Source: Bolinopsis microptera
Taxonomy: Eukaryota; Ctenophora; Tentaculata; Lobata; Bolinopsidae
Assembly: GCF_026151205.1 (NCBI RefSeq)
Contig: NC_087072.1
Coordinates: 12,378,169 to 12,442,168 of the forward strand
Length of the DNA stretch: 64,000 bases
Reading direction: 5' to 3'
Position numbers and translations under genes: made by a program. Shown here in pieces: positions 1-64,000 of the stretch. Under the pieces are notes generated by a model. The model made no database searches and was not told where the DNA came from. It worked only from the letters and a program-made list of their open reading frames with translations. Each line of letters begins with the position of its first letter. Position 1 is the first letter of the stretch.

Positions 1-589
1 AGATGAAGGGCTTCAAGGGAGAGGTTCCAGCTTCGTAAGCTATCCTTGTGACTCTGTGTCTGATTAAGGCATCGGGCATGCAGACAACAGGTGGAAGGGC
101 TACCTTTGCAACTATCTCACCCTTCACGGATACCACCAGGAACTTGCCTTTCAGCTTCATGTCCAGGGTTAGTCCGGGTGGTGTTAGAGTGAACTTGAAG
201 TCCTTGCAGATCGCCCACATCGGATACTCGCTGTCAGGAACATCAGTGACGCAGTCGTTCTCGGTGAAGTCCCCACATCCACCATCCGTGTGCATCGCTT
301 CCAATTTCAAAGTAGCTTTTCCATCAGAACTCTCCGGTAGCGCAACCGAGACCTGCAATTCGATGATGGCCAGTTTTCGGTTGTAAAGCTTGATTAATCC
401 AAGATCTCGTTCCAAGGTCTGTGTTCCCACTCTCTGAGCGAAGGGGTAAAATACCGACTTCTGTCTTCTACGTGACAGCTTATATCCGTACATACGACTT
501 TGTTCTTTCAGTCGAAGGCACTGTATCTGTCGTGCCTCAGAACAGTACACAAGTACGAGTGTCAAAGCTAGCAACGTGGTTAAATGCAT
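1..589 (-). CDS. Secreted protein of unknown family, copy A (3' end cut by window edge)
   Basis: The reading frame is open from an ATG at 589 down to base 1, giving about 196 residues with the stop outside the window. The N-terminus (MHLTTLLALTLVLVYCSEA) is a typical signal peptide. The mature part has several cysteines, including a CGDFTENDC motif and MWAICKDF, and no membrane segment, so it is probably secreted. It is a close paralogue of the gene at 2446-3042. It differs by an extra Leu codon near the C-terminus, one Gly fewer in the glycine run and scattered substitutions, and no frame break is seen. I do not recognise the family and infer no function. Confidence 0.7.
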   Translation of the reverse strand, partial: MHLTTLLALTLVLVYCSEARQIQCLRLKEQSRMYGYKLSRRRQKSVFYPFAQRVGTQTLERDLGLIKLYNRKLAIIELQVSVALPESSDGKATLKLEAMHTDGGCGDFTENDCVTDVPDSEYPMWAICKDFKFTLTPPGLTLDMKLKGKFLVVSVKGEIVAKVALPPVVCMPDALIRHRVTRIAYEAGTSPLKPFI

Positions 590-1013
590 TTTAGGAGTTC
601 TTCGGGAAATTGATTCAACAAACGATTGTAACTCGTAATCAATAGAAATGAAACATAGGCATGTTTCAGTTTACGCAGGGTTATTTTTCTATGAGGTCCA
701 CGTACCCAGACTATGCGATTGGTTTAACTATACATACAAATATTCGCCTCCACGATGAAGTTTACATTTTGTCAATTGATAAATTACATATGCTGGGGCA
801 TAATGATAACTTTACACCCCCCACATGTGTAATGTGTATTGGCTTCACGAGCTCCTTGTTGCGAGTTTCAGGCATCCTGATAAAAATATTTTGTTTTCGG
901 GCCCGCTAAAAATACAGGATATCCACCTGATATCTGATTACTTAAATCGGACCTAGTCTACAATAGATCTACTGTTGTCTACGCTAAGTTTTAAAGATAG
1001 TTTTTAGAAAATC
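1..1013. repeat. Segmental duplication, left copy (pairs with ~2446-3457)
   Basis: About 1 kb, covering the secreted-protein gene and its upstream flank, is repeated at high identity at about 2446-3457. The right border is sharp: both copies share TTTTTAGAAAATC and then diverge, into LINE sequence here and into a different sequence at 3458. Copy A has a short extra segment near 790-805. The left border lies outside the window. Confidence 0.85.
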
Positions 1014-1500
1014 CCGTCCAAACTTGTTTCTTGAGCCTTCGTCAGTGTCCAGGTTTCTGATCCGTAGAGCAGTACTGACTCACAAGCCGCTATGAACGAT
1101 CTAATCTTTAGGCTCTTTGAGAGTTTGGATTTCCAGATATCCTTCAGTCTATGTAGGGCACCCCATGCTTTTCCCTTTCTAACCCTTATCTCCCTATCTG
1201 TGCTCTCAATCCAGGAGCCTAAGTAGATGAAATCATCCACATTTTCTATGGCTTCCCCAGATCGACTTTGGAGGTCGCTAGATCGATCTTCCATATTCAA
1301 TGTCATAACCTTGGTCTTGCCTTCGTTTATGTGAAGTCCCACGCTCGCTGCCGCTGATTCTACTCGGAGCAGGAACTCGTTAGCCTTATCCAAGTCCTCA
1401 GATATAAGTGCTATATCATCTGCAAAGTCCACATCGGTGATGATCTTGGGCCCACTCTTCTGCTTGAACGACCATGATTGGTCCGTTTTTGTTATGAGAG
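1004..1500 (-). mobile_element. LINE reverse transcriptase fragment
   Basis: The minus-strand frame reads through an RT catalytic box, DFADDIALIS (FADD in place of YADD), then YLGSWI, RKGKAWGALHRL and LLYGSETWTLT. This order is typical of the palm and thumb of non-LTR retrotransposon RTs. The frame can be extended upstream of the FADD box to about 1500 and ends at a stop at 1004, exactly where the duplicated segment begins. Only the central RT remains; no endonuclease and no tail were seen. The C-terminal fragment at 39595-39873 could come from the same family. Confidence 0.85.
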
Positions 1501-2445
1501 TTAACAGTTAGGGGCTAGAAACTTAGGGCCAGAAAATAAAAAGGAGAAAGGAAGGTTTGGACGGCCCAAATTGTGGCTATTTTCTGTCCTAAATTTCGGC
1601 TAAGGTGAGTGAGTAACGTTGTGCAATGTAGAATAAAGTGGTCTAAAAATAGATAATGTAGCACCAAATGTAACTTTTGGGCGGCGCCAGCCTTCCTCTC
1701 CAAATAAGTCGAGTGTACACTGACCGAGAGCTTTTTTGTGAAGGTACTTAGTCTCATGAAGATAAGTCAGCTTGCTATCGGAGACAAAGGAACCAAGAGA
1801 GGAGCAAAAATGTTCAATACCTTAGCTAATAATCAATATCGATACATATATTGGATTTTGTTAAAGTCTTGCGGACCAACATGGCGCTACAGTAAGTTGT
1901 AATCCTCCAATAGGATTTAGACCATGCTTAACAGAGATTGATTAATCCCACGCTGAATATTAGGATCCTTGATTATTGTAGCTGGTGCCCAAAATTTCGA
2001 TATAAGATCTACATTTTTGGCATTCCAGAAACTCACAAACTCACCATGCCGTTGGGTGCCCGGTACTGTCCCGGCCCCATGCCATTATCCCGGCCCCATG
2101 CCACTGTTAGTCTGTATTTTTCAATTTTACATTGCTCCTTAAAGGTCAACGAGCACTGATATTGAGCGTTCATATATTTATAAAAAGATGTCTTTCTAAA
2201 TTTCCATGGTTTACTTTAATAGAATTATGTCGAAATATTATAAGTTCAGATTACAGAATCGAAAAAGGATTTGAATTATAAATTTGCTTTGTTTTCACTG
2301 AAAAATATGGCCTTAGTTTATTATCGTATGATTAGGCACAATAACAAGTAAAACTAGAAGCTGAATGCAGTTGATAATAACAAGCAAAATAAATGTTTAT
2401 ATTTAACCAAAAATATTGACATCTCTTCTTTTATTTTCTCTGTCC
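1501..2445. other. Intergenic, no supported gene
   Basis: AT-rich sequence between the LINE fragment and the second secreted-protein gene. Short ORFs occur on both strands (for example 1515-1757 minus) without recognisable domains or splice context. A short direct repeat of CCCGGCCCCATGCCA occurs near 2070-2104. Confidence 0.6.
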
Positions 2446-3042
2446 TTATTGGCAAATGAAGGGCTTGACGGAAGAGGTTCCAGCTTCGTAAGCTATCCTT
2501 GTGACCTTGTGTCTGATAGCATCGGGCATGCAGGCAACAGGTGGGAGGGCTACTTTTGCAACTATCTCCCCCTTCACGGATACCACCAGGAACTTGCCTT
2601 TCAGCTTCATGTCCAGGGTTAGTCCTGGTGGTGTTAGAGTGAACTTGAAGTCCTTGCAGACCGCCCACATCGGATACTCGCTGTCAGGAACTTTAGTGAC
2701 GCAGTCGTTCTCGGTGAAGTCCCCACATCCACCACCATCCGTGTGCATCGCTTCCAATTTCAAAGTAGCTTTTCCATCAGAACTCTCCGGTAGCGCAACC
2801 GAGACCAATAATTCGATGATCGCCAGTTTTACGTTGTAAAGCTTGATTAATCCAAGATCTCGTTCTAAGGTCTGTGTTCCCACTCTATGAGCTAAGGGGT
2901 AATATACCGACTTCTTTTTTCTACCTGCCAGACTATATCCGTACATACGACTCTGTTCTTTCAGTTGAAGACACTGTATCTGTTGTGCCTCAGAACAGTA
3001 CACAAGTACGAGTGTCAAAGCTAGCAACGTGGTTAAGTGCAT
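2446..3042 (-). CDS. Secreted protein of unknown family, copy B (complete)
   Basis: A single-exon frame of 198 residues. I chose the ATG at 3042 (MHLTTLLALTL) because it starts a clean signal peptide, and the 12-residue upstream extension begins with a non-ATG codon. After cleavage near CSEA/QQ the protein has conserved cysteines (IQCLQL, GGGCGDF, NDCVTK, WAVCKDF, ACMPDA, FICQ), probably paired in disulphides. An AATAAA-like signal on the minus strand lies only about 10 bases after the stop. It is the intact paralogue of the gene at 1-589, with an in-frame codon gain or loss between them that suggests both were kept under selection. Family and function are unknown. Confidence 0.75.
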   Translation of the reverse strand: MHLTTLLALTLVLVYCSEAQQIQCLQLKEQSRMYGYSLAGRKKKSVYYPLAHRVGTQTLERDLGLIKLYNVKLAIIELLVSVALPESSDGKATLKLEAMHTDGGGCGDFTENDCVTKVPDSEYPMWAVCKDFKFTLTPPGLTLDMKLKGKFLVVSVKGEIVAKVALPPVACMPDAIRHKVTRIAYEAGTSSVKPFICQ

Positions 3043-3457
3043 TTTGGGAGTTCTTCGGGAAATTGATTCAACAAACAATTGTAACTCGTAATCAATAGAA
3101 ATGAAACATAGGCATGTTTCAGTTTACGCAGGGTTATTTTTCTATGAGGTCCACGTACCCAGTCTATGCGATTGGTTTAACTATACATACAAATATTCGC
3201 CTCCACGATGAAGTTTACATAATATTTTCAATTGATAAATTACAATGATAACTTTACACCCCCCACATGTGTAATGTGTATTGGCTTCACGAGCTCCTTG
3301 TTGCGAGTTTCAGGCATCCTGATAAAAATATTTTGTTTTCGGGCCCGCTAAAAATACAGGATATCCACCTGATATCTGATAACTTAAATCGGACCTAGTC
3401 TACAATAGATCTACTGTTGTCTACGCTAAGTTTTGAAGATAGTTTTTAGAAAATCAT
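2446..3457. repeat. Segmental duplication, right copy
   Basis: Partner of 1-1013, colinear and in the same orientation. The copies share the coding region and about 400 bases upstream, including the stretch with CCCCCCACATGTGTAATG. This copy lacks a short segment present in the left copy near 790-805. Confidence 0.85.
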
Positions 3458-3483
3458 TAAAACGCACATGTTAGTATCCTCAG

Positions 3484-4811
3484 ACAAAGTTAGTACGCAC
3501 GGAGACTGGGGAGCTCGCTTACGTGAGTTCAGTTCTAGCTATGTTATTAATTAAACAATACGTTCCTCTCTCATGTTGGTTTATAAGATTATTGAACTTA
3601 TAGTTCTCTCTTGACTATGGAGAAAATAGGTTATATCTTTAATCTTTATTTAATTAAACAGTTAAATTAGGTAAATTAATTATGCTATTTAAGTTACACT
3701 ACAACTAATTTTTCCAGGAGTTGGATGAAGAAGAGGGGTATTTGTTGAGAAACTGTGACAAACACAAATACTTGAGGCGCTCTCAAACTGACCCTAGACC
3801 TCTCGGTAAGTTGCTTACTCGATCACTATAAACTGTTTAACGAGATGTTAAACAGTCACTAGTCACTAGTCACTAGTCACTAGTCACTAGTCACTAGTCA
3901 CTAGTCACTAGTCACTAGTGGTATTGATACCTGTCCTCCCCATAACAGATCTGTTGGGAAGTCCAGAGAGGACGGAGTTTGGTTCGGTGATAAGGAGATC
4001 GGGGACAGTGTGCCTTCCTACAAGTAACCAGCAGCTTTCTGAGCTGGAGTTACAGGGTCTTACTGACTTGGTGAGTACAAGGAAAACAAGTAGTAACTAT
4101 AGTAACTAGTAGTGTAACTATGGTAACTAGCAATGTAACAGTCTGGGTACTATATTGTTTCAGTTATTTGACAATTGTGAGCGATTCATAAGACAGTGAT
4201 AAGCCATGAATTATCTACACAATATATCCAGCTCCTCTTGTCTTGATCCGTATAACTCACAGATGGGTTACAAGAAACTGTGTCGGATAGAAAAGCAGTA
4301 CACGACACAGAGTGTAAACATCATCGATAGGAAACTTTCATTAGTTGAACAACTGAAGCAGGTCTAGATTCAATTTTATATTTTCTGTTCTCTTTACTTG
4401 GGGGGGGGGGGGGGGGGGGGGGGCCCTTACTTATACCCTTCAATTTAAAGCTATTTTCCGCTGTTATTTTGTTAGTTGACAGTTGCAGAAACTTTCCTAA
4501 ATAACCCAACTTCTCTCCCTGCCCAGCTACCAAAAGAAGAGTGTATGATCCCAACACCGCCACCATCTACCCCCACTCCAACCCCTCCTCCCTCGCCCGA
4601 AGAGGAGGACTACACTCCCATCCAGTACCAATACGTTGTGCCAACTGTACAGACGCGGGTTGCCTCTGCAGAGGACTCCACCAGACCCGTATCTCGAAAG
4701 TACACCGAGGTGTTGACTCCTCCTGCAGTTACTCCTATTCCTGAGGTGGAGGAGGATGTTAAGGAGGAGGAAATGCTGCTGGAACACTTCCAGACACTCC
4801 GAGCCCAATGA
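3484..4811 (+). CDS. 5' exon cluster upstream of the amphipathic-repeat gene (model uncertain)
   Basis: Candidate exons with compatible phases are 3484-3522, 3718-3805, 3949-4070, 4164-4195, 4232-4361 and 4527-4811. Translations include ELDEEEGYLLRNC, LTDL, DPYNSQMGYKKLCRIEKQY and a Pro/Glu-rich segment (PTPPPSTPTPTPPPSP). Two things are odd. Exons four and five would be separated by only 36 bases holding in-frame TGA TAA, too short for a normal metazoan intron. The last exon ends at TGA (4809-4811) before the strong GTGAGT donor at 4835. It is therefore either a separate short gene or isoform, or the 5' part of the gene at 5393-15689 with a frame error near 4750-4835. No initiator ATG was located; upstream exons may lie outside the window. 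Confidence 0.45.
3852..3919. repeat. (AGTCACT)n heptamer microsatellite
   Basis: About nine tandem copies of AGTCACT, in the candidate intron between the exons at 3718-3805 and 3949-4070. The array ends about 30 bases before the next acceptor. Confidence 0.9.
4400..4423. repeat. Poly(G) tract
   Basis: A run of 24 G, in an intron of the candidate 5' exon cluster. Matching poly(C) runs occur near 18637-18665, 22371 and 25580. Such runs are prone to length error in sequencing. Confidence 0.95.
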
Positions 4812-5392
4812 GCTTGAGAGCCTTTACTCGGGTGGTGAGTACCGCTTTATAATTTAAGACGAACAACTCAAGGCTGAAATGACATTTTTAATCTTTTAAC
4901 AAATATAAATTTTCTTGCATTTCGTTGATAACTTGAAAAGTTATAGCAGATGAGCTACTTTATTAAGATATTACAACTTTCTTCCGTTCGATCAATTTCT
5001 TAAATATTATATATATATTTCAATATTTCATTATCGCCGTTTGATATTCACGATTTATCCACATCAGCGTTGTTGTGGTATAAATGAATAAAGATTGGAA
5101 CACGTGGTTTAACACATAAAGTATAAAATTTAGCTAAACTTGAGAGTGTTTTTATCAAGTATCACTCCCGTTCATGCATGTTACTAGCTCTTTATTCTCG
5201 GAACAGCAAAACAGATCGGAGTTTTATATCTCTTTTATAACTAACGTTTAATTCAAACTGATATAAACATGAAAAGCATGAACAAATCTTTCTAATATCA
5301 ACAATTAATTTTTCCTGGAATATAAAGATTCTTTCTAAAACGCACATGTATTATCCCCCATAAAAAGCAGTTTCTTTATCATAAAATTTCAG

Positions 5393-8300
5393 AAAAGAAG
5401 TGAGTCTACCGGGAGTCTGGACAGTTATTGTGGAAAGTTTGTGGATGATATCTTACTGCACCTCTCTTTCGAGAAGCAAAAGTCTAAATCGCCTACACTA
5501 GTGGAAGAAAAAAACCTAACTTACACAATAGCGGATGAGAAAAACCTAACCTACACCATAGAACGAAGTTACTCAACAAGCAGTGGTCGAAGTGTGTGTG
5601 TAAAGCTTGTTGATGAAGTGTTTCATCTCAGTACCCTCGAGAAGGAACCTAGTCCAACACCTCTTCCGAGCATATCCAGTAGGAATGTAAGTAATGTGGA
5701 AATATATCAAGTATTTGAAATATGTGTTTCAATTCCGCTTGAAGACGTAAAGAACCACTCATACTCATTCGATGCACACTGTACATTGTACACTATACAC
5801 TGTACATTGTTTGAAACTGCTGTTTTGGCAGGATGTCACCATCAGCAGCGTGTCAAGAGCAAGCGACATGACTGATGACAGTGTAGGTTATTCTAGCATG
5901 AAGGAGGCGCTCTCTTTTCAGAGGCATTAAAAATGAAAAGAGGAACACTCCTTCTCAAAGCATTCAAACTAAATGGAACAGCTTTCCTTTTAAAAGCACA
6001 GTTCTTGCACAGTTTTTTCCATAGTTATAGCTTCATAGTATTACTATTTAAGCTTTTTATTGGTACAGATTACAAAGAAAGTGACTAGAATAGGAGGAAC
6101 TGCTTAATAAGATTATTTTTAGTTCAAGGTTTAAGGGCAAACTTTGGATCTAAGTCTTTGCTTTCAGCCTATAATTGATGATCAATCAAACCGAAAAATC
6201 ACCAACAATATGCTTCTCCTCTGACGATGTTCATTATGAATGATGGGGAGACCTGCCGAATGCCAGCCGACCACTCATTCTGATGACTGTTAGGATAGTT
6301 TAAAAACTCCCCCATGTCCCACTTGGTTTAGACTTTGGTGTGATAATTTGATGATTCTGTTTAATCCAGAGAATGTCAACGTGGACGTCCATTCAACTCA
6401 TGAAGTTGTATCTCGAATTCGGTTGCAATTTGTAGCCTTCGATTTGTCGTTTTACAACGGAATTTTGATAAATATTTCCGATTTAATTTCATCTTCCAAG
6501 TCTCTTAAAAACTGGGCAGAATTTCAACATTTGTCTACCCTACTAATCACAGCATGCGAAGGATGGATAATTCGATCTATTTAATTCTTAATGATAGCCC
6601 GCATGTTAATTTTAATGGTCATGATAATTGTTTTGATTATTTCCTTCAACTACATGGTCCTGCATGATGAAGTGTTTCACGTAAACTACTGAGCTAACTC
6701 GCCTATAAAAATGTACTCTTGCACCAGGCCAACCGAGCATGTAATATATAGAAGATTATACTAAATACTTGTACATAATATTATCTGTATATTGATCGTA
6801 CATAATACGTCAGAGTTCTCTTACAATGTGGGTAACTAGAAATTATAAATCTGTGATTTCTATATTCATAGAATTTTCAGGAAAACCAACGGAAGTCGAT
6901 CTTAGATGTGACCCCTCCTCTAACCCCAGATGAAATGGAAATAGCTGCTATCGCCGCTCAAAGTCGTTCTAGCAGTGGTCTTAGTAACTATTGTGAAAAC
7001 TTTGTGGACAAACTATTGTTCCGTATTTCTATAGAGAAAGAACCGGATGAGTTAGAACATGTTCCAATACCTGTCAGTCGCTCTAAAAGTGGTCTCAGTA
7101 TTTATTGTGACAACTTTGTGGACAAACTTTTACTTCGCATTTCCTTAGAGAAGGATGAAACCCCTCCCCTTACTCCAGATGAGATGGAAGTTGATCCTAT
7201 CGCAGAAAGTTTCAGTCGCTCTAGCAGTGGCCTTAGTAGCTACTGTGGTAAAGTTGTGGACGATCTTTTGCTTCACATTTCTGTAGAGAAGGAATCTGTC
7301 TCACTTGTACCAACAGAAAAAGACCCTGTTGAAGAGTCTGGACCCATCTACACACCTGTTAGCAGCCAGAGCTTCTGCAGCAGCTCTCGTAGCAGCTCTC
7401 GTAGCAGCACTAGCAGCAGCTCTAGCAGCAGCTCTCGTAGCAGTAACATCAGTGGTTTTTGCGACAAATTAGTAGATGATCTGTTGATTCGTATTAGAGT
7501 AGAAAAAGTAAAATCGGTTTCACCAATTCCCATCAAAAGAGAACAAACACCGTATCATAATATGGATAAAACTCTTCCTCTAACCCCGGATGAAATGGAA
7601 ATTCTTCCTATCGCTGCTCAAAGTCGTTCTAGCAGTGGCCTTAGTAACTATTGTGAAAACTTTGTGGACAAACTATTGTTCCGTATTTCTATAGAGAAAG
7701 AATCGGTTTCACCAACTTCTATCAAAAGAGAACAAACACCCCCACTTACCCCAGATGAAATGGAAATAGCTGCTATCGCCGCTCAAAGTCGTTCTAGCAG
7801 TGGCCTTAGTAACTATTGTGAAAACTTTGTGGACAAACTATTGTTCCGTATTTCTATAGAGAAAGAATCGGTTTCACCAACTTCTATAAAAAGAGAACAA
7901 ACACCCCCACTTACCCCAGATGAAATGGAAATAGCTGCTATCGCCGCTCAAAGTCGTTCTAGCAGTGGCCTTAGTAACTATTGTGAAAACTTTGTGGACA
8001 AACTATTGTTCCGTATTTCTATAGAGAAAGAATCGGTTTCACCAACTTCTATAAAAAGAGAACAAACACCTCCACTTACCCCAGATGAAATGGAAATTGC
8101 TCCTATCGCCGCTCAAAGTCGCTGTAGTAGTCGCCTTAGTAACTATTGTGAAACATTTGTCGACGGACTCTTGTTCCGTATCAGTATTGAAAAAAAGCCA
8201 ACACCAATCCTCAGAGAACCATATCCAGATGAAAAGCGAGTTTCTTCAACGGCATCTCCAATTGAGAGTGAACCTACTCCTGCCTCGTTGATAATTGATA

Positions 8301-11300
8301 TACCAGAATCACCGTTGCAAGTATATTTTATATTATGTGCATTTTGCTCATGCATGAAATGTTATGCTGTTATTGGCATGATTTTTGCTTTGTTTGGTTG
8401 CGAAGTACTGTTTTGCATGCGTCATGTCTGGTGATTAACCAGTTGAACATTTACAAAATAATCACCCATTAGCCATTACCCATACGAGAAAGTAAATTTG
8501 AAGTGCCTCACCGCATGTTACCACCTTACAACTACTTCATCGCATGCCCGTTTATAAGAAATATTAATCGAATACTCTTCTTGTTACATTAGAGTAACTT
8601 TACTGTAGCTCTACTAGAGTTGCCGTGTACTCGGTTAATTGTCAGCCGTAAAAAGTGGCATTTTTTCAAAAAATATAGTTGTTTTTACTGAAGTACGTGA
8701 TTTTTCGTTCATAAGGGTGTACAAATAGCGGAGCTCGCATGTATGCATTAATTTTATTTGATGTTTTTCTTGTTAAAGCTGCACGTGGAAATTTCATCAC
8801 AAATCATGCATGTTGCTATATATTTTCCTAGACTTCAGCTTATTTTAATAAAGTTTGATTTCTTCTTATGTGCACTACATATTGCATGAGTCTGTTGAAC
8901 CACAAGCTAATATGTCCCGTACATTCAAATCATCTGCTTTATTACAGATTTATCAACATTAATCTCATGCCAACTAGCATGCTATCAGCCGTTTTTGAGT
9001 TTCCATAACTCATGGTAAAACGACTGACCCCACAAAAAATAGAGAAATATATGATTGCGAAGAAACAAAAACGGCTTTTATCATCAGTGTCTCTTTCTTT
9101 ATTCATAGAACTTTCAGGTTGAGAAACGGAGCTATTCCAGAAGTAGCGGAAAAGATCTCTGCATTAAAATTGTGGACGAAGCTTTTATTCTTAGCACCGT
9201 TGAAAAAGAGAAACCAATCTCAGATAAAACTCCTTGTCTTACTCCGGATGAGTTAGAACATGTTCCAATAGCTGTCAGTCGCTCTAGTAGTGGTGTCAGT
9301 ATTTATTGTGACAACTTTGTGGACAAACTTTTACTTCGCATTTCCTTAGAGAAGGATGAAACCCCTCCCCTTACTCCAGATGAGATGGAAGTTGCTCCTA
9401 TCGCAGAAAGTTTCAGTCGCTCTAGCAGTGGCCTTAGTAGCTACTGTGGTAAAGTTGTGGACGATCTTTTGCTTCACATTTCTGTAGAGAAGGAATCTGT
9501 CTCACCTGTACCAACAGAAAAATACCCTGTTGAAGAGTTTGGACCCATCTACACACCTGTTAGCAGCCAGAGCTTCTGCAGCAGCTCTCGTAGCATCACT
9601 AGCAGCAGCTCTAGCAGCAGCTCTCGTAGCAGTAACATCAGTGGTTTTTGCGACAAATTAGTAGATGATCTGTTAATTCGTATTAGAGTAGAAAAAGTAA
9701 AATCGGTCTCGCCTCCTCCCTCTGAGAAGGACTCATCTCCTGTTGAAAGACTCCCAACTCCCGTGGAAACTGCGAGGCAACATTCCAGCAGGAGCTTGGA
9801 TAGCTATTGTGGCAGGTATGTAGACGATATGCTTGTTCGTATCACTGTGGAGAAATCACCCTCACCGACTGAAGGAGACCAAGCCCCGTCTCCTAGTTCC
9901 AGCAGCCGGAGTAGCACATTGAGTACACCTACAGCAAGTCACCGGAGCAGCTCTTCTAGAAGCTTGGACAGTTTCTGTGGCAAGTTTGTAGATAAACTCC
10001 TGCTTCGCATATCTGTAGACAAAGTACCCAATCAGAGGAGTCTTTCTAGTAGCAGCGGAAAGAGCTTCTGTGTTAATCTTATGGACGGAGTGGTCTTCCA
10101 AAGTACTGCCGAGAAAGAAACTAATCCGAGCTCGCCTGCTGATCTCTCATCTGTCCGCTCGCCTGTCAAAGAAGAATCTTCTTCTTCTTCTTCTCCTTCT
10201 GCTGGAGACCCCTCAACTCCTTATCTTCCTCATACTCCAGCACCAACTCCTACTGAAACTACTGCACAATTGGTCAGTTATTTTAAATACTGGCAGCTGC
10301 AAATTATCCCTGTGACTCCTGTTCATGTCATGCTGTGCTGATTATTGGCATGCGTTATCCGTCACAATGTTGTTGCATGATTCACTTTTACATTTTGGTT
10401 TCAGATGTTTGCATGAATTTTGTTTTGTGTTCGGTGTTTTAGCTTTGGTGATGGTTGCACATTGCATGATGTTATAAATTTTGTTCAACCAAATTTCACA
10501 AAAAATGAATAAGTTGTCATCTGTGTTTTTTTCAAGATATTCAGCCGTTGTATTAAATTGTCCAGCTGACTGCTGTTCTGTAAATCATGCATGCTGATAT
10601 TATGCTGATATTATGCTTTTATTGAATCAACTGATATGACCTTTTAACACACATGTTTATTGGTTGGCAACTATAGTCGACACACGCCTTTGTACTTTGT
10701 AGCAACAGTAATTCAACGTACTTTAACTTTAACTATTTACTGAGAATCGATACCAATTATTCCAGGAAATGTATCACGTCTCACGTCTGTGCTATCATTT
10801 TCAGAAATTCAAAAACCACATTCAATTTTAACTTCTCGCCATCAAACTTTCTTACTAAATTCTTCCGCAGCTTAATCACTAAGATTTCTAAGTAAGTAAG
10901 GATTAGCTAATTCATGATAGTAAAAGTTTCTTTATTCATAGAATTTTCAGGCGAGCTCAAGAAGCTATTCCAGAAGTAGTGGTAAAAGTTACTGTGTCAA
11001 ACTAGTTGATGAAGTGTTTCATCTCAGCACCGTCGAGGCGGCTAAATCAATTACGCCTATACCGATTGAGAGGGAACAGACTCCATATTATGCTGCATCT
11101 CCCAGTCCATCTGTAAAGGAGCCTACACCTGCACCAGCTGAGCCTACTCCCTCGCCCCTAAAGGAGCCTACTCCCTCACCAACTGAGCCTACTCCTTCAC
11201 CAATTACAATTGAGAAGGATCTTGTTCCTCCGATTGAAAAACAATATGTTATCAGAGAATCAGACAGAGATGATACTGCCACAACTAGTTTTGTGTCAGG

Positions 11301-14300
11301 AATTGCACATTCTATTTGCTTGCAGGATCAGTTTGTGGAAGGTGCAGAATCTGATTCAGAATCTTGTGCCAGCTACACTCGCACTCCTGAAATATGGAAA
11401 CTAACTCCGCTTCCTCCAGTTCAATCAGCTAGGTCTCCCACCCCCAGTGTGAAATCAGTTGGAGAGAAATCACCCAGTGAGGGAACATCTCCTCCACCAT
11501 CTACAGTAGTGGTGTCTGCACCTGCTTCACCACGCGAGGCAACAGTTGTCATGTCTAGTAATAGTCCTTCCGAACAACAGGAACCTAGCGATTCTTCTTA
11601 TGTTTCCGCCTCAAGAGATGCAATCGCTTCTCCTGCATCTGACGGTGCTTTAAGTGATGACGAATACCAAGCTTACGCAGAATCTGCTTACTCGGACGAT
11701 TTTGCGAGCGATGATGAAGTACAAAAGTCAAAAACATCATCTCCCTCCCCCCTGTTAGCATCATCTCCCTCCCCCCTGTTCTTTAACCGGACCCCTACAG
11801 TGGTCAGAACCCCCGAAGAAGAGGAAGAAGAATCTAAAAGTCCCGCCCCCTCTCCCCTGTTCATCAAACGGTCTCCCCCAGTAATCAGAACCCCAACAGA
11901 AGAAGAAGCTAAACGAGAGAGGATGGACCGGGAGAAAACCGCACCTGCTGGCCTAGAGCGGGAGGTTCGAGTCTGGCAGCCACTCCCACCTCCCTCACCC
12001 TCACCTTCTCGACTATCTGTAGGAACTCCTGCCAGGCATTCGGCAGGCTCTCTCAAACCTTTGAGCTTGAATAAGCTTAAAGCTGGAATGAACCAATGGA
12101 GAATTCCTCCGAAGAGCTCCAACCGATACCTGGTAATCTCGGGGCCTGGTGTCTGGTGAACGTGAAGCACATTCTCCTGGCCTCTGTGCTTGGGAGACAG
12201 AGACTTATTCCAAGTCGCACCCAAATTTAATCTTCAAAAGCACTTTTTATCCCTTTTCAAATAAAAACAATTGTGATTGTAATTCAGGTGAGACTAATTA
12301 ATTGTACCTTCAGCGGAGGAGAGTTAAAATAGAGCTTGACCCAGAGTCTCCCTATATAATACACCATGTTGATAAGCAGATAGCTGTTCAGGTTGGACTT
12401 TATTTCTATTTCTAACAACCTAGATTTAAGAATAATCAGATGTTGATCTAACAGGATACATTCTTCAATTAAAATTTCAGCTGCACTGTTCTTTAGCTCG
12501 GGTAAATGTTACAGCTAGCGCAAGACGAAATGGACTCAACTAGAAACGAGGACAGATTGCATGATTTCATGAAGTACAAGAGAAAGTTCAACAAAATGAG
12601 CCAGAAAAAGCGGATTGAAGAGTTGAGTGAGCAGGAAGTGCGGAAAACTGAGATAACCAATAGTGTTTACCTCGGAGGGAAAACCAATGTGAGTTATATT
12701 TGTAGTGTTTACCTCGGAGGGAAAACCAATGTGAGTTATATTTGTAGTGTTTATCTCGGAGGGAAAACCAATGTGAGTTATATTTGTTGTGTTTACCTCG
12801 GAGGGAAAACCAATGTGAGTTATATTTGTAATGTTTACCTCGGAGGGAAAACCAATGTGAGTTATATTTGTAATGTTTACCTCGGAGGGAAAACCAATGT
12901 GAGTTATATTTGTTGTGTTTACCTCGGAGGTAAAACCAATGTGAGTTATATTTGTAGTGTTTACCTCGGAGAGAAAACCAATGTGAGTTATATTTGTTGT
13001 GTTTACCTCGGAGGGAAAACCAATGTGAGTTATATTTGTTGTGTTTACCTCGGAAGGAAAACCAATGTGAGTTATATTTGTAGTGTTTACCTCGGAGGGA
13101 AAACCAATGTGAGTTATATTTGTAGTGTTTACCTCGGAGGGAAAACCAATGTGAGTTATATATGCTGTGTTTACCTCGGAGGGAAAACCAATGTGAGTTA
13201 TATTTGTTGTGTTTACCTCGGAGGGAAAACCAATGTGAGTTATATTTGTTGATACCCTGACAATGGATTTTGGGAATTTTATTTCAAACTTAAATGTCAT
13301 GATAGTATCAACTTTGAACAATCAGTCAAGAGATAGCTGGAGATATTAGACATATTTCCTTTTTATCAACAAACTTATTCCTGGATATTTTCAGATGAAC
13401 AACAGACTATTACCCTTACCTTCGCCACCAAGATCGCCTCCCTCAAGTGACTCTGCGCCTTCTCCTGACGAAAAGGAAGGATTCGATTCTGAGAAAGATG
13501 CGGGACTCTTGAAGTATGTTTATTTTACTATTGTTTGTTTATAAATGAAGATATTTGTTATATTTCACACTTTCGTGCGGTGAGATGTTAAGCTAATCCT
13601 GCCTGTTTATATTTTGATTGACATCTTAAATTTTAAAAACGGACATTCTTGCAGGATACTAGATCAAATCAGGAACCTGACGAATGCCAGTATTGGAGAA
13701 ATGAAGACCTACAATGCACCACCACTCGACGTTCATGCTGTAAGTAACAATTTGTAAGGACGCTATCGATCCTGTGGACTGTATAGCGTGGATGCACAAT
13801 TCTAATTTATATTTAGCTTTTTAAAGAGTCCTGCTCATGCTTATCACCCTTCAAAATATGCGTTCTAATCAGCAACTAAAACTTTGTAAAAGGTAAGAGC
13901 TAAAATAGTAAATTAAGGAGGTAGAGGATCCTCGGCCTCGTTTAACAAGGAAACGATCTTCTGGTCCTAGTGTTAACGAGACTATCGCTGAGATTAAAAG
14001 TTATGATATGCCCCCTCAAGAGATTTGTGATGTGAGTTATATGGATTATTAGTGTTTCTTTTATTACAAGACCTTTCTTACACTGATCTGATAGTTGATA
14101 CAGATCTCAACAGATCCCATATAAAAACAGATACCAATAAAAACTTGATACCAATAAAAACTTGAACTAAATGAACTTCAAAAAATCTTTACTCGTTTTG
14201 TTTTCTGGATCAGCAAATTATCTCAACGAACCTGGCGAGGTCATCTCAATATGTTCAATCCTAATTTATTCGTCTTATCTTTACCTTCATTGTTAACTGT

Positions 14301-15689
14301 TTTCATGTTAAATTGGATATATAATATGGATTGTAAATTATAATATGTTTAATGTACATATGAGACAGGAGAAACGCTATCTTAGGACGCTAGGAGGATC
14401 AGGACTGTAACGTCCTTGATAAATGTAATAGATTTGTAGCGTTGTAATTAGTTTAAATTATGAGCATAATGACATCTAAATAATGTTTTCAGGTGGTAAA
14501 GTGTGTGTACACGATTCTTGGTGAGAATCCTAGACGTCTAGATCACTGGCAGGAGGTGAGGAATTTAGTTTGTAGTTTAGTATATCTTTTGGCAGCTAAG
14601 TTAGCTTGTTATTTTGGTGCCCTAACTTTGCTACACGTTGTATACCTCTCGGCCGCCCGATCAAAAGGGGTTGCAGCGTGTGTCAACCCTAACTATCCTT
14701 GACCCAGCAAATGCTAACTTGCATCGTTTCAGTGTGTGGTTTTGTTGAGTAAGCTGGGAAGAAAGCATGTGAGGAAACGAGTACTGAGAATGAGAAAGGA
14801 TAGAGTAACTCCTGAGATGAGAGAGGAGGTCAAGAAACTGTTGGCAGGATGGACCTCCTACGATGTAAGTTATTCTTCCAGGACCAGAGGGTACCCAATT
14901 TTCAATTTAGAGTCCTTCCTACGATGTAAGTTATACTTCCAGGACCAGAGGGTACCCAATTCTCAATTTAGAGTCCTTCCTACGATGTAAGTTATTCTTC
15001 CAGGACCAGAGGGTACCCAATTCTCAATTTAGAGTCCTTCCTACGATGTAAGTTATACTTCCAGGACCAGAGGGTACCCAATTCTCAATTTAGAGTCCTT
15101 CAAAGGGAGTATTATAGGCGCAGGCATTTAGGCGCAGGCATTTATTCGGTTTTGAATAATACTGTTAATCGGTCGTCTGTGCGACTGCAACCAGACTTGT
15201 AATTATTATAGTCTCTTTTCTCCCCCAGATTGCTCAGCGAAGTAGGGTTTGTGTGCTGTTCTTCATCTGGTGTAAAGAAATCTGCGATCTAAACGAAAGT
15301 CCTGAAGACAACCCGCTCCTACCCATTGTCATGGGGCGGTTCATGAACAAACGAAACAACAACTCAGTTATGTCCAAGATCTTCAGTCAAAATCTCGGCA
15401 GTGGCAGGAACTCTACTAACCCCGAAATACTCCCTGGTTAGTTCAACTTTCAACCGTTATCATTCTCAGTATCCTTTTATATGCTTTAAAAAACACGTAT
15501 CTAACAAATATATTCTCTCAGCCCCACCTTTAGCTTCTCCCTCATGATTTTACTCCACTCACAGGCGAAGAGAGTCGTCGGATGGTGATAGCTGCAGCTC
15601 GAGCCTTCAGAATGAACCGGGCTAAGAGACGAAACAATGTTTTACCTTCAGTTTCTCACACTCCCTCAGCCTCACGCACCCCTGCCTAG
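5393..15689 (+). CDS. Large amphipathic-helix repeat protein with C-terminal dynein-stalk-like domain (multi-exon)
   Basis: Exons with matching phases: 5393-5686, 6881-8320, 9118-10272, 10951-12132, 12314-12391, 12515-12688 (or longer), 13395-13513, 13655-13739, optional 13918-14031, 14493-14555, 14733-14864, 15229-15436 and 15565-15689 (TAG). The core set sums to 5055 bases, or 1684 residues. Module A (e.g. YCENFVDKLLFRISIEK) occurs about 14 times and module B (e.g. CVKLVDEVFHLSTVE) 4 times, in the order A B / A8 / B A5 B / B. Linkers are Ser-rich with TPPLTPDEME motifs. A Pro/Ser/Glu-rich acidic region follows. The last exons resemble the dynein heavy-chain stalk region: GEMKTYNAPP, VVKCVYTILG, a Trp, a Lys/Arg helix, then SRVCVLFFIWCKEI. 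The helices recall PKA-RII anchoring helices. Inference: a cytoskeletal or axonemal scaffold. The 5' end is unresolved. Confidence 0.7.
7064..7512 (+). repeat. Exon-to-exon duplication inside the repeat gene (pairs with ~9244-9701)
   Basis: About 450 bases encoding three consecutive A modules and a Ser-rich linker are nearly identical to 9244-9701 in the next large exon. Differences are few (for example VDPIAES against VAPIAES and a shorter serine run), which implies recent duplication or gene conversion between exons. The introns before exons 6881, 9118 and 10951 share an acceptor flank ending ATAGAA(T/C)TTTCAG, so the exons were probably duplicated together with their 3' splice sites. Confidence 0.85.
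7691..8090 (+). repeat. 165-bp coding tandem repeat (55-residue unit)
   Basis: Within exon 6881-8320 a 165-base unit recurs, with AATCGGTTTCACC at 7701, 7866 and 8031. Each unit carries an SVSPTSIKREQTPPLTPDEM linker and one A module. Adjacent units are almost identical at nucleotide level, including synonymous sites, so this part was homogenised recently. Confidence 0.9.
8435..9117. other. Intron of the repeat gene
   Basis: The intron begins at 8321 with GTATAT and ends with a pyrimidine-rich tract and CTTTCAG before 9118. It is AT-rich with repeated CATGC motifs. No other gene or element was recognised. Confidence 0.6.
12662..13249 (+). repeat. 42-bp minisatellite (14 copies) spanning a 5' splice site
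   Basis: Fourteen tandem units of exactly 42 bases. Each starts like AGTGTTTACCTCGGAGGG and continues with AAAACCAAT and GTGAGTTATATTTGT. Every unit contains the exon end AAAACCAAT joined to a GTGAGT donor. The frame stays open through all units (14 residues each, SVYLGGKTNVSYIC with S/C/N variation) and closes with TGA at 13250. Splicing at any unit's donor keeps phase 0 to the acceptor before 13395. Each unit used would add 14 residues. Confidence 0.95.
14857..15101 (+). repeat. 61-bp minisatellite (4 copies) spanning a 5' splice site
   Basis: Four units of 61 bases; GTAAGT donors stand at 14865, 14926, 14987 and 15048. Each donor is preceded by CCTACGAT, which is the end of exon 14733-14864. 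Each unit also contains TTCTTCCAG or TACTTCCAG. Because 61 is not a multiple of three, use of the second or third donor would shift the frame relative to the exon at 15229. Confidence 0.95.
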
Positions 15690-15857
15690 TGGAAGAGGCG
15701 GAGAACATTAAACAAACTGTGAAGGAGTTGTTTTATTACTTTGAGAGTGCCAGTTTTAATTTAATGACTTATACAGGGTCTCTAAGACTTCTTCCTATTT
15801 ATATACTGGAGTTCAACTTCTCGGACGATCAAATCTTATTTTCTCAGAGATCAGTAA

Positions 15858-15859
15858 TG

Positions 15860-15908
<49 letters not shown>

Positions 15909-15916
15909 TGTGTGTT
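15858..15916. repeat. (TG)n microsatellite
   Basis: About 25 TG dinucleotides with a few T insertions, 170 bases after the stop codon of the large repeat gene. A short ORF reading through it is an artefact of the simple repeat. Confidence 0.95.
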
Positions 15917-16209
15917 TACCTGTAGTGACTGCCATACTGGCCGGTTCGAAAACTCTTTCTGGAACTATTTAAAGTATGACTCACAATTTATCCTTATATT
16001 CTAAAGTACATTTTTAGACTTAGAATTTAGAAATCAACATTGTGTTTTATCTCTAACTACAATAAAGTTCAAATATTTATTAGAAATTTAAATCATACAA
16101 CGCCATAATACCCAACAATTTTATAAATCAAGGTCGGTCAAAATAAGTTGGTGTCCTAGATGTAAATAAATCTGCGATATAAAGGTCAAGGTCATGGTTA
16201 GTTAGTTTA

Positions 16210-16466
16210 TCTAAGAATGACTACAGAACATGATCTCCCAGATATAAATGTGACCCATTCTAGAGCTCGTCTCTAAGAATGAATACAGAATATGATCTCC
16301 CAGATATAAATGTGACCCATTCTTAATTCTAGATCTAGTCTCTAAGAATGACTACAGAATATGATCTCCCAGATATAAATGTGACCCATTCTAGAGCTCG
16401 TCTCTAAGAATGACTACAGAATATGATCTTCCAGATATAAATTTGACCCATTCTAGAGCTCGTCTC
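16210..16466 (-). repeat. 62-69-bp tandem repeat covering the stop codon of the CREC gene (4 copies)
   Basis: Units start with TCTAAGAATGA(C/A)TACAG near 16210, 16272, 16341 and 16403. On the minus strand each holds the last codons and stop of the CREC gene (GACGAGCTCTAG) followed by early 3' UTR. Only the copy nearest the gene is in frame with the coding exon, so the rest lie in the 3' UTR. Confidence 0.9.
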
Positions 16467-19400
16467 TGTCGTGGAAGTAGTCGTCATCTTCAGTTATAGT
16501 ATCAAACTCCTCTACAATCTCCTCTCTACTTAATTTCTCATCTCCATCCTTGTCACCGTCCTCTATCAGCCAAACTGAGGAACACGCGTTGTTAGGTACT
16601 CCTACTTACTAATTCTAACACGCGTTGTTAGGTACTCCTACTTACTAATTCTAACACGCGTTGTTAGGTACTCCTACTTACTAATTCTAACACGCGTTGT
16701 TAGGTACTCCTACTTACTAATTCTAACACGCGTTGTTAGGTACTCCTACTTACTAATTCTAACACGCGTTGTTAGGTACTCCTACTTACTAATTCTAACA
16801 CGCGTTGTTAGGTACTCCTACTTACTAATTCTATCACGCGTTGTTAGGTACTCCTACTTACTAATCCTAACACGCGTTGTTAGGGACTCCTACTTACTAA
16901 TTCTAACACGCGTTGTTAGGTACTCCTACTTACTAATTCTAACACGCGTTGTTAGGTTCTCCTACTTACTAATTCTAACACGCGTTGTTAGGTTCTCCTA
17001 CTTACTAATTCTAACACGCGTTGTTAGGTACTCCTACTTACTAATTCAGTAATTCTAACACGCGTTGTTAGGTTCTCCTACTTACTAATTCTAACACGCG
17101 TTGTTAGGGACTCCTACTTACTAATTCTAACACGCGTTGTTAGGGACTCCTACTTACTAATTCTATCACGCGTTGGTAGGGAATCCTACTTACTAATTCT
17201 AACTTGGTACCAGTGCTTTGTTCTGTCACTGAAGAGTATACACATATGGTTCTACAGTGGCCCCCTAATTGCTGGGTCCTAAATTATTAGTATCACAAAT
17301 GTTTCAGAGTCCCTACCATATACGTACCAGATTCACGGTGATCGATGGCGATGTGTCCTTTAAAACACTCGTCGCTCTCTTCGTAGGACAAGAAGCCATC
17401 CCTATTCTTATCACAAGCGTTGAACATACGCTGAGTAAAGATTATATTTAAGGTCTCGTCGAAGTTTGAGTGATCAGGACTTACATGTAAATTTATTGAC
17501 GACCATCGTTCTGAAGTTTAACAAATATTCTTTAGTAATTAACGAAGATAAATCAAAATAAAAGATCCTCAAAGTATCAACTCACATCAGCTGTCCTATA
17601 TTCTAGAGGGAGCAGTTCATTAATGGTCACGTGTTTGTTGTAGTACTTCCTGAACTCGTTGATGTTGTATCTGTTGTCGTGGTCCTCGTCCAGCTTACGG
17701 AATCTCTCGCCTGAAGCCAGCTGGTGAACCTCTTCAAAGTCCTCTGGATACGAGAATACCACAAACTCTTCCCAACTCAGAGACCCGTCCTGGGGGAAAA
17801 ATAACATTTAAACCTGTTATCTTGGAGGAATGGAATTCACTGGCTAGAATTCATCATTGACAACATAGTTCAGCCTTATCAATATTTTACTAATGAAACA
17901 TAAAATTGTTGATAGATATGGGTTTAGAGATTATGTTTGGAGCAAACTAACCATTATTCCCAGCTAGAGACGATTAAGACATGTTATTTTAAAAGCTACT
18001 GAATCATTATTTAAAATATTAAAACATTATTATGTAAATGTAAACTAACCTCATTAACATCAACCACTTTGAATATTTTGTAAAGTCTGCTAATAATTCC
18101 AGCCAAGCTAGGAGAACCATTCTCTTCCAAAACAGGGTGGTCATGCTCCAACAGAGGATAGTTCAGTTTGTTGTCCTCCAGTAAGAACTCTTTCTTAAAG
18201 TCCATGGCGGAGATATCATCCAGTCCTCCGTAGAGCCCAAACTCTTGGAACGTCATCTGAGAGTCTTGGTTCTCATCCCAGTCCTGAAGTTGTTATGAAC
18301 ATTAAATAGTGAATGTGGAGTATTTTTGAGAATTTTTGAGAGTTTTTGAATCTGAGAATTTGACCATTTTCGCCGGGAATACTCAATAATGTCTCAAAAA
18401 TTATTTTTTAATCTGAGAAATTCAGCATGGATTTCTCATTTTCTCAAAAATTGTCCACTCAAAAATATTGATATACTAAATTATTCTTCATGTTTTCTTG
18501 TATCATATCAGTGCAATGTGGTCCAAAAATACTCAAAATCAATTTTTGAGAATGAGTTTTTCGCCTCTCCTGGAAACATTTCTCAAAAATAATGAGAATT
18601 TGGCATTTTCGTCGGGACTCTCAAAAATACTCATGACCCCCCCCCCCCCCCCCCCCCCCCCCCCCTATTTAAGCCAGCTAGCACCGACAGAAATTGAACT
18701 TTGTTTCAGCTGGGTAATTTATAACAACAGTGCACCATGATTAGTTTACATTTTCTTGATAAGTTTACAGTTTGCAAATACAACATAGGTGACATAATAT
18801 AATAGGTAGGTGACAAGAAACTCGAGCTGGAATTTAAAGACTGCCCCTGACTTTCATATGAATAATTCCCTCAGTATACACTGTCAATTGTTCTGGCGCT
18901 CATTTCGTACGCTAACGTCCTGTTAGATTATAAATGTACTAGTACTTGCAGGTACCACCCGTATTCACACTCAGACCTGAGTTTAGTCATTTTCCGATAC
19001 GAGATTGGGGATGGGTTCTATAAACAAACAAACAACAAACAGTACTAAAAAAAAAACACTGTAACTTACCCAGAAATCTGCTTTAATCTCTGCAGCCTTA
19101 TTTTCCAGTTCATTCTGGTGGAGCCAGAGTGCAAGCTCTCTTCTATCCAGCAAATTATCTGCATCTAAGTCAGCTTTATAAAATACCTGGGAAAGATTCA
19201 TCACTACACATTAGCACATTATGTCACTATTCACTAATCACTATGTTATTTGTGAACAAAACCATTAATTAACATTCATAGTTTATTCTTTATTCTCAGT
19301 TCTGTGTTTCTCAACTGAAAAGTAAAACTCTCAGAAAAGCGAACAGGTTACCAACCTTGTCAACAACCACTTTTAAAGCTTCCTTTCCAAAATTGTTATC

Positions 19401-19904
19401 TGCTAGTTCCTTGGTAAGTTGACTGCCAAGTATACCAATTGAGATCTCGTCTGGTGTGTCTTGGAATGAGGCTGAAATATGCTAAATATCATGATCGTCA
19501 ATAAAAATACTCCAAATATGTGATATCGAGATTATCCAGAGAAATAATGTAACTGGGGCATGCTCTCTTAACAGAATTAATACAAATATCCTGTCACTGA
19601 GAGTTTAAAACAGTCAGTTTTACTCATTAACAATTAAGGAAACGTTAAGGAACTTACGGTAACCGCTAATATCAGACATCAACGCTCGACCTGGAAGTAG
19701 GAGGTTGTTACAATAAGATCACAAGCCTCACAAGCGCTCACAAGCGCTCACACACATGGCATGTAGTAGAGAAAGTAAAAACAAATATTCTGACAAAAGA
19801 AATATCTTTATGTACTTCAGGCTTTGAAATTTCTAGTAAATACCTGCTTCAACATCCAGAGCTGTGATGGCTATAAAAGCGAGAAACACACCGAAGAGAT
19901 CCAT
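16453..19904 (-). CDS. CREC-family ER calcium-binding protein (reticulocalbin/calumenin type), 8 exons
   Basis: Exons on the minus strand: 19904-19844, 19690-19658, 19471-19356, 19186-19070, 18283-18050, 17789-17586, 17430-17328 and 16574-16453. All phases agree and the sum is 990 bases, or 329 residues, the usual CREC length. Residues 1-20 are a signal peptide (MDLFGVFLAFIAITA). Six EF-hand loops begin near residues 76, 112, 184, 221, 262 and 297; the clearest are DVNEDGSLSWEE, DKNRDGFLSYEE and DKDGDEKLSREE. The first two look weaker. The protein ends HDRDEL, with RDEL a variant of the KDEL/HDEL ER-retrieval signal. Known role of the family: low-affinity Ca2+ binding and chaperone-linked work in the secretory pathway. 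Two minisatellites lie in its last intron and 3' end. Confidence in the family is high; the exact orthologue is not settled. Confidence 0.93.
16581..17205 (-). repeat. 36-bp minisatellite filling the last intron of the CREC gene (~17 copies)
   Basis: Unit AACACGCGTTGTTAGGTACT plus CCTACTTACTAATTCT, 36 bases, about 17 copies with sparse substitutions and one 10-base insertion near 17045. It occupies most of the 753-base intron 17327-16575 and stops within about 6 bases of the 3' splice site of the final exon. On the minus strand each unit carries a GTAAGT, a donor-like motif. Confidence 0.95.
18305..18665. repeat. Intronic MITE-like repeat with poly(C)
   Basis: In the intron between CREC exons 4 and 5. 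The left part has GAGTATTTTTGAGAATTTT and the right part ACTCTCAAAAATACTCATGA in inverse orientation, with related TCAAAAAT/ATTTTTGA words and two (C/T)ATTTTCG(C/T)CGGGA boxes between. A run of about 29 C follows at 18637-18665. The inverted ends suggest a small non-autonomous element; no target duplication was identified. Confidence 0.5.
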
Positions 19905-20825
19905 ATTCTAGCTAACAAACGTGGCGCACAAGATCAATACTGAATTTCACTTCCGTTAGTCCACGTCACTCAAGGAAGGTATTGTAGTTCCTAGTGTCTA
20001 GTCACCAGTGTACCGTTACCTAGTTACCTAGCTGTTATAACTTAATTAGGTCAAATTATACCTTAATTATCACTGACCATATCAAAATATCCAAATCATT
20101 ACCATGATGTCCACATCCCGGTCATTAACGCCTTTTCGATGGAACCCACCTCTAATTGTATTGGGTATCAGCATTGCTGTTAAAAACTATAAAATGTGGT
20201 ACCATCCTGCTGCTAAAAGTACAATAGGGCCCCGCCACTGCATCTAATCAATATTAATACAATGGCTCATATATTATCTTCCAGCAGAGTTAAGGAAGAA
20301 TGAGGTTTGTAATGCACTGGTGAATTGGCACTGAACCATTAATCAATGCATGTATAATTCAAGTAAAAACTACAAGTCTCGCAACTAACAGCTCTATTTA
20401 AAAAAGTAAGGGACTTGTTCTGACAAAACACAACAATACGAAGATTTGCAGTTGAAAGCGAATAAAGTGTCACAAATGTTACTTGCCTTCGTAATGGACC
20501 TTGCTTGCTATCTTGTAGTGTATGTAATGTTACCGTGATGAAATAATGAAATGTATGCTCAACGCGGTAATTAGTGCCAACTACGTAAATCACGCTAAAT
20601 CACGCTAAGTAACTGAAATCAGGAATGCGTAACAAAATGAAGAAAGGCTAATTAAGCATGGTTGTCATTTAATTAAAATAATGAGGGTACCTTATTTGCA
20701 ACAGCCATTATAAAGCGTGTTGGCTATCAAAATTTAATAGCTTTTAAACTTCAAAATCAAACTATGAATTAGTTTAATTTCAATATTTTCGAATGAAATA
20801 ATAAGGAATAACTTTTAAAAGAATT
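19905..20825. other. Intergenic, upstream of the CREC gene
   Basis: Contains the presumed promoter of the minus-strand CREC gene just above 19904. No convincing TATA box or coding region was found. The short ORF at 20339-20593 minus has no recognisable domain. Confidence 0.5.
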
Positions 20826-21190
20826 ATAAGCTTTTCTGCCGTTTCCTTGACCAAAATTTCACAATGTCCCATCAATATTGAGGTCGGGGTTTTGACTGAA
20901 TTTTTGACCAGTGACCAATCAGTGAGGTCGGTGAGAGTGACACAAGTCGCCATCAAGGTACTGGAACCAGTAATATCATATTCGGAGAAAACTTTGATGC
21001 AATGAAAATTTTCAAATTTTAGCTTTCCGCGATCCAAATTTCACTGTTTTGACTGATTTTTTTTCTCTTTGGTGGCACAAGACACAATTGAGGTACTAAA
21101 AGTTAGATCACTAAAGAAAGCTTTGATAAACGGTGAACCATCAGAATAGAAGGAAACATTTTGGAAGATCTTTAAAACATTTGGTACACG
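20826..21190. repeat. Dispersed repeat, first locus (pairs with ~49985-50310)
   Basis: Shares AAGCTTTTCTGCCGTTTCC, CAAATTTCACTGTTTT, TTGAGGTACT and GAAAGCTTTGATAAACGG-type words with 49985-50310, but in a circularly permuted order. This fits two samples of a unit of about 330 bases that was once tandem. Confidence 0.7.
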
Positions 21191-21252
21191 CACTGTAGTT
21201 CGGCAAACTCTAAAGTTCGACTTTGTCTAACTAGAGTGCGCTACCTGGACTA

Positions 21253-22106
21253 CCTTATCGGACCTTATTTGGACGGACATTACTTGAACGCTGGAGGCCC
21301 TAGCGTTCATCTTAATGTCCGTTCAAATAAAGTCCGTTCAATTAATGTCCGTCCAAGTTAAAGTCCGTTGACATTTTTTCACTTTATTGTGCCGTAACTT
21401 AACGACGGAAAGGTTCTCCTTGGTCTGCCGGAGGCACAGAAAACTCTACTAGTATATGATGTTTTCAAGGGTCACTTGTACTTGGCGGAAAAAATTCAAC
21501 GAAATTATGTTTATGGCACTCAACAACATAGTTCATGAACTAGTCCCCGTCAACATGACAAACTTGTTCCAGCCTCTAGATATTACGGTAAATCTTGTTG
21601 CAAAGGACATTGTCCGACGTTGTTATAGCTCATATTACTCAGGGGCGGTAATGAAACAGTGCTAGGAAAGCTCCACGTGATGTTAAGGTTAACCTTAAGT
21701 TGTCTAAGATAAAACCACTTCACGCCGAATGGCTTGTAAATGTTAACACTGAAATGCAGGACCGGGGTAGTTTGATTAAAAAAAAGATTTCCATAAAGCT
21801 AGAAATCACTGATGCTTTAAGCATGGACTATTTCATGCACGAAAACCCATTTGATGAAGATGATATGTGATATTAGAAACTGATCGTGTACACATATTTT
21901 AACATTTTTACTGCTTAATGACTGCTTTTCTTACTTACTGTATAAAAATGGATTTAAAAATCATTTGCTGAAATTAAAAAAAAGTCAAAACAATTGAAAA
22001 AAATTTGGATTTTTGATGGTTTTGAATGCGTTCGAGCGTTCATATTAATGTCCGTTCATAATTATGTCCGTTCATGTAATGTCCGTCCAAATAAGGTCCG
22101 ATAAGG
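21253..22106 (+). mobile_element. pogo/Tigger-like DNA transposon remnant with perfect-looking TIRs
   Basis: The element is 854 bases between TA dinucleotides. The left end begins CCTTATCGGACCTTATTTGG and the right end is its reverse complement; the match continues to about 38 bases with one mismatch. Inside, a transposase C-terminal part is visible in two frames: LVPVNMTNLFQPLDITVN at 21500-21600, then LKLSKIKPLHAEWL and IKLEITDAL up to a stop at 21870. A stop at 21663 and a frameshift separate them. The catalytic core is missing, so it is non-autonomous and dead. It sits inside another repeat, of which an empty copy exists near 25396. Confidence 0.85.
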
Positions 22107-25100
22107 TATATAGTTCGACACGTATTAAAGTTCGACAAGAGAATTTCGACTGGATAAGAAAGATATTCATAAAGATACAATTTGTAATTCAGAATATCTT
22201 TCAATTTAGTTTTTATTGAACAATTTTGAGTCGCATATGAAATTTGATAACGTTCCGTGAGCCAGAAGTAACGGTAATATTATAAAGGACATAATATTAA
22301 TGTTCTAACTCAAAAAGTCTAACATTTTCAGGGGGCTTCGCCCTCTGGACCCCCGACTGGAGACCCCTGCCCCCCCCCCCCCCCCCGGTTTGCTTTCCAC
22401 TTATCTCATGCTGTTAAACTAATATGCAATAATGTGTGTAATGTGCACATTGTCAATATGTCATTATGTAATCTTATTGGGAGCTGATTGAGATATTTGA
22501 TGATATGATAACTACTACAATTTGGTGCCTAACTAACCTCAGACTCAATTGTTAGTTATAGCACAATTGTATTTGTAGACTAAGCGGTGCCCCAGGTAAT
22601 ATATAACTCGTACTCCGTTTTATATATCTAGATTGTAGAGTACGCTTGTAAAGTAGGAGAATGACAAGTTTTAAGACCACGTTCCTTATTCCTTTGATGG
22701 AAACGATATACCAGCATACTACACACAAGCAAGGGAGCATGGACCTATACTACTACAACTACTACAACTCCGCTCTGCTGTCAAAGCAGAAATCTGGTCT
22801 CACAGAGAATGAAGTCCGTTCACAGTTTTATTAAGACTTTACAATCGGCTTCACCTTTACTTATAATTATATCTACACTCTTCCATTTTAAACAGCATTT
22901 TTCTTTACAGCTGGTATCCTGCACCTCTTTAAATTCTTGATCTACTCATTAAGTTTTCAGTTTCTGGTCACTTTTTCTGTAACATAGTAGTCGTCAGAGT
23001 CCTTTTACTCACGTTATACTCTAGCTTTCGTGCGCTTCGTGTTTGAGATCCCTTCGATAGAGTCTTGTTACTCACGCGTGCGCTCTCCTTAGAGTCACCT
23101 GGTTAGTGCACTCATTCGAAATTGTGAAGACTAGAGTCCTGTTACTCATGCGTGCGCTTTCTTTAGTATCACCTGTCTATTGCACTTTGTTAGTTTCCTG
23201 TTACTCACGCTCGCGCTCTCTCGCCAGTGTCACTTGATTGTGCACTCTTTTCGCGCATAAAGTTCGACTTTTTCTTTTACATTATCTGCACTCTTACACT
23301 TACAGCAGCACTATCTACTTCTAATTAGTTTTCAGTTTCTGGACACTGTATTTATTACCTTGCAGTCGTCAGACTCCTATTATTCACGATTTACTCACTC
23401 AGCTTTGCTTCTACTTTGTCTCTCTTCCACATAGTTCCGTTACTCGCGCTCTTGCCAGTGTCATGTGTCACATGATCGTACAATGTACACTCTTGCCCAC
23501 GCACGTAGTTCTTTTTCGCCATGCACCAAGGAAGCATGATACTGTTTTGCTCAGTATATGAAACCTAACCATACAAAGTAAAGCACAACAACGGTGCAGT
23601 ATAAAAACGTTGTATAAAAACACTGTTAAATTTATCTTCACTCGGACTTCTCCTCAGAAGATCACGAGGTGCTGGTTCCTTGTCCAATGTCCTGCCTAAC
23701 ATTGAACTCAAATTCCAAATACTTCACTAGTTGTTGCCTTACTGCACCTGACTTCTACTCGTTCACTTGCTTGGTCAGGTGTGGCGGCTACCAATTCCTT
23801 AGCATTGTGTATGTTTGCAGGCTTTTTAAGTGTATTTTAGCCCATACTTCGTGGCTGGACAACTCTTGAACACTCACCACAACCAGCACCACATCCATAC
23901 CCTGCATCACAACATTCCAATTTAGTTCTCAGGTTCATGCTCAACGTTTTAAAACACCAGAGCTTATATTTATTCTACTTTCTGGATACCGGCCATATTG
24001 CCCGTCATTTATGACCACTTCGCTTGTTTACAGCATCCATTTTATACCCTTTACTTCTTTCTTTCTTAAGTTATATAATATATATATTCTCTGATATTAT
24101 TTTGCAGCACCCTTTCATTAGCCCCAACACTTAGAAGTCGTTATTTAGACCCTCTTTGTGAAGACACGGTTTCTTTTAATAGTTCAAACTTCAATCTGCC
24201 CATTTAATGTCTTAGCAATTTATTCTCTCCTCTATCCTCTATATTTCAGCTCCGTACATAATCATCTTATTTGTTCCCATCTATAATTACCGGAGCTATT
24301 TCTGTACCTCTTTCCATTCATATAATCACTTTATCGTCTATCATGAGGCATGGTTTCTAATTATTATCTCACGATCACCATTTATCCCCTAGTAGCTTAA
24401 TTACCTCATGGTACTTTGCTAAGTACTTTACTCGGTATCACATTATACAATTAGATCCATTTTAGACCCTCTTGACTTTATAACCTCATGGTTGTGGCAC
24501 TTAATTTTAGGATGTTTAAATCATTAACAGTTTTTCTTTCGGATTTTACGGTCTGCTAAACGTTCACTCAGCACCTAGGTACTGATTACCTGCATAGTGC
24601 ATAGTTAATCACTAATCTCTATCCCTTTGTTTTTCCCAGCCGCTAATCTGTAGCTCACTTTTCAATCGACCCAGTTTAGACCTCATGTCATTTACTATTT
24701 AGATATTCTATGTTGAGACAAGTTCTCAGATAATGGTTTTATAATTACGGTACTGAGCAGTACGTTTAATTATTTAACCACATCTATCATGTTACCCTTA
24801 CTTTTGCCACTGGTGGCATCTTTATCACTTATTTATAGCACACTTCACAGTTCACAATCGACCCATCTCTAGACCCAATCATGCAAATGAGTTTTTGTCA
24901 CCACCACCTACAACAAGAGTCTGTTATCAGCATCACGAACAAAGGATAGGACAAAGAAGACACTCTCTGCCACACTCATAGAGCCTGGCAAACTCTAATC
25001 ACAGGTTAGTCTGGCAGTGGCTCACACTCTATTGATATCTCTTTAATGAGACTTGATTTGAGGCCTCTCAACTTCCCTAGTTGAGTGTGTCCCACAACCA

Positions 25101-25395
25101 AGCACATTGCCTAGAAGTCCTACATTATATATTATAATGAACCTGGACATATGTGGCGTGTAGCTCTATAAACCAAAACCAAAAACCAAAAACCAAAAGG
25201 AGAATGACAGTTAATATTATTGATTATACTGAATGGTTCTGAAATTTCCAACCGCTGGTTGCTTGATATCAGAAAATAATTTTTAAGATTACCTAAACGT
25301 TTTGAAATTTCTGATCTCGTGCACCTGCCATTTAACCATGTGAACTTATGATAACGACCCGGCAATAGCCCTTGGATCACAAGCAGAAACTATTT
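22107..25395. other. Long gene-free interval with degenerate repeats
   Basis: No supported coding region. It contains a poly(C) run near 22371-22387 and a T/C-rich tract. Degenerate tandem duplications lie around 22955-23480, where GTTACTCACGCGTGCGCTCT-like words recur and AGTTTTCAGTTTCTGG recurs about 371 bases apart. TAGACC(C/T) words recur between 24150 and 24880. It may be the non-coding part of an old element, but no ends were identified. Confidence 0.5.
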
Positions 25396-25512
25396 GTCGA
25401 ACTAGAGTACGTTACCTGGACTCTAGTTCGACACGTACCGAAGGTCGACAGGGGTGATTTCTGGTAAACTTAAGTTGTCGAACTAAATTGCGTGTCGAAC
25501 TACAGTACGTGA
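25396..25512. repeat. Short dispersed repeat with TAGTTCGACAC boxes
   Basis: GTCGAACTAGAGTACGTTAC at the left and GTCGAACTACAGTACGT at the right flank an inverted TAGTTCGACACGTACCGA. Related sequence flanks the pogo-like element (21195-21252 and 22107-22150) and appears at 40187-40220. Confidence 0.7.
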
Positions 25513-25533
25513 GTCAAAACATTTAAGTACTTG

Positions 25534-25693
25534 GGGGTCGTTCACATATTACGTTATCATTCTTTTGGAACATTTTTACCCCCCCCCCCCCTCCGTAATC
25601 AGTTTTACACATAGCTATTGTGTCAAAATGACACTAGCGTAATCATTCGGAAACCCCCCCTCTCAGCTCATTACGTAATATGTGAACGACCCC
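25534..25693. mobile_element. 160-bp MITE
   Basis: Terminal inverted repeats GGGGTCGTTCACATATTACG and its exact reverse complement at the right end. The element is bounded on both sides by TTG, a possible 3-bp target duplication. No coding capacity; a C run lies inside. It is a non-autonomous DNA transposon of undetermined superfamily. Confidence 0.9.
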
Positions 25694-25699
25694 TTGTAC

Positions 25700-27740
25700 A
25701 ACTACAAACGAAGTGCATGGCGTAGTACAAACGAAAGGAACAAGTCCTCCGATATTTAGATACTATTATACTATTACAATATTACAGTTAAGTTTGGGAT
25801 ATTATTATACACGTTAGTAGCTTCATGTGGTTATTGATGGTCGTTCTCTTTCTGAACTATTTACACTGCATATTCAAGTTTTATACATATAAAACATATT
25901 TAACTCCACATGCAGAAGAATGTACTCTTAAGTACCGCTACACTGGGTACTGGGTAGCCGTTTTAAACTTAAACGATTTGTTTACCAGATCTGAAATGCT
26001 TATTTTGTTATACTGCGATACGTCAATTAATATCATTGTTCGGTGATTGCAGACTGTTATACATAACATTTACATGTAAATTTTCTACACTATTTAATTT
26101 TCCCAACTCTAAGAAATTCTTATTTTTGTTCAAATGAGGATTGAGGGCGTGATTTACGAAACTGGTTCCGTGAAACAGCGACAAATAGTAATGTTTTAAA
26201 CGTCAAGGTACTGTATTCTGCCGACTGTCGATTAGCTGGGCGGCGCTCAGCCTGTCATTCCGCCGAATCTTTATTCTATGATTATGAACATAAATATAAT
26301 ACTAATAGCCTGGGGTCCCCAGGTAAACAATGTGTAACAAGTGGAAATATAGACTGTCAAGTATTTATGTCGCAACATGTTCGCGATCATTTCCATTTGT
26401 TTAATTTTACTGACAATCCTTGAGTTTCTTGAACCAATAAATCATTAAAAATGTATGTTTTATCAAATGATAGAAGTTAATTTTTATATCAAGCCAGTTT
26501 TAAAGTTTTATCCAGATTTACCAATTCATTCTGTCGATCGAAATAATTAAAGTTGCTTCGAAGAGAACTTATTAATCAAATTAGAGGATTATCTTATATA
26601 TTAATCAAATTTTAATTTGCAGAATGATTTGAAAAAGGTGAGTAACAGGTCGAATTTTATTAATATATTATTGGTGTTGTTTTGTACATATTATCATGAA
26701 ACGGATCTTTCGCCCGCCGATTTGATTTTTTTCAATTGTTCGAATTATATTATATACATATTTACTATTGTGGGACATGAATTGATGTAAATAGTAAATT
26801 TATTTCATTGCAAAGCTTTAACTTGGATTGGTTATTATCTTAATATAAAATTGACATTCTGCAACATAATAATATTTACTTATATTATTATTAGCGCGCA
26901 GTTTGAGTACTTGAGTAGTGAAACGAACATTTTTGTCAAAACTGGTCAAATATATTGAACACGAACATTATTTTTGACATGATTTGACAAAATCGATGGT
27001 ATGGTTAGAAATTCACAATCAACAATATTTTAAATATCCCGAGAGATCAGATACCGGGTTCAATGATCAAATTCAAATATCATAATTATCAATACTTAAA
27101 ATTCGCACAAATAGGCACAGATTAGTAATTAATATTCACATAAACTTTCTGTGCACAAATAGGAAATCGTCATGAGAAATATTAGATAAAAACACCGAAA
27201 GGGATTAATACAAGATTTAACGAACTTAAATTGAAATGTCATTATTGAGGTCAAGGGATACCCCTACGAAATTGTAGTCTAGAGTATTCAAACTGTAAGT
27301 CTGATTCCAAAAATCGATTCTATCCTGCAATCACTCAGCCAGACAAGGATACATATTTGCCACTTAATTGCTCTCAAATCTAACACAAACTCATGGATAC
27401 CTCCTCCGAATTCCCATTAGAAATAAATGTTCTCGTTTCTAGTAAATGCCACATTTAGCTATTGGAGTGGAGGAATTTTAAGTTAATTAATGTCTTCTCT
27501 TGAATTTACCTGGCAACATACCAAAATGCTTCAAACCAAGGTTTCGTTAGATGGCGCCTTTTCATCAGGCATGATTCCTCCGTTGTCTTTATCTACAGGG
27601 AATAAGTTATACAATATGTCATTTTATTATTATTTATCCATAACTCATTCAACAAGTGTTTTATCAGTTAGATTTTTAGAAAATACAGTCTGTATTGTAT
27701 TGTGAATATTCAACCAAACTTAAATTAATTTTTTTTAACG
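25700..27740. other. Intergenic, AT-rich
   Basis: No supported gene; the ORF at 27490-27705 lacks any domain. It contains one copy of the 80-90-base dispersed repeat (26236-26325). A stretch near 26905-26960 (GTGAAACGAAC, AAAACTGGTCA) recurs near 29475-29530. Confidence 0.55.
26236..26325. repeat. Dispersed short repeat ending in CCTGGGGTCCCCAGG
   Basis: Contains CAGCCTGTCATTCCGCCGAA, TCTTTATTCTATG and the perfect palindrome CCTGGGGTCCCCAGG. Other copies lie at 29923-30003, 45144-45220 and 45224-45301. Confidence 0.9.
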
Positions 27741-27746
27741 GTAATT

Positions 27747-28977
27747 TTAAAAACCTGCAATGTTCCCAGCGTTCTGTAGTGAGGTCTGGTTAGGCGGTGA
27801 GTTGTTTTTCTTGTCAGTTGTTTTCCTTCCTTGGTTATCACCTGCTGAAAATATATTTGATCAGGATTCCTCACTGTGGGTACTGGGTCCATTGCTTGAA
27901 AGTTGACGAAATAGTTATAAATAGTTGGATAATTGTTAATTAGTTGACTAACTTACCTGCTGTGGATGTTATGGTCGGGTTCTGTAACGAGACTAGTAGC
28001 GAAACAACCGAACGAGTTTTGGAAAGGAGGAATTGCCGGAAACTTCTGATCGTCAGAACGTATATGTCAAAGTTGGCCACAACATTTATCATCAACAAGA
28101 AAGTGCAAAATTTAAAGAAGAAAAAAATAATAAATAACTCGGAGGGATCCTTCATGCAGCTGATGGTGATTTGGTAAACAGTGAAAGGTAAGGTAGAGAT
28201 GCAGTAGACAACAGCAGTGAGGGCTACAGTGAGGTTTCCTTGCCATGGAACACTTCCGCCAACTCGTCTTGCAGATTTCCCTGCATCAACTAGGTACTTC
28301 AGTATAGGAACTGTAGTGGTGACGATGATTATGTTTGGAACTATACCGAATATAAAGAATATTATCGGTATTATTTTCTTCCAGGCATCAGAGTTGTAAC
28401 CGTAGTTACAGTTGTAAACTCGGTAGTCAAAGTGAACATCATCCTTGTCTACAGCGAGGAAGAGTATTGGAAAGATAAGGGTGTAAGCCCAAATTAAGCT
28501 GCAAACTTGATGGGCTCGTTTTGTTGACCAACTTGCTGCTCGGAGAGGATATCTGAGTATCAGGAACTTGCTTGTAGTGAGCATTGCGATGAGAGACATG
28601 CCAGCTGGGAAAGCGAGGTAGTTGACGTATACATTAACATAGCAAAGTGCTTTTCCTAGGACCCACGAGTTGGCCAGCAAGGAGATAGCAGCAGGAGCAA
28701 GGTCAGAGATAGTTTATATTAAATCAGAGACTGCAATATGCTGGATTATTGTGACTAAGATTTTGTTAATTTTGAAAGCGTCCCTCTGGAACGATGCAAT
28801 TAAGATTAGAGTATCTCCTATTAGGGATGACAGGACGCCAAATAAATAGTAAGACGCCAAAAAGTATCTCTCTGCATTGTTCTGTATGCCGAATTCGATG
28901 TCCGAGTAGTTGGTTGAAGTGGTCATCAGAGCTGAGTTAAGAACGGTATATGTCTGTCGGCGGTTACAATAAGGCAA
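27747..28977 (-). pseudogene. Divergent class A (rhodopsin-like) GPCR with an in-frame stop in TM2
   Basis: The frame from 28977 to 27957 encodes a seven-helix receptor, followed by a spliced C-terminal exon 27844-27747 (donor GTAAGT; stop TAA). TM1 carries GDTLILIAS and TM2 HIAVSDL. TM3 has a conserved Cys (KALCYV) but the DRY motif is SKF, TM6 has C-x-x-x-LPF and TM7 NFDIY in place of NPxxY. A TAA at 28714-28716 interrupts TM2 four residues after the SDL aspartate's Leu-Ile pair. The frame resumes at once (TISDLAP). Counting the stop as one residue, the Asp-to-ECL1-Trp spacing is the usual 20, so one base change is enough to explain it. This is a recent pseudogene, an allele or a sequencing error. 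Ligand unknown. Confidence 0.8.
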
Positions 28978-31111
28978 TCGCTCTAATTTACGTGTTTTTC
29001 AAATCCTACAAAGCTACAATAAACAGCTAACCCCACAATATCAAAGTCCCCCTAAAATTCTCATGACAGTGTGTTTTTATTCACAAAATGGGCTGCTCAA
29101 ATCATACAAGAAACTATTCACCCGCAAAACCTGGACAATTTCTCATAGAATTGTATTCTGAATTGTATCTTGACAATAATTGATAATTCGCCTGCATATG
29201 CACAAATCCAGATTTGTACTTGAGATGGCCTAGTGAGCCAATTGTTGCGTGAAAATCAAGTTCCTTCATATTGGATAGCAGTTGTAGCATGTAGGTTTAT
29301 AACCTACCAGGACGTGCGCCGAGTTGGAACAAATATTTTACGAGTATCACCCGTTAAGATAGCAGCTGAAGGAGAGTCAAGTGTTTCTATCCGCATAGTT
29401 CTGTACCCCTTATATTATTGGATCTCCAGACAGAATCTTTTATCCAGGAGAAATTGAGTGATTTTCAAATAGTATGAGCAGTGAAACGAACTTCTTTGTA
29501 AAAACTGGTCATGTTTTATTGGACACTAACATAATCTGAGAAAAATAAAAAATAACAAAAATAAAATATTAATCAATGCGATTTCGAATTGCACAGAAAC
29601 TGGCTTACCACATGTAGTCAATAGTTATGTACACTATGTATAATTGGCAAAGAAAAATTACCCTTTTATTGTCAAAGATTACAAATCTGAGCCAGGTGTG
29701 TTCATTATCACTATCAGGTTTGTCAGCTGCAAATAATTTGCCAAATAAAATAGACTCTTAATTAAGCGAGAGTTCACAAAATATACTACTTGTTACTGTA
29801 TTGATATATGTATATTTGTGATGGCAACAAAATCAAATATATTATGGCACTAATGCCTAGTCTGTTGTTAGGAGAGAAATCATTGAATCGATTTAATGAT
29901 CGAATTTAATAGGCAATTTGAGCAGCCTGTCATTCCGCCGAATCTTTATTCGGTGGAATCTCTATTATATGTTTGTGAACATTATAGCCTGGGGTCCCCA
30001 GGTAAGTGCTTGTAGATTAGCTAAAATCATAGTGATATTTAAATAAAATGACATTATAAAGTTTGTGAATAGGTAGAAATAGAATACTATTCTAACAATA
30101 GCGATTAAATACAGGTGGTTCTGCCAACCACTTGATTCACGATGTCAATCCTTCGCATCTCGCCGATCTGCATACGGATTGATGCATTCCAACAAGACAC
30201 GCGCCAAAGACGCGCAGTTTACTGAGTGATGCCACCGATTTCTTTAGACACATTGATGTCATTATAATTTAGCGTGACCGGTAATAGTCTGGAAATCAGA
30301 AGGAGACAACACATGTATAAATTACTAAAAAAGGAGTATCAGTTTACAGGATTGACTTCGAATAGATGTTAGATAGGAGATTAATAACTCTCGTGCCAAC
30401 TTTAGAGACGGTAACCACATTAAACTGATTGGGCGACATCTGTCCGACTCAGAAAATAGGTTATTCGGACAATAGTTTATTCGTATCCTACTGTACGATT
30501 TTCTTGAAACTTTCCATTAAGTATGATGGTTTGAGGACGGATAATCTGTGTAAGTTTGAGCGAGTTTCTATGTGCCAAATTTGAGATATCACTTCAAACA
30601 CAAGGAAATAGTGCTGTCAGACAGATGTCCTGTTACCTAAATTGAAATGGCGTGTGAATTATTCATTATCATATTAAATCATGACCTATATCTCCTCCGT
30701 ATAAGTTTTCCTAATCAAATCGTCGTTTACACACGAGACTGCGAGACAATTAAACTTATGTAGGTTAGTATGATATCTAGAGTTGAAATTTCTGCATCCA
30801 CACGTGTTGATAGATCCAACGAAATAACAAAATATACAGATATACAATTAGTGAACTGACAAATAATCCAATGGGTGAACATAACTTGGACAACACAGAC
30901 ACGTAGCAAACTTTTCTTTTACCACAAACTTTTCGAGCAACAGAATTTAACTTCCCGGTTCATATGCAGTGTTGCTGGTCATTTAATTTTATTCCCATGT
31001 GTAGCAATGTCACGGTCGTGTTTTACCCAGGTGTATCTATCACTCAGAATTTACTTTTTATTACATCTAAATAATTTATCTAAGAAAATGTGAATCATAC
31101 TTATACCGATC
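28978..31111. other. Intergenic, repeat-bearing
   Basis: No supported gene. It holds a copy of the CCTGGGGTCCCCAGG repeat (29923-30003) and, near 30120-30240, a segment with GATTCACGATGTCAATCC and GCGCCAAAGACGCGC that resembles parts of 45430-45560. Confidence 0.5.
29923..30003. repeat. Dispersed short repeat, second copy
   Basis: Same CAGCCTGTCATTCCGCCGAA start and CCTGGGGTCCCCAGG end as 26236-26325. An extra inverted GATTC(C)ACCGAATAAAGATTC-like hairpin lies in the middle. Confidence 0.85.
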
Positions 31112-32553
31112 TTAGTAACCCAACGGATTAAACCATGTTGAGTGAATGAGAAAGATATAGTGTCTTGCTAACACACCCATACCACTAGCATTGGCGTGAA
31201 TATCCCACTTCTTCGATTCTAGACTATACTTAGGAAATAACTGGTAGTTCCTGTCGCCCCATGAACTAAGGAAACTACTAAAGACATCAAGGTAAAATAA
31301 TTTAAATTTGGAACAAAGACTAAAGAGTAATTTGTTCATAGAGACCACATTTTGTTCTCCTTTGAGCCTTTGGGGGTTACCGTTAGCAGGTATAGGGAGA
31401 AGGGACTGGACAAAGATATTTGCTGAGGGAGCTAAGGATTTAATTTTGGACATAAAGTTCTGCAGAGGGCTTTTAAGGTGTATAATGCCAGTCTGACAGT
31501 ATCGTATGTCGTTAGTTCCTACACACACAAACAGTTTCTTAATCTCTAAATCAGGGTGGTCTCACAAATTGCTCGATTAAGTGTAATACAGCATCAATCT
31601 TGCGACCACCCTTTATACTTATAGCGACTTTGAAAACTGTCTGTTCACCCTTGGTGGGGTTTTATATTTCCAGTCGCTCGAAGTATCTCCAGCGAGGAGT
31701 ATGATCTTCTTCTTAGGGGGGCTAACGGGAGGCCAGTGTTAGGAGGGGGAGGATGATGAGGACGGGTAGAAGGATGATGAGGAGAAGGACGAGAAGAGGT
31801 AGGAGTGGTGTGGGTCAGTTAGGTTCCTAAAGGAAAGACTGTATCTAACACCACCCGGAGGAATTCTATGCAGTAGTCTGGATTGACAACCAGACTTCAT
31901 GATATTGAGAGACTGGTCTGTCGCTGGCACAGATAATTCTGGGGAAGAAGGGGTACCTTTCCTGCCTGTAGGGTTGTTGTCGTTCCTTATAAAGTCCAGT
32001 GTTCTTGCTGCACCGAACGACACCGTACAAATGTCACTGTCCTGATCAATCAATGGTTCGTTGTCGTCATGGTAGTTCAGGTTAGCTCCTTTACAGGACA
32101 TACATCTGACAAGACAGGCTGTCATGTTTCCAGAGGTGGCCTTATTGCTGTTAACAAGGTTCATCAGCTCGACAATTTTGGGGAACTCGTTGATCGGCTC
32201 GGGCTAGTTGACCACCCTTCCATACTTATACGAATCATTGCGGGGACTCAGCCACAAGGTCTTTACTTTCTTTACTGTTGTGCGGTCTTCATCGTTATAA
32301 GTTCTTTCATTACCCCATCAACCAGGGGCTCTGGAAGGTCAAGCTAGACGTGTTTCACAAGATCCGAAAAATGCTTAGGCTCAGGAGAAGTTGACGGTGA
32401 TATAGGTTTGGGAGTGAGAAAGGACTCTGTAGAGGGAGTGGTAAGGGGTTCTGTCGGATGATCTTCCAGAAGGATTTCAATGGCATCTTTGAAGTCTTCT
32501 TCATTGTCATTAATGAGGGAGAGAATGTGATTTTTTCTGCTCTTGAAAGGCAC
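31112..32553 (-). mobile_element. Decayed retroelement ORF with SGNH-hydrolase-like domain
   Basis: The minus-strand frame 31528-31112 contains VCVGTNDIRY (block III GxND), KSLAPSANIFVQSLLP, YLDVFSSF and DIHANASGMGVLARHY (block V Asp...His). Upstream, at about 31710-31660, KKKIILLAGDTSSDW fits block I (GDS to GDT). Between these the frame is broken by at least one frameshift and by stops. Farther upstream, ORFs at 32164-31739 and 32553-32344 have a Cys-rich motif (CLVRCMSCKG) and Ser/Pro-rich linkers, consistent with one split ORF. SGNH/esterase domains are known in ORF1 of CR1/L2-type LINEs. A host SGNH hydrolase pseudogene is the alternative. Confidence 0.65.
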
Positions 32554-32559
32554 TGAGAA

Positions 32560-33740
32560 GAAATTCAGTGATGAAGGTAGGTAGAAGTGGGGTTGGGTTA
32601 GCTTGCATCAATGGACAAAGTTACACCAAATGATCAGGATGGCAATCAGGGTACTAGGCAGCAGTCATCAGACATTCCCCGTAAAATGGAATGTAACGGC
32701 CTGAAAATAGAGACGGGCAGAGGGGAGTTAAACTTGTCTGCGGGTAAATTAAGTACCAATAAAGATCAGAGGGAGAGAATGGATCAATGATAACAATTTA
32801 AAGTTATAAGGTAAAATGTGAATCTAAAATGGACTATATTCAATTACTAGCCTGATTGAGAAGTTTAGGACTCCAGACAAGCGGGGGGATGCTAGGAGAG
32901 CTGCCGCTGCCTACCCTTTATGCAAATTTCACAACCCCGGGACTTCGGCTGGCTTTTACTCTGACATCGGCTGACTTCCATTGCCATAGTTTTTAAATTA
33001 TGTTTCTGATCGAAGTTGCAATGATGCTAATAGATTTGATACAGCTCAGCAGTCACTGTCTTCAAATAAAGAGTGTTCCAGTTCTGCAGTCTCAAATGTT
33101 TTCGCCCAGCTTTTCTTTTCATCGTGGTTATAGAAGACAGACCTGAAAAATACTTGTATTATGATAATATAGGTAATATGCCCAGAATGAGTAAAATTGT
33201 ATTATCGGCAAATTTACTTATGTGAAAACTCCAAACAGAGTTTTCAGAAGTAACCGCACACGAGCAACTGCACGTAATTTGTGTGGAAATATGTAACTCA
33301 TTTAACGAAGTCAGTTAAATGAACCTACCTTATTTACCGATGGCAATTTTTTTGCTTGTGATGAAGTAGTCCTCTCAATATATGTATGTAATTTGTTAAA
33401 AGAGTAGGATTGTAGACTGTAGTCATAGTCCATGTATAGCGACGGTAGTTTACCAGCAGCTCCCTGTACAAACAGAAATATGGTTGTTATATAATACTAC
33501 TTGTTAAATTATTGAGTACAATGCAGGAATACACTAACGTGTCTTATATTAACACCTAATAGACGTATAATATGTACTCATAAACAATGATAGTCCCAAT
33601 TGTTTGTAATTGCTTATAATTTAAACCTTCTTATTAACTCATTTTGATGACTGTGTCTGACCTAAAATTGCACGAGAAATAGATAAAATTATGCGTCAGA
33701 CAGGGCTCGACCAGGATACCGGCGCAGCCGGAATTTTAAA
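32560..33740. other. Intergenic
   Basis: Between the SGNH element and the SINE. No coding region or named repeat was recognised. Confidence 0.5.
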
Positions 33741-34106
33741 AAAAATCTCAACACTTATTTTACTTCGGACATTCCAACAGCCACATTGTTACACAAGTGT
33801 GTAACCAGCCAATTGCAGGAAGCCGAAGGATTCAATTATACGTTAGGCCAGTGACGGTTAAGGTAGTGTGTACCGTACTTTCTTCGCCCGAGACTTTGCT
33901 GCAATGGGCAGCTCCTCATTTAACCCTCACACCCGATTTCTCGAGTATTTGGCTGAGTGGACCGGGGGGCTGCATAGACCACTCAGGATCCTTAGCTGAG
34001 CGTCGACGACGCTCACCCCACGGCTAGTGACAGAGTCGGGAATCGAACCTGGTACCTCAAGCAATACCAGGCCCGGATTAACCAACTGAGCCACTAAGGC
34101 CGGTAT
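33741..34106 (-). mobile_element. tRNA-derived SINE, copy 1
   Basis: Read on the minus strand from 34106, the head has an A-box-like TGGCTCAGTTGGTTA and a B box GGTTCGATTCCC in tRNA spacing. A body of about 280 bases and a T-rich tail near 33741 follow. The body shares words (CTCCTCATTTA, GCATAGA, ATCCTTAGCT on the plus strand) with 49580-49920, so the two form one family. It is flanked by CCGG-rich sequence on both sides. Confidence 0.85.
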
Positions 34107-34109
34107 TCG

Positions 34110-37100
34110 GCAATTTTGTACCGGTACCGGCCGGGATTTTGGTTTTAGCCGGGATTTCAGCCGGGATTTTTCCAAAATAAATTCAGTTTTTTTTTCAACG
34201 TAAATTTGAGTCCAAAATTCGCAAATCTGTTAACATTTTCCTAAAAAATTTTGATGAAATCATCGAACAATGGAGACTGGAGTCAATCTAGGTTTAAAAT
34301 AATCATGGGTTTCATGACGTCGATTTTATATTTTCGTTTACGAATAATGGAAAATGCTAGAAATATGACTCATGACTTAATTATTGTGACTAAGTGTCAC
34401 GGCTCACGGTCTTGTGTTACCGAGGGACAAGTAAAACAGAGTTCTCCGGGTAAATAAAGCATTAATAAATGCTATTCAGTATTCACCCTATTTAATTATT
34501 CAGGTAAGGTTATTTAAACTGTAAAGTATAAAGCTCCAACGTCAAACTCCATGTTCAATTAAATTAGTTTAAGGACACGTTCATTTGAGTTTGAGAATAT
34601 TGGTAAATATAAGTGACCCTATTAAAAGGCACAGTGTAGTTGACTTTGTCACACTATGAAATAACACAAACCCTTGATGGTTAGGATAATCGTCTCATCC
34701 TCTAGGCTAGCTTTGTCACTTAACCATATCTTAATCAGGTGATAAGATATCGCTTAAATACGGCCGGCACGGAAATGGTTACATTGTCACATTATAAACA
34801 TGTGACGGAGTAAATATGGACCCCTTGCTGCCGTTTTTGACCAAATTTTTGAGTGTCCAATTGATTGGATGGGTACATATAACCATTACCTACATATTTG
34901 AAGACTTTTTTCGTTAGATGGTGCACTCAGGTTTACTCTGTCACACATTTAAGAAAACATTTGAACAATGTTTAGGGCACCCTGATAAGCAATGCTGAGT
35001 AGTGTAGGTTTATTTGATGCCCTGGAAGTGCTAGGAATTGTTATTATATCATATAGTCGTAAGGAATTAAAACACAGAAGGCACAAACAAGTTTACTTTG
35101 TCACATAATCTTGATGATATCTGAACATGTGTGAAATTGAACAAATAATGATATACCAGCTTAAACCCCTTATATTATGTACTATGGATCAAACAACACT
35201 GCTAGTACCACGCACAAGTCACATAAATCATTATCCGGTGGTAATATGTTAACAGTGAAACTGAGTGGAGTTGGGTTAGAAACATATAAGAGATACGATG
35301 ATTTAACTTGTAGAAGCTTTCAATAAACATGTGTTAATCGTCGTCAGCTGAATGTGATGAGGTGGACAATGCTTATATGTGATTGAGTGGTGTCAGGGAT
35401 GGAGGGTGGGGGAGGTGTGGGTGGGAAAGTGAAAATTACATTACAATGTCAATAAAAATTTAGTCTTCTGTTGAGGTTGAGAAGGAAATGCCAGCTGGTC
35501 TGGACTTTAAGGATTTGGCAATTTTAGGAAGGATGGGGTCCCATATGTTAACAGTCCCATAATATGTTAACAGTGTCACAATTAAACTACCGCAACATGG
35601 TCAAAAATAGGGTAATTTCGTCACAACAAAATTATTATAATTCTGTTAGCTCCTTGCTGGCAAAATAACTAGTTGATTGATGATAAAGTTACATAGTATT
35701 CTAATAGAGGTATAGCTCTTCAAAATAGGGGCAAGACATGTACATGTTTACTTTGTTACATCAGTAATTATTATAAGAGTAATAATCATCAGATTAACCG
35801 ATCTTTTTCGTAGTTTGGATCGATTGATATAGGCATTAAAGCATACTACGCCAATTTTAACACACTATCTTGATATTGTTGGGGCAGGGACAGTTAATTT
35901 TGTCACATTTTCAGCGTCTTTGACAAATTAATCTAAAATTGTTAAACTTGAGCTCTGATGTTCTGGACAATATTCTACCAATCGTTTCTGAAAGAATGTT
36001 GAATTCTAATAGAGTTATAGATCTTCAAAACAGAGGCAAGACATGTTTACTTTGTTTGTTGTGGCAGGAAAAGTTAATTTTGTCACATTTTTAGTGACTT
36101 TGAAAAATGTAACCTAAAATTGTTAAACTTGAGCTCTGATGTTCTGGACAATATTCTACCGATTGATTTCTGAAAGAATGTTGAATTCTAATAGAGTCAA
36201 AGAATATATAGATCTTCAAAATAGGGACAAGACATGTTTACTTTGTCACATCAGTTATTATGAGAGTTATTATAACAGACTATTTCATTCTATAATCATT
36301 GTTTTTAACCTATTTACGATTTCGTATCATTTTTTGTGACAATGTAAACATCAACTGATCTTAACTGATCAACTACATTGTCATCATGTAAAGTTTTCCC
36401 GCCTTTCAAACCAAAATCAGTTATAAATAATTCGCCCAAAATTTAAAATTCCATATATTGTGACAGAATTGACCTCATTTCCAAATAACCAAGTGCAGTT
36501 ATTATGACAGACTATTTCATTCTATAATCATTGTTTTTAACCTATTTACCTATTTTTGTGACAATGTAAACATCAACTGATCTTAACTTGCATCAACTAC
36601 ATTGTCATCATGTAAAGTTTTCCCGCCTTTCAAACCAAAATCAGATATAAATAATTCGCCCAAAATTTAAAATTCCATATATTGTGACAGAATTAACCTC
36701 ATTTCCCAATAACCAAGTGCCTGTATTAGCTAACTATTCGACACAACATATTTTAGGGCTATGATTGGTAGATCAACTATCAAATAATGAGTTAAAAGGT
36801 TTTTGAGGACACCTCACAATAGAATAGAGGTATGGTATTCTGAGTGTGACAAAGTTACCCTAATATTGCCTTGTAACCGTTCGATCCGTGCCCTTTAACC
36901 AATGTTGTGTCATAATTGTTAGATTAACCTAATCTACTATATTTCAGACCAAGGAATGATAATTAGACAACTGCAGTTAACTAAGTCACACAAAATGTGA
37001 CATTTGAACCATTATAGTGCCTAACAACAATAGATTTTCTTTCTGAGCAGTGCATATGGGAGTATGGGTTACCTCGCTAATGTTCAGAACTTCTGAACGT

Positions 37101-37420
37101 GCTAGGTTAATAGATGTCAAAATTAAGCCACTATCGTCGAAAACGCTATCATTTTTGTTTACCAATATCCTCAAACTCATATGAACGTGTCCTTAAGTAA
37201 CCAATACCAGATCACAAATATGAGTTCTGTGTCAGTTTTGACTTATATAAACATAATTCAGTTTGTCATTCTAAAGAAGTAACGGAGAAATATTGGAAAA
37301 ATCCCGGTACCGCTCCCGGAACCGGCCGGTATGACGCTGATCCCGGCCAGGTTTTCATTTTCATCCCGGTCCCAGCCGGGATGGAGGTAATCCCGGCCCG
37401 GTACCGGCCGGGACAAAATG
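34110..37420. repeat. Repeat field with recurrent TTTACTTTGTCACA motifs, bounded by CCGG-rich ends
   Basis: The borders (34110-34170 and 37300-37420) are built of ACCGGCCGGGAT-type words. Between them, TTTACTTTGTCACA or variants recur many times in both orientations (34640, 35090, 36240 direct; TGTGACAAAGT near 36850 inverted). Two clear tandem duplications are present: a 182-base unit (35891 and 36073) and a ~230-base unit (36262-36494 and 36496-36720). No coding region. Confidence 0.75.
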
Positions 37421-39480
37421 TCGATCAAATGGTCTCAGAACTCACTAACACTTCCTTCTTACTCAAAATTGATGTTTTACATTATGACGAGCAACAAGCA
37501 ACATATATTTTGATCCTTCGGTTCTAAATCTAAGGCAATCTGAGGTTATTTGAAAGCTTTCGTTCAGAAAATAAATAAAACCTTCAAATGGGGGTAACAA
37601 GGAGTAACAAGCGTTGCAAGTGTTCCATAATACTAAGATCTTTCTCCTACTGAGCAGAACCTTCCCCTTAAAAGTAAACAAATCGCCTCTCTACGACAAT
37701 CCAGATCTATTAAGTAGCAGAGACGATCATTTAAGGAGACTTCGATATCTATCAGGATCATGATTATACTGCCGTGAGAACTAAGCACTCCGGGATTTAA
37801 CACATAATATTTGGTTTTCTCGATTTCATTCATATTTAGACATAAGTCGGTGTAGATAATTGGTTATACGTAGAATAATTGGACATAATTTTATGCTAAG
37901 TTGTACTTGCGTCTGCGGAAATATACGTGTGAACTGGTCATACCGCAAATGCTGAAAAAAGTAGATCTTACCTATCATAAAATCACCGCCCGTACCGTAC
38001 ACGACTGAGTTATAACTGCGTCAAGAAATTCTGTATCATAATGATGTATTGCCATGGCAACCAAAACTCCATCGGGAGATCGGCTAGTAACGCATAATAT
38101 ACCTACAGTATCAAAACATATCATAGCAACATTCCAGAGATTCTGATTAGCTTATGTGCGTGTGTGTGTGTGTAAGAAAATACAGTCTGCTAGAACATTC
38201 CGTTTACACATGGTAAGATAGTAAATAGGCCGATAATAACTGCCCATTGCATTAACAAGTTGTTCAATTTATCTCCGAATTACACACAAATTTCAGAAAT
38301 GATAGATCTGTGCCGAACTAAGATTTTCTGAAAGTCTCGTAGACTTTAATCAATTACAGAGGGTGTGGACACTGGCCACCCCCTCTATTTCACTATTATA
38401 GTTGAAACTAGTATAGATTACAATAATTTTACAAAAGTCGAAACAGTAATATATATAATATAAACACCAATTTGTAGGATACTTTAAATCACACCAAAAT
38501 TGTTCCCAGATTAATGCAATGAAATCTGATGATGTCTTTTCAGTGAAAAAGAGGCCACACTGTAATTGATTAAAGTTTACGAAACGTTTAGAAAATGAGT
38601 TATATTACTTGCAACTATAACTAAGATAAATTGAGTATCAATATCCGGCCCAGTAAAGGCTTACTGGGCTTATCGACCTAAGAGGACAGCCCCCTGAGTG
38701 GATTGCAAGACAGTCTCAATTGTGATCTGATGGGCCCAGTTAGAAAAGCCTGATTGTGCACAGAACATCAGCTGTATTTGTTCTTAATAGCTTGATCTGC
38801 AAGAAGAAGCAAGGCGCTTTAAACTGGTGTTGAGGTTGAGGGTAGATAATAGATTTCGCCAATCTCTTCCTTCAAACCATTTCCGATGGTTTGATCGATG
38901 GTTCCTGTTATATATGACAATCAAGGCTAACCAGCCTGAAACGATAACACCGCAAACGTTTGCTATACATTGAGTGATGCATCACGTTTCCATCCAACAC
39001 ATTTTAAAACGGTCATAAACCGGCTAAATTTAAATAACCAACTTCAGATTTTACAAGGGCCGAACAGGGTTTTAATATTAAATCTGATAAATTTAGTCAA
39101 ACATATTTCTGTTAACACAGTTATATAACTATAGACTTAGTCGGCTGCTGGACAGTTCCGCCTAACCTAGATCAAGCTCAGCTCACGAGAAGATTCAAGA
39201 TTTAAAACCAATTGTGAGCTTAAGATCATAGCAGTTATAGACTTAGAACCAAATTATATTGGCAGATTATTATCTCTGTAATAACAGACTTTACGATATC
39301 ATGGAATAAAGTAAATCATGAAATATCTCTTTTACGACACAGGACTCCGTGTTTAAAGAAGGATTGATTAACGGCTGGAAAAAATGTAACTGGATATCTG
39401 CCACAGTGCTGCTTTTATTAAGGTTGAAGTAACTTTTAGCACATAAAGAAGTCTGGTTTGCTAGGTTTTAATTGATCGTA
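37421..39480. other. Intergenic
   Basis: No supported gene. Short ORFs on the minus strand (37463-37833) have no domain. A perfect hairpin GCCCAGTAA...TTACTGGGC lies near 38650-38671. Confidence 0.5.
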
Positions 39481-39481
39481 T

Positions 39482-39873
39482 AATAGTAGTAGTAGTAGTA
39501 GTAGTAAATCTTTCAAAGTACGAAATATCTCTTTAAAAGAGCATCCTAGGCACCTTATAGATATCAAAACGCATAAAAAAGAAAAACAAAAACATCAACC
39601 ATCTTCTAACTTCTTCCACTCCTCCCTATCTAACGCTAAAAATCTAAGGTCTTCGAAATCAGTCAAATTCTTAAGTCTAATATCAAGATTTCTACTAGTC
39701 AAGTCTTTTCTAATAACATCTAATAAGTTTAAACATGGTCTACCCCGTCTCCCTTCCATAAAAATATCAGAATTTATAGCAAATAACATAGAGGTGTATG
39801 CTGGTGAGTCTTCCTGTCCTCTTAAGATATGTCCTAACATTCTCCATCGAAACTTAGAGACTCTCACAGACAA
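39482..39873 (-). mobile_element. LINE 3' end with (CTA)n tail
   Basis: The minus-strand frame 39873-39595 matches the C-terminal tail of many non-LTR reverse transcriptases: FRWRMLGHILRGQEDSPAY, GRRGRPCLNLLDVIRKDLT, LRFLALDREEWKKL. After the stop the element runs about 90 bases to a TAG microsatellite (39484-39507 on plus), read on the element strand as a (CTA)n tail. It is 5' truncated and may belong to the same family as the RT fragment at 1004-1500. Confidence 0.85.
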
Positions 39874-39879
39874 GGGAGT

Positions 39880-41750
39880 GATAATAACAAATAAAAATAA
39901 GTTAAGACTACAAAAACGGTCAATAGAAACTAATTATAATACCTGTATCGAGAACTCGACTTCAAAGTACTATCATTCTGCCAAATTATGTCATATCTTG
40001 AGACTATTGATAGCTTCCTGAAACAGTTTTGAGTCAACATTTTCGTGATATTCTAGAAATTGAAACCAATTCTCATCTTTTAAAAAGTAGATTGCATTAA
40101 ATGCCATAGAATGGAATTTATTGAAATCTACTTTTTTAAATTCTAAGAATTTGTTGATTTATTAAAATTCTGTCTCAATTAAGGGTACACGCAATGTAGT
40201 TCGACACACGTTCATGCTAGGCACCCTTTTAACCCCCTCTATGGTGAAGATGAGGATGGTAAGTACAAGTAATGTGAGGAGAGGATGGGTACCATTTAGT
40301 ACATTTAAGCTGTAGGTGTAAAGTAGCTCTTAGTCGAGGAGTATATAAATGACGGCACGACAAGGTTCTGCAACAGATCTCTGAACATGTTATCTTGTGA
40401 GCGCCGAGTGAACACTTAAATAAAAACAAGGCCAGCGATGGAAGACAGTTCATTGACTGCTAGGCTGGGAGGGAAAAAGCAGGTACAGACGACCGAAAGG
40501 AGTCGTGGTTTGGGATCCTGAGTGGGTCTCGATATTGGATAGTGTTGTCATATATCGGGCCTTATAATATTCTCAAGGTCACCAAGACGGCACAGTCTTA
40601 TGGCGGGAGGTAACGGTACCATCTAAAAAACAGATTGCTGAATCATACGAGTAAAAACTCTACCTGTACAGCAGTCTTACAGCAGACTGAGATTAAAGCG
40701 CAAGAATGGTGCTGTTATAATTTTGCGTTTAAAGTTTTAGCACCTGGAATCTGTTAACAGTTTTTAGAGAGCTGAGTAGGCTAGTACGGGATAGTAGGGA
40801 AGAAGTAGCTCACTGTTCCAGATGGATCTACTTCTCATCAAGGAAGAGGGAGTGGTAGGTTTTTGTGAAAAATCATGATACGAACTTTGATGAACCCATA
40901 ATAATATAGTGCAAGGATAGCATTCTCATAAGTTCTACCCTTGCTACAGTGCACAATGTAAATACTTAGTGATATCAAGCTGCAATCTAAAATTTATTAA
41001 TTGAATCTCATTATCACTTCAAATCTTACCTGTGCAGTCTAGCCTGATTGCGACATCGTTAGAAGTGAGAGATAAAAGACATTCAATTGTAATCCAATTC
41101 TGCGAGAGAAGATTTGCCCAGACAGCTGACAAGAATGTATTACCATACTTCCTGTAAATGTGGTAGTTATTAAGTCCTATCAACCTTGGATATTATTTCA
41201 GTATGTTGTTTTACGTGGGCAACATCGTAAATTACACACACTATAAACTATAGCACTAATCCTATGCTGCAGTGTCAATAAAAATGGAAGTACAAATCAC
41301 AACAAAATGTAAACGAGCACACAAATTCAGGTTAATCCATGCTAGTATAGTTAGTTAATCTAAAAATAACCATAAGACAAATTAACCAATCTCCAAGCCA
41401 CATTCTTGGTTGTAGCGAGATGCACCACTGGGCCTGACATCGTGAATCAACATTCTTGGTAATTACGTAAGACACGAAGGAAACGTTTATAAAAGTTCAC
41501 TAAAAGAGAACTAAGTGACTTATACCGGCGCCTCTTCACTGTAAACAACACTGGAAACTTTTCCCGTGCCATCTCTGCTGCCGGGTCATCCCAAGACTCT
41601 CCTAACCCACTGAAGGAAGACCAACGTCATGTCTCAGAGTACGGTCTAAAAAACTTTGTGTTAACATAAAACTTGGCCTTTATCGTGCCTTTGGTATGAG
41701 ATCCCATAGAATGCAGCCCTCTACAGAGCGCTAGAATAACCCTAAAATTC
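39880..41750. other. Intergenic
   Basis: No supported gene. A TAGTTCGACAC box at 40196 belongs to the family at 25396. CCTGACATCGTGAATCAAC near 41435 relates to the 45.4 kb repeats. Confidence 0.5.
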
Positions 41751-41786
41751 AAAAACAAACAAGCCTCACGAGATCAAGTCGCTGTA

Positions 41787-42613
41787 ATGTCCTGGAACAT
41801 TCAGGACAGTACAGGAGACGGATCTAACAAATTTGAAAATAACGAATTTCTGACAATCCTCAAACAAGCAAACATTCTGTGTCTCCAAGAAACTAAGAAG
41901 CAGGTTAAAATCGAAGGATACCTTTCCTTTAATAGCAACCGCAAAAACTCTCGCTCAGGAGGGGTCTGCATTCTTGCTGAAAATGATTTAAGAAAAGGTG
42001 TTTCCTGTGTGCCTTGTAGTGAATCTGACGATATTATTGTTGTTAAACTTGACAAAAACTTTTGTTAGCTTTATTTTGATCTATTTTTAGTATGTTATTA
42101 TATTAGCCCTGCATATTCTACCTATGTCAAGAAATATCCAGACTGTACTGCTAAGACCTTCTCTGCTCTTGACACCCTCTGTATTAGACTACGTCAAAAA
42201 GAGGCATATCTACGAATTATCAAAATACCTGATGTTCGAAAAAGTCTGACAAGGTTTCGTATCAGCTGCCACAACCTCTACATTGAAAGTTGCAGATACG
42301 AAACCCCCCTTGTACCAAGTGAAGAACGTTGGTGCACCTACTGCTTTTTCAGCAAAGGGCTCAAGCCTATTGAGGACGAAAGTCACGTATTGATTGACTG
42401 TTTGCTCTACTCCTCAGTTAGGGAAAAATTCAATTTCCATCCCCAAAACATTGTTGACCTAGTCGGTTTGCTCTCCAACAAAACTTTAGATCCTACCACA
42501 CTCACTGCCACAGCAAGAGCAATCCATTCATTTCTCTCTGTGAACGAACATTATACAGCCTATTATAAGAGCCCAGACTTCCACTCAAATACTGGCAAGT
42601 GCATAATGCTATA
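41787..42613 (+). mobile_element. Internally deleted LINE: endonuclease N-terminus joined to RT C-terminus
   Basis: The frame from 41787 starts like an apurinic-type LINE endonuclease (MSWNIQDSTG, ILCLQETKK, SGGVCIL, DDIIVVKLDK) and stops at 42066. From about 42104 a second frame carries a LINE C-terminal region (RISCHNLYIESCRY, WCTYCFFSKG, IEDESHVLIDCLLY) to a stop at 42611-42613. The ~2 kb of endonuclease and RT core expected between them is absent, leaving about 40 bases. A tail of TATCCTTG-like repeats lies near 42790-42822. Confidence 0.85.
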
Positions 42614-42829
42614 GGACCTTAAAATAAAATTGAACCATACAAACTCGATTTATCTATTTTTCTAAAACTAGCATTATATAACATTTCTAAATTATCCCTA
42701 CACACTTGTAAATAATTAGAATTGTGTAACCTAAATTATTTCAGAATTACAACTATTGTGTACTCAGTAAAGTAATTATCACTTTTGTATCCTTTGTATC
42801 CTTGTATCCTTGTATCCATGTCTTTATAA

Positions 42830-43780
42830 AATCACTCACTCACAAAATTGCCGACCCAATATCTATTGAAGTGGCGAAGATCGGCCAGACCGAGTATTAC
42901 CATCCCATCCTTCTAGAGTTCATCACAAGTAGCACCCACCTTGAAGATTTTTGACACCCAGACACACCCCATTGGCACACCCCAGCTCAACAAACTTTGG
43001 ATATAATCTTACATGCTCCCGATTGTCCCGAAGGAATCCCTGTTTATCATCAGCACTTTCACTAGGTCACCAGCTTTTTCACTGAAATCATCAGCCTTTT
43101 CACTGAAGTCATCAATCAGCCCTTTCAATAAAGATTTTAGCTCGTGTTCTAAACTACAAAACTTATCAAATTGTTCAAGTTCTAATAAAGCGATCACGAC
43201 TGTTCTGTCAAAGCACTAGCAACTACTCAACTAGGAAGGTTCTTTAAAATTCTTTGAAGGGTCATAATTACTCAAATCTCTTGCTAACAATCAAGTTGTT
43301 GTTCCTAGTTCTACAATTAAACGAATACAAAATTACAGCCTTTCAGGTTTACATTTTTTGATATCCAGCTCAACATACGGCTTTGATACCAATAATGGGT
43401 ATATACCGATGATCGGTGTTAATAAATATTTGATTATATTACCATGAAACTTAGTATTGAAGTTTAAACTCTTTCTTGTGTAAGAATAACCTAAAGAAAA
43501 ACGTACTAGTGTACTGTTACCAGTTACGGAAAGCAACCATTTAATTAAATTGAAGATAAATAAACAGAATACAGATGCACGATCCACAATACAAATACCA
43601 ACTTAATCGACGGACAAATTGAGGAAATGAAAATTTCGTTTGGAAACGAGCTATATATAATGCTAGGACGTAGCGCTCGACTCCAAATTGAAGTAAAATT
43701 AATACGCGATCTAACGAGTTGAACTGCCACTTTTTTGGCAGTTCGAATGTTGGAATTTCCACTACTGTGGTTGCGAGAAG
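42830..43780. other. Intergenic
   Basis: No supported gene. The minus-strand ORF 43009-43197 (with FSEKADDFSEKAGDL repeats) is short and unassigned; it might be a fragment of an element. Confidence 0.4.
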
Positions 43781-43975
43781 CACTATTGGATGCGCGCGCG
43801 CGACCCAGTAGTGCATCGCGCTACAACCAACCACCTCCTTTATACTACTGTATAAGTATAAATTATAGAAACTTAATAGTCAAACCCACGCAGTAGAAAT
43901 AGAATGGCCTCTAATATTAATAAGGATTTCGTAATATCACCATGACGGAACACTCTGAATAGAATTTGTATACGT

Positions 43976-44472
43976 TGTATGACCCGCCGCGCACGAGTGC
44001 GCGGCTCCCCTGTAGCGTAAAAACGATAAAGTGGGTCACGACGTGATACAAAGTCAAAACAATATTACACGGCAAAATGCGCTATTGTACCTCGCCGAGC
44101 TGCGATGAATTGACATCGTCAATTAACACTGCACTGTAATATAAGCGCATGGGCTTTGGTTAGAGCGAGTGTAAAGTGGTATCACGTGATCAAGACAGTT
44201 TTTCGCTGATATCAGATATGTTGCCAGGGGAGTGTTTTAACCATATGTATAATATGGAGTAGAATTCGGAATCAGAGTTTAACGGGTGATACCCAGAAAA
44301 CCTTACTGGCCAGGGCCTAACTTCAAAAGTAAAAGAAATAGCGACTTCCGGTTTTTTGCAACATGTTCGTCTTGTAAAACATAAAAGTAAGGTTTCCTTG
44401 TCATACATTGTATGACCCGCCGCGCACGAGTGCGCGGCATATTAGCATAATTTAAGCCCTCAATCTTTCCTT
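43976..44472. repeat. GC-rich palindromic repeats (partial fold-back copies)
   Basis: Two partial copies of the fold-back arm stand at 43976-44052 and 44407-44440. Each has TTGTATGACCCGCCGCGCAC followed by the palindrome centre GAGTGCGCGGC. They precede the full inverted pair. Confidence 0.85.
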
Positions 44473-44891
44473 GTCATACGTTGTATGACCCGCCGCGCAC
44501 GAAGTGCGCGGCTCCCCCTGTATCGTCAGGACGATAAAGTAGTGAAACGACCGTGGGGGTCGCAACGTGATACAAATCTTTCCTAATACTTCGTTCGAAA
44601 CATACCAAAAATGACTATCATTTACAGATCCGTTTACAAATCCTTTGGGTATGAAATTGATCTAAATCGGTGTATTTTTGGACGCTGATTCCGAATCACC
44701 CCCATGACATAGTGCGTAAAAATACTTCCCTGGAGAGTTATGGGCAAAAAACCGTTTTGGTCACGTGACAGGCTAATAAAACATTGTATCACGTTGCGAC
44801 CCCCACGGTCGTTTCACTATATATTCGTCCTGACGATACATGACAGGGGGAGCCGCGCACTTCGTGCGCGGCGGGTCATACAACGTATGAC
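44473..44891. mobile_element. Fold-back element with ~105-bp inverted arms
   Basis: The left arm 44473-44575 and right arm 44784-44891 are near-perfect inverse copies: GTCATACGTTGTATGACCCG, then the hairpin GCCGCGCACGAAGTGCGCGG, then ACGACCGTGGGGGTCGCAAC to GTGATACAA. They enclose about 210 bases without coding capacity. The right arm has a small insertion near 44820. It is likely a non-autonomous fold-back DNA element. Confidence 0.85.
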
Positions 44892-44927
44892 AAATAAAAC
44901 ATGAATTCGATTGTTAAGGGCTCGGGT

Positions 44928-44995
44928 TAGGGTCAAGGTTGTGGTAAAGGGTATGGATAGGGTTAGGGTTGGGATATATTAGGGTTTATGTATGA
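44928..44995. repeat. Degenerate TTAGGG-like tract
   Basis: Several GGGTTAGGG and TAGGGTTAGGGTTGGG words in about 65 bases, right of the fold-back element. It may be a decayed interstitial telomeric repeat, but it is too short and irregular to be sure. Confidence 0.45.
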
Positions 44996-45143
44996 TGTTA
45001 AACCGTTTCGTACTGTGTACGGCTGTTAAACCATAAAAACCAAAGTCACGTGAAATTTTTGGGCGAGCGAATTAGTAAAAGCCGAATTAGTAAAATACAG
45101 GGTACTTGTCGTAAAATATTTGTTCCAAGACCATCGTTACTTT

Positions 45144-45301
45144 ACTGGGCCGCGCTCAGCCTGTCATTGCATTCCGCCGAATCTCTATTAATGAGCATAA
45201 TAGCCTGAGGTCCCTAGGTAACGTTACTGGGCCGCCCTCAGCCTGTCATTTCGCCGAATCTCTATTCTATGTTAATGAACATAATAGCCTGAGGTCCCCA
45301 G
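45144..45301. repeat. Two tandem copies of the dispersed short repeat
   Basis: Copies at 45144-45220 and 45224-45301, each from TACTGGGCCGC(G/C)CTCAGCC to the palindrome-like CCTGAGGTCCC(T/C)AGG. They are the same family as 26236-26325 and 29923-30003, here in direct tandem. Confidence 0.9.
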
Positions 45302-45309
45302 GTTCACAT

Positions 45310-45830
45310 AGCCATGTGTATACGCGTACTGCGTGACGCGCTTGTTTCACAAGTTTGCCGCCTACGGCGGCCGCGCGCTACTGCAAGCGAGAGGGCTCTG
45401 GTTAGAGCAAGTCCCCAGGTAAAGACCATCGTTACCTAGTTTGATTCACGATTGACGATGTCAATCCTTCGCAGCTCGGCGAGGCCCAGTGGTGCATCCC
45501 GCCGCGCGCCGATCTACCGAAAAGATGCGCGGTGCGGCCCAGTAGTGCATCGCGCTACAATTACTTAGCTTGCTAGTTTATTTAATTGCTCACTTCTCTC
45601 ACGTAGAAAAGAGCGCCGGGCACAGGGACTGGCGTGCCAAGTAAAGACCGTCGACGAGCCCAACTCGGTGCACGCGTCTTGGTAGGTAATAAACCTAAAA
45701 AGCAGCGTTTGAAAATACATTAAATTATTTAGGTTCGATTTAATTGACGATGTCAATTCATTGTAGCTCGGCGAGGCACAGTAGCGCATTTCGCTGATTG
45801 TTGCGAGAAGCATAATTACATTCGAATAGA
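45310..45830. repeat. GC-rich repeat cluster
   Basis: Contains GCCGCCTACGGCGGC, GACGATGTCAATCCTTCGC, AGCTCGGCGAGGC and CAGTAGTGCATCGCGCTACA. The last three recur near 43795-43825, 44090-44130 and 30120-30240, some in inverse orientation. No coding region was found. Confidence 0.65.
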
Positions 45831-46598
45831 TCGAATGTAAATTGTTTTAGCAGTAGTATAGCACGCTCGTATCAAAAATTTAAAATTCATGGGACCAATG
45901 TATCAAAATCTTAAAATTGGAATATTATAAATTTAGGCCAAGGGATTTGAATTTGACAGTGAAAAGTGAAAAAGGCCCAGTAAACATTCATTTGCTTTTA
46001 ATTTTTGAGGAGGTAGTTGCTTTGTTTAAATCCAAAATACCACTGTAGCTTTTAATTATAATTGAAATATCTACAATTTACTTAAATGAAATGTAAACTG
46101 CTGATATCAAATTAAGAATGATGAAGAATTTTCCACGAAGATTTATTCACGGGAATTATTCACGGTCTCAAAATGTTTACACGATTTACACGATTTACAC
46201 GATTAGAAAATTTATTTGTTATACTGGAATAATAACAATTTTAAAATATAAAATAAATCACTTCCCTCTGAAGTAGAACAGATGATGGGAGAGCTTCAAA
46301 CATGGCGATGGAGGGAAGCGGTGTCTCACCGCTGGGAGGTAAATTAATACCCGTATCGCGATGGTAAAATTTTATGATATGAGATCTCAAGTAAAAAATA
46401 ACACAAAAAATAAAAAGTGAATGTTGTCAGTGTAGTGAAATCGGAGGCAACATTAATAAAGACGTATACACTTAAACCGTTACAATTATAGTCCCCATCT
46501 TGTTTTAAATACTCACAATAAAATACACACAAAAAACACACAAACGTCCCCAAAACATTAACTTCAATTTATATTTCCCTAGTTGAAATTAACTTATT

Positions 46599-46961
46599 TT
46601 ATGAAATTGATACATTCGAGAAGATATCGTGATTACATGGTAGCCATCCATGATCCCCATTTAGCCCTAGGTTTTGTATATGAAGCAAAAGGTTCTTAAA
46701 TCTCTTTTTAAATAGTGAAATTGACAAAATATGATACGGTACATCATGATCAAGGAGATAATTTAAAATTTTGGATGCATTAAAAACAAAATTACTATTC
46801 TTGGTCTTAGACATTGAGAATTTAGGATTTAGAAGTCTGCATGATCTACTTGACTTGCTAAACCGGCGATAAACATCAACAGGAATTTGTTCTTTAAGTA
46901 GCCTCATTGCAATACATCCAGTAAAGTATGTAAATAAGTTAAACAAGGTTAATAATTTCAA
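46599..46961 (-). mobile_element. LINE C-terminal fragment
   Basis: A 120-residue minus-strand frame with CIAMRLLKEQIPVDVYRRF, NFVFNASKILNYLLDHDVPY, FKKRFKNLLLHIQ and WLPCNHDIFSNVSIS. I read it, from memory of similar C-terminal tails, as the C-terminal end of a CR1/L2-like reverse transcriptase ORF. It is 5' truncated. It could also be another retroelement-derived ORF. Confidence 0.5.
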
Positions 46962-47358
46962 ACGAAGAAGAAAGGCTTTTAGATTGGCTTGTAGAACATT
47001 GTTTTTCGAGAAAAGCCATTTAGTTGTCTTTCAAGTGAAAGATGAAAACAAAGTTAAAAAATTGTAATAGTGAATAGGGATCCATTATAAATTCTTAATT
47101 GGGAACTATTTCTTACAACCTGTGTTCAAGACTGTAATCTTTCAATGTTGAGGTTGTGAGGTCTGGTTAGACATTGATTTGGTAAAAATGAACTACAACT
47201 CTTTGTATAACGGATTGGTACAATTTTTGTGTAATTTGCTGTTAAAGATTCTGTGTTTCTAATTTTGTGTTGGTTACCCTCTGAAATACTGAAATACTCT
47301 TATACTTCACCTTGATGAGACAATTTAAAAAATAACATGAGATTTTTCAAATATAGCA

Positions 47359-48323
47359 ATGCGCACTCTTAAATGTGTTGCTGTTGGTGATGGGGCTGTG
47401 GGAAAAACATGTCTGCTAATCGTTTACAGTACTGCCTCTTTTCCTGGAGAGTATGTCCCTACCATTTTTGACAATTACACGGTTAATGTCGTTGTTGATG
47501 GAGAACCGATTAATCTAGGACTTTGGGACACTGCTGGGCAGGTTTGTCGAATTTTTATGGTGTTTTCCTAAAAATTGTGTTTTCCTAAAGTTAATTTGCA
47601 TACTTTTGAGTTATGGCTTAAAATTTGATTGTACTTGTATTGCACAGGAAGATTACGACAGATTGAGGCCGCTCAGCTATCCTGATACTGATGTCTTTTT
47701 GATATGTTATTCCATTGGAGCACCTGCATCTCTTGCAAATGTCGAGGAATGCTGGAACATGGAGGTAAAAGTAATTATTTATCTAGAAAAGCATGTGTTA
47801 CATCCTCGTTATTAAAATCTTTTTGTTTTAGAAAGGAAAGGACTTTCAGCATGTTTTTCATTTTGCTTTATTCTTTCTGTAATTTTGTATAATTACTGTA
47901 AATAATCTGTTTGATAGGTGAGTCATCATCGTCCTTCATCTCCTAAAATCCTCGTTGGTACAAAATGTGACCTCCGTGATGATCCAGGCTACACCGGCCC
48001 CACTGTTGCAACAGAGGAAGGTTAACTATTCTCCACTTGTTGTACTTTGTGTCTGACTATAGGCTGTTTTTTAATCAAATAATTAAGGCCTAAGAATCAG
48101 CAATTATATTGTCTTGGATTGATTTGATATTATAACATAGTCTATATTCTAATTGCTTCCTTTTGCAGGAGCAAAAGTAAAGAAGAGAATCAAGGCTGTA
48201 GATCATATTGAATGTTCTGCTTTAACTGGCGAAAATTTGAAAACAGTTTTTGATCGAGCGATAAAATCAGTGCTGAATCCAACTACAGAAAAAAAGACCA
48301 CACAAAAGTGCACCTTATTATGA
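47359..48323 (+). CDS. Rac/Rho-family small GTPase, 4 exons, canonical switch residues
   Basis: Exons 47359-47541, 47648-47764, 47918-48020 and 48169-48323 (TGA); phases agree and sum to 558 bases, 185 residues. It has the P-loop GDGAVGKT with Gly12, switch [11 protein letters not shown] with Thr35, switch [22 protein letters not shown] with Gln61, the G4 motif TKCD and a CTLL CAAX box for prenylation. The start follows the MxxxKCVxVGDG pattern of Rac. The segment after TKCDLRDD is short, so the Rho insert helix seems reduced. Rac-type proteins switch actin dynamics at membranes. It is the only intron-containing, canonical member of this cluster and the likely parent. AATAAA-like signals lie near 48730-48740. 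Confidence 0.92.
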
Positions 48324-48961
48324 GTTAAAAAGAGGACCAACTTTTTAGTACAGTATAGTAGGGTTGTCAGCATTAGGCATGATATTGATCTTGGGATTAT
48401 TAATGTTATTGATTGTTGAATGTTTTTAAGGATATCTCTTTTCTGAATTTTATTTTATTTTTCATCTTAAGAAAACGTAAATCTGATCAAACCAGAGAAG
48501 AGAGGCAATATGTAATTTGTTTCCCACTTTGTAATCCTTTTGTTTATTCAGTCAGAAATTTTCAATTATTATTTGTAATTAAATTTTAAAGATTTTAGTT
48601 TTCAGTGTTTATAGTAATGTTGTTATAATATTGTTTGTAGCTTTCAAATTATTATATTAGTGTTTTGATGACTTGAATTTAAAGCTTTCCTTGGTGTTAT
48701 AACATCCTGCCTTTAAAAGATAAAACAGAAATAAATAAAATAAGTTGTGGCATCCTACTGTAAATTCTTTTTACACTACAATAACATCCAAACACTCTTC
48801 GGGGGATTGTTATACGATAAAATTACTAGGTATAGATTCTTGAAATATTTCTTAGCTCTCTGGTCTTCCTATATTTACTCTTGTTAAAACACCATGGTGA
48901 TAATGTGATTCAGTAAGCTTGCTTTTGTTTATGATCCCTCCTACTCTCTTAAGTCAGGATT

Positions 48962-49542
48962 ATGTTTAAGAAATCTTCACTCACTCTCAGAACAGTTGTT
49001 GTTGGTTTGGAGACAGTTGGAAAGTCGAGCATGATCTTCACATACCACAGAAAGGAATTTCCTGCAGATGACGATGCCTATAATGGCTTTGATAGGGGTG
49101 GGATCCTGCACACTGTGAATCAAATGGAAAACCTGTTGGCTTAACTATTGTGGACACTGTTACAGGTGAGGATTTTGATCGATTACGGCCATTATCATAC
49201 CCTGGAGCAAATGTCTTTATCATTCTTTTCGTTGTTTCTGGGACTGTCGAGGCTTTTGAGATGGTGCAAAATCACTGGGCGCCTGAGTTGAGATTTCATT
49301 GTTCTAGAATCCCAACTATCTTGGTCGCTTCTAAGATCGACCTCAGAGGACAGGAATTGTGCACAATATCACCAGAAGAAGGGAAATCAATGGCAACTGA
49401 TATCGGTGCAGCAGGCTATATGGAAATCTCCTCCAAGGAAGTGGTAGGACTAATTGAACTGTTTGAGCTGGTATGCAAAATTGGGGCTCAACACCAGAAA
49501 AACACCAGAAGTAAAACAAGGAAAAAGTGTTTTATTTTGTAA
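48962..49542 (+). pseudogene. Divergent Rho-family GTPase pseudogene with a frameshift
   Basis: The frame from 48962 gives a P-loop-like GLETVGKSS and then a damaged switch I region; it stops at 49142-49144. The continuing similarity (GKPVGLTIVDT, then [30 protein letters not shown] and the CFIL CAAX end at 49542) lies in another frame. The shift falls at about 49090-49120. Switch II reads DTVTGED in place of DTAGQED, so Gln61 is absent, and Gly12 is Glu. It is intronless, unlike the gene just upstream. It was probably a functional divergent GTPase once. Confidence 0.8.
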
Positions 49543-49579
49543 TGCTGCTTAGTGGACTTATAATTTGTAAAGGTTGTAG

Positions 49580-49920
49580 ATTCCTCTACAGGGCCGTCGA
49601 ATAGTTCGACCGCCCTTGTTTACAATACAGTACAATGTAGATGTTCTGATGGAGTATCCTAAGATTCTTGATCTCTTTGGCACAGGCACCCCTCCTCATT
49701 TAGCCTTCAATCAAGTTTCCTATCATTCGGCTGCCTTGACCGAGGAGATTGCATAGATCCAATGAATCCTTAGCTACTCCCTACATTGAGTGACACTGGG
49801 ATTAATCCCTGGACCCTTTACACAGCTACTCCCTACACTGAGTGACACTGGGATTAAACCCTGGACCCTCTACACATAAGGTGGAAGCTCTAACCACTAG
49901 CCACTAGGTCACCCAGCCAT
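49580..49920 (-). mobile_element. tRNA-derived SINE, copy 2
   Basis: On the minus strand from 49920: an A-box-like TAGTGGTTAGAGC and a B-box-like GGGTTTAATCCC, the latter within a 60-70-base unit that is duplicated in tandem (GTGTCACTCA...GTAGGGAGTAGCT occurs twice). The body matches the SINE at 33741-34106. Confidence 0.75.
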
Positions 49921-49984
49921 GGTTAATTCTTCCATCTGTCACGAAAACGGTCAGTGTTATATTCCATGTGGTTCAAGTTCAACA

Positions 49985-50310
49985 AATATGTTGTTTTGGC
50001 AAGTGTTATAAATCCAAATTTCACTGTTTTTTCTACATTTTTCTTGAATAACCAATTAGTGAATTCACTGTGGATAATCCAAGACAGGATTGAGGTACTG
50101 AAAGCTAGATTACCCAAGAGAGCTTTGATAAACGGAAAATTCGCAGAATAGGAGGAGAAATTTTGGAAGATTTATAAATATAAGCTTTTCTGCCGTTTCC
50201 TTGACCAACATTTCACAGTTTTGGCTGAATTTTTGACCAATGACCAATAAGTGGGGTCAGTATGAGTGACACAAGTCACGATCGAGGTACTGGAAGCTGA
50301 ATATCCGGAG
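49985..50310. repeat. Dispersed repeat, second locus
   Basis: Permuted partner of 20826-21190: CAAATTTCACTGTTTT, TTGAGGTACTGAAAGCTAG and TTTTGGAAGAT come first, then AAGCTTTTCTGCCGTTTCC and GAGGTACTGGAAGCTGA. Confidence 0.7.
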
Positions 50311-50547
50311 CCCAATTTTCATACAGGAAACACAGGATACATTCGAATTTTAAGTTAGATAAGTTTACAATATAATAATGAAACGCAGATTAAATTTAAA
50401 CGAATAGTCAAAATGTATCACTACAGCAATGTATTTTAAATGAGATTTCAATTTCCAAATAAAAATATTAATTCTAAAATTAAACTTCATACTGTTAATT
50501 ACAGCCGAACTGCACTACAATAATCCAAGAGTTTCAAACGTAAAAGA

Positions 50548-51684
50548 TTAGCATTTACCGTCTGTTTCAGTGTTCCAGACTGCTTCACCGTTGTCTTTGT
50601 AGAGGACAAGGTTTCCATCATCCTGCATGACCAGGTTCTTACCTCCGCTGTTGTAGGAGTTAGCTGACCAAGGTCCACCGTCGTAGTACAGAACAAGGTT
50701 CTGATCTCCCTGGAAATACAGACCATCCTGTACTCCTTTGTCCATGGTATCAGAATTCCAAATAGCGCTTCCACCATCACAGTAGATGACCAGGTTGCTA
50801 TCAGTTTGCATGACGAGACGATACTTCCTGTTGTTTGAGTACAATGTCTCCCCTATCTTCAGAGCAACGAAAGTGCTAGATCCTCCAAAGCAAGTGTTTC
50901 CGCTGCAGCAGCCTGAAGCAGTGTTACATCCTTGGCTGACACTGCTGTCTCCCTCACATGCTGCTCCACCATTTGCTGGGGCTGGGTTAGAACAGCTTCT
51001 CGAACTCGCCTGGGTTCCTGCTCCACATGTATTTGAGCACTCTGACCAGTCTCCGAAGTCGGTCCATCCACCGTTAACTGGACACCCCTGTGTGTTACAT
51101 TCTTGGCTTTCGTTATCGTCTCCCAAACATTCTTGTCCACCATTTGCTGGGGCTGGGTTAGAACAGCTTCTTGATCTTGTCTGGGATCCAGTTCCACATT
51201 CAGCTGAGCACTCTGACCAGTCTCCAAAGTCTGTCCATCCACCGTTAACTGGACATCCCTGTGTGTTACATTCTTGGCTTTCGTTATCGTCTCCCAAACA
51301 TTCTTCTCCACCATTTGCTGGGGTAGGGTTAGAACAGCTTCTTGATCTTGTCTGGGATCCAGTTCCACATTCAGCTGAGCACTCTGTCCAGTTTCCAAAG
51401 TCTGTCCATCCACCATCAACAGAAGGTTCGGCACAACTGTGCTCACACGCCTTCAGCTTCTTCTCGATCTTCTTACATCCCTTCGTTTCCTTCTTTGACA
51501 TCTTAAGACTTCCTTCCGCTGATTTGCAGTTATCAAGTGCAGATTTGAATCCTTTTTCGAGGCAAGCATCAAACTTCTTTAAAGTTGCTGGCATCTTCTT
51601 TTGAGAGATCTTGCATCCTCCCTTCTTACCACCATGAACGGTCAGGATAAGAAGAGCTACGAAACAGATAGACTTAATCATCAT
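50548..51684 (-). CDS. Secreted protein with three TSP type-1 repeats and a bulb-type (mannose-binding) lectin domain
   Basis: A single-exon frame of 378 residues from ATG 51684. Residues 1-18 are a signal peptide. Residues 19-88 form a Lys/Cys-rich segment. Three TSP1 repeats of 57 residues follow (about 91-147, 148-204, 205-259), each with W-x-x-W/C-S motifs (WTDFGNWTEC, CGTGSQTRSRSC). The C-terminal ~110 residues are a B-lectin beta-prism with three intact mannose-site motifs of the Q-x-D-x-N-x-V-x-Y type: QTDSNLVIY, QGDQNLVLY, QDDGNLVLY. Repeats 1 and 2 are nearly identical at DNA level (171-base period), so they are recent. Inference: an extracellular mucus, matrix or innate-recognition protein binding mannose glycans. 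It lies inside the GTPase cluster but is unrelated to it. Confidence 0.92.
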   Translation of the reverse strand: MMIKSICFVALLILTVHGGKKGGCKISQKKMPATLKKFDACLEKGFKSALDNCKSAEGSLKMSKKETKGCKKIEKKLKACEHSCAEPSVDGGWTDFGNWTECSAECGTGSQTRSRSCSNPTPANGGEECLGDDNESQECNTQGCPVNGGWTDFGDWSECSAECGTGSQTRSRSCSNPAPANGGQECLGDDNESQECNTQGCPVNGGWTDFGDWSECSNTCGAGTQASSRSCSNPAPANGGAACEGDSSVSQGCNTASGCCSGNTCFGGSSTFVALKIGETLYSNNRKYRLVMQTDSNLVIYCDGGSAIWNSDTMDKGVQDGLYFQGDQNLVLYYDGGPWSANSYNSGGKNLVMQDDGNLVLYKDNGEAVWNTETDGKC

Positions 51685-51689
51685 GAGAA

Positions 51690-52590
51690 ACTAACTTGAG
51701 TTGAGGTACGATGGGAAATGAAGGAATGGTGGGTGGAGATGGTAGGAGCTCTCAACATGAAGTGATGTGCTTTTCAACTGATGACGCTTTTGCTCATGAG
51801 CTTAGAAAGTTGTTTCGTCGTGAGCTCAGTGAGTTGCTTTAACCACAACATATCATAGAGTAATGCTGTAGAGGTTCTATAACATAGAACTGAAGGTAAT
51901 TTCAACATGGGTAGATGTGGATTGTGTGTTTGCTAATTAAATTGGTTCGGCTGAGCCTAGCTCACGTTCACAATCTTTTGACGTATGAGACATGTCAATC
52001 GTTAGCCATAATTCAGCTAAAAACCTGCTCTCCTATAGTGTACCAGTGAGAGTTAGTTCTGATAGCAGCACAACAGCTCAATATCCACACTTGACAAAGC
52101 TACAGATCTCATCACGAAGTAATGTCGGCTCTCTTCGTATCTGTCTACTAATTTATGTGACTGTCTAACAGCGCCCATCCAATAATTTTTATTAAATTTA
52201 ATCCCGTTATATTCCAGACATTTGCAACCATTCCGCTTAATCTGGACTGGTGGACTGCGAACTGTGAATTGTCAAGCCACCTGGGTAGATAGGAAAGGGA
52301 CTAGAAGTTTGGAATTGTATTTATCTACTTGGAAATACCTCAAAATAATAGTCCTGTATGATGTGATCCGATCTGTCCAGTTTTTGCATTCGAGCCAGAT
52401 CTGTATTGGAATGTGTGCGTGCCAGGCCTGTTTATTATATTCAATAGACCATCGTCGAAACAGTAAGCGGTTCGATAAGCATTTTTCATTATAATTTCGC
52501 TAGTTTAAATCACAGAAGGTCTGAAACAAAACTTCCATATAGGAGTGCTACAAGAATACAAACTGTAATTCAATTGAACAACTGATGTTT
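51690..52590. other. Intergenic, upstream of the TSP1-lectin gene and the next GTPase
   Basis: Probably holds the minus-strand promoter of the lectin gene and the plus-strand promoter of the GTPase at 52631. No coding region was recognised; the ORF at 52222-52494 has no domain. Confidence 0.5.
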
Positions 52591-52630
52591 TGTGAAATGG
52601 TATTCCTTATTTGAGCCGACCAATGACAGA

Positions 52631-53239
52631 ATGACAGATAAAAATGAGTCAATACCTCTGAAAGCAGTTATTGTTGGATACGATGGAGTCGGCAAAACAA
52701 GTCTTATTTTAACCTATCTAAAAGGGCAGTTCCCTTCAGATGAAGTGTACATACCACTTGTTACTGACGCGGCCACTCTTCATCACTGTGGGCACAAGGG
52801 AAGGCAGATCAGTCTCAGCATTTGGGACACAGGAAGTGGTATTGATTATACCGAGCACAGACATCAGAGTTACAAACACGCACACCTTTGTATGCTCCTG
52901 TTTGACGTTTTATGCGATTCAGATATCAGATTCGAACTCACAGTTTCCCAGTGGTTAAAAGACATTCGTCTGTTTTCAAATGATGTTCCGATTATATTTG
53001 TTGCTACCCGAGCTGATTTGAGAGAGTGTTCAGAGCAGGTAGGGATCAAGGTCCTGACTTCAGAACAGTGCTCAGATATGGCTCTGAAACACGGAGCTGT
53101 AAAGTACATGGAGGTATCAGCCCTGAGGAACGAGGGTGTGGCAGAACTGTTTAGTGAGGTGATTAGGATTGGGTACAAGTTTAGTCGTTCCAGGAATCAG
53201 ACTAGTTTTCAGAGATTGCTAAGTAGTGTGAGAAGGTAA
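52631..53239 (+). CDS. Divergent Rho-like GTPase, type D, without CAAX box
   Basis: 202 residues, intronless. I chose ATG 52631 because the upstream in-frame extension starts with GTG. The P-loop is GYDGVGKT (Asp at the Gly12 position). Switch I has YIPLVTD, with Leu in place of Thr35. Switch II is DTGSGIDY, without Gln61. The G4 motif is TRAD in place of TKxD, and G5 is VSAL. The C-terminus is basic but ends SSVRR with no cysteine, so it cannot be prenylated in the usual way. Loss of Thr35 would weaken classical effector and Mg2+ contacts, so the protein may bind nucleotide unusually or not at all. AATAAA lies about 110 bases after the stop. The paralogue at 56219 is truncated. Confidence 0.85.
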   Translation: MTDKNESIPLKAVIVGYDGVGKTSLILTYLKGQFPSDEVYIPLVTDAATLHHCGHKGRQISLSIWDTGSGIDYTEHRHQSYKHAHLCMLLFDVLCDSDIRFELTVSQWLKDIRLFSNDVPIIFVATRADLRECSEQVGIKVLTSEQCSDMALKHGAVKYMEVSALRNEGVAELFSEVIRIGYKFSRSRNQTSFQRLLSSVRR

Positions 53240-53494
53240 CGTTTTTAATGCTGTTTCTATTTATTTTGTTATCGTCAATGCGTGTTATTGGGTGTGGACG
53301 ATGTCGTGGGTGTGTCCTGTCTCGTTAAGTGCTTCAATGAAATTTATAAATAAAGCTGTTTAGTTAATTCAATTTCCGTTCTTCTTTGAAATTGCTATGC
53401 ATAGCGATCACCTACCAGACTATTTTTGAAATGTTTTGTTTCTCAGATTAATTAATATATTTGTACTAAACTAACAAGGAAACTTTTGCAGAAG

Positions 53495-54091
53495 ATGGCA
53501 ACGGGTAATGACATAGACATAAAATGTGTAGTTGTTGGAAATGATGGAGCAGGGAAAACATGTGCATTGATTACTCTTACTACTGACTTCCAATTAGACT
53601 GGGGACCTGAACTGTACGTTCCTTATGGGTTCCTTATAATGCATAATTTTAAGAAGAGGGGAGAGTTAGATAATACACCTTTATGTGTTGAATTCTGGGA
53701 CACTAAAGGACTTGAAGAGTACAGTCGACTACGTCCCTTAGGCTATCCCGGTTCTCATGTGTTTCTTTTGTTTTTCGATATCACCGATAGTAGAGAGAGT
53801 TTTGAGGAAATGTTTTCCTTTTGGTGGTCAGAAATCCGACGGTTTAGCTCCGACGTTCCTATCATTCTTGTCGGATCAAAAATAGACTTGAGATACAATG
53901 GTCTTGCTACTATTTCAACTGTTGAAGGTGAGGCAATGGCTAAGAAGATTGGAGCTGCAAAATACATGGAAATATCCTCTTTACTGGATAAAGGTTTGAC
54001 TGAGTTGTTCGAAGAAGTTGCCAGTATTGGTTATCATTACAAGAGGAAGAAGACAGTGAGGAAGACGAAAACTAAATGTAACGTTTTGTAA
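53495..54091 (+). CDS. Divergent Rho-like GTPase, type E, copy 1
   Basis: 198 residues, intronless in the coding part, from ATG 53495 (MATGNDIDIKCVVVG). The bases before it, CTTTTGCAG, look like a splice acceptor, so a 5' UTR intron is possible. The P-loop is GNDGAGKT (Asp at Gly12). Switch II is DTKGLEEY, where Leu replaces Gln61. G4 is SKID and the C-terminus is polybasic with CAAX CNVL, so membrane targeting is kept. Switch I differs from the sister copies by a 9-base insertion (YVPYGFLIMHNF against YVPTVMHDF) and loses Thr35. Predicted to be hydrolysis-poor. AATAAA near 54384. It is part of a duplicated block with the type D gene upstream. Confidence 0.88.
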   Translation: MATGNDIDIKCVVVGNDGAGKTCALITLTTDFQLDWGPELYVPYGFLIMHNFKKRGELDNTPLCVEFWDTKGLEEYSRLRPLGYPGSHVFLLFFDITDSRESFEEMFSFWWSEIRRFSSDVPIILVGSKIDLRYNGLATISTVEGEAMAKKIGAAKYMEISSLLDKGLTELFEEVASIGYHYKRKKTVRKTKTKCNVL

Positions 54092-54599
54092 TTGTATTCA
54101 CTTAATAGTTGCTTATAATTGCTGACCAACCTGTCATAAGGCACCAGAAACTGGTACTGCAGAACAGGTTATATAGGTTCAATTAGGAATCCTCCCCAAA
54201 TAATAAATAATGGGAATATTGCATCGTTTACATCTGTGAATTGGGATCTGATATTTGATATTTAATACAATTTTTGATATTTTATACAATTCAATAATGT
54301 TATTAGCTATAATATTATGTATAATTGTGAATTTTTTGAAACGTCATTGACATTTTTTCTAAAATTGTGAGTCATTGTATCAGAATAAACGATAACATTG
54401 AATTGTCTTCAAGAAAATTTTGTAATATTGAATAATGGATTAGCTAATTTAAAGGTCGATTAATTTTTTCCGACTCTTGGATTTGCGTTGTGTTGATAGT
54501 TTAGTAGTTTTTTTATTAATCTATCGCAATTAAAAAAATTGTTTCAGATTAGAATATGACCAAAGGAAAACAAAAACCGGTACCGGTTTTTGATTCATG

Positions 54600-55060
54600 T
54601 GACTGTGCTACAGACTCCTGTAGCACAGTCACATGACTCATGTAGCACAGTCACATGACTCCTGTAGCACAGTCACATGACTCCTGTAGCACAGTCACAT
54701 GACTCCTGTAGCACAGTCACACGACTCCTGTAGCACAGTCACATGACTCCTGTAGCACAGTCACATGACTCCTGTAGCACAGTCACATGAATCCTGTAGC
54801 ACAGTCACATGACTCCTGTAGCACAGTCACATGACTCCTGTAGCACAGTCACATACTCCTGTAGCACAGTCACATGACTCCTGTAGCACAGTCACATGAC
54901 TCCTGTAGCACAGTCACATGAATCCTGTAGCACAGTCACATGACTCCTGTAGCACAGTCACATGACTCCTGTAGCACAGTCACATACTCCTGTAGCACAG
55001 TCATATGACTCCTGTAGCACAGTAACATGACTCCCGTAGCACAGTAACATGACTCCCGTA
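54600..55060. repeat. 22-bp minisatellite, array I (~21 copies)
   Basis: Unit CTGTAGCACAGTCACATGAC plus TC, 22 bases. It begins with an inverted half-unit: CATGTGACTGTGCTACAG faces CTGTAGCACAGTCACATG across ACTC, making a perfect hairpin next to ACCGGTACCGGT. Unit variants include ATACTC deletions and AGTAACATG. Confidence 0.95.
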
Positions 55061-56215
55061 GTAGGAACCGACCGGAATGGGCTTTTGGCTGCCGGACCGG
55101 ATCTTGCCGGATATCAATTTATTATCCGGTTAGCCGGATTCTGCCGGACCGGAACCGGTGTTAGGAGGGTAAAATATAAGGCAGCCGGAACTTGCCGGAA
55201 AATTTAAATTAATCCTTATTATTGGGCTTTTGTCATTATCAATTATGATATTTATCCTTATAAGCCATAGTTTGTAATTACATAATAAGTTCCGCATTTC
55301 TAAGAGCTAGCTATACGACCAGACCGATGATGTTTACTGGCCTTACTGACGAAAATATTTTTTTACGTCAGCAATATATATATGATAATTCTGTGTCTCT
55401 CCCTACTTCCCTACCCGACTAAGTGTGTCTGTTACTCTGTTTACTAGAATAGTACTGGTACTCTGTACTCAGTACTGTACTGATAAGATAGTAGGTAGTG
55501 GGAGGGAGTAGTCTAGTGATAAGGTAAACCTGGTTAGTGAAGTTTCAGTCCCGGTAGATTGAGTAGGTGACATTGTATACAGAGTAGATCTCTCTAGATG
55601 AACACATTGGAACCAATCAGGGACCAGTATTCCAATATTGAAACCAATCAGGGACCAGTATTCCAATATTGGAACCAATCATTACTGTCCGTACTTATCC
55701 TTGTTACTTATTCTGTATCAACTCTGTCTGACCCGAGTTTAGGAAACGAAATGTGCAAGAATTCTGAATACCATTCTAGCACGTGCAATTCGTGCATGAT
55801 ATTTACTGGTTATAACAGGTTCATTATTGAGGTTACTCTTTATTTCCCTACTTCCGATTTGACACATGTAGTAACATTTGCAGGGAATATTGTAACCTTT
55901 CACCGATTGTTAAGTGTAAAAAGAAAGTTGATTGATGCACGATTACAAACAAATCTTTCTTACATTTATTGAGCTTAACAAGGAAGCTAAGTAATTGCAG
56001 GCCTCCCCTGAGCAACACGAGCTCGGAAGCGGGAGCTCTCGATACGGGAGGTACGAAAAATTTTTCGAAGTTTTTCTGAAAACCACTTTTCTCCACGTTT
56101 CATGCTACCCTGTTAATCATAAGCCGAAAATAATTTTTTGGTTTTTCAAAATCCGCACCTATAAGTCAAAAAATATTTGATTTTTAGGGATTCGAGTTAA
56201 AATGTGACGAAAAAT
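55061..56215. other. Intergenic with CCGG-rich and short duplicated segments
   Basis: 55065-55200 is rich in GCCGGACCGGA words, like the borders of 34110-37420. A direct repeat with ACCAATCAGGGACCAGTATT lies at 55611-55675. No gene was recognised. Confidence 0.6.
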
Positions 56216-56218
56216 ATG

Positions 56219-56674
56219 CACTGTGGGCATAAGGGAAGGCAGATCAGTCTCAGCATTTGGGACACAGGAAGTGGTATTGATTATACCGAGCACAGACATC
56301 AGAGTTACAGAGACGCACACCTTTGTATGCTCCTGTTTGACGTTTTATGCGATTCAGATATCAGATTCGAACTCACAGTTTCCCAGTGGTTAAAAGACAT
56401 TCGTCTGTTTTCAAAAGATGTTCCGATTATATTTGTTGCTACCCGAGCTGATTTGAGAGAGTGTTCAGAGCAGGCAGGGATCAAGGTCCTGACTTCAGAA
56501 CAGTGCTCAGATATGGCTCTGAAACACGGAGCTGTAAAGTACATGGAGGTATCAGCCCTGAGGAACGAGGGTGTGGCAGAACTGTTTAGTGAGGTGATAA
56601 GGATTGGGTACAAGTTTAGTCGTTCCAGGAATCAGACTAGTTTTCAGAGATTGCTAAGTAGTGTGAGAAGGTAA
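56219..56674 (+). pseudogene. 5'-truncated copy of the type D GTPase
   Basis: From CACTGTGGGCA onward the sequence is almost identical to 52783-53239. The P-loop, switch I and promoter are missing; upstream sequence is unrelated. The remaining frame is open to the same stop (SSVRR), with few substitutions, so truncation is recent. Without the P-loop it cannot bind nucleotide. Confidence 0.9.
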
Positions 56675-56947
56675 CGTTTTTAATGCTGTTTCTATTTATT
56701 TTGTTATCGTTAATGCGTGTTATTGGGTGTGCACGATGTCGTGGGTGTGTCCTGTCTCGCTAAGTGCTTCAATGAAATTTATAAATAAGGCTGTTCAGTT
56801 AATTCAATTTTTTTAGTTAATTCAATTTCCGTTCTTCTTTGAAATTGCTATGCATAGCGATCACCTACCAGACTAATTTTGAAATGTTTTGTTTCTCAGA
56901 TTGAATAATATATTTGTACTTAACTAACAAGGAAACTTTTGCAGAAG

Positions 56948-57535
56948 ATGGCAACGGGTAATGACATAGACATAAAATGTGTAGTTGTTGGAAATTATGA
57001 AGCAGGGAAAACATGTGCATTGATTACTCTTACTACTGACTTCCAACTAGACTGGGGACCTGAACTGTACGTTCCTACGGTTATGCATGATTTTAAGAAG
57101 AGGGGCGAATTAGATAATACACCTTTATGTGTTGAATTCTGGGACACTAAAGGACTTGAAGAGTACAGTCGACTACGTCCTTTAGCCTATCCCGATTCTC
57201 ATGTGTTTCTTTTGTTTTTCGATATCACCGATAATAAAGATAGTTTTGAGGAAATGTTTTCCTTTTGGTGGTCAGAAATCAGACGGTTTAGCTCCGACGT
57301 TCCTATCATTCTTGTCGGATCAAAAATAGACTTGAGATACAATGGTCTTGTTACTATTTCAACTGTTGAAGGTGAGGCAATGGCTAAGAAGATTGGGGCT
57401 GCAAAATACATGGAAATATCCTCTTTACTGGATAAAGGTTTGACTGAGTTGTTTGAAGCAGTTGCCAGTATTGGTTATCATTACAAGAGGAAGAAGACAG
57501 CGAGGATGACGAAAACTAAATGTAACGTTTTGTAA
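56948..57535 (+). CDS. Divergent Rho-like GTPase, type E, copy 2
   Basis: 195 residues from ATG 56948. The P-loop is GNYEAGKT (Tyr at Gly12, Glu at 13). Switch I keeps Thr35 (YVPTVMHDF). Switch II is DTKGLEEY (Leu at 61), G4 SKID, CAAX CNVL. It is nearly identical to 62757-63344. Differences from copy 1 are concentrated in the P-loop and switch I. It lies 274 bases after the truncated type D copy and 0.5 kb before minisatellite II, the same layout as block I. Confidence 0.88.
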   Translation: MATGNDIDIKCVVVGNYEAGKTCALITLTTDFQLDWGPELYVPTVMHDFKKRGELDNTPLCVEFWDTKGLEEYSRLRPLAYPDSHVFLLFFDITDNKDSFEEMFSFWWSEIRRFSSDVPIILVGSKIDLRYNGLVTISTVEGEAMAKKIGAAKYMEISSLLDKGLTELFEAVASIGYHYKRKKTARMTKTKCNVL

Positions 57536-58033
57536 TTGTATTCACTTAATAGTTGCTTATAATTGATGACCAACCTGTGATCTGGCACCAGAAACTGGTA
57601 CTGCAGAACAGGTAATATAGGTTCAATTAGGAATCCTCCCCAAATAATAAATAATGGGAATATTGCATCGTTTACATCTGTGAATTGGGATCTGATATTT
57701 GATATTTAATACAATTTTTGATATTTTATACAATTCAATAATGTTATTAGCTATAATATGTATAATTTTGAATTTTTTGAAACGTCATTGACATTTTTAC
57801 TAAAATTGTGAGTCATTGTATCAGAATAAACGATAACATTGAATTGTCTTCAAGAAAATGTTGTAATATTGAATAATGGATTAGCTAATTTTAAGATCTA
57901 TTGATTTTTTTCCGACTCTTGGACTTGCGTTGTGTTGATAGTTTTTTAATTTTTTTATTAATCTATCGCAATTAAAAAAATTGTTTCAAATTAAAATATT
58001 ACCAAAGGAAAACAAAAACCGGTACCGGTTTTT

Positions 58034-59166
58034 GAGTCATGTGACTGTGCTACAGACTCCTGTAGCACAGTCACATGACTCCTGTAGCACAGTCACATGA
58101 CTCCTGTAGCACAGTCACATGACTCCTGTAGCACAGTCACATGACTCCTGTAGCACAGTCACATGACTCCTGTAGCACAGTCACATGACTCCTGTAGCAC
58201 AGTCACATGACTCCTGTAGCACAGTCACATGACTCCTGTAGCACAGTCACATGACTCCTGTAGCACAGTCACATGACTCCTGTAGCACAGTCACATGACT
58301 CCTGTAGCACATTCACATGACTCCTGTAGCACAGTCACATGACTCCTGTAGCACAGTCACATGACTCCTGTAGCACAGTCACATGACTCCTGTAGCACAG
58401 TCACATGACTCCTGTAGCACAGTCACATGACTCCTGTAGCACAGTCACATGACTCCTGTAGCACAGTCACATGACTCCTGTAGCACAGTCACATGACTCC
58501 TGTAGCACATTCACATGACTCCTGTAGCACATTCACATGACTCCTGTAGCACAGTCACATGACTCCTGTAGCACAGTCACATGACTCCTGTAGCACAGTC
58601 ACATGACTCCTGTAGCACAGTCACATGACTCCTGTAGCACAGTCACATGACTCCTGTAGCACCGTCACATGACTCCTGTAGCACAGTCACATGACTCCTG
58701 TAGCACATTCACATGACTCCTGTAGCACAGTCACATGACTCCTGTAGCACCGTCACATGACTCCTGAAGCACAGTCACATGACTCCTGTAGCACATTCAC
58801 ATGACTCCTGTAGCACAGTCACATGACTCCTGTAGCACATTCACATGACTCCTGTAGCACATTCACATGACTCCTGTAGCACAGTCACATGACTCCTGTA
58901 GCACAGTCACATGACTCCTGTAGCACAGTCACATGACTCCTGTAGCACAGTCACATGACTCCTGTAGCACAGTCACATGACTCCTGTAGCACAGTCACAT
59001 GACTCCTGTAGCACAGTCACATGACTCCTGTAGCACAGTCACATGACTCCTGTAGCACAGTCACATGACTCCTGTAGCACAGTCACATGACTCCTGTAGC
59101 ACAGTCACATGACTCCTGTAGCACAGTCATATGACTCCTGTAGCACAGTCACATGACTCCTGTAGG
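58034..59166. repeat. 22-bp minisatellite, array II (~51 copies)
   Basis: Same unit and same inverted head as array I, expanded to about 1.1 kb. Variants include CACATTCACATG and CACCGTCAC. It ends at CTGTAGGTG, the same terminal word as array III. Confidence 0.95.
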
Positions 59167-59169
59167 TGT

Positions 59170-59640
59170 CAAGCCACCTAAAAACGCTCATACGACTGAT
59201 CTATGATTGATGGAAACGTTTCACCTAAACAACTTATCTAGTGTAAACCCCAAACTTCGTGTCGGGTTTACAGTTAACATAGAGACAGACACTTTCTGCA
59301 CTACCGACATACCGTAGCATTCAATCAGATGGAACCTGATTTTATCTCTAATAGATACGTCCGTACGGTGTGTATTCATTTTAATTACATAGTTATAAAC
59401 TGTTTACTGATGAGAAGTTAGATTTTTGAACATGTTCTATATATGATTATATGGTAATATGATTATATATGATTACTTACAGATAATTTAATAACACATT
59501 AACTAGACTATGTTACCCTTTTTAGATATTATATTGGAAATTATCTATTGTTCATTTAGTCCGACTCTTAGAATTGTGATGACTAATTGGTGGTTTTTAA
59601 TACCTACCAACATTTTTAACGAGATTTTTGTTCAGATAGC
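59170..59640. other. Upstream region of the type F GTPase
   Basis: AT-rich, no coding region. It separates array II from the gene at 59644 and may hold its promoter. Confidence 0.5.
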
Positions 59641-59643
59641 AGT

Positions 59644-60216
59644 ATGGTAGTAGTACTGATAAAAACAATAACAGTTGGATATGGTAATGTTGGAAAGACT
59701 AGCCTTCTTATCACTTATACTACCGGACAGTTTCCCTCTGAGTACACTCCGACGGTATTTGATAATTATTCGCTGCTTGGTAATCTTGATGCTAGACCAT
59801 ACAATCTAGGACTTTGGGACACCGGTTGGGGAGAGGACTATGACAGGCTCCGTCTCCTCAGTTACCCCCAAACTGATGTGTTTATTCTTCTGTTTTCTGT
59901 TAGTGATAAAGAGGATAGGTTTGAGCAGATTCATTCCTATTGGTTGGCCGAACTGAATTATCGTTGTCCTGATGTCCCAATAGTTTTAGTTGGTTCTAAA
60001 ATCGATTTAAGAAACAAAAAGGGAATTCAAACTGTTACAACTGAAGAAGGTCAGGCTATGGCAGAAAAGATTGGGGCTGCAAAATACATGGAAATATCAT
60101 CATTGGCGAATCGGGGTGTTGGTCAATTATTTGAAGAAGTTATCAGATTAGGTTTTGATCACAGTCTTACCGAAGCAAAAAAGGAAAAGAGGACAAAGAA
60201 ATGTGTCATTTTGTAG
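59644..60216 (+). CDS. Divergent Rac-like GTPase, type F
   Basis: 190 residues, intronless, ATG 59644. The P-loop GYGNVGKT keeps Gly12. Switch I EYTPTVFDNYS keeps Thr35 and is the closest to Rac among the divergent members. Switch II is DTGWGEDYDRLR, so Gly60-Gln61 become Trp-Gly. G4 is SKID; CAAX is CVIL after a Lys-rich tail. It can probably bind GTP and classical effectors but should hydrolyse slowly. No second intact copy lies in the window. Confidence 0.88.
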   Translation: MVVVLIKTITVGYGNVGKTSLLITYTTGQFPSEYTPTVFDNYSLLGNLDARPYNLGLWDTGWGEDYDRLRLLSYPQTDVFILLFSVSDKEDRFEQIHSYWLAELNYRCPDVPIVLVGSKIDLRNKKGIQTVTTEEGQAMAEKIGAAKYMEISSLANRGVGQLFEEVIRLGFDHSLTEAKKEKRTKKCVIL

Positions 60217-60245
60217 AGTTCCAATGTAACTGTAACTGCTTTAAT

Positions 60246-62066
60246 TTTAAGAAGAGGGGAGAGTTAGATAATACACCTTTATGTGTTGATTGTTGAATTC
60301 TGGGACACTAAAGGACTTGAAGAGTACAGTCGACTACGTCCCTTAGCCTATCCCGGTTCTCATGTGTTTCTTTTGTTTTTCGATATCACCGATAATAAAG
60401 ATAGTTTTGAGGAAATGTTTTCCTTTTGGTGGTCAGAAATCAGACGGTTTATCTCCGACGTTCCTATCATTCTTGTCGGATCAAAAATAGACTTGAGATA
60501 CAATGGTCTTGCTACTATTTCAACTGTTGAAGGTTAGGCAATGGCTAAGAAAAGGGTGCGGCCAGGCTACAAGCTTATGGCAGCCTCACTCTTGAAACTA
60601 TCGCCTTCAGGAAGGGAACTATCAAAAATCAGACCACTATCAACAAACAATTCATGGCAGACCTCATTATCCCACCTAGAGCAACAAGAGACCTAACAAC
60701 ACCAACCATGATGCTGGGACGGCACTTCACCGTCACAACTCCTGGAGCCGATACCACTGAATATAGAAATTCACTTCAAAACACCATTGACAACATTACC
60801 AGTGAAACAATCACCTGCTACACTGACGGGTCACTCACAGACTCAGGATGCGGGGCTGGCTATATCATCACAACTGACAACAATAACACCACCCTTGAAG
60901 AAAGATCATTCAAGCTCCCTGATTATTGCACTGTTTACCAAACAGAGCTCACCGCCATCATTGAAGCTTGCAAATATCTCTCTACCTATACCAACACACA
61001 TATCATCATATGGTCTGACAGTCTCTCATCTATACAAGCTATCTCTGCGCTTTCAACGCGGAGTAGAACTACAAGAGACTGTTACGACTCTCTTAATGCA
61101 CTCGGATCCAACAACACGCTAGAGATACGATGGATTGCAGCACTCATCGGATTGTGGGGGAACGAAAAAGCAGATGAGCTGGCCAAGCTTGGTACAACCA
61201 GTGAATCCACTTTAAAGTGTCCAATTCCACAATCCTACATCAAGCGTCAAATCGACAACAAAGTCAACAGACTGAATCAGGAAACTTGGTTAACTGACGG
61301 TCCCAGACACACCAAACTGACACTCGGCCACAAGCATGCCATAATCATCAAAAACCTCAACACTACACTCAGCAAAAACAGACAAGATTACAGAACTGCA
61401 GTTCACCTCATCACGGGTCACTGCGGCTTAAACAAACACCTTCACACCATTTGCAAATCAAACACCAGTGCTTGTCCTATGTGCGGCGACGGAGAGGAAA
61501 CTGTCTCACACTTCCTTGGACAGTGTCCAGCTATAGCCCAAATTAGAGGTCAATATTTCCAGGACTACTACCTCTCTGTCAATGACATATTCGACAACCA
61601 ACACATCACCACAATTGTCAATTTCGCAAACCGCACCAAACGCTTAATTGTGCCGGAAGAGCTGGATCAGACCGGGGTGACTTAAAGTATTAGCTCATAT
61701 GCTGTCTCGTCTCGTTTTACTTTTCCAAACCCAGCTGGCATTTAAGCGTATCATTTTGACTCATATATCATCTTACACCATCCTCCACCAATCACTCTGA
61801 TTTCACCGGCAACCTTCCCCAAGGTTGCCACACCCCAGAGGTAGGCAGAGCATCTCAATGCTATCTTCTCGTGGGCTATCTTGGCCCAGCCTCTCTTAAA
61901 AAAAAAAAAAATGGCTAAGAAGATTGGAGCTGCAAAATACATGGAAATATCCTCTTTACTGGATAAAGGTTTGACTGAGTTGTTTGAAGCAGTTGCCAGT
62001 ATTGGTTATCATTACAAGAGGAAGAAGACAGTGAGGAAGACGAAAACTAAATGTAACGTTTTGTAA
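60246..62066 (+). pseudogene. Type E GTPase pseudogene split by a LINE
   Basis: 60246-60551 and 61911-62066 together match the part of type E from KKRGELDN to CNVL. The first ~60 codons including the P-loop are missing. A 7-base insertion occurs near 60290, and a GAG-to-TAG change makes a stop at 60535-60537. The LINE at 60552-61910 sits between duplicated ATGGCTAAGAA words. The 3' UTR after 62066 is that of type E, but no minisatellite follows. Confidence 0.92.
60552..61910 (+). mobile_element. 5'-truncated LINE with RNase H domain, poly(A) tail and 11-bp TSD
   Basis: Flanked by ATGGCTAAGAA at 60541-60551 and 61911-61921 and ending in A13, the hallmarks of target-primed retrotransposition. 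One frame is open from near the 5' break to TGA-less stop TAA at 61683-61685. RNase H motifs are CYTDGSLTDSG (Asp), YQTELTAI (Glu), WSDSLSSI (Asp) and GNEKADELAK (Asp); the usual His before GxxGNE is Leu here. A CCHC-like C-terminus follows (CPMCGDGEETVSHFLGQC). I place it in an RNase-H-bearing LINE group (I or related). The open frame suggests recent insertion. Confidence 0.93.
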
Positions 62067-62324
62067 TTGTATTCACTTAATAGTTGCTTATAATTGATGA
62101 CCAACCTGTGATCTGGCACCAGAAACTGGTACTGCAGAACAGGTAATATAGGTTCAATTAGGAATCCTCCCCAAATAATAAATAATGGGAATATTGCATC
62201 GTTTACATCTGTGAATTGGGATCTGATATTTGATATTTAATACAATTTTTGATATTTTATACAATTCAATAATGTTATTAGCTATAATATGTATAATTTT
62301 GAGTTTTTTGAAACGTCATTGACA

Positions 62325-62549
62325 TTTTTGCTGTTGGGTACTATGGAGTGGGAAAAACCTGCATGTTTATTAGATTTGCCAGAGGGGAATTCCCTCCTGA
62401 ATATGTTCCTACAGTATTTGACAATTACTCGGTAGATGGTGAAGTTAACGGACAGTCCTATGAGTTGGGATATTGGGACACTGGAGGAGGAGGGGAAGAT
62501 TATGAGTTATGACCGGTTTCGTCCCCTTAGCTATCCAGAGACCGATGTC
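62325..62549 (+). pseudogene. Fragment of another Rho-like GTPase fused to type D 3' UTR
   Basis: Encodes AVGYYGVGKTCMFIRF, EYVPTVFDNYS, ELGYWDTGGGGEDY, then a 7-base duplication that breaks the frame before DRFRPLSYPETDV. At 62543-62549 the coding sequence passes into the 3' UTR of the type D gene (GTGGGTGTGTCCTGTC). Both partners carry GATGTC at the junction. No intact version of this paralogue is in the window. Gln61 is again absent. Confidence 0.85.
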
Positions 62550-62756
62550 GTGGGTGTGTCCTGTCTTGCTAAGTGCTACAATGAAATTTATAAATAAAGC
62601 TGTTTAGTTAATTCAGTTTTTTTAGTTAATTCAATTTCCGTTCTTCTTTGAAATTGCTATGCATAGCGATCAACTACCAGACTAATTTTGAAATGTTTTG
62701 TTTCTCAGATTAATTAATATATTTGTACTTAACTAACAAGGAAACTTTTGCAGAAG

Positions 62757-63344
62757 ATGGCAACGGGTAATGACATAGACATAAAATGTGTAGTTGTTGG
62801 AAATTATGAAGCAGGGAAAACATGTGCATTGATTACTCTTACTACTGACTTCCAACTAGACTGGGGACCTGAACTGTACGTTCCTACGGTTATGCATGAT
62901 TTTAAGAAGAGGGGCGAATTAGATAATACACCTTTATGTGTTGAATTCTGGGACACTAAAGGACTTGAAGAGTACAGTCGACTACGTCCCTTAGCCTATC
63001 CCGGTTCTCATGTGTTTCTTTTGTTTTTCGATATCACCGATAATAAAGATAGTTTTGAGGAAATGTTTTCCTTTTGGTGGTCAGAAATCAGACGGTTTAG
63101 CTCCGACGTTCCTATCATTCTTGTCGGATCAAAAATAGACTTGAGATACAATGGTCTTGCTACTATTTCAACTGTTGAAGGCGAGGCAATGGCTAAGAAG
63201 ATTGGGGCTGCACAATACATGGAAATATCCTCTTTACTGGATAAAGGTTTGACTGAGTTGTTTGAAGAAGTTGCCAGTATTGGTTATCATTACAAGAGGA
63301 AGAAGACAGTGAGGAAGACGAAAACTAAATGTAACGTTTTGTAA
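62757..63344 (+). CDS. Divergent Rho-like GTPase, type E, copy 3
   Basis: 195 residues from ATG 62757, almost identical to copy 2 (GNYEAGKT, YVPTVMHDF, DTKGLEEY, SKID, CNVL). It differs at a few sites such as GAAQYME and EEVASIG. It is preceded by type D 3' UTR and followed by array III, so it belongs to a third partial block. An AGAAGATGG start context and a CTTTTGCAG upstream are shared with the other copies. Confidence 0.88.
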   Translation: MATGNDIDIKCVVVGNYEAGKTCALITLTTDFQLDWGPELYVPTVMHDFKKRGELDNTPLCVEFWDTKGLEEYSRLRPLAYPGSHVFLLFFDITDNKDSFEEMFSFWWSEIRRFSSDVPIILVGSKIDLRYNGLATISTVEGEAMAKKIGAAQYMEISSLLDKGLTELFEEVASIGYHYKRKKTVRKTKTKCNVL

Positions 63345-63620
63345 TTGTATTCACTTAATAGTTGCTTATAATTGATGACCAACCTGTGATCTGGCACCAG
63401 AAACTGGTACTGCAGAACAGGTAATATAGGTTCAATTAGGAATCCTCCCCAAATAATAAATAATGGGAATATTGCATCGTTTACATCTGTGAATTGGGAT
63501 CTGATATTTGATATTTAATACAATTTTTGATATTTTATACAATTCAATAATGTTATTAGCTATAATATGTATAATTTTGAATTTTTTGAAACGTCATTGA
63601 CATTTTTCTATAATTGTGAG

Positions 63621-63996
63621 TAGCACAGTCACATGACTCCTGTAGCACATTCACATGACTCCTGTAGCACATTCACATGACTCCTGTAGCACATTCACAT
63701 GACTCCTGTAGCACATTCACATGACTCCTGTAGCACAGTCACATGACTCCTGTAGCACATTCACATGACTCCTGTAGCACAGTCACATGACTCCTGTAGC
63801 ACAGTCACATGACTCCTGTAGCACAGTCACATGACTCCTGTAGCACAGTCACATGACTCCTGTAGCACAGTCACATGACTCCTGTAGCACAGTCATATGA
63901 CTCCTGTAGCACAGTCACATGACTCCTGTAGCACAGTCACATGACTCCTGTAGCACAGTCACATGACTCCTGTAGCACAGTCACATGACTCCTGTA
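63621..63996. repeat. 22-bp minisatellite, array III (~17 copies)
   Basis: Same unit as arrays I and II, without the inverted head. It starts directly after the type E 3' UTR and ends at CTGTAGGTG at the window edge. The CACATTCACATG variant is common at its start. Confidence 0.95.
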
Positions 63997-64000
63997 GGTG

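Follow-up and report, generated by a model that had tools for sequence, protein, structure and literature searches.

A module array beside a dynein-type microtubule-binding domain homolog in a ctenophore genome: a possible non-motor scaffold

A 64,000-nucleotide stretch of the genome of the ctenophore Bolinopsis microptera (contig NC_087072.1; hereafter the window) encodes, on its plus strand, an array of short repeated modules with cores under selection and, downstream, exons whose spliced product is homologous to the microtubule-binding domain (MTBD) of dynein; none of the exons scanned showed a motor domain. We read this locus, with a probability of about 0.36, as a ctenophore non-motor scaffold in which an array of docking helices for dimerization/docking (D/D) proteins would be held on microtubules by a C-terminal MTBD. 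The dynein-type MTBD, without an AAA ring, would keep the protein on microtubules, most likely ciliary ones, and would lack the second coiled-coil strand that switches affinity in dynein. The flexible Ser/Pro chain in front of it would bear 18 short amphipathic helices. Each of these could receive a D/D-type partner, a dimer folded as a four-helix bundle, for which PKA-RI, SPA17/CABYR-like and Dpy-30 proteins are candidates, so that the scaffold would gather many such dimers along the microtubule. Its binding to microtubules and to D/D partners, the folding of the helices within the complete protein and its location in cilia are steps that we infer. Candidate D/D partner proteins are encoded in the same genome. 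Glutamate-receptor sequences give this genome a ctenophore appearance; a COX1 search yielded no match.

Translated exons between positions 5393 and 12132 of the window encode 18 modules, which we sorted into 14 of type A and four of type B; the preliminary description had counted about as many, and each could be located. With the first codon of the 17-residue core taken as module position, A modules lie at 5426, 6989, 7103, 7241, 7457, 7649, 7814, 7979, 8144, 9304, 9442, 9646, 9805 and 9973, and B modules at 5594, 9157, 10066 and 10990. They are spread over four plus-strand exons with open frames of 98, 480, 385 and 394 aa and AG/GT flanks. The first (5393..5686, TCAG before and GTAAGT after) holds the A module at 5426 and the B module at 5594. 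The second (6881..8320) consists of eight A modules and their Ser/Pro linkers, some of it arranged as tandem units of 165 bp, while the third (9118..10272) carries one B, five A and one B module in this order. The last array exon (10951..12132, donor GTAATC) contains the remaining B module, then a Ser/Pro/acidic region. No transmembrane segment was found in the four array exons.

Some module copies are recent. Tandem Repeats Finder detected the 165-bp unit at 7583-8181 (3.6 copies, 95% matches), and three cores (7103, 7241 and 7457) are repeated at 9304, 9442 and 9646 with 0 or 1 base difference. The 14 A modules comprise nine distinct DNA sequences, for which pS was 0.74 and pN 0.21; the corresponding values for the B modules (n = 4) were 0.80 and 0.23, although saturation at synonymous sites makes the pN/pS ratio itself unreliable. 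The module cores are under purifying selection, in a pattern far from chance. Three Pfam matches on the 480-aa exon were set aside because they were partial, lay on repeat units and were mutually unrelated: SMP_C2CD2L (E 8.6e-08, 32.6 bits, cut-off 26) and, below the Pfam cut-off, Phage_tail_terminator_2 (9.5e-05) and Hormone_recep (6.2e-04).

In sequence, the modules show a modest resemblance to the anchor helices of PKA. Such AKAP or D/D anchor helices are amphipathic, span 14-18 residues and follow a hydrophobic pattern, according to PMC8339350. Like AKAPs and RSP3-type D/D anchors, the window modules may form short amphipathic helices; they have hydrophobic residues paired at a spacing of four, and their core FVDxLL resembles the IVDxVI of Ht31. 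Using the Ht31 letters from PDB 2drn, the best alignment fell in one register (FVD on IVD) for 11 of the 12 distinct cores and beat shuffles at p<0.05 in six, compared with one of 12 for D-AKAP2. A relaxed RII expression matched all 12 cores versus 2.0% of shuffles, having been written after the modules were seen, while a strict form of the RII motif fitted none. The hydrophobic moment at 100 degrees reached p<=0.05 against shuffles in two of 12 cores, a weak outcome to which we gave no supporting weight. When a profile of the modules was run against the PDB, no anchor peptide came up, the sole match being a ribosomal protein (E 0.72).

Helicity, as assumed in the preliminary description, held for an isolated module, which was modeled as one helix over residues 8-30 (mean pLDDT 92 over residues 11-20), but did not carry over to the model of the whole 480-aa exon, where strands appeared, some at modules, at a pLDDT of 28 that we counted as uninformative. 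The modules might instead be self-associating helices, short strands or motifs for other partners amid Ser-rich stretches. We put this at somewhat short of even odds: the invariant Cys at core position 2 and the mostly hydrophobic positions 11 and 15 lie outside the RII motif and the very low-confidence exon model contains strands, against which stand the helix predicted for the single module and the agreement of the Ht31 register. AKAPs and D/D anchors usually carry one or few anchor helices. The array differs from them in its 18 copies, the invariant Cys and the absence of the strict RII motif.

Downstream of the array, still on the plus strand, we placed a probable exon at 12314..12391 (RRRVKIELDPESPYIIHHVDKQIAVQ) by eye, with its end strings located and a weak donor (GTTGGA), and another at 12515..12688 (LAQDEMDSTRNED...). 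These are followed by the exon at 13395..13513 (MNNRLLPLPSPPRSPP...DAGLLK; TCAG and GTATGT flanks) and by the MTBD-like domain, divided into the end of CC1 with the EMKTYNAPP turn (13655..13739), a second part (VVKCVYTILGENPRRLDHWQE, 14493..14555), basic helices (CVVLLSKLGRKHVRKRVLRMRKD..., 14733..14864) and the last helix (SRVCVLFFIWCKEIC) plus tail (15229..15436, its end at donor GTTAGT assigned by eye). The last exon (15565..15689) ends with ...SASRTPA and a stop at 15689. The C-terminal pieces quoted in the preliminary description fall in 13395-13513, 13655-13739, 14493-14555, 14733-14864 and 15229-15436 and join in frame, and the exons of 13395-14864 have AG/GT flanks, as do all four exons of the array.

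From splice sites and phase, we infer that the array and the MTBD are carried on one transcript. The exons 10951-12132, 12314-12391, 12515-12688 and 13395-13513 are all phase 0 and continuous without a stop, on the same strand as the MTBD exons. A division into two adjacent genes, a Ser/Pro-rich array protein ending at 12157-12159 and a short MTBD gene starting at ~12.3-13.4 kb, is what the frame of the last array exon would suggest, since it meets a stop at 12157-12159, 27 bases beyond a proposed donor (GTAATC) of no strong consensus; this stop raised the weight that we gave to two genes and lowered that of a single scaffold. Exon 13395-13513 also starts with ATG, yet this ATG is directly preceded by TCAG, as in an internal exon. 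On C1, an inverted second copy of high similarity, which starts at window position 13519, carries the MTBD exons without the array; in six of eight related loci of the same genome, by contrast, the domain ends a longer frame. Overall, we judge two genes improbable.

The preliminary description had likened the C-terminus to the dynein stalk. A profile built on 11 dyneins of this genome scored the spliced C-terminus at 36.4 bits, compared with 7.3 for the best of 1,800 shuffles, bearing out the likeness for the MTBD, the stalk head, but not for the whole stalk: the homology spans the terminal part of CC1 through to the last MTBD helix. With hhalign, probabilities for dynein were 93.0% when the window sequence was used by itself and 98.3% when the family was used, with no control run alongside. 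The profile of the wider domain family spans the MTBD and matches PDB dyneins with E down to 1.3e-10, including isolated MTBD structures such as 6kio. Pfam PF12777, within which the MTBD lies, gave no call on the window sequence even at E<=1; the same-genome dynein match settled the domain identity where this missing call would mislead. Sequence comparison thus supports the downstream exons as encoding a homolog of the dynein MTBD.

Homology leaves room for a relic fold, that is, a generic helical protein-protein or dimerization domain that no longer binds tubulin. Such a loss would fit the low identity of the window domain to dynein and the silence of PF12777. It would also fit the fact that neither a second coiled-coil strand (CC2) nor an antiparallel CC1/CC2 stalk was seen in the window or eight relatives. 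We nevertheless regard it as doubtful, given the coverage of the MTBD by the family profile, its matches to isolated MTBD structures and a strongly basic helix in the window (HVRKRVLRMRKD). A His in the window occupies what is presumably the position of dynein Lys3298, which would count against microtubule binding. PMC6125590 names K3298, K3299, R3342, K3336 and R3382 as microtubule-contact residues.

As the preliminary description had stated for AAA ATPase domains, no AAA family exceeded the Pfam cut-off in the window exons scanned, giving no sign of an AAA+ motor ring there; an AAA_24 match to the domain was at chance level (E 0.14, 12.4 bits versus a cut-off of 27). Among the eight further loci of the same genome with an MTBD-like domain, the frames of six gave no AAA family at E<=1. 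In five of the eight, the open frame that encodes the domain also encodes one transmembrane segment. The frames of all eight stop soon after the last MTBD helix, although such an end may mark a splice site.

Compared with the dynein heavy chain, the window protein would thus share a homologous MTBD and differ in that no AAA ring or CC2 is seen, that the MTBD is C-terminal and that it is joined to a helix array or, in five relatives, to a transmembrane segment. CLIMP-63 is a single-pass membrane protein that binds microtubules. The C4 relatives resemble proteins of this type in their transmembrane segment, long charged helix and putative microtubule-binding end, but this end is a dynein-type MTBD, and the array exons of the window are free of transmembrane segments. 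To our knowledge, the dynein MTBD is known solely as part of dynein motors. Titles and abstract openings in the literature covered, a scope outside which most subscription papers and bioRxiv preprints lie, mentioned neither a non-dynein protein with a dynein MTBD nor an anchor array as long as 18 modules.

A broader conjecture, which we rate as unlikely, is that ctenophores evolved a motor-less dynein-MTBD family linking membranes and D/D proteins to microtubules in their giant comb-plate cilia. Several members of this fixed-grip family would be fastened to membranes by one transmembrane helix and the window gene would contribute an 18-fold docking array, for example at the compartmenting lamellae tying adjacent comb-plate cilia. 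A stand-alone MTBD in an early-branching animal, with a membrane link at five of the nine loci, would demonstrate that grip and engine can be separated in evolution, and a motor-less family would offer cell biologists natural switch-less MTBDs for study. The 18-module array would be an extreme case of putative repeated helix docking.

Two further features concern splicing on the plus strand. A possible in-frame cassette exon at 13918..14031 encodes the turn a second time (AEIKSYDMPP) and is weak because its acceptor lacks a pyrimidine tract. The 3' end and 5' splice site of the exon at 12515..12688 stand at the head of a 42-bp array, in which GTGAGT sites number 14.

Downstream of an array of helix-like modules, five C-terminal exons (13395-13513, 13655-13739, 14493-14555, 14733-14864 and 15229 onward) can be joined in frame at AG/GT sites, the end of the fifth being read by eye; a further, last exon ends at 15689. 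Their product, described preliminarily as dynein-stalk-like, was not recognized in a Pfam scan, and a single-sequence PDB search returned four weak matches (E 0.03-0.07), each to a dynein heavy chain and each at the same position. Profile searches against dyneins, which the preliminary description had named as a check, did reveal similarity. With a dynein profile built from 11 of the 16 PF12777 matches in the same genome, the window domain scored 36.4 bits and eight relatives from other loci scored 16.5 to 42.4 bits, against a maximum of 7.3 bits among 1,800 shuffles of these nine domains. Comparison with the dynein profile using hhalign, run without a control, gave 93.0% with the window domain as sole query and 98.3% with the family, aligned over 110 columns. 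A family profile was built from seven of the nine members, without C4d, which nearly duplicates C4c, and without the C1:5541 frame, which is short; at E<=1 it matched 72 different sequences in the PDB (best E 1.3e-10). By name and length, the best 60 of these 72 were all dynein heavy chains or constructs of the dynein microtubule-binding domain (MTBD), except 6jbx (E 0.1); the name RSPH9 on one 4,583-residue chain among the matches was taken as a labelling slip. The best alignments span the whole MTBD, while several weaker ones cover its first 40 residues only. PF12777 itself matched five of the seven family members at E<=1, the window domain not among them. Judged from sequence, the homology to the MTBD is solid and concerns the stalk head, not the whole stalk, which narrows the earlier claim; microtubule binding by the window domain is plausible. 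The EIKSYxxPP turn of the MTBD occurs once more in a possible cassette exon at 13918-14031.

The wider find is that dynein stalk heads, apparently without a motor, form a family in this ctenophore and are membrane-linked at five of nine loci. The genome is most likely that of a ctenophore by its glutamate receptors: the ligand-binding region of one at C6:9547809 matched PDB chains named ML032222a (Mnemiopsis leidyi) at 200 bits, ahead of 4zdm (Pleurobrachia) at 111 and glutamate receptor 2 at 64, and a second receptor placed the same two first. Searches with the window domain identified relatives absent from the PF12777 hits of the genome: four on contig C4 (31-33% identity over 113-123 residues), C1:1797496, C1:5541121, C11:10938313 and C2:18607361. 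Reverse searches from a C4 and a C11 member recovered most of them. The C2 locus reached only E 2 with the window domain and E 0.27 with the C4 query and was not found with the C11 query; its membership is based on its dynein-profile score (42.4 bits) and a PF12777 score of 24.1 bits versus a cut-off of 24, and this locus may instead be part of a genuine dynein gene. One strong transmembrane segment is present in the domain-bearing open frame of five of the eight relatives (C4a, C4c, C4d, C1:1797 and C11), and none in the frames of C4b, C1:5541 and C2. No AAA domain was detected in the six frames scanned with Pfam (all except C4b and C4c). All eight frames end shortly past the last MTBD helix and show no second coiled-coil strand, although such an end might also mark a splice site. 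The C4 relatives form four tandem frames (C4:11921896-11943196), in each of which a long charged helix ends in the MTBD-like domain; a single transmembrane segment is present in three, preceded in two of these by a Cys-rich part. A possible further MTBD-like frame lies at C1:16883338-16883538 on the minus strand (E 7e-4 with the C4 query).

We found no description of a motor-less dynein MTBD protein, or of an anchor array of such length, in the titles and abstract openings searched or in excerpts of PMC5549309, PMC8576976, PMC8339350, PMC6125590 and PMC11184263, and regard the stalk-head family as more novel than the finding first described. The last source, in excerpt, reports on two proteins of the comb plate, both ctenophore-specific, that belong to the compartmenting lamella joining neighbouring cilia. 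Such a lamella would be a sensible site for membrane-linked MTBDs, but none of the present results connects the gene with it.

The module array itself is solid. Four exons (5393-5686, 6881-8320, 9118-10272 and 10951-12132), each preceded by AG and followed by GT, contain 18 module cores of 17 residues, bearing out the 14 A and 4 B modules first proposed. Nine distinct DNA sequences occur among the A modules and four among the B modules; some of the copies are young. Among distinct sequences, pS and pN were 0.74 and 0.21 for A and 0.80 and 0.23 for B modules; synonymous change is saturated and the ratio itself unreliable, while the direction, pS above pN, is clear. Cys2 and Asp7 are invariant across the 12 distinct protein cores, and positions 5, 6, 9 and 10 are kept hydrophobic (a single Tyr, at 5).

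The proposed helicity of the A modules received divided support. AlphaFold2 predicted a single helix (residues 8-30) for one isolated module aligned with nine others, with a mean pLDDT of 73.4 and 92 over residues 11-20. The model of a 480-aa array exon from two sequences (pLDDT 28; a few strands, some at modules) is uninformative, yet gives the helix no support. The hydrophobic moment at 100 degrees was significant (p<=0.05) in 2/12 cores. Ungapped alignment to the PKA anchor helix Ht31 was best in one register for 11/12 distinct cores, placing [F/L/I/V/Y]-[V/M]-D on Ile-Val-Asp; p<0.05 against shuffles was reached in six of 12 cores for Ht31 and only one for D-AKAP2, another anchor helix, and these comparisons are not independent tests because the modules are related. 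The strict PKA-RII anchor motif fitted none of the 12 cores; a relaxed form, drawn up with the modules already in view so as to admit Cys, Tyr and Met as well, fitted all 12 and 2.0% of shuffles. Binding of docking/dimerisation domains by the modules is a fair guess. As candidate partners, the genome contains six Dpy-30 matches at five places and two RIIa-family matches. By the loop rule given in an excerpt of PMC8339350, we take the one with PEDI, a Pxx[LIV] loop, for a SPA17/CABYR-like protein and the one with PDNP, a PxxP loop, for PKA-RI. The latter has two cyclic-nucleotide-binding matches 11-15 kb away on the same strand. PKA-RII was not among the RIIa-family matches, an absence that means little in a genome search of this kind.

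Array and MTBD are likely to belong to a single transcript and one protein: their exons lie on one strand with compatible phases, as calculated from exon lengths. Against this link, the last array frame meets a stop 27 bases past its proposed donor, and two of the bridging exons depend on weak splice sites. Two tandem arrays start at exon ends and multiply the 5' splice site, one of 42 bp x 14 at 12661-13249 (14 GTGAGT) and one of 61 bp x 4 at 14856-15101 (4 GTAAGT). The exon frame stays open through the 42-bp unit, so that splicing from a later donor would lengthen the product by in-frame repeats. Just downstream, at 16581-17203, lies a third array (36 bp, 17 copies), whose minus strand contains the word GTRAGT 17 times. 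The motif [LM][DN]W[SN]ANI[DE] recurs in three same-strand candidate exons some 3.4-4.6 kb before the window begins; they had no Pfam match at E<=1 and are possibly part of this long gene. An inverted partial copy of the 3' part lies ~0.46 Mb away (C1:12846001-12849777), beginning at window position 13519 and extending to the edge of the fetched piece. The compared stretch has no exon substitutions, 5/1,539 in introns and three one-base exon insertions, which points to a broken duplicate of recent origin or to an artefact of the assembly.

Elsewhere in the window, two near-alike 225-aa frames with a signal-peptide-like stretch occupy the minus strand at 1-670, where the frame begins 4 bases before the window, and at 2449-3123; the one copy scanned had no Pfam match. 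Between them lies a reverse-transcriptase-like frame (1007-1507, minus strand; PF00078 27.5 bits, below its cut-off). By eye, several small-GTPase-like open frames of Rho/Rac type follow in a row at 49096-63344 on the plus strand, and a minus-strand frame at 50548-51690 encodes three repeats of thrombospondin type and is bulb-lectin-like at its end.
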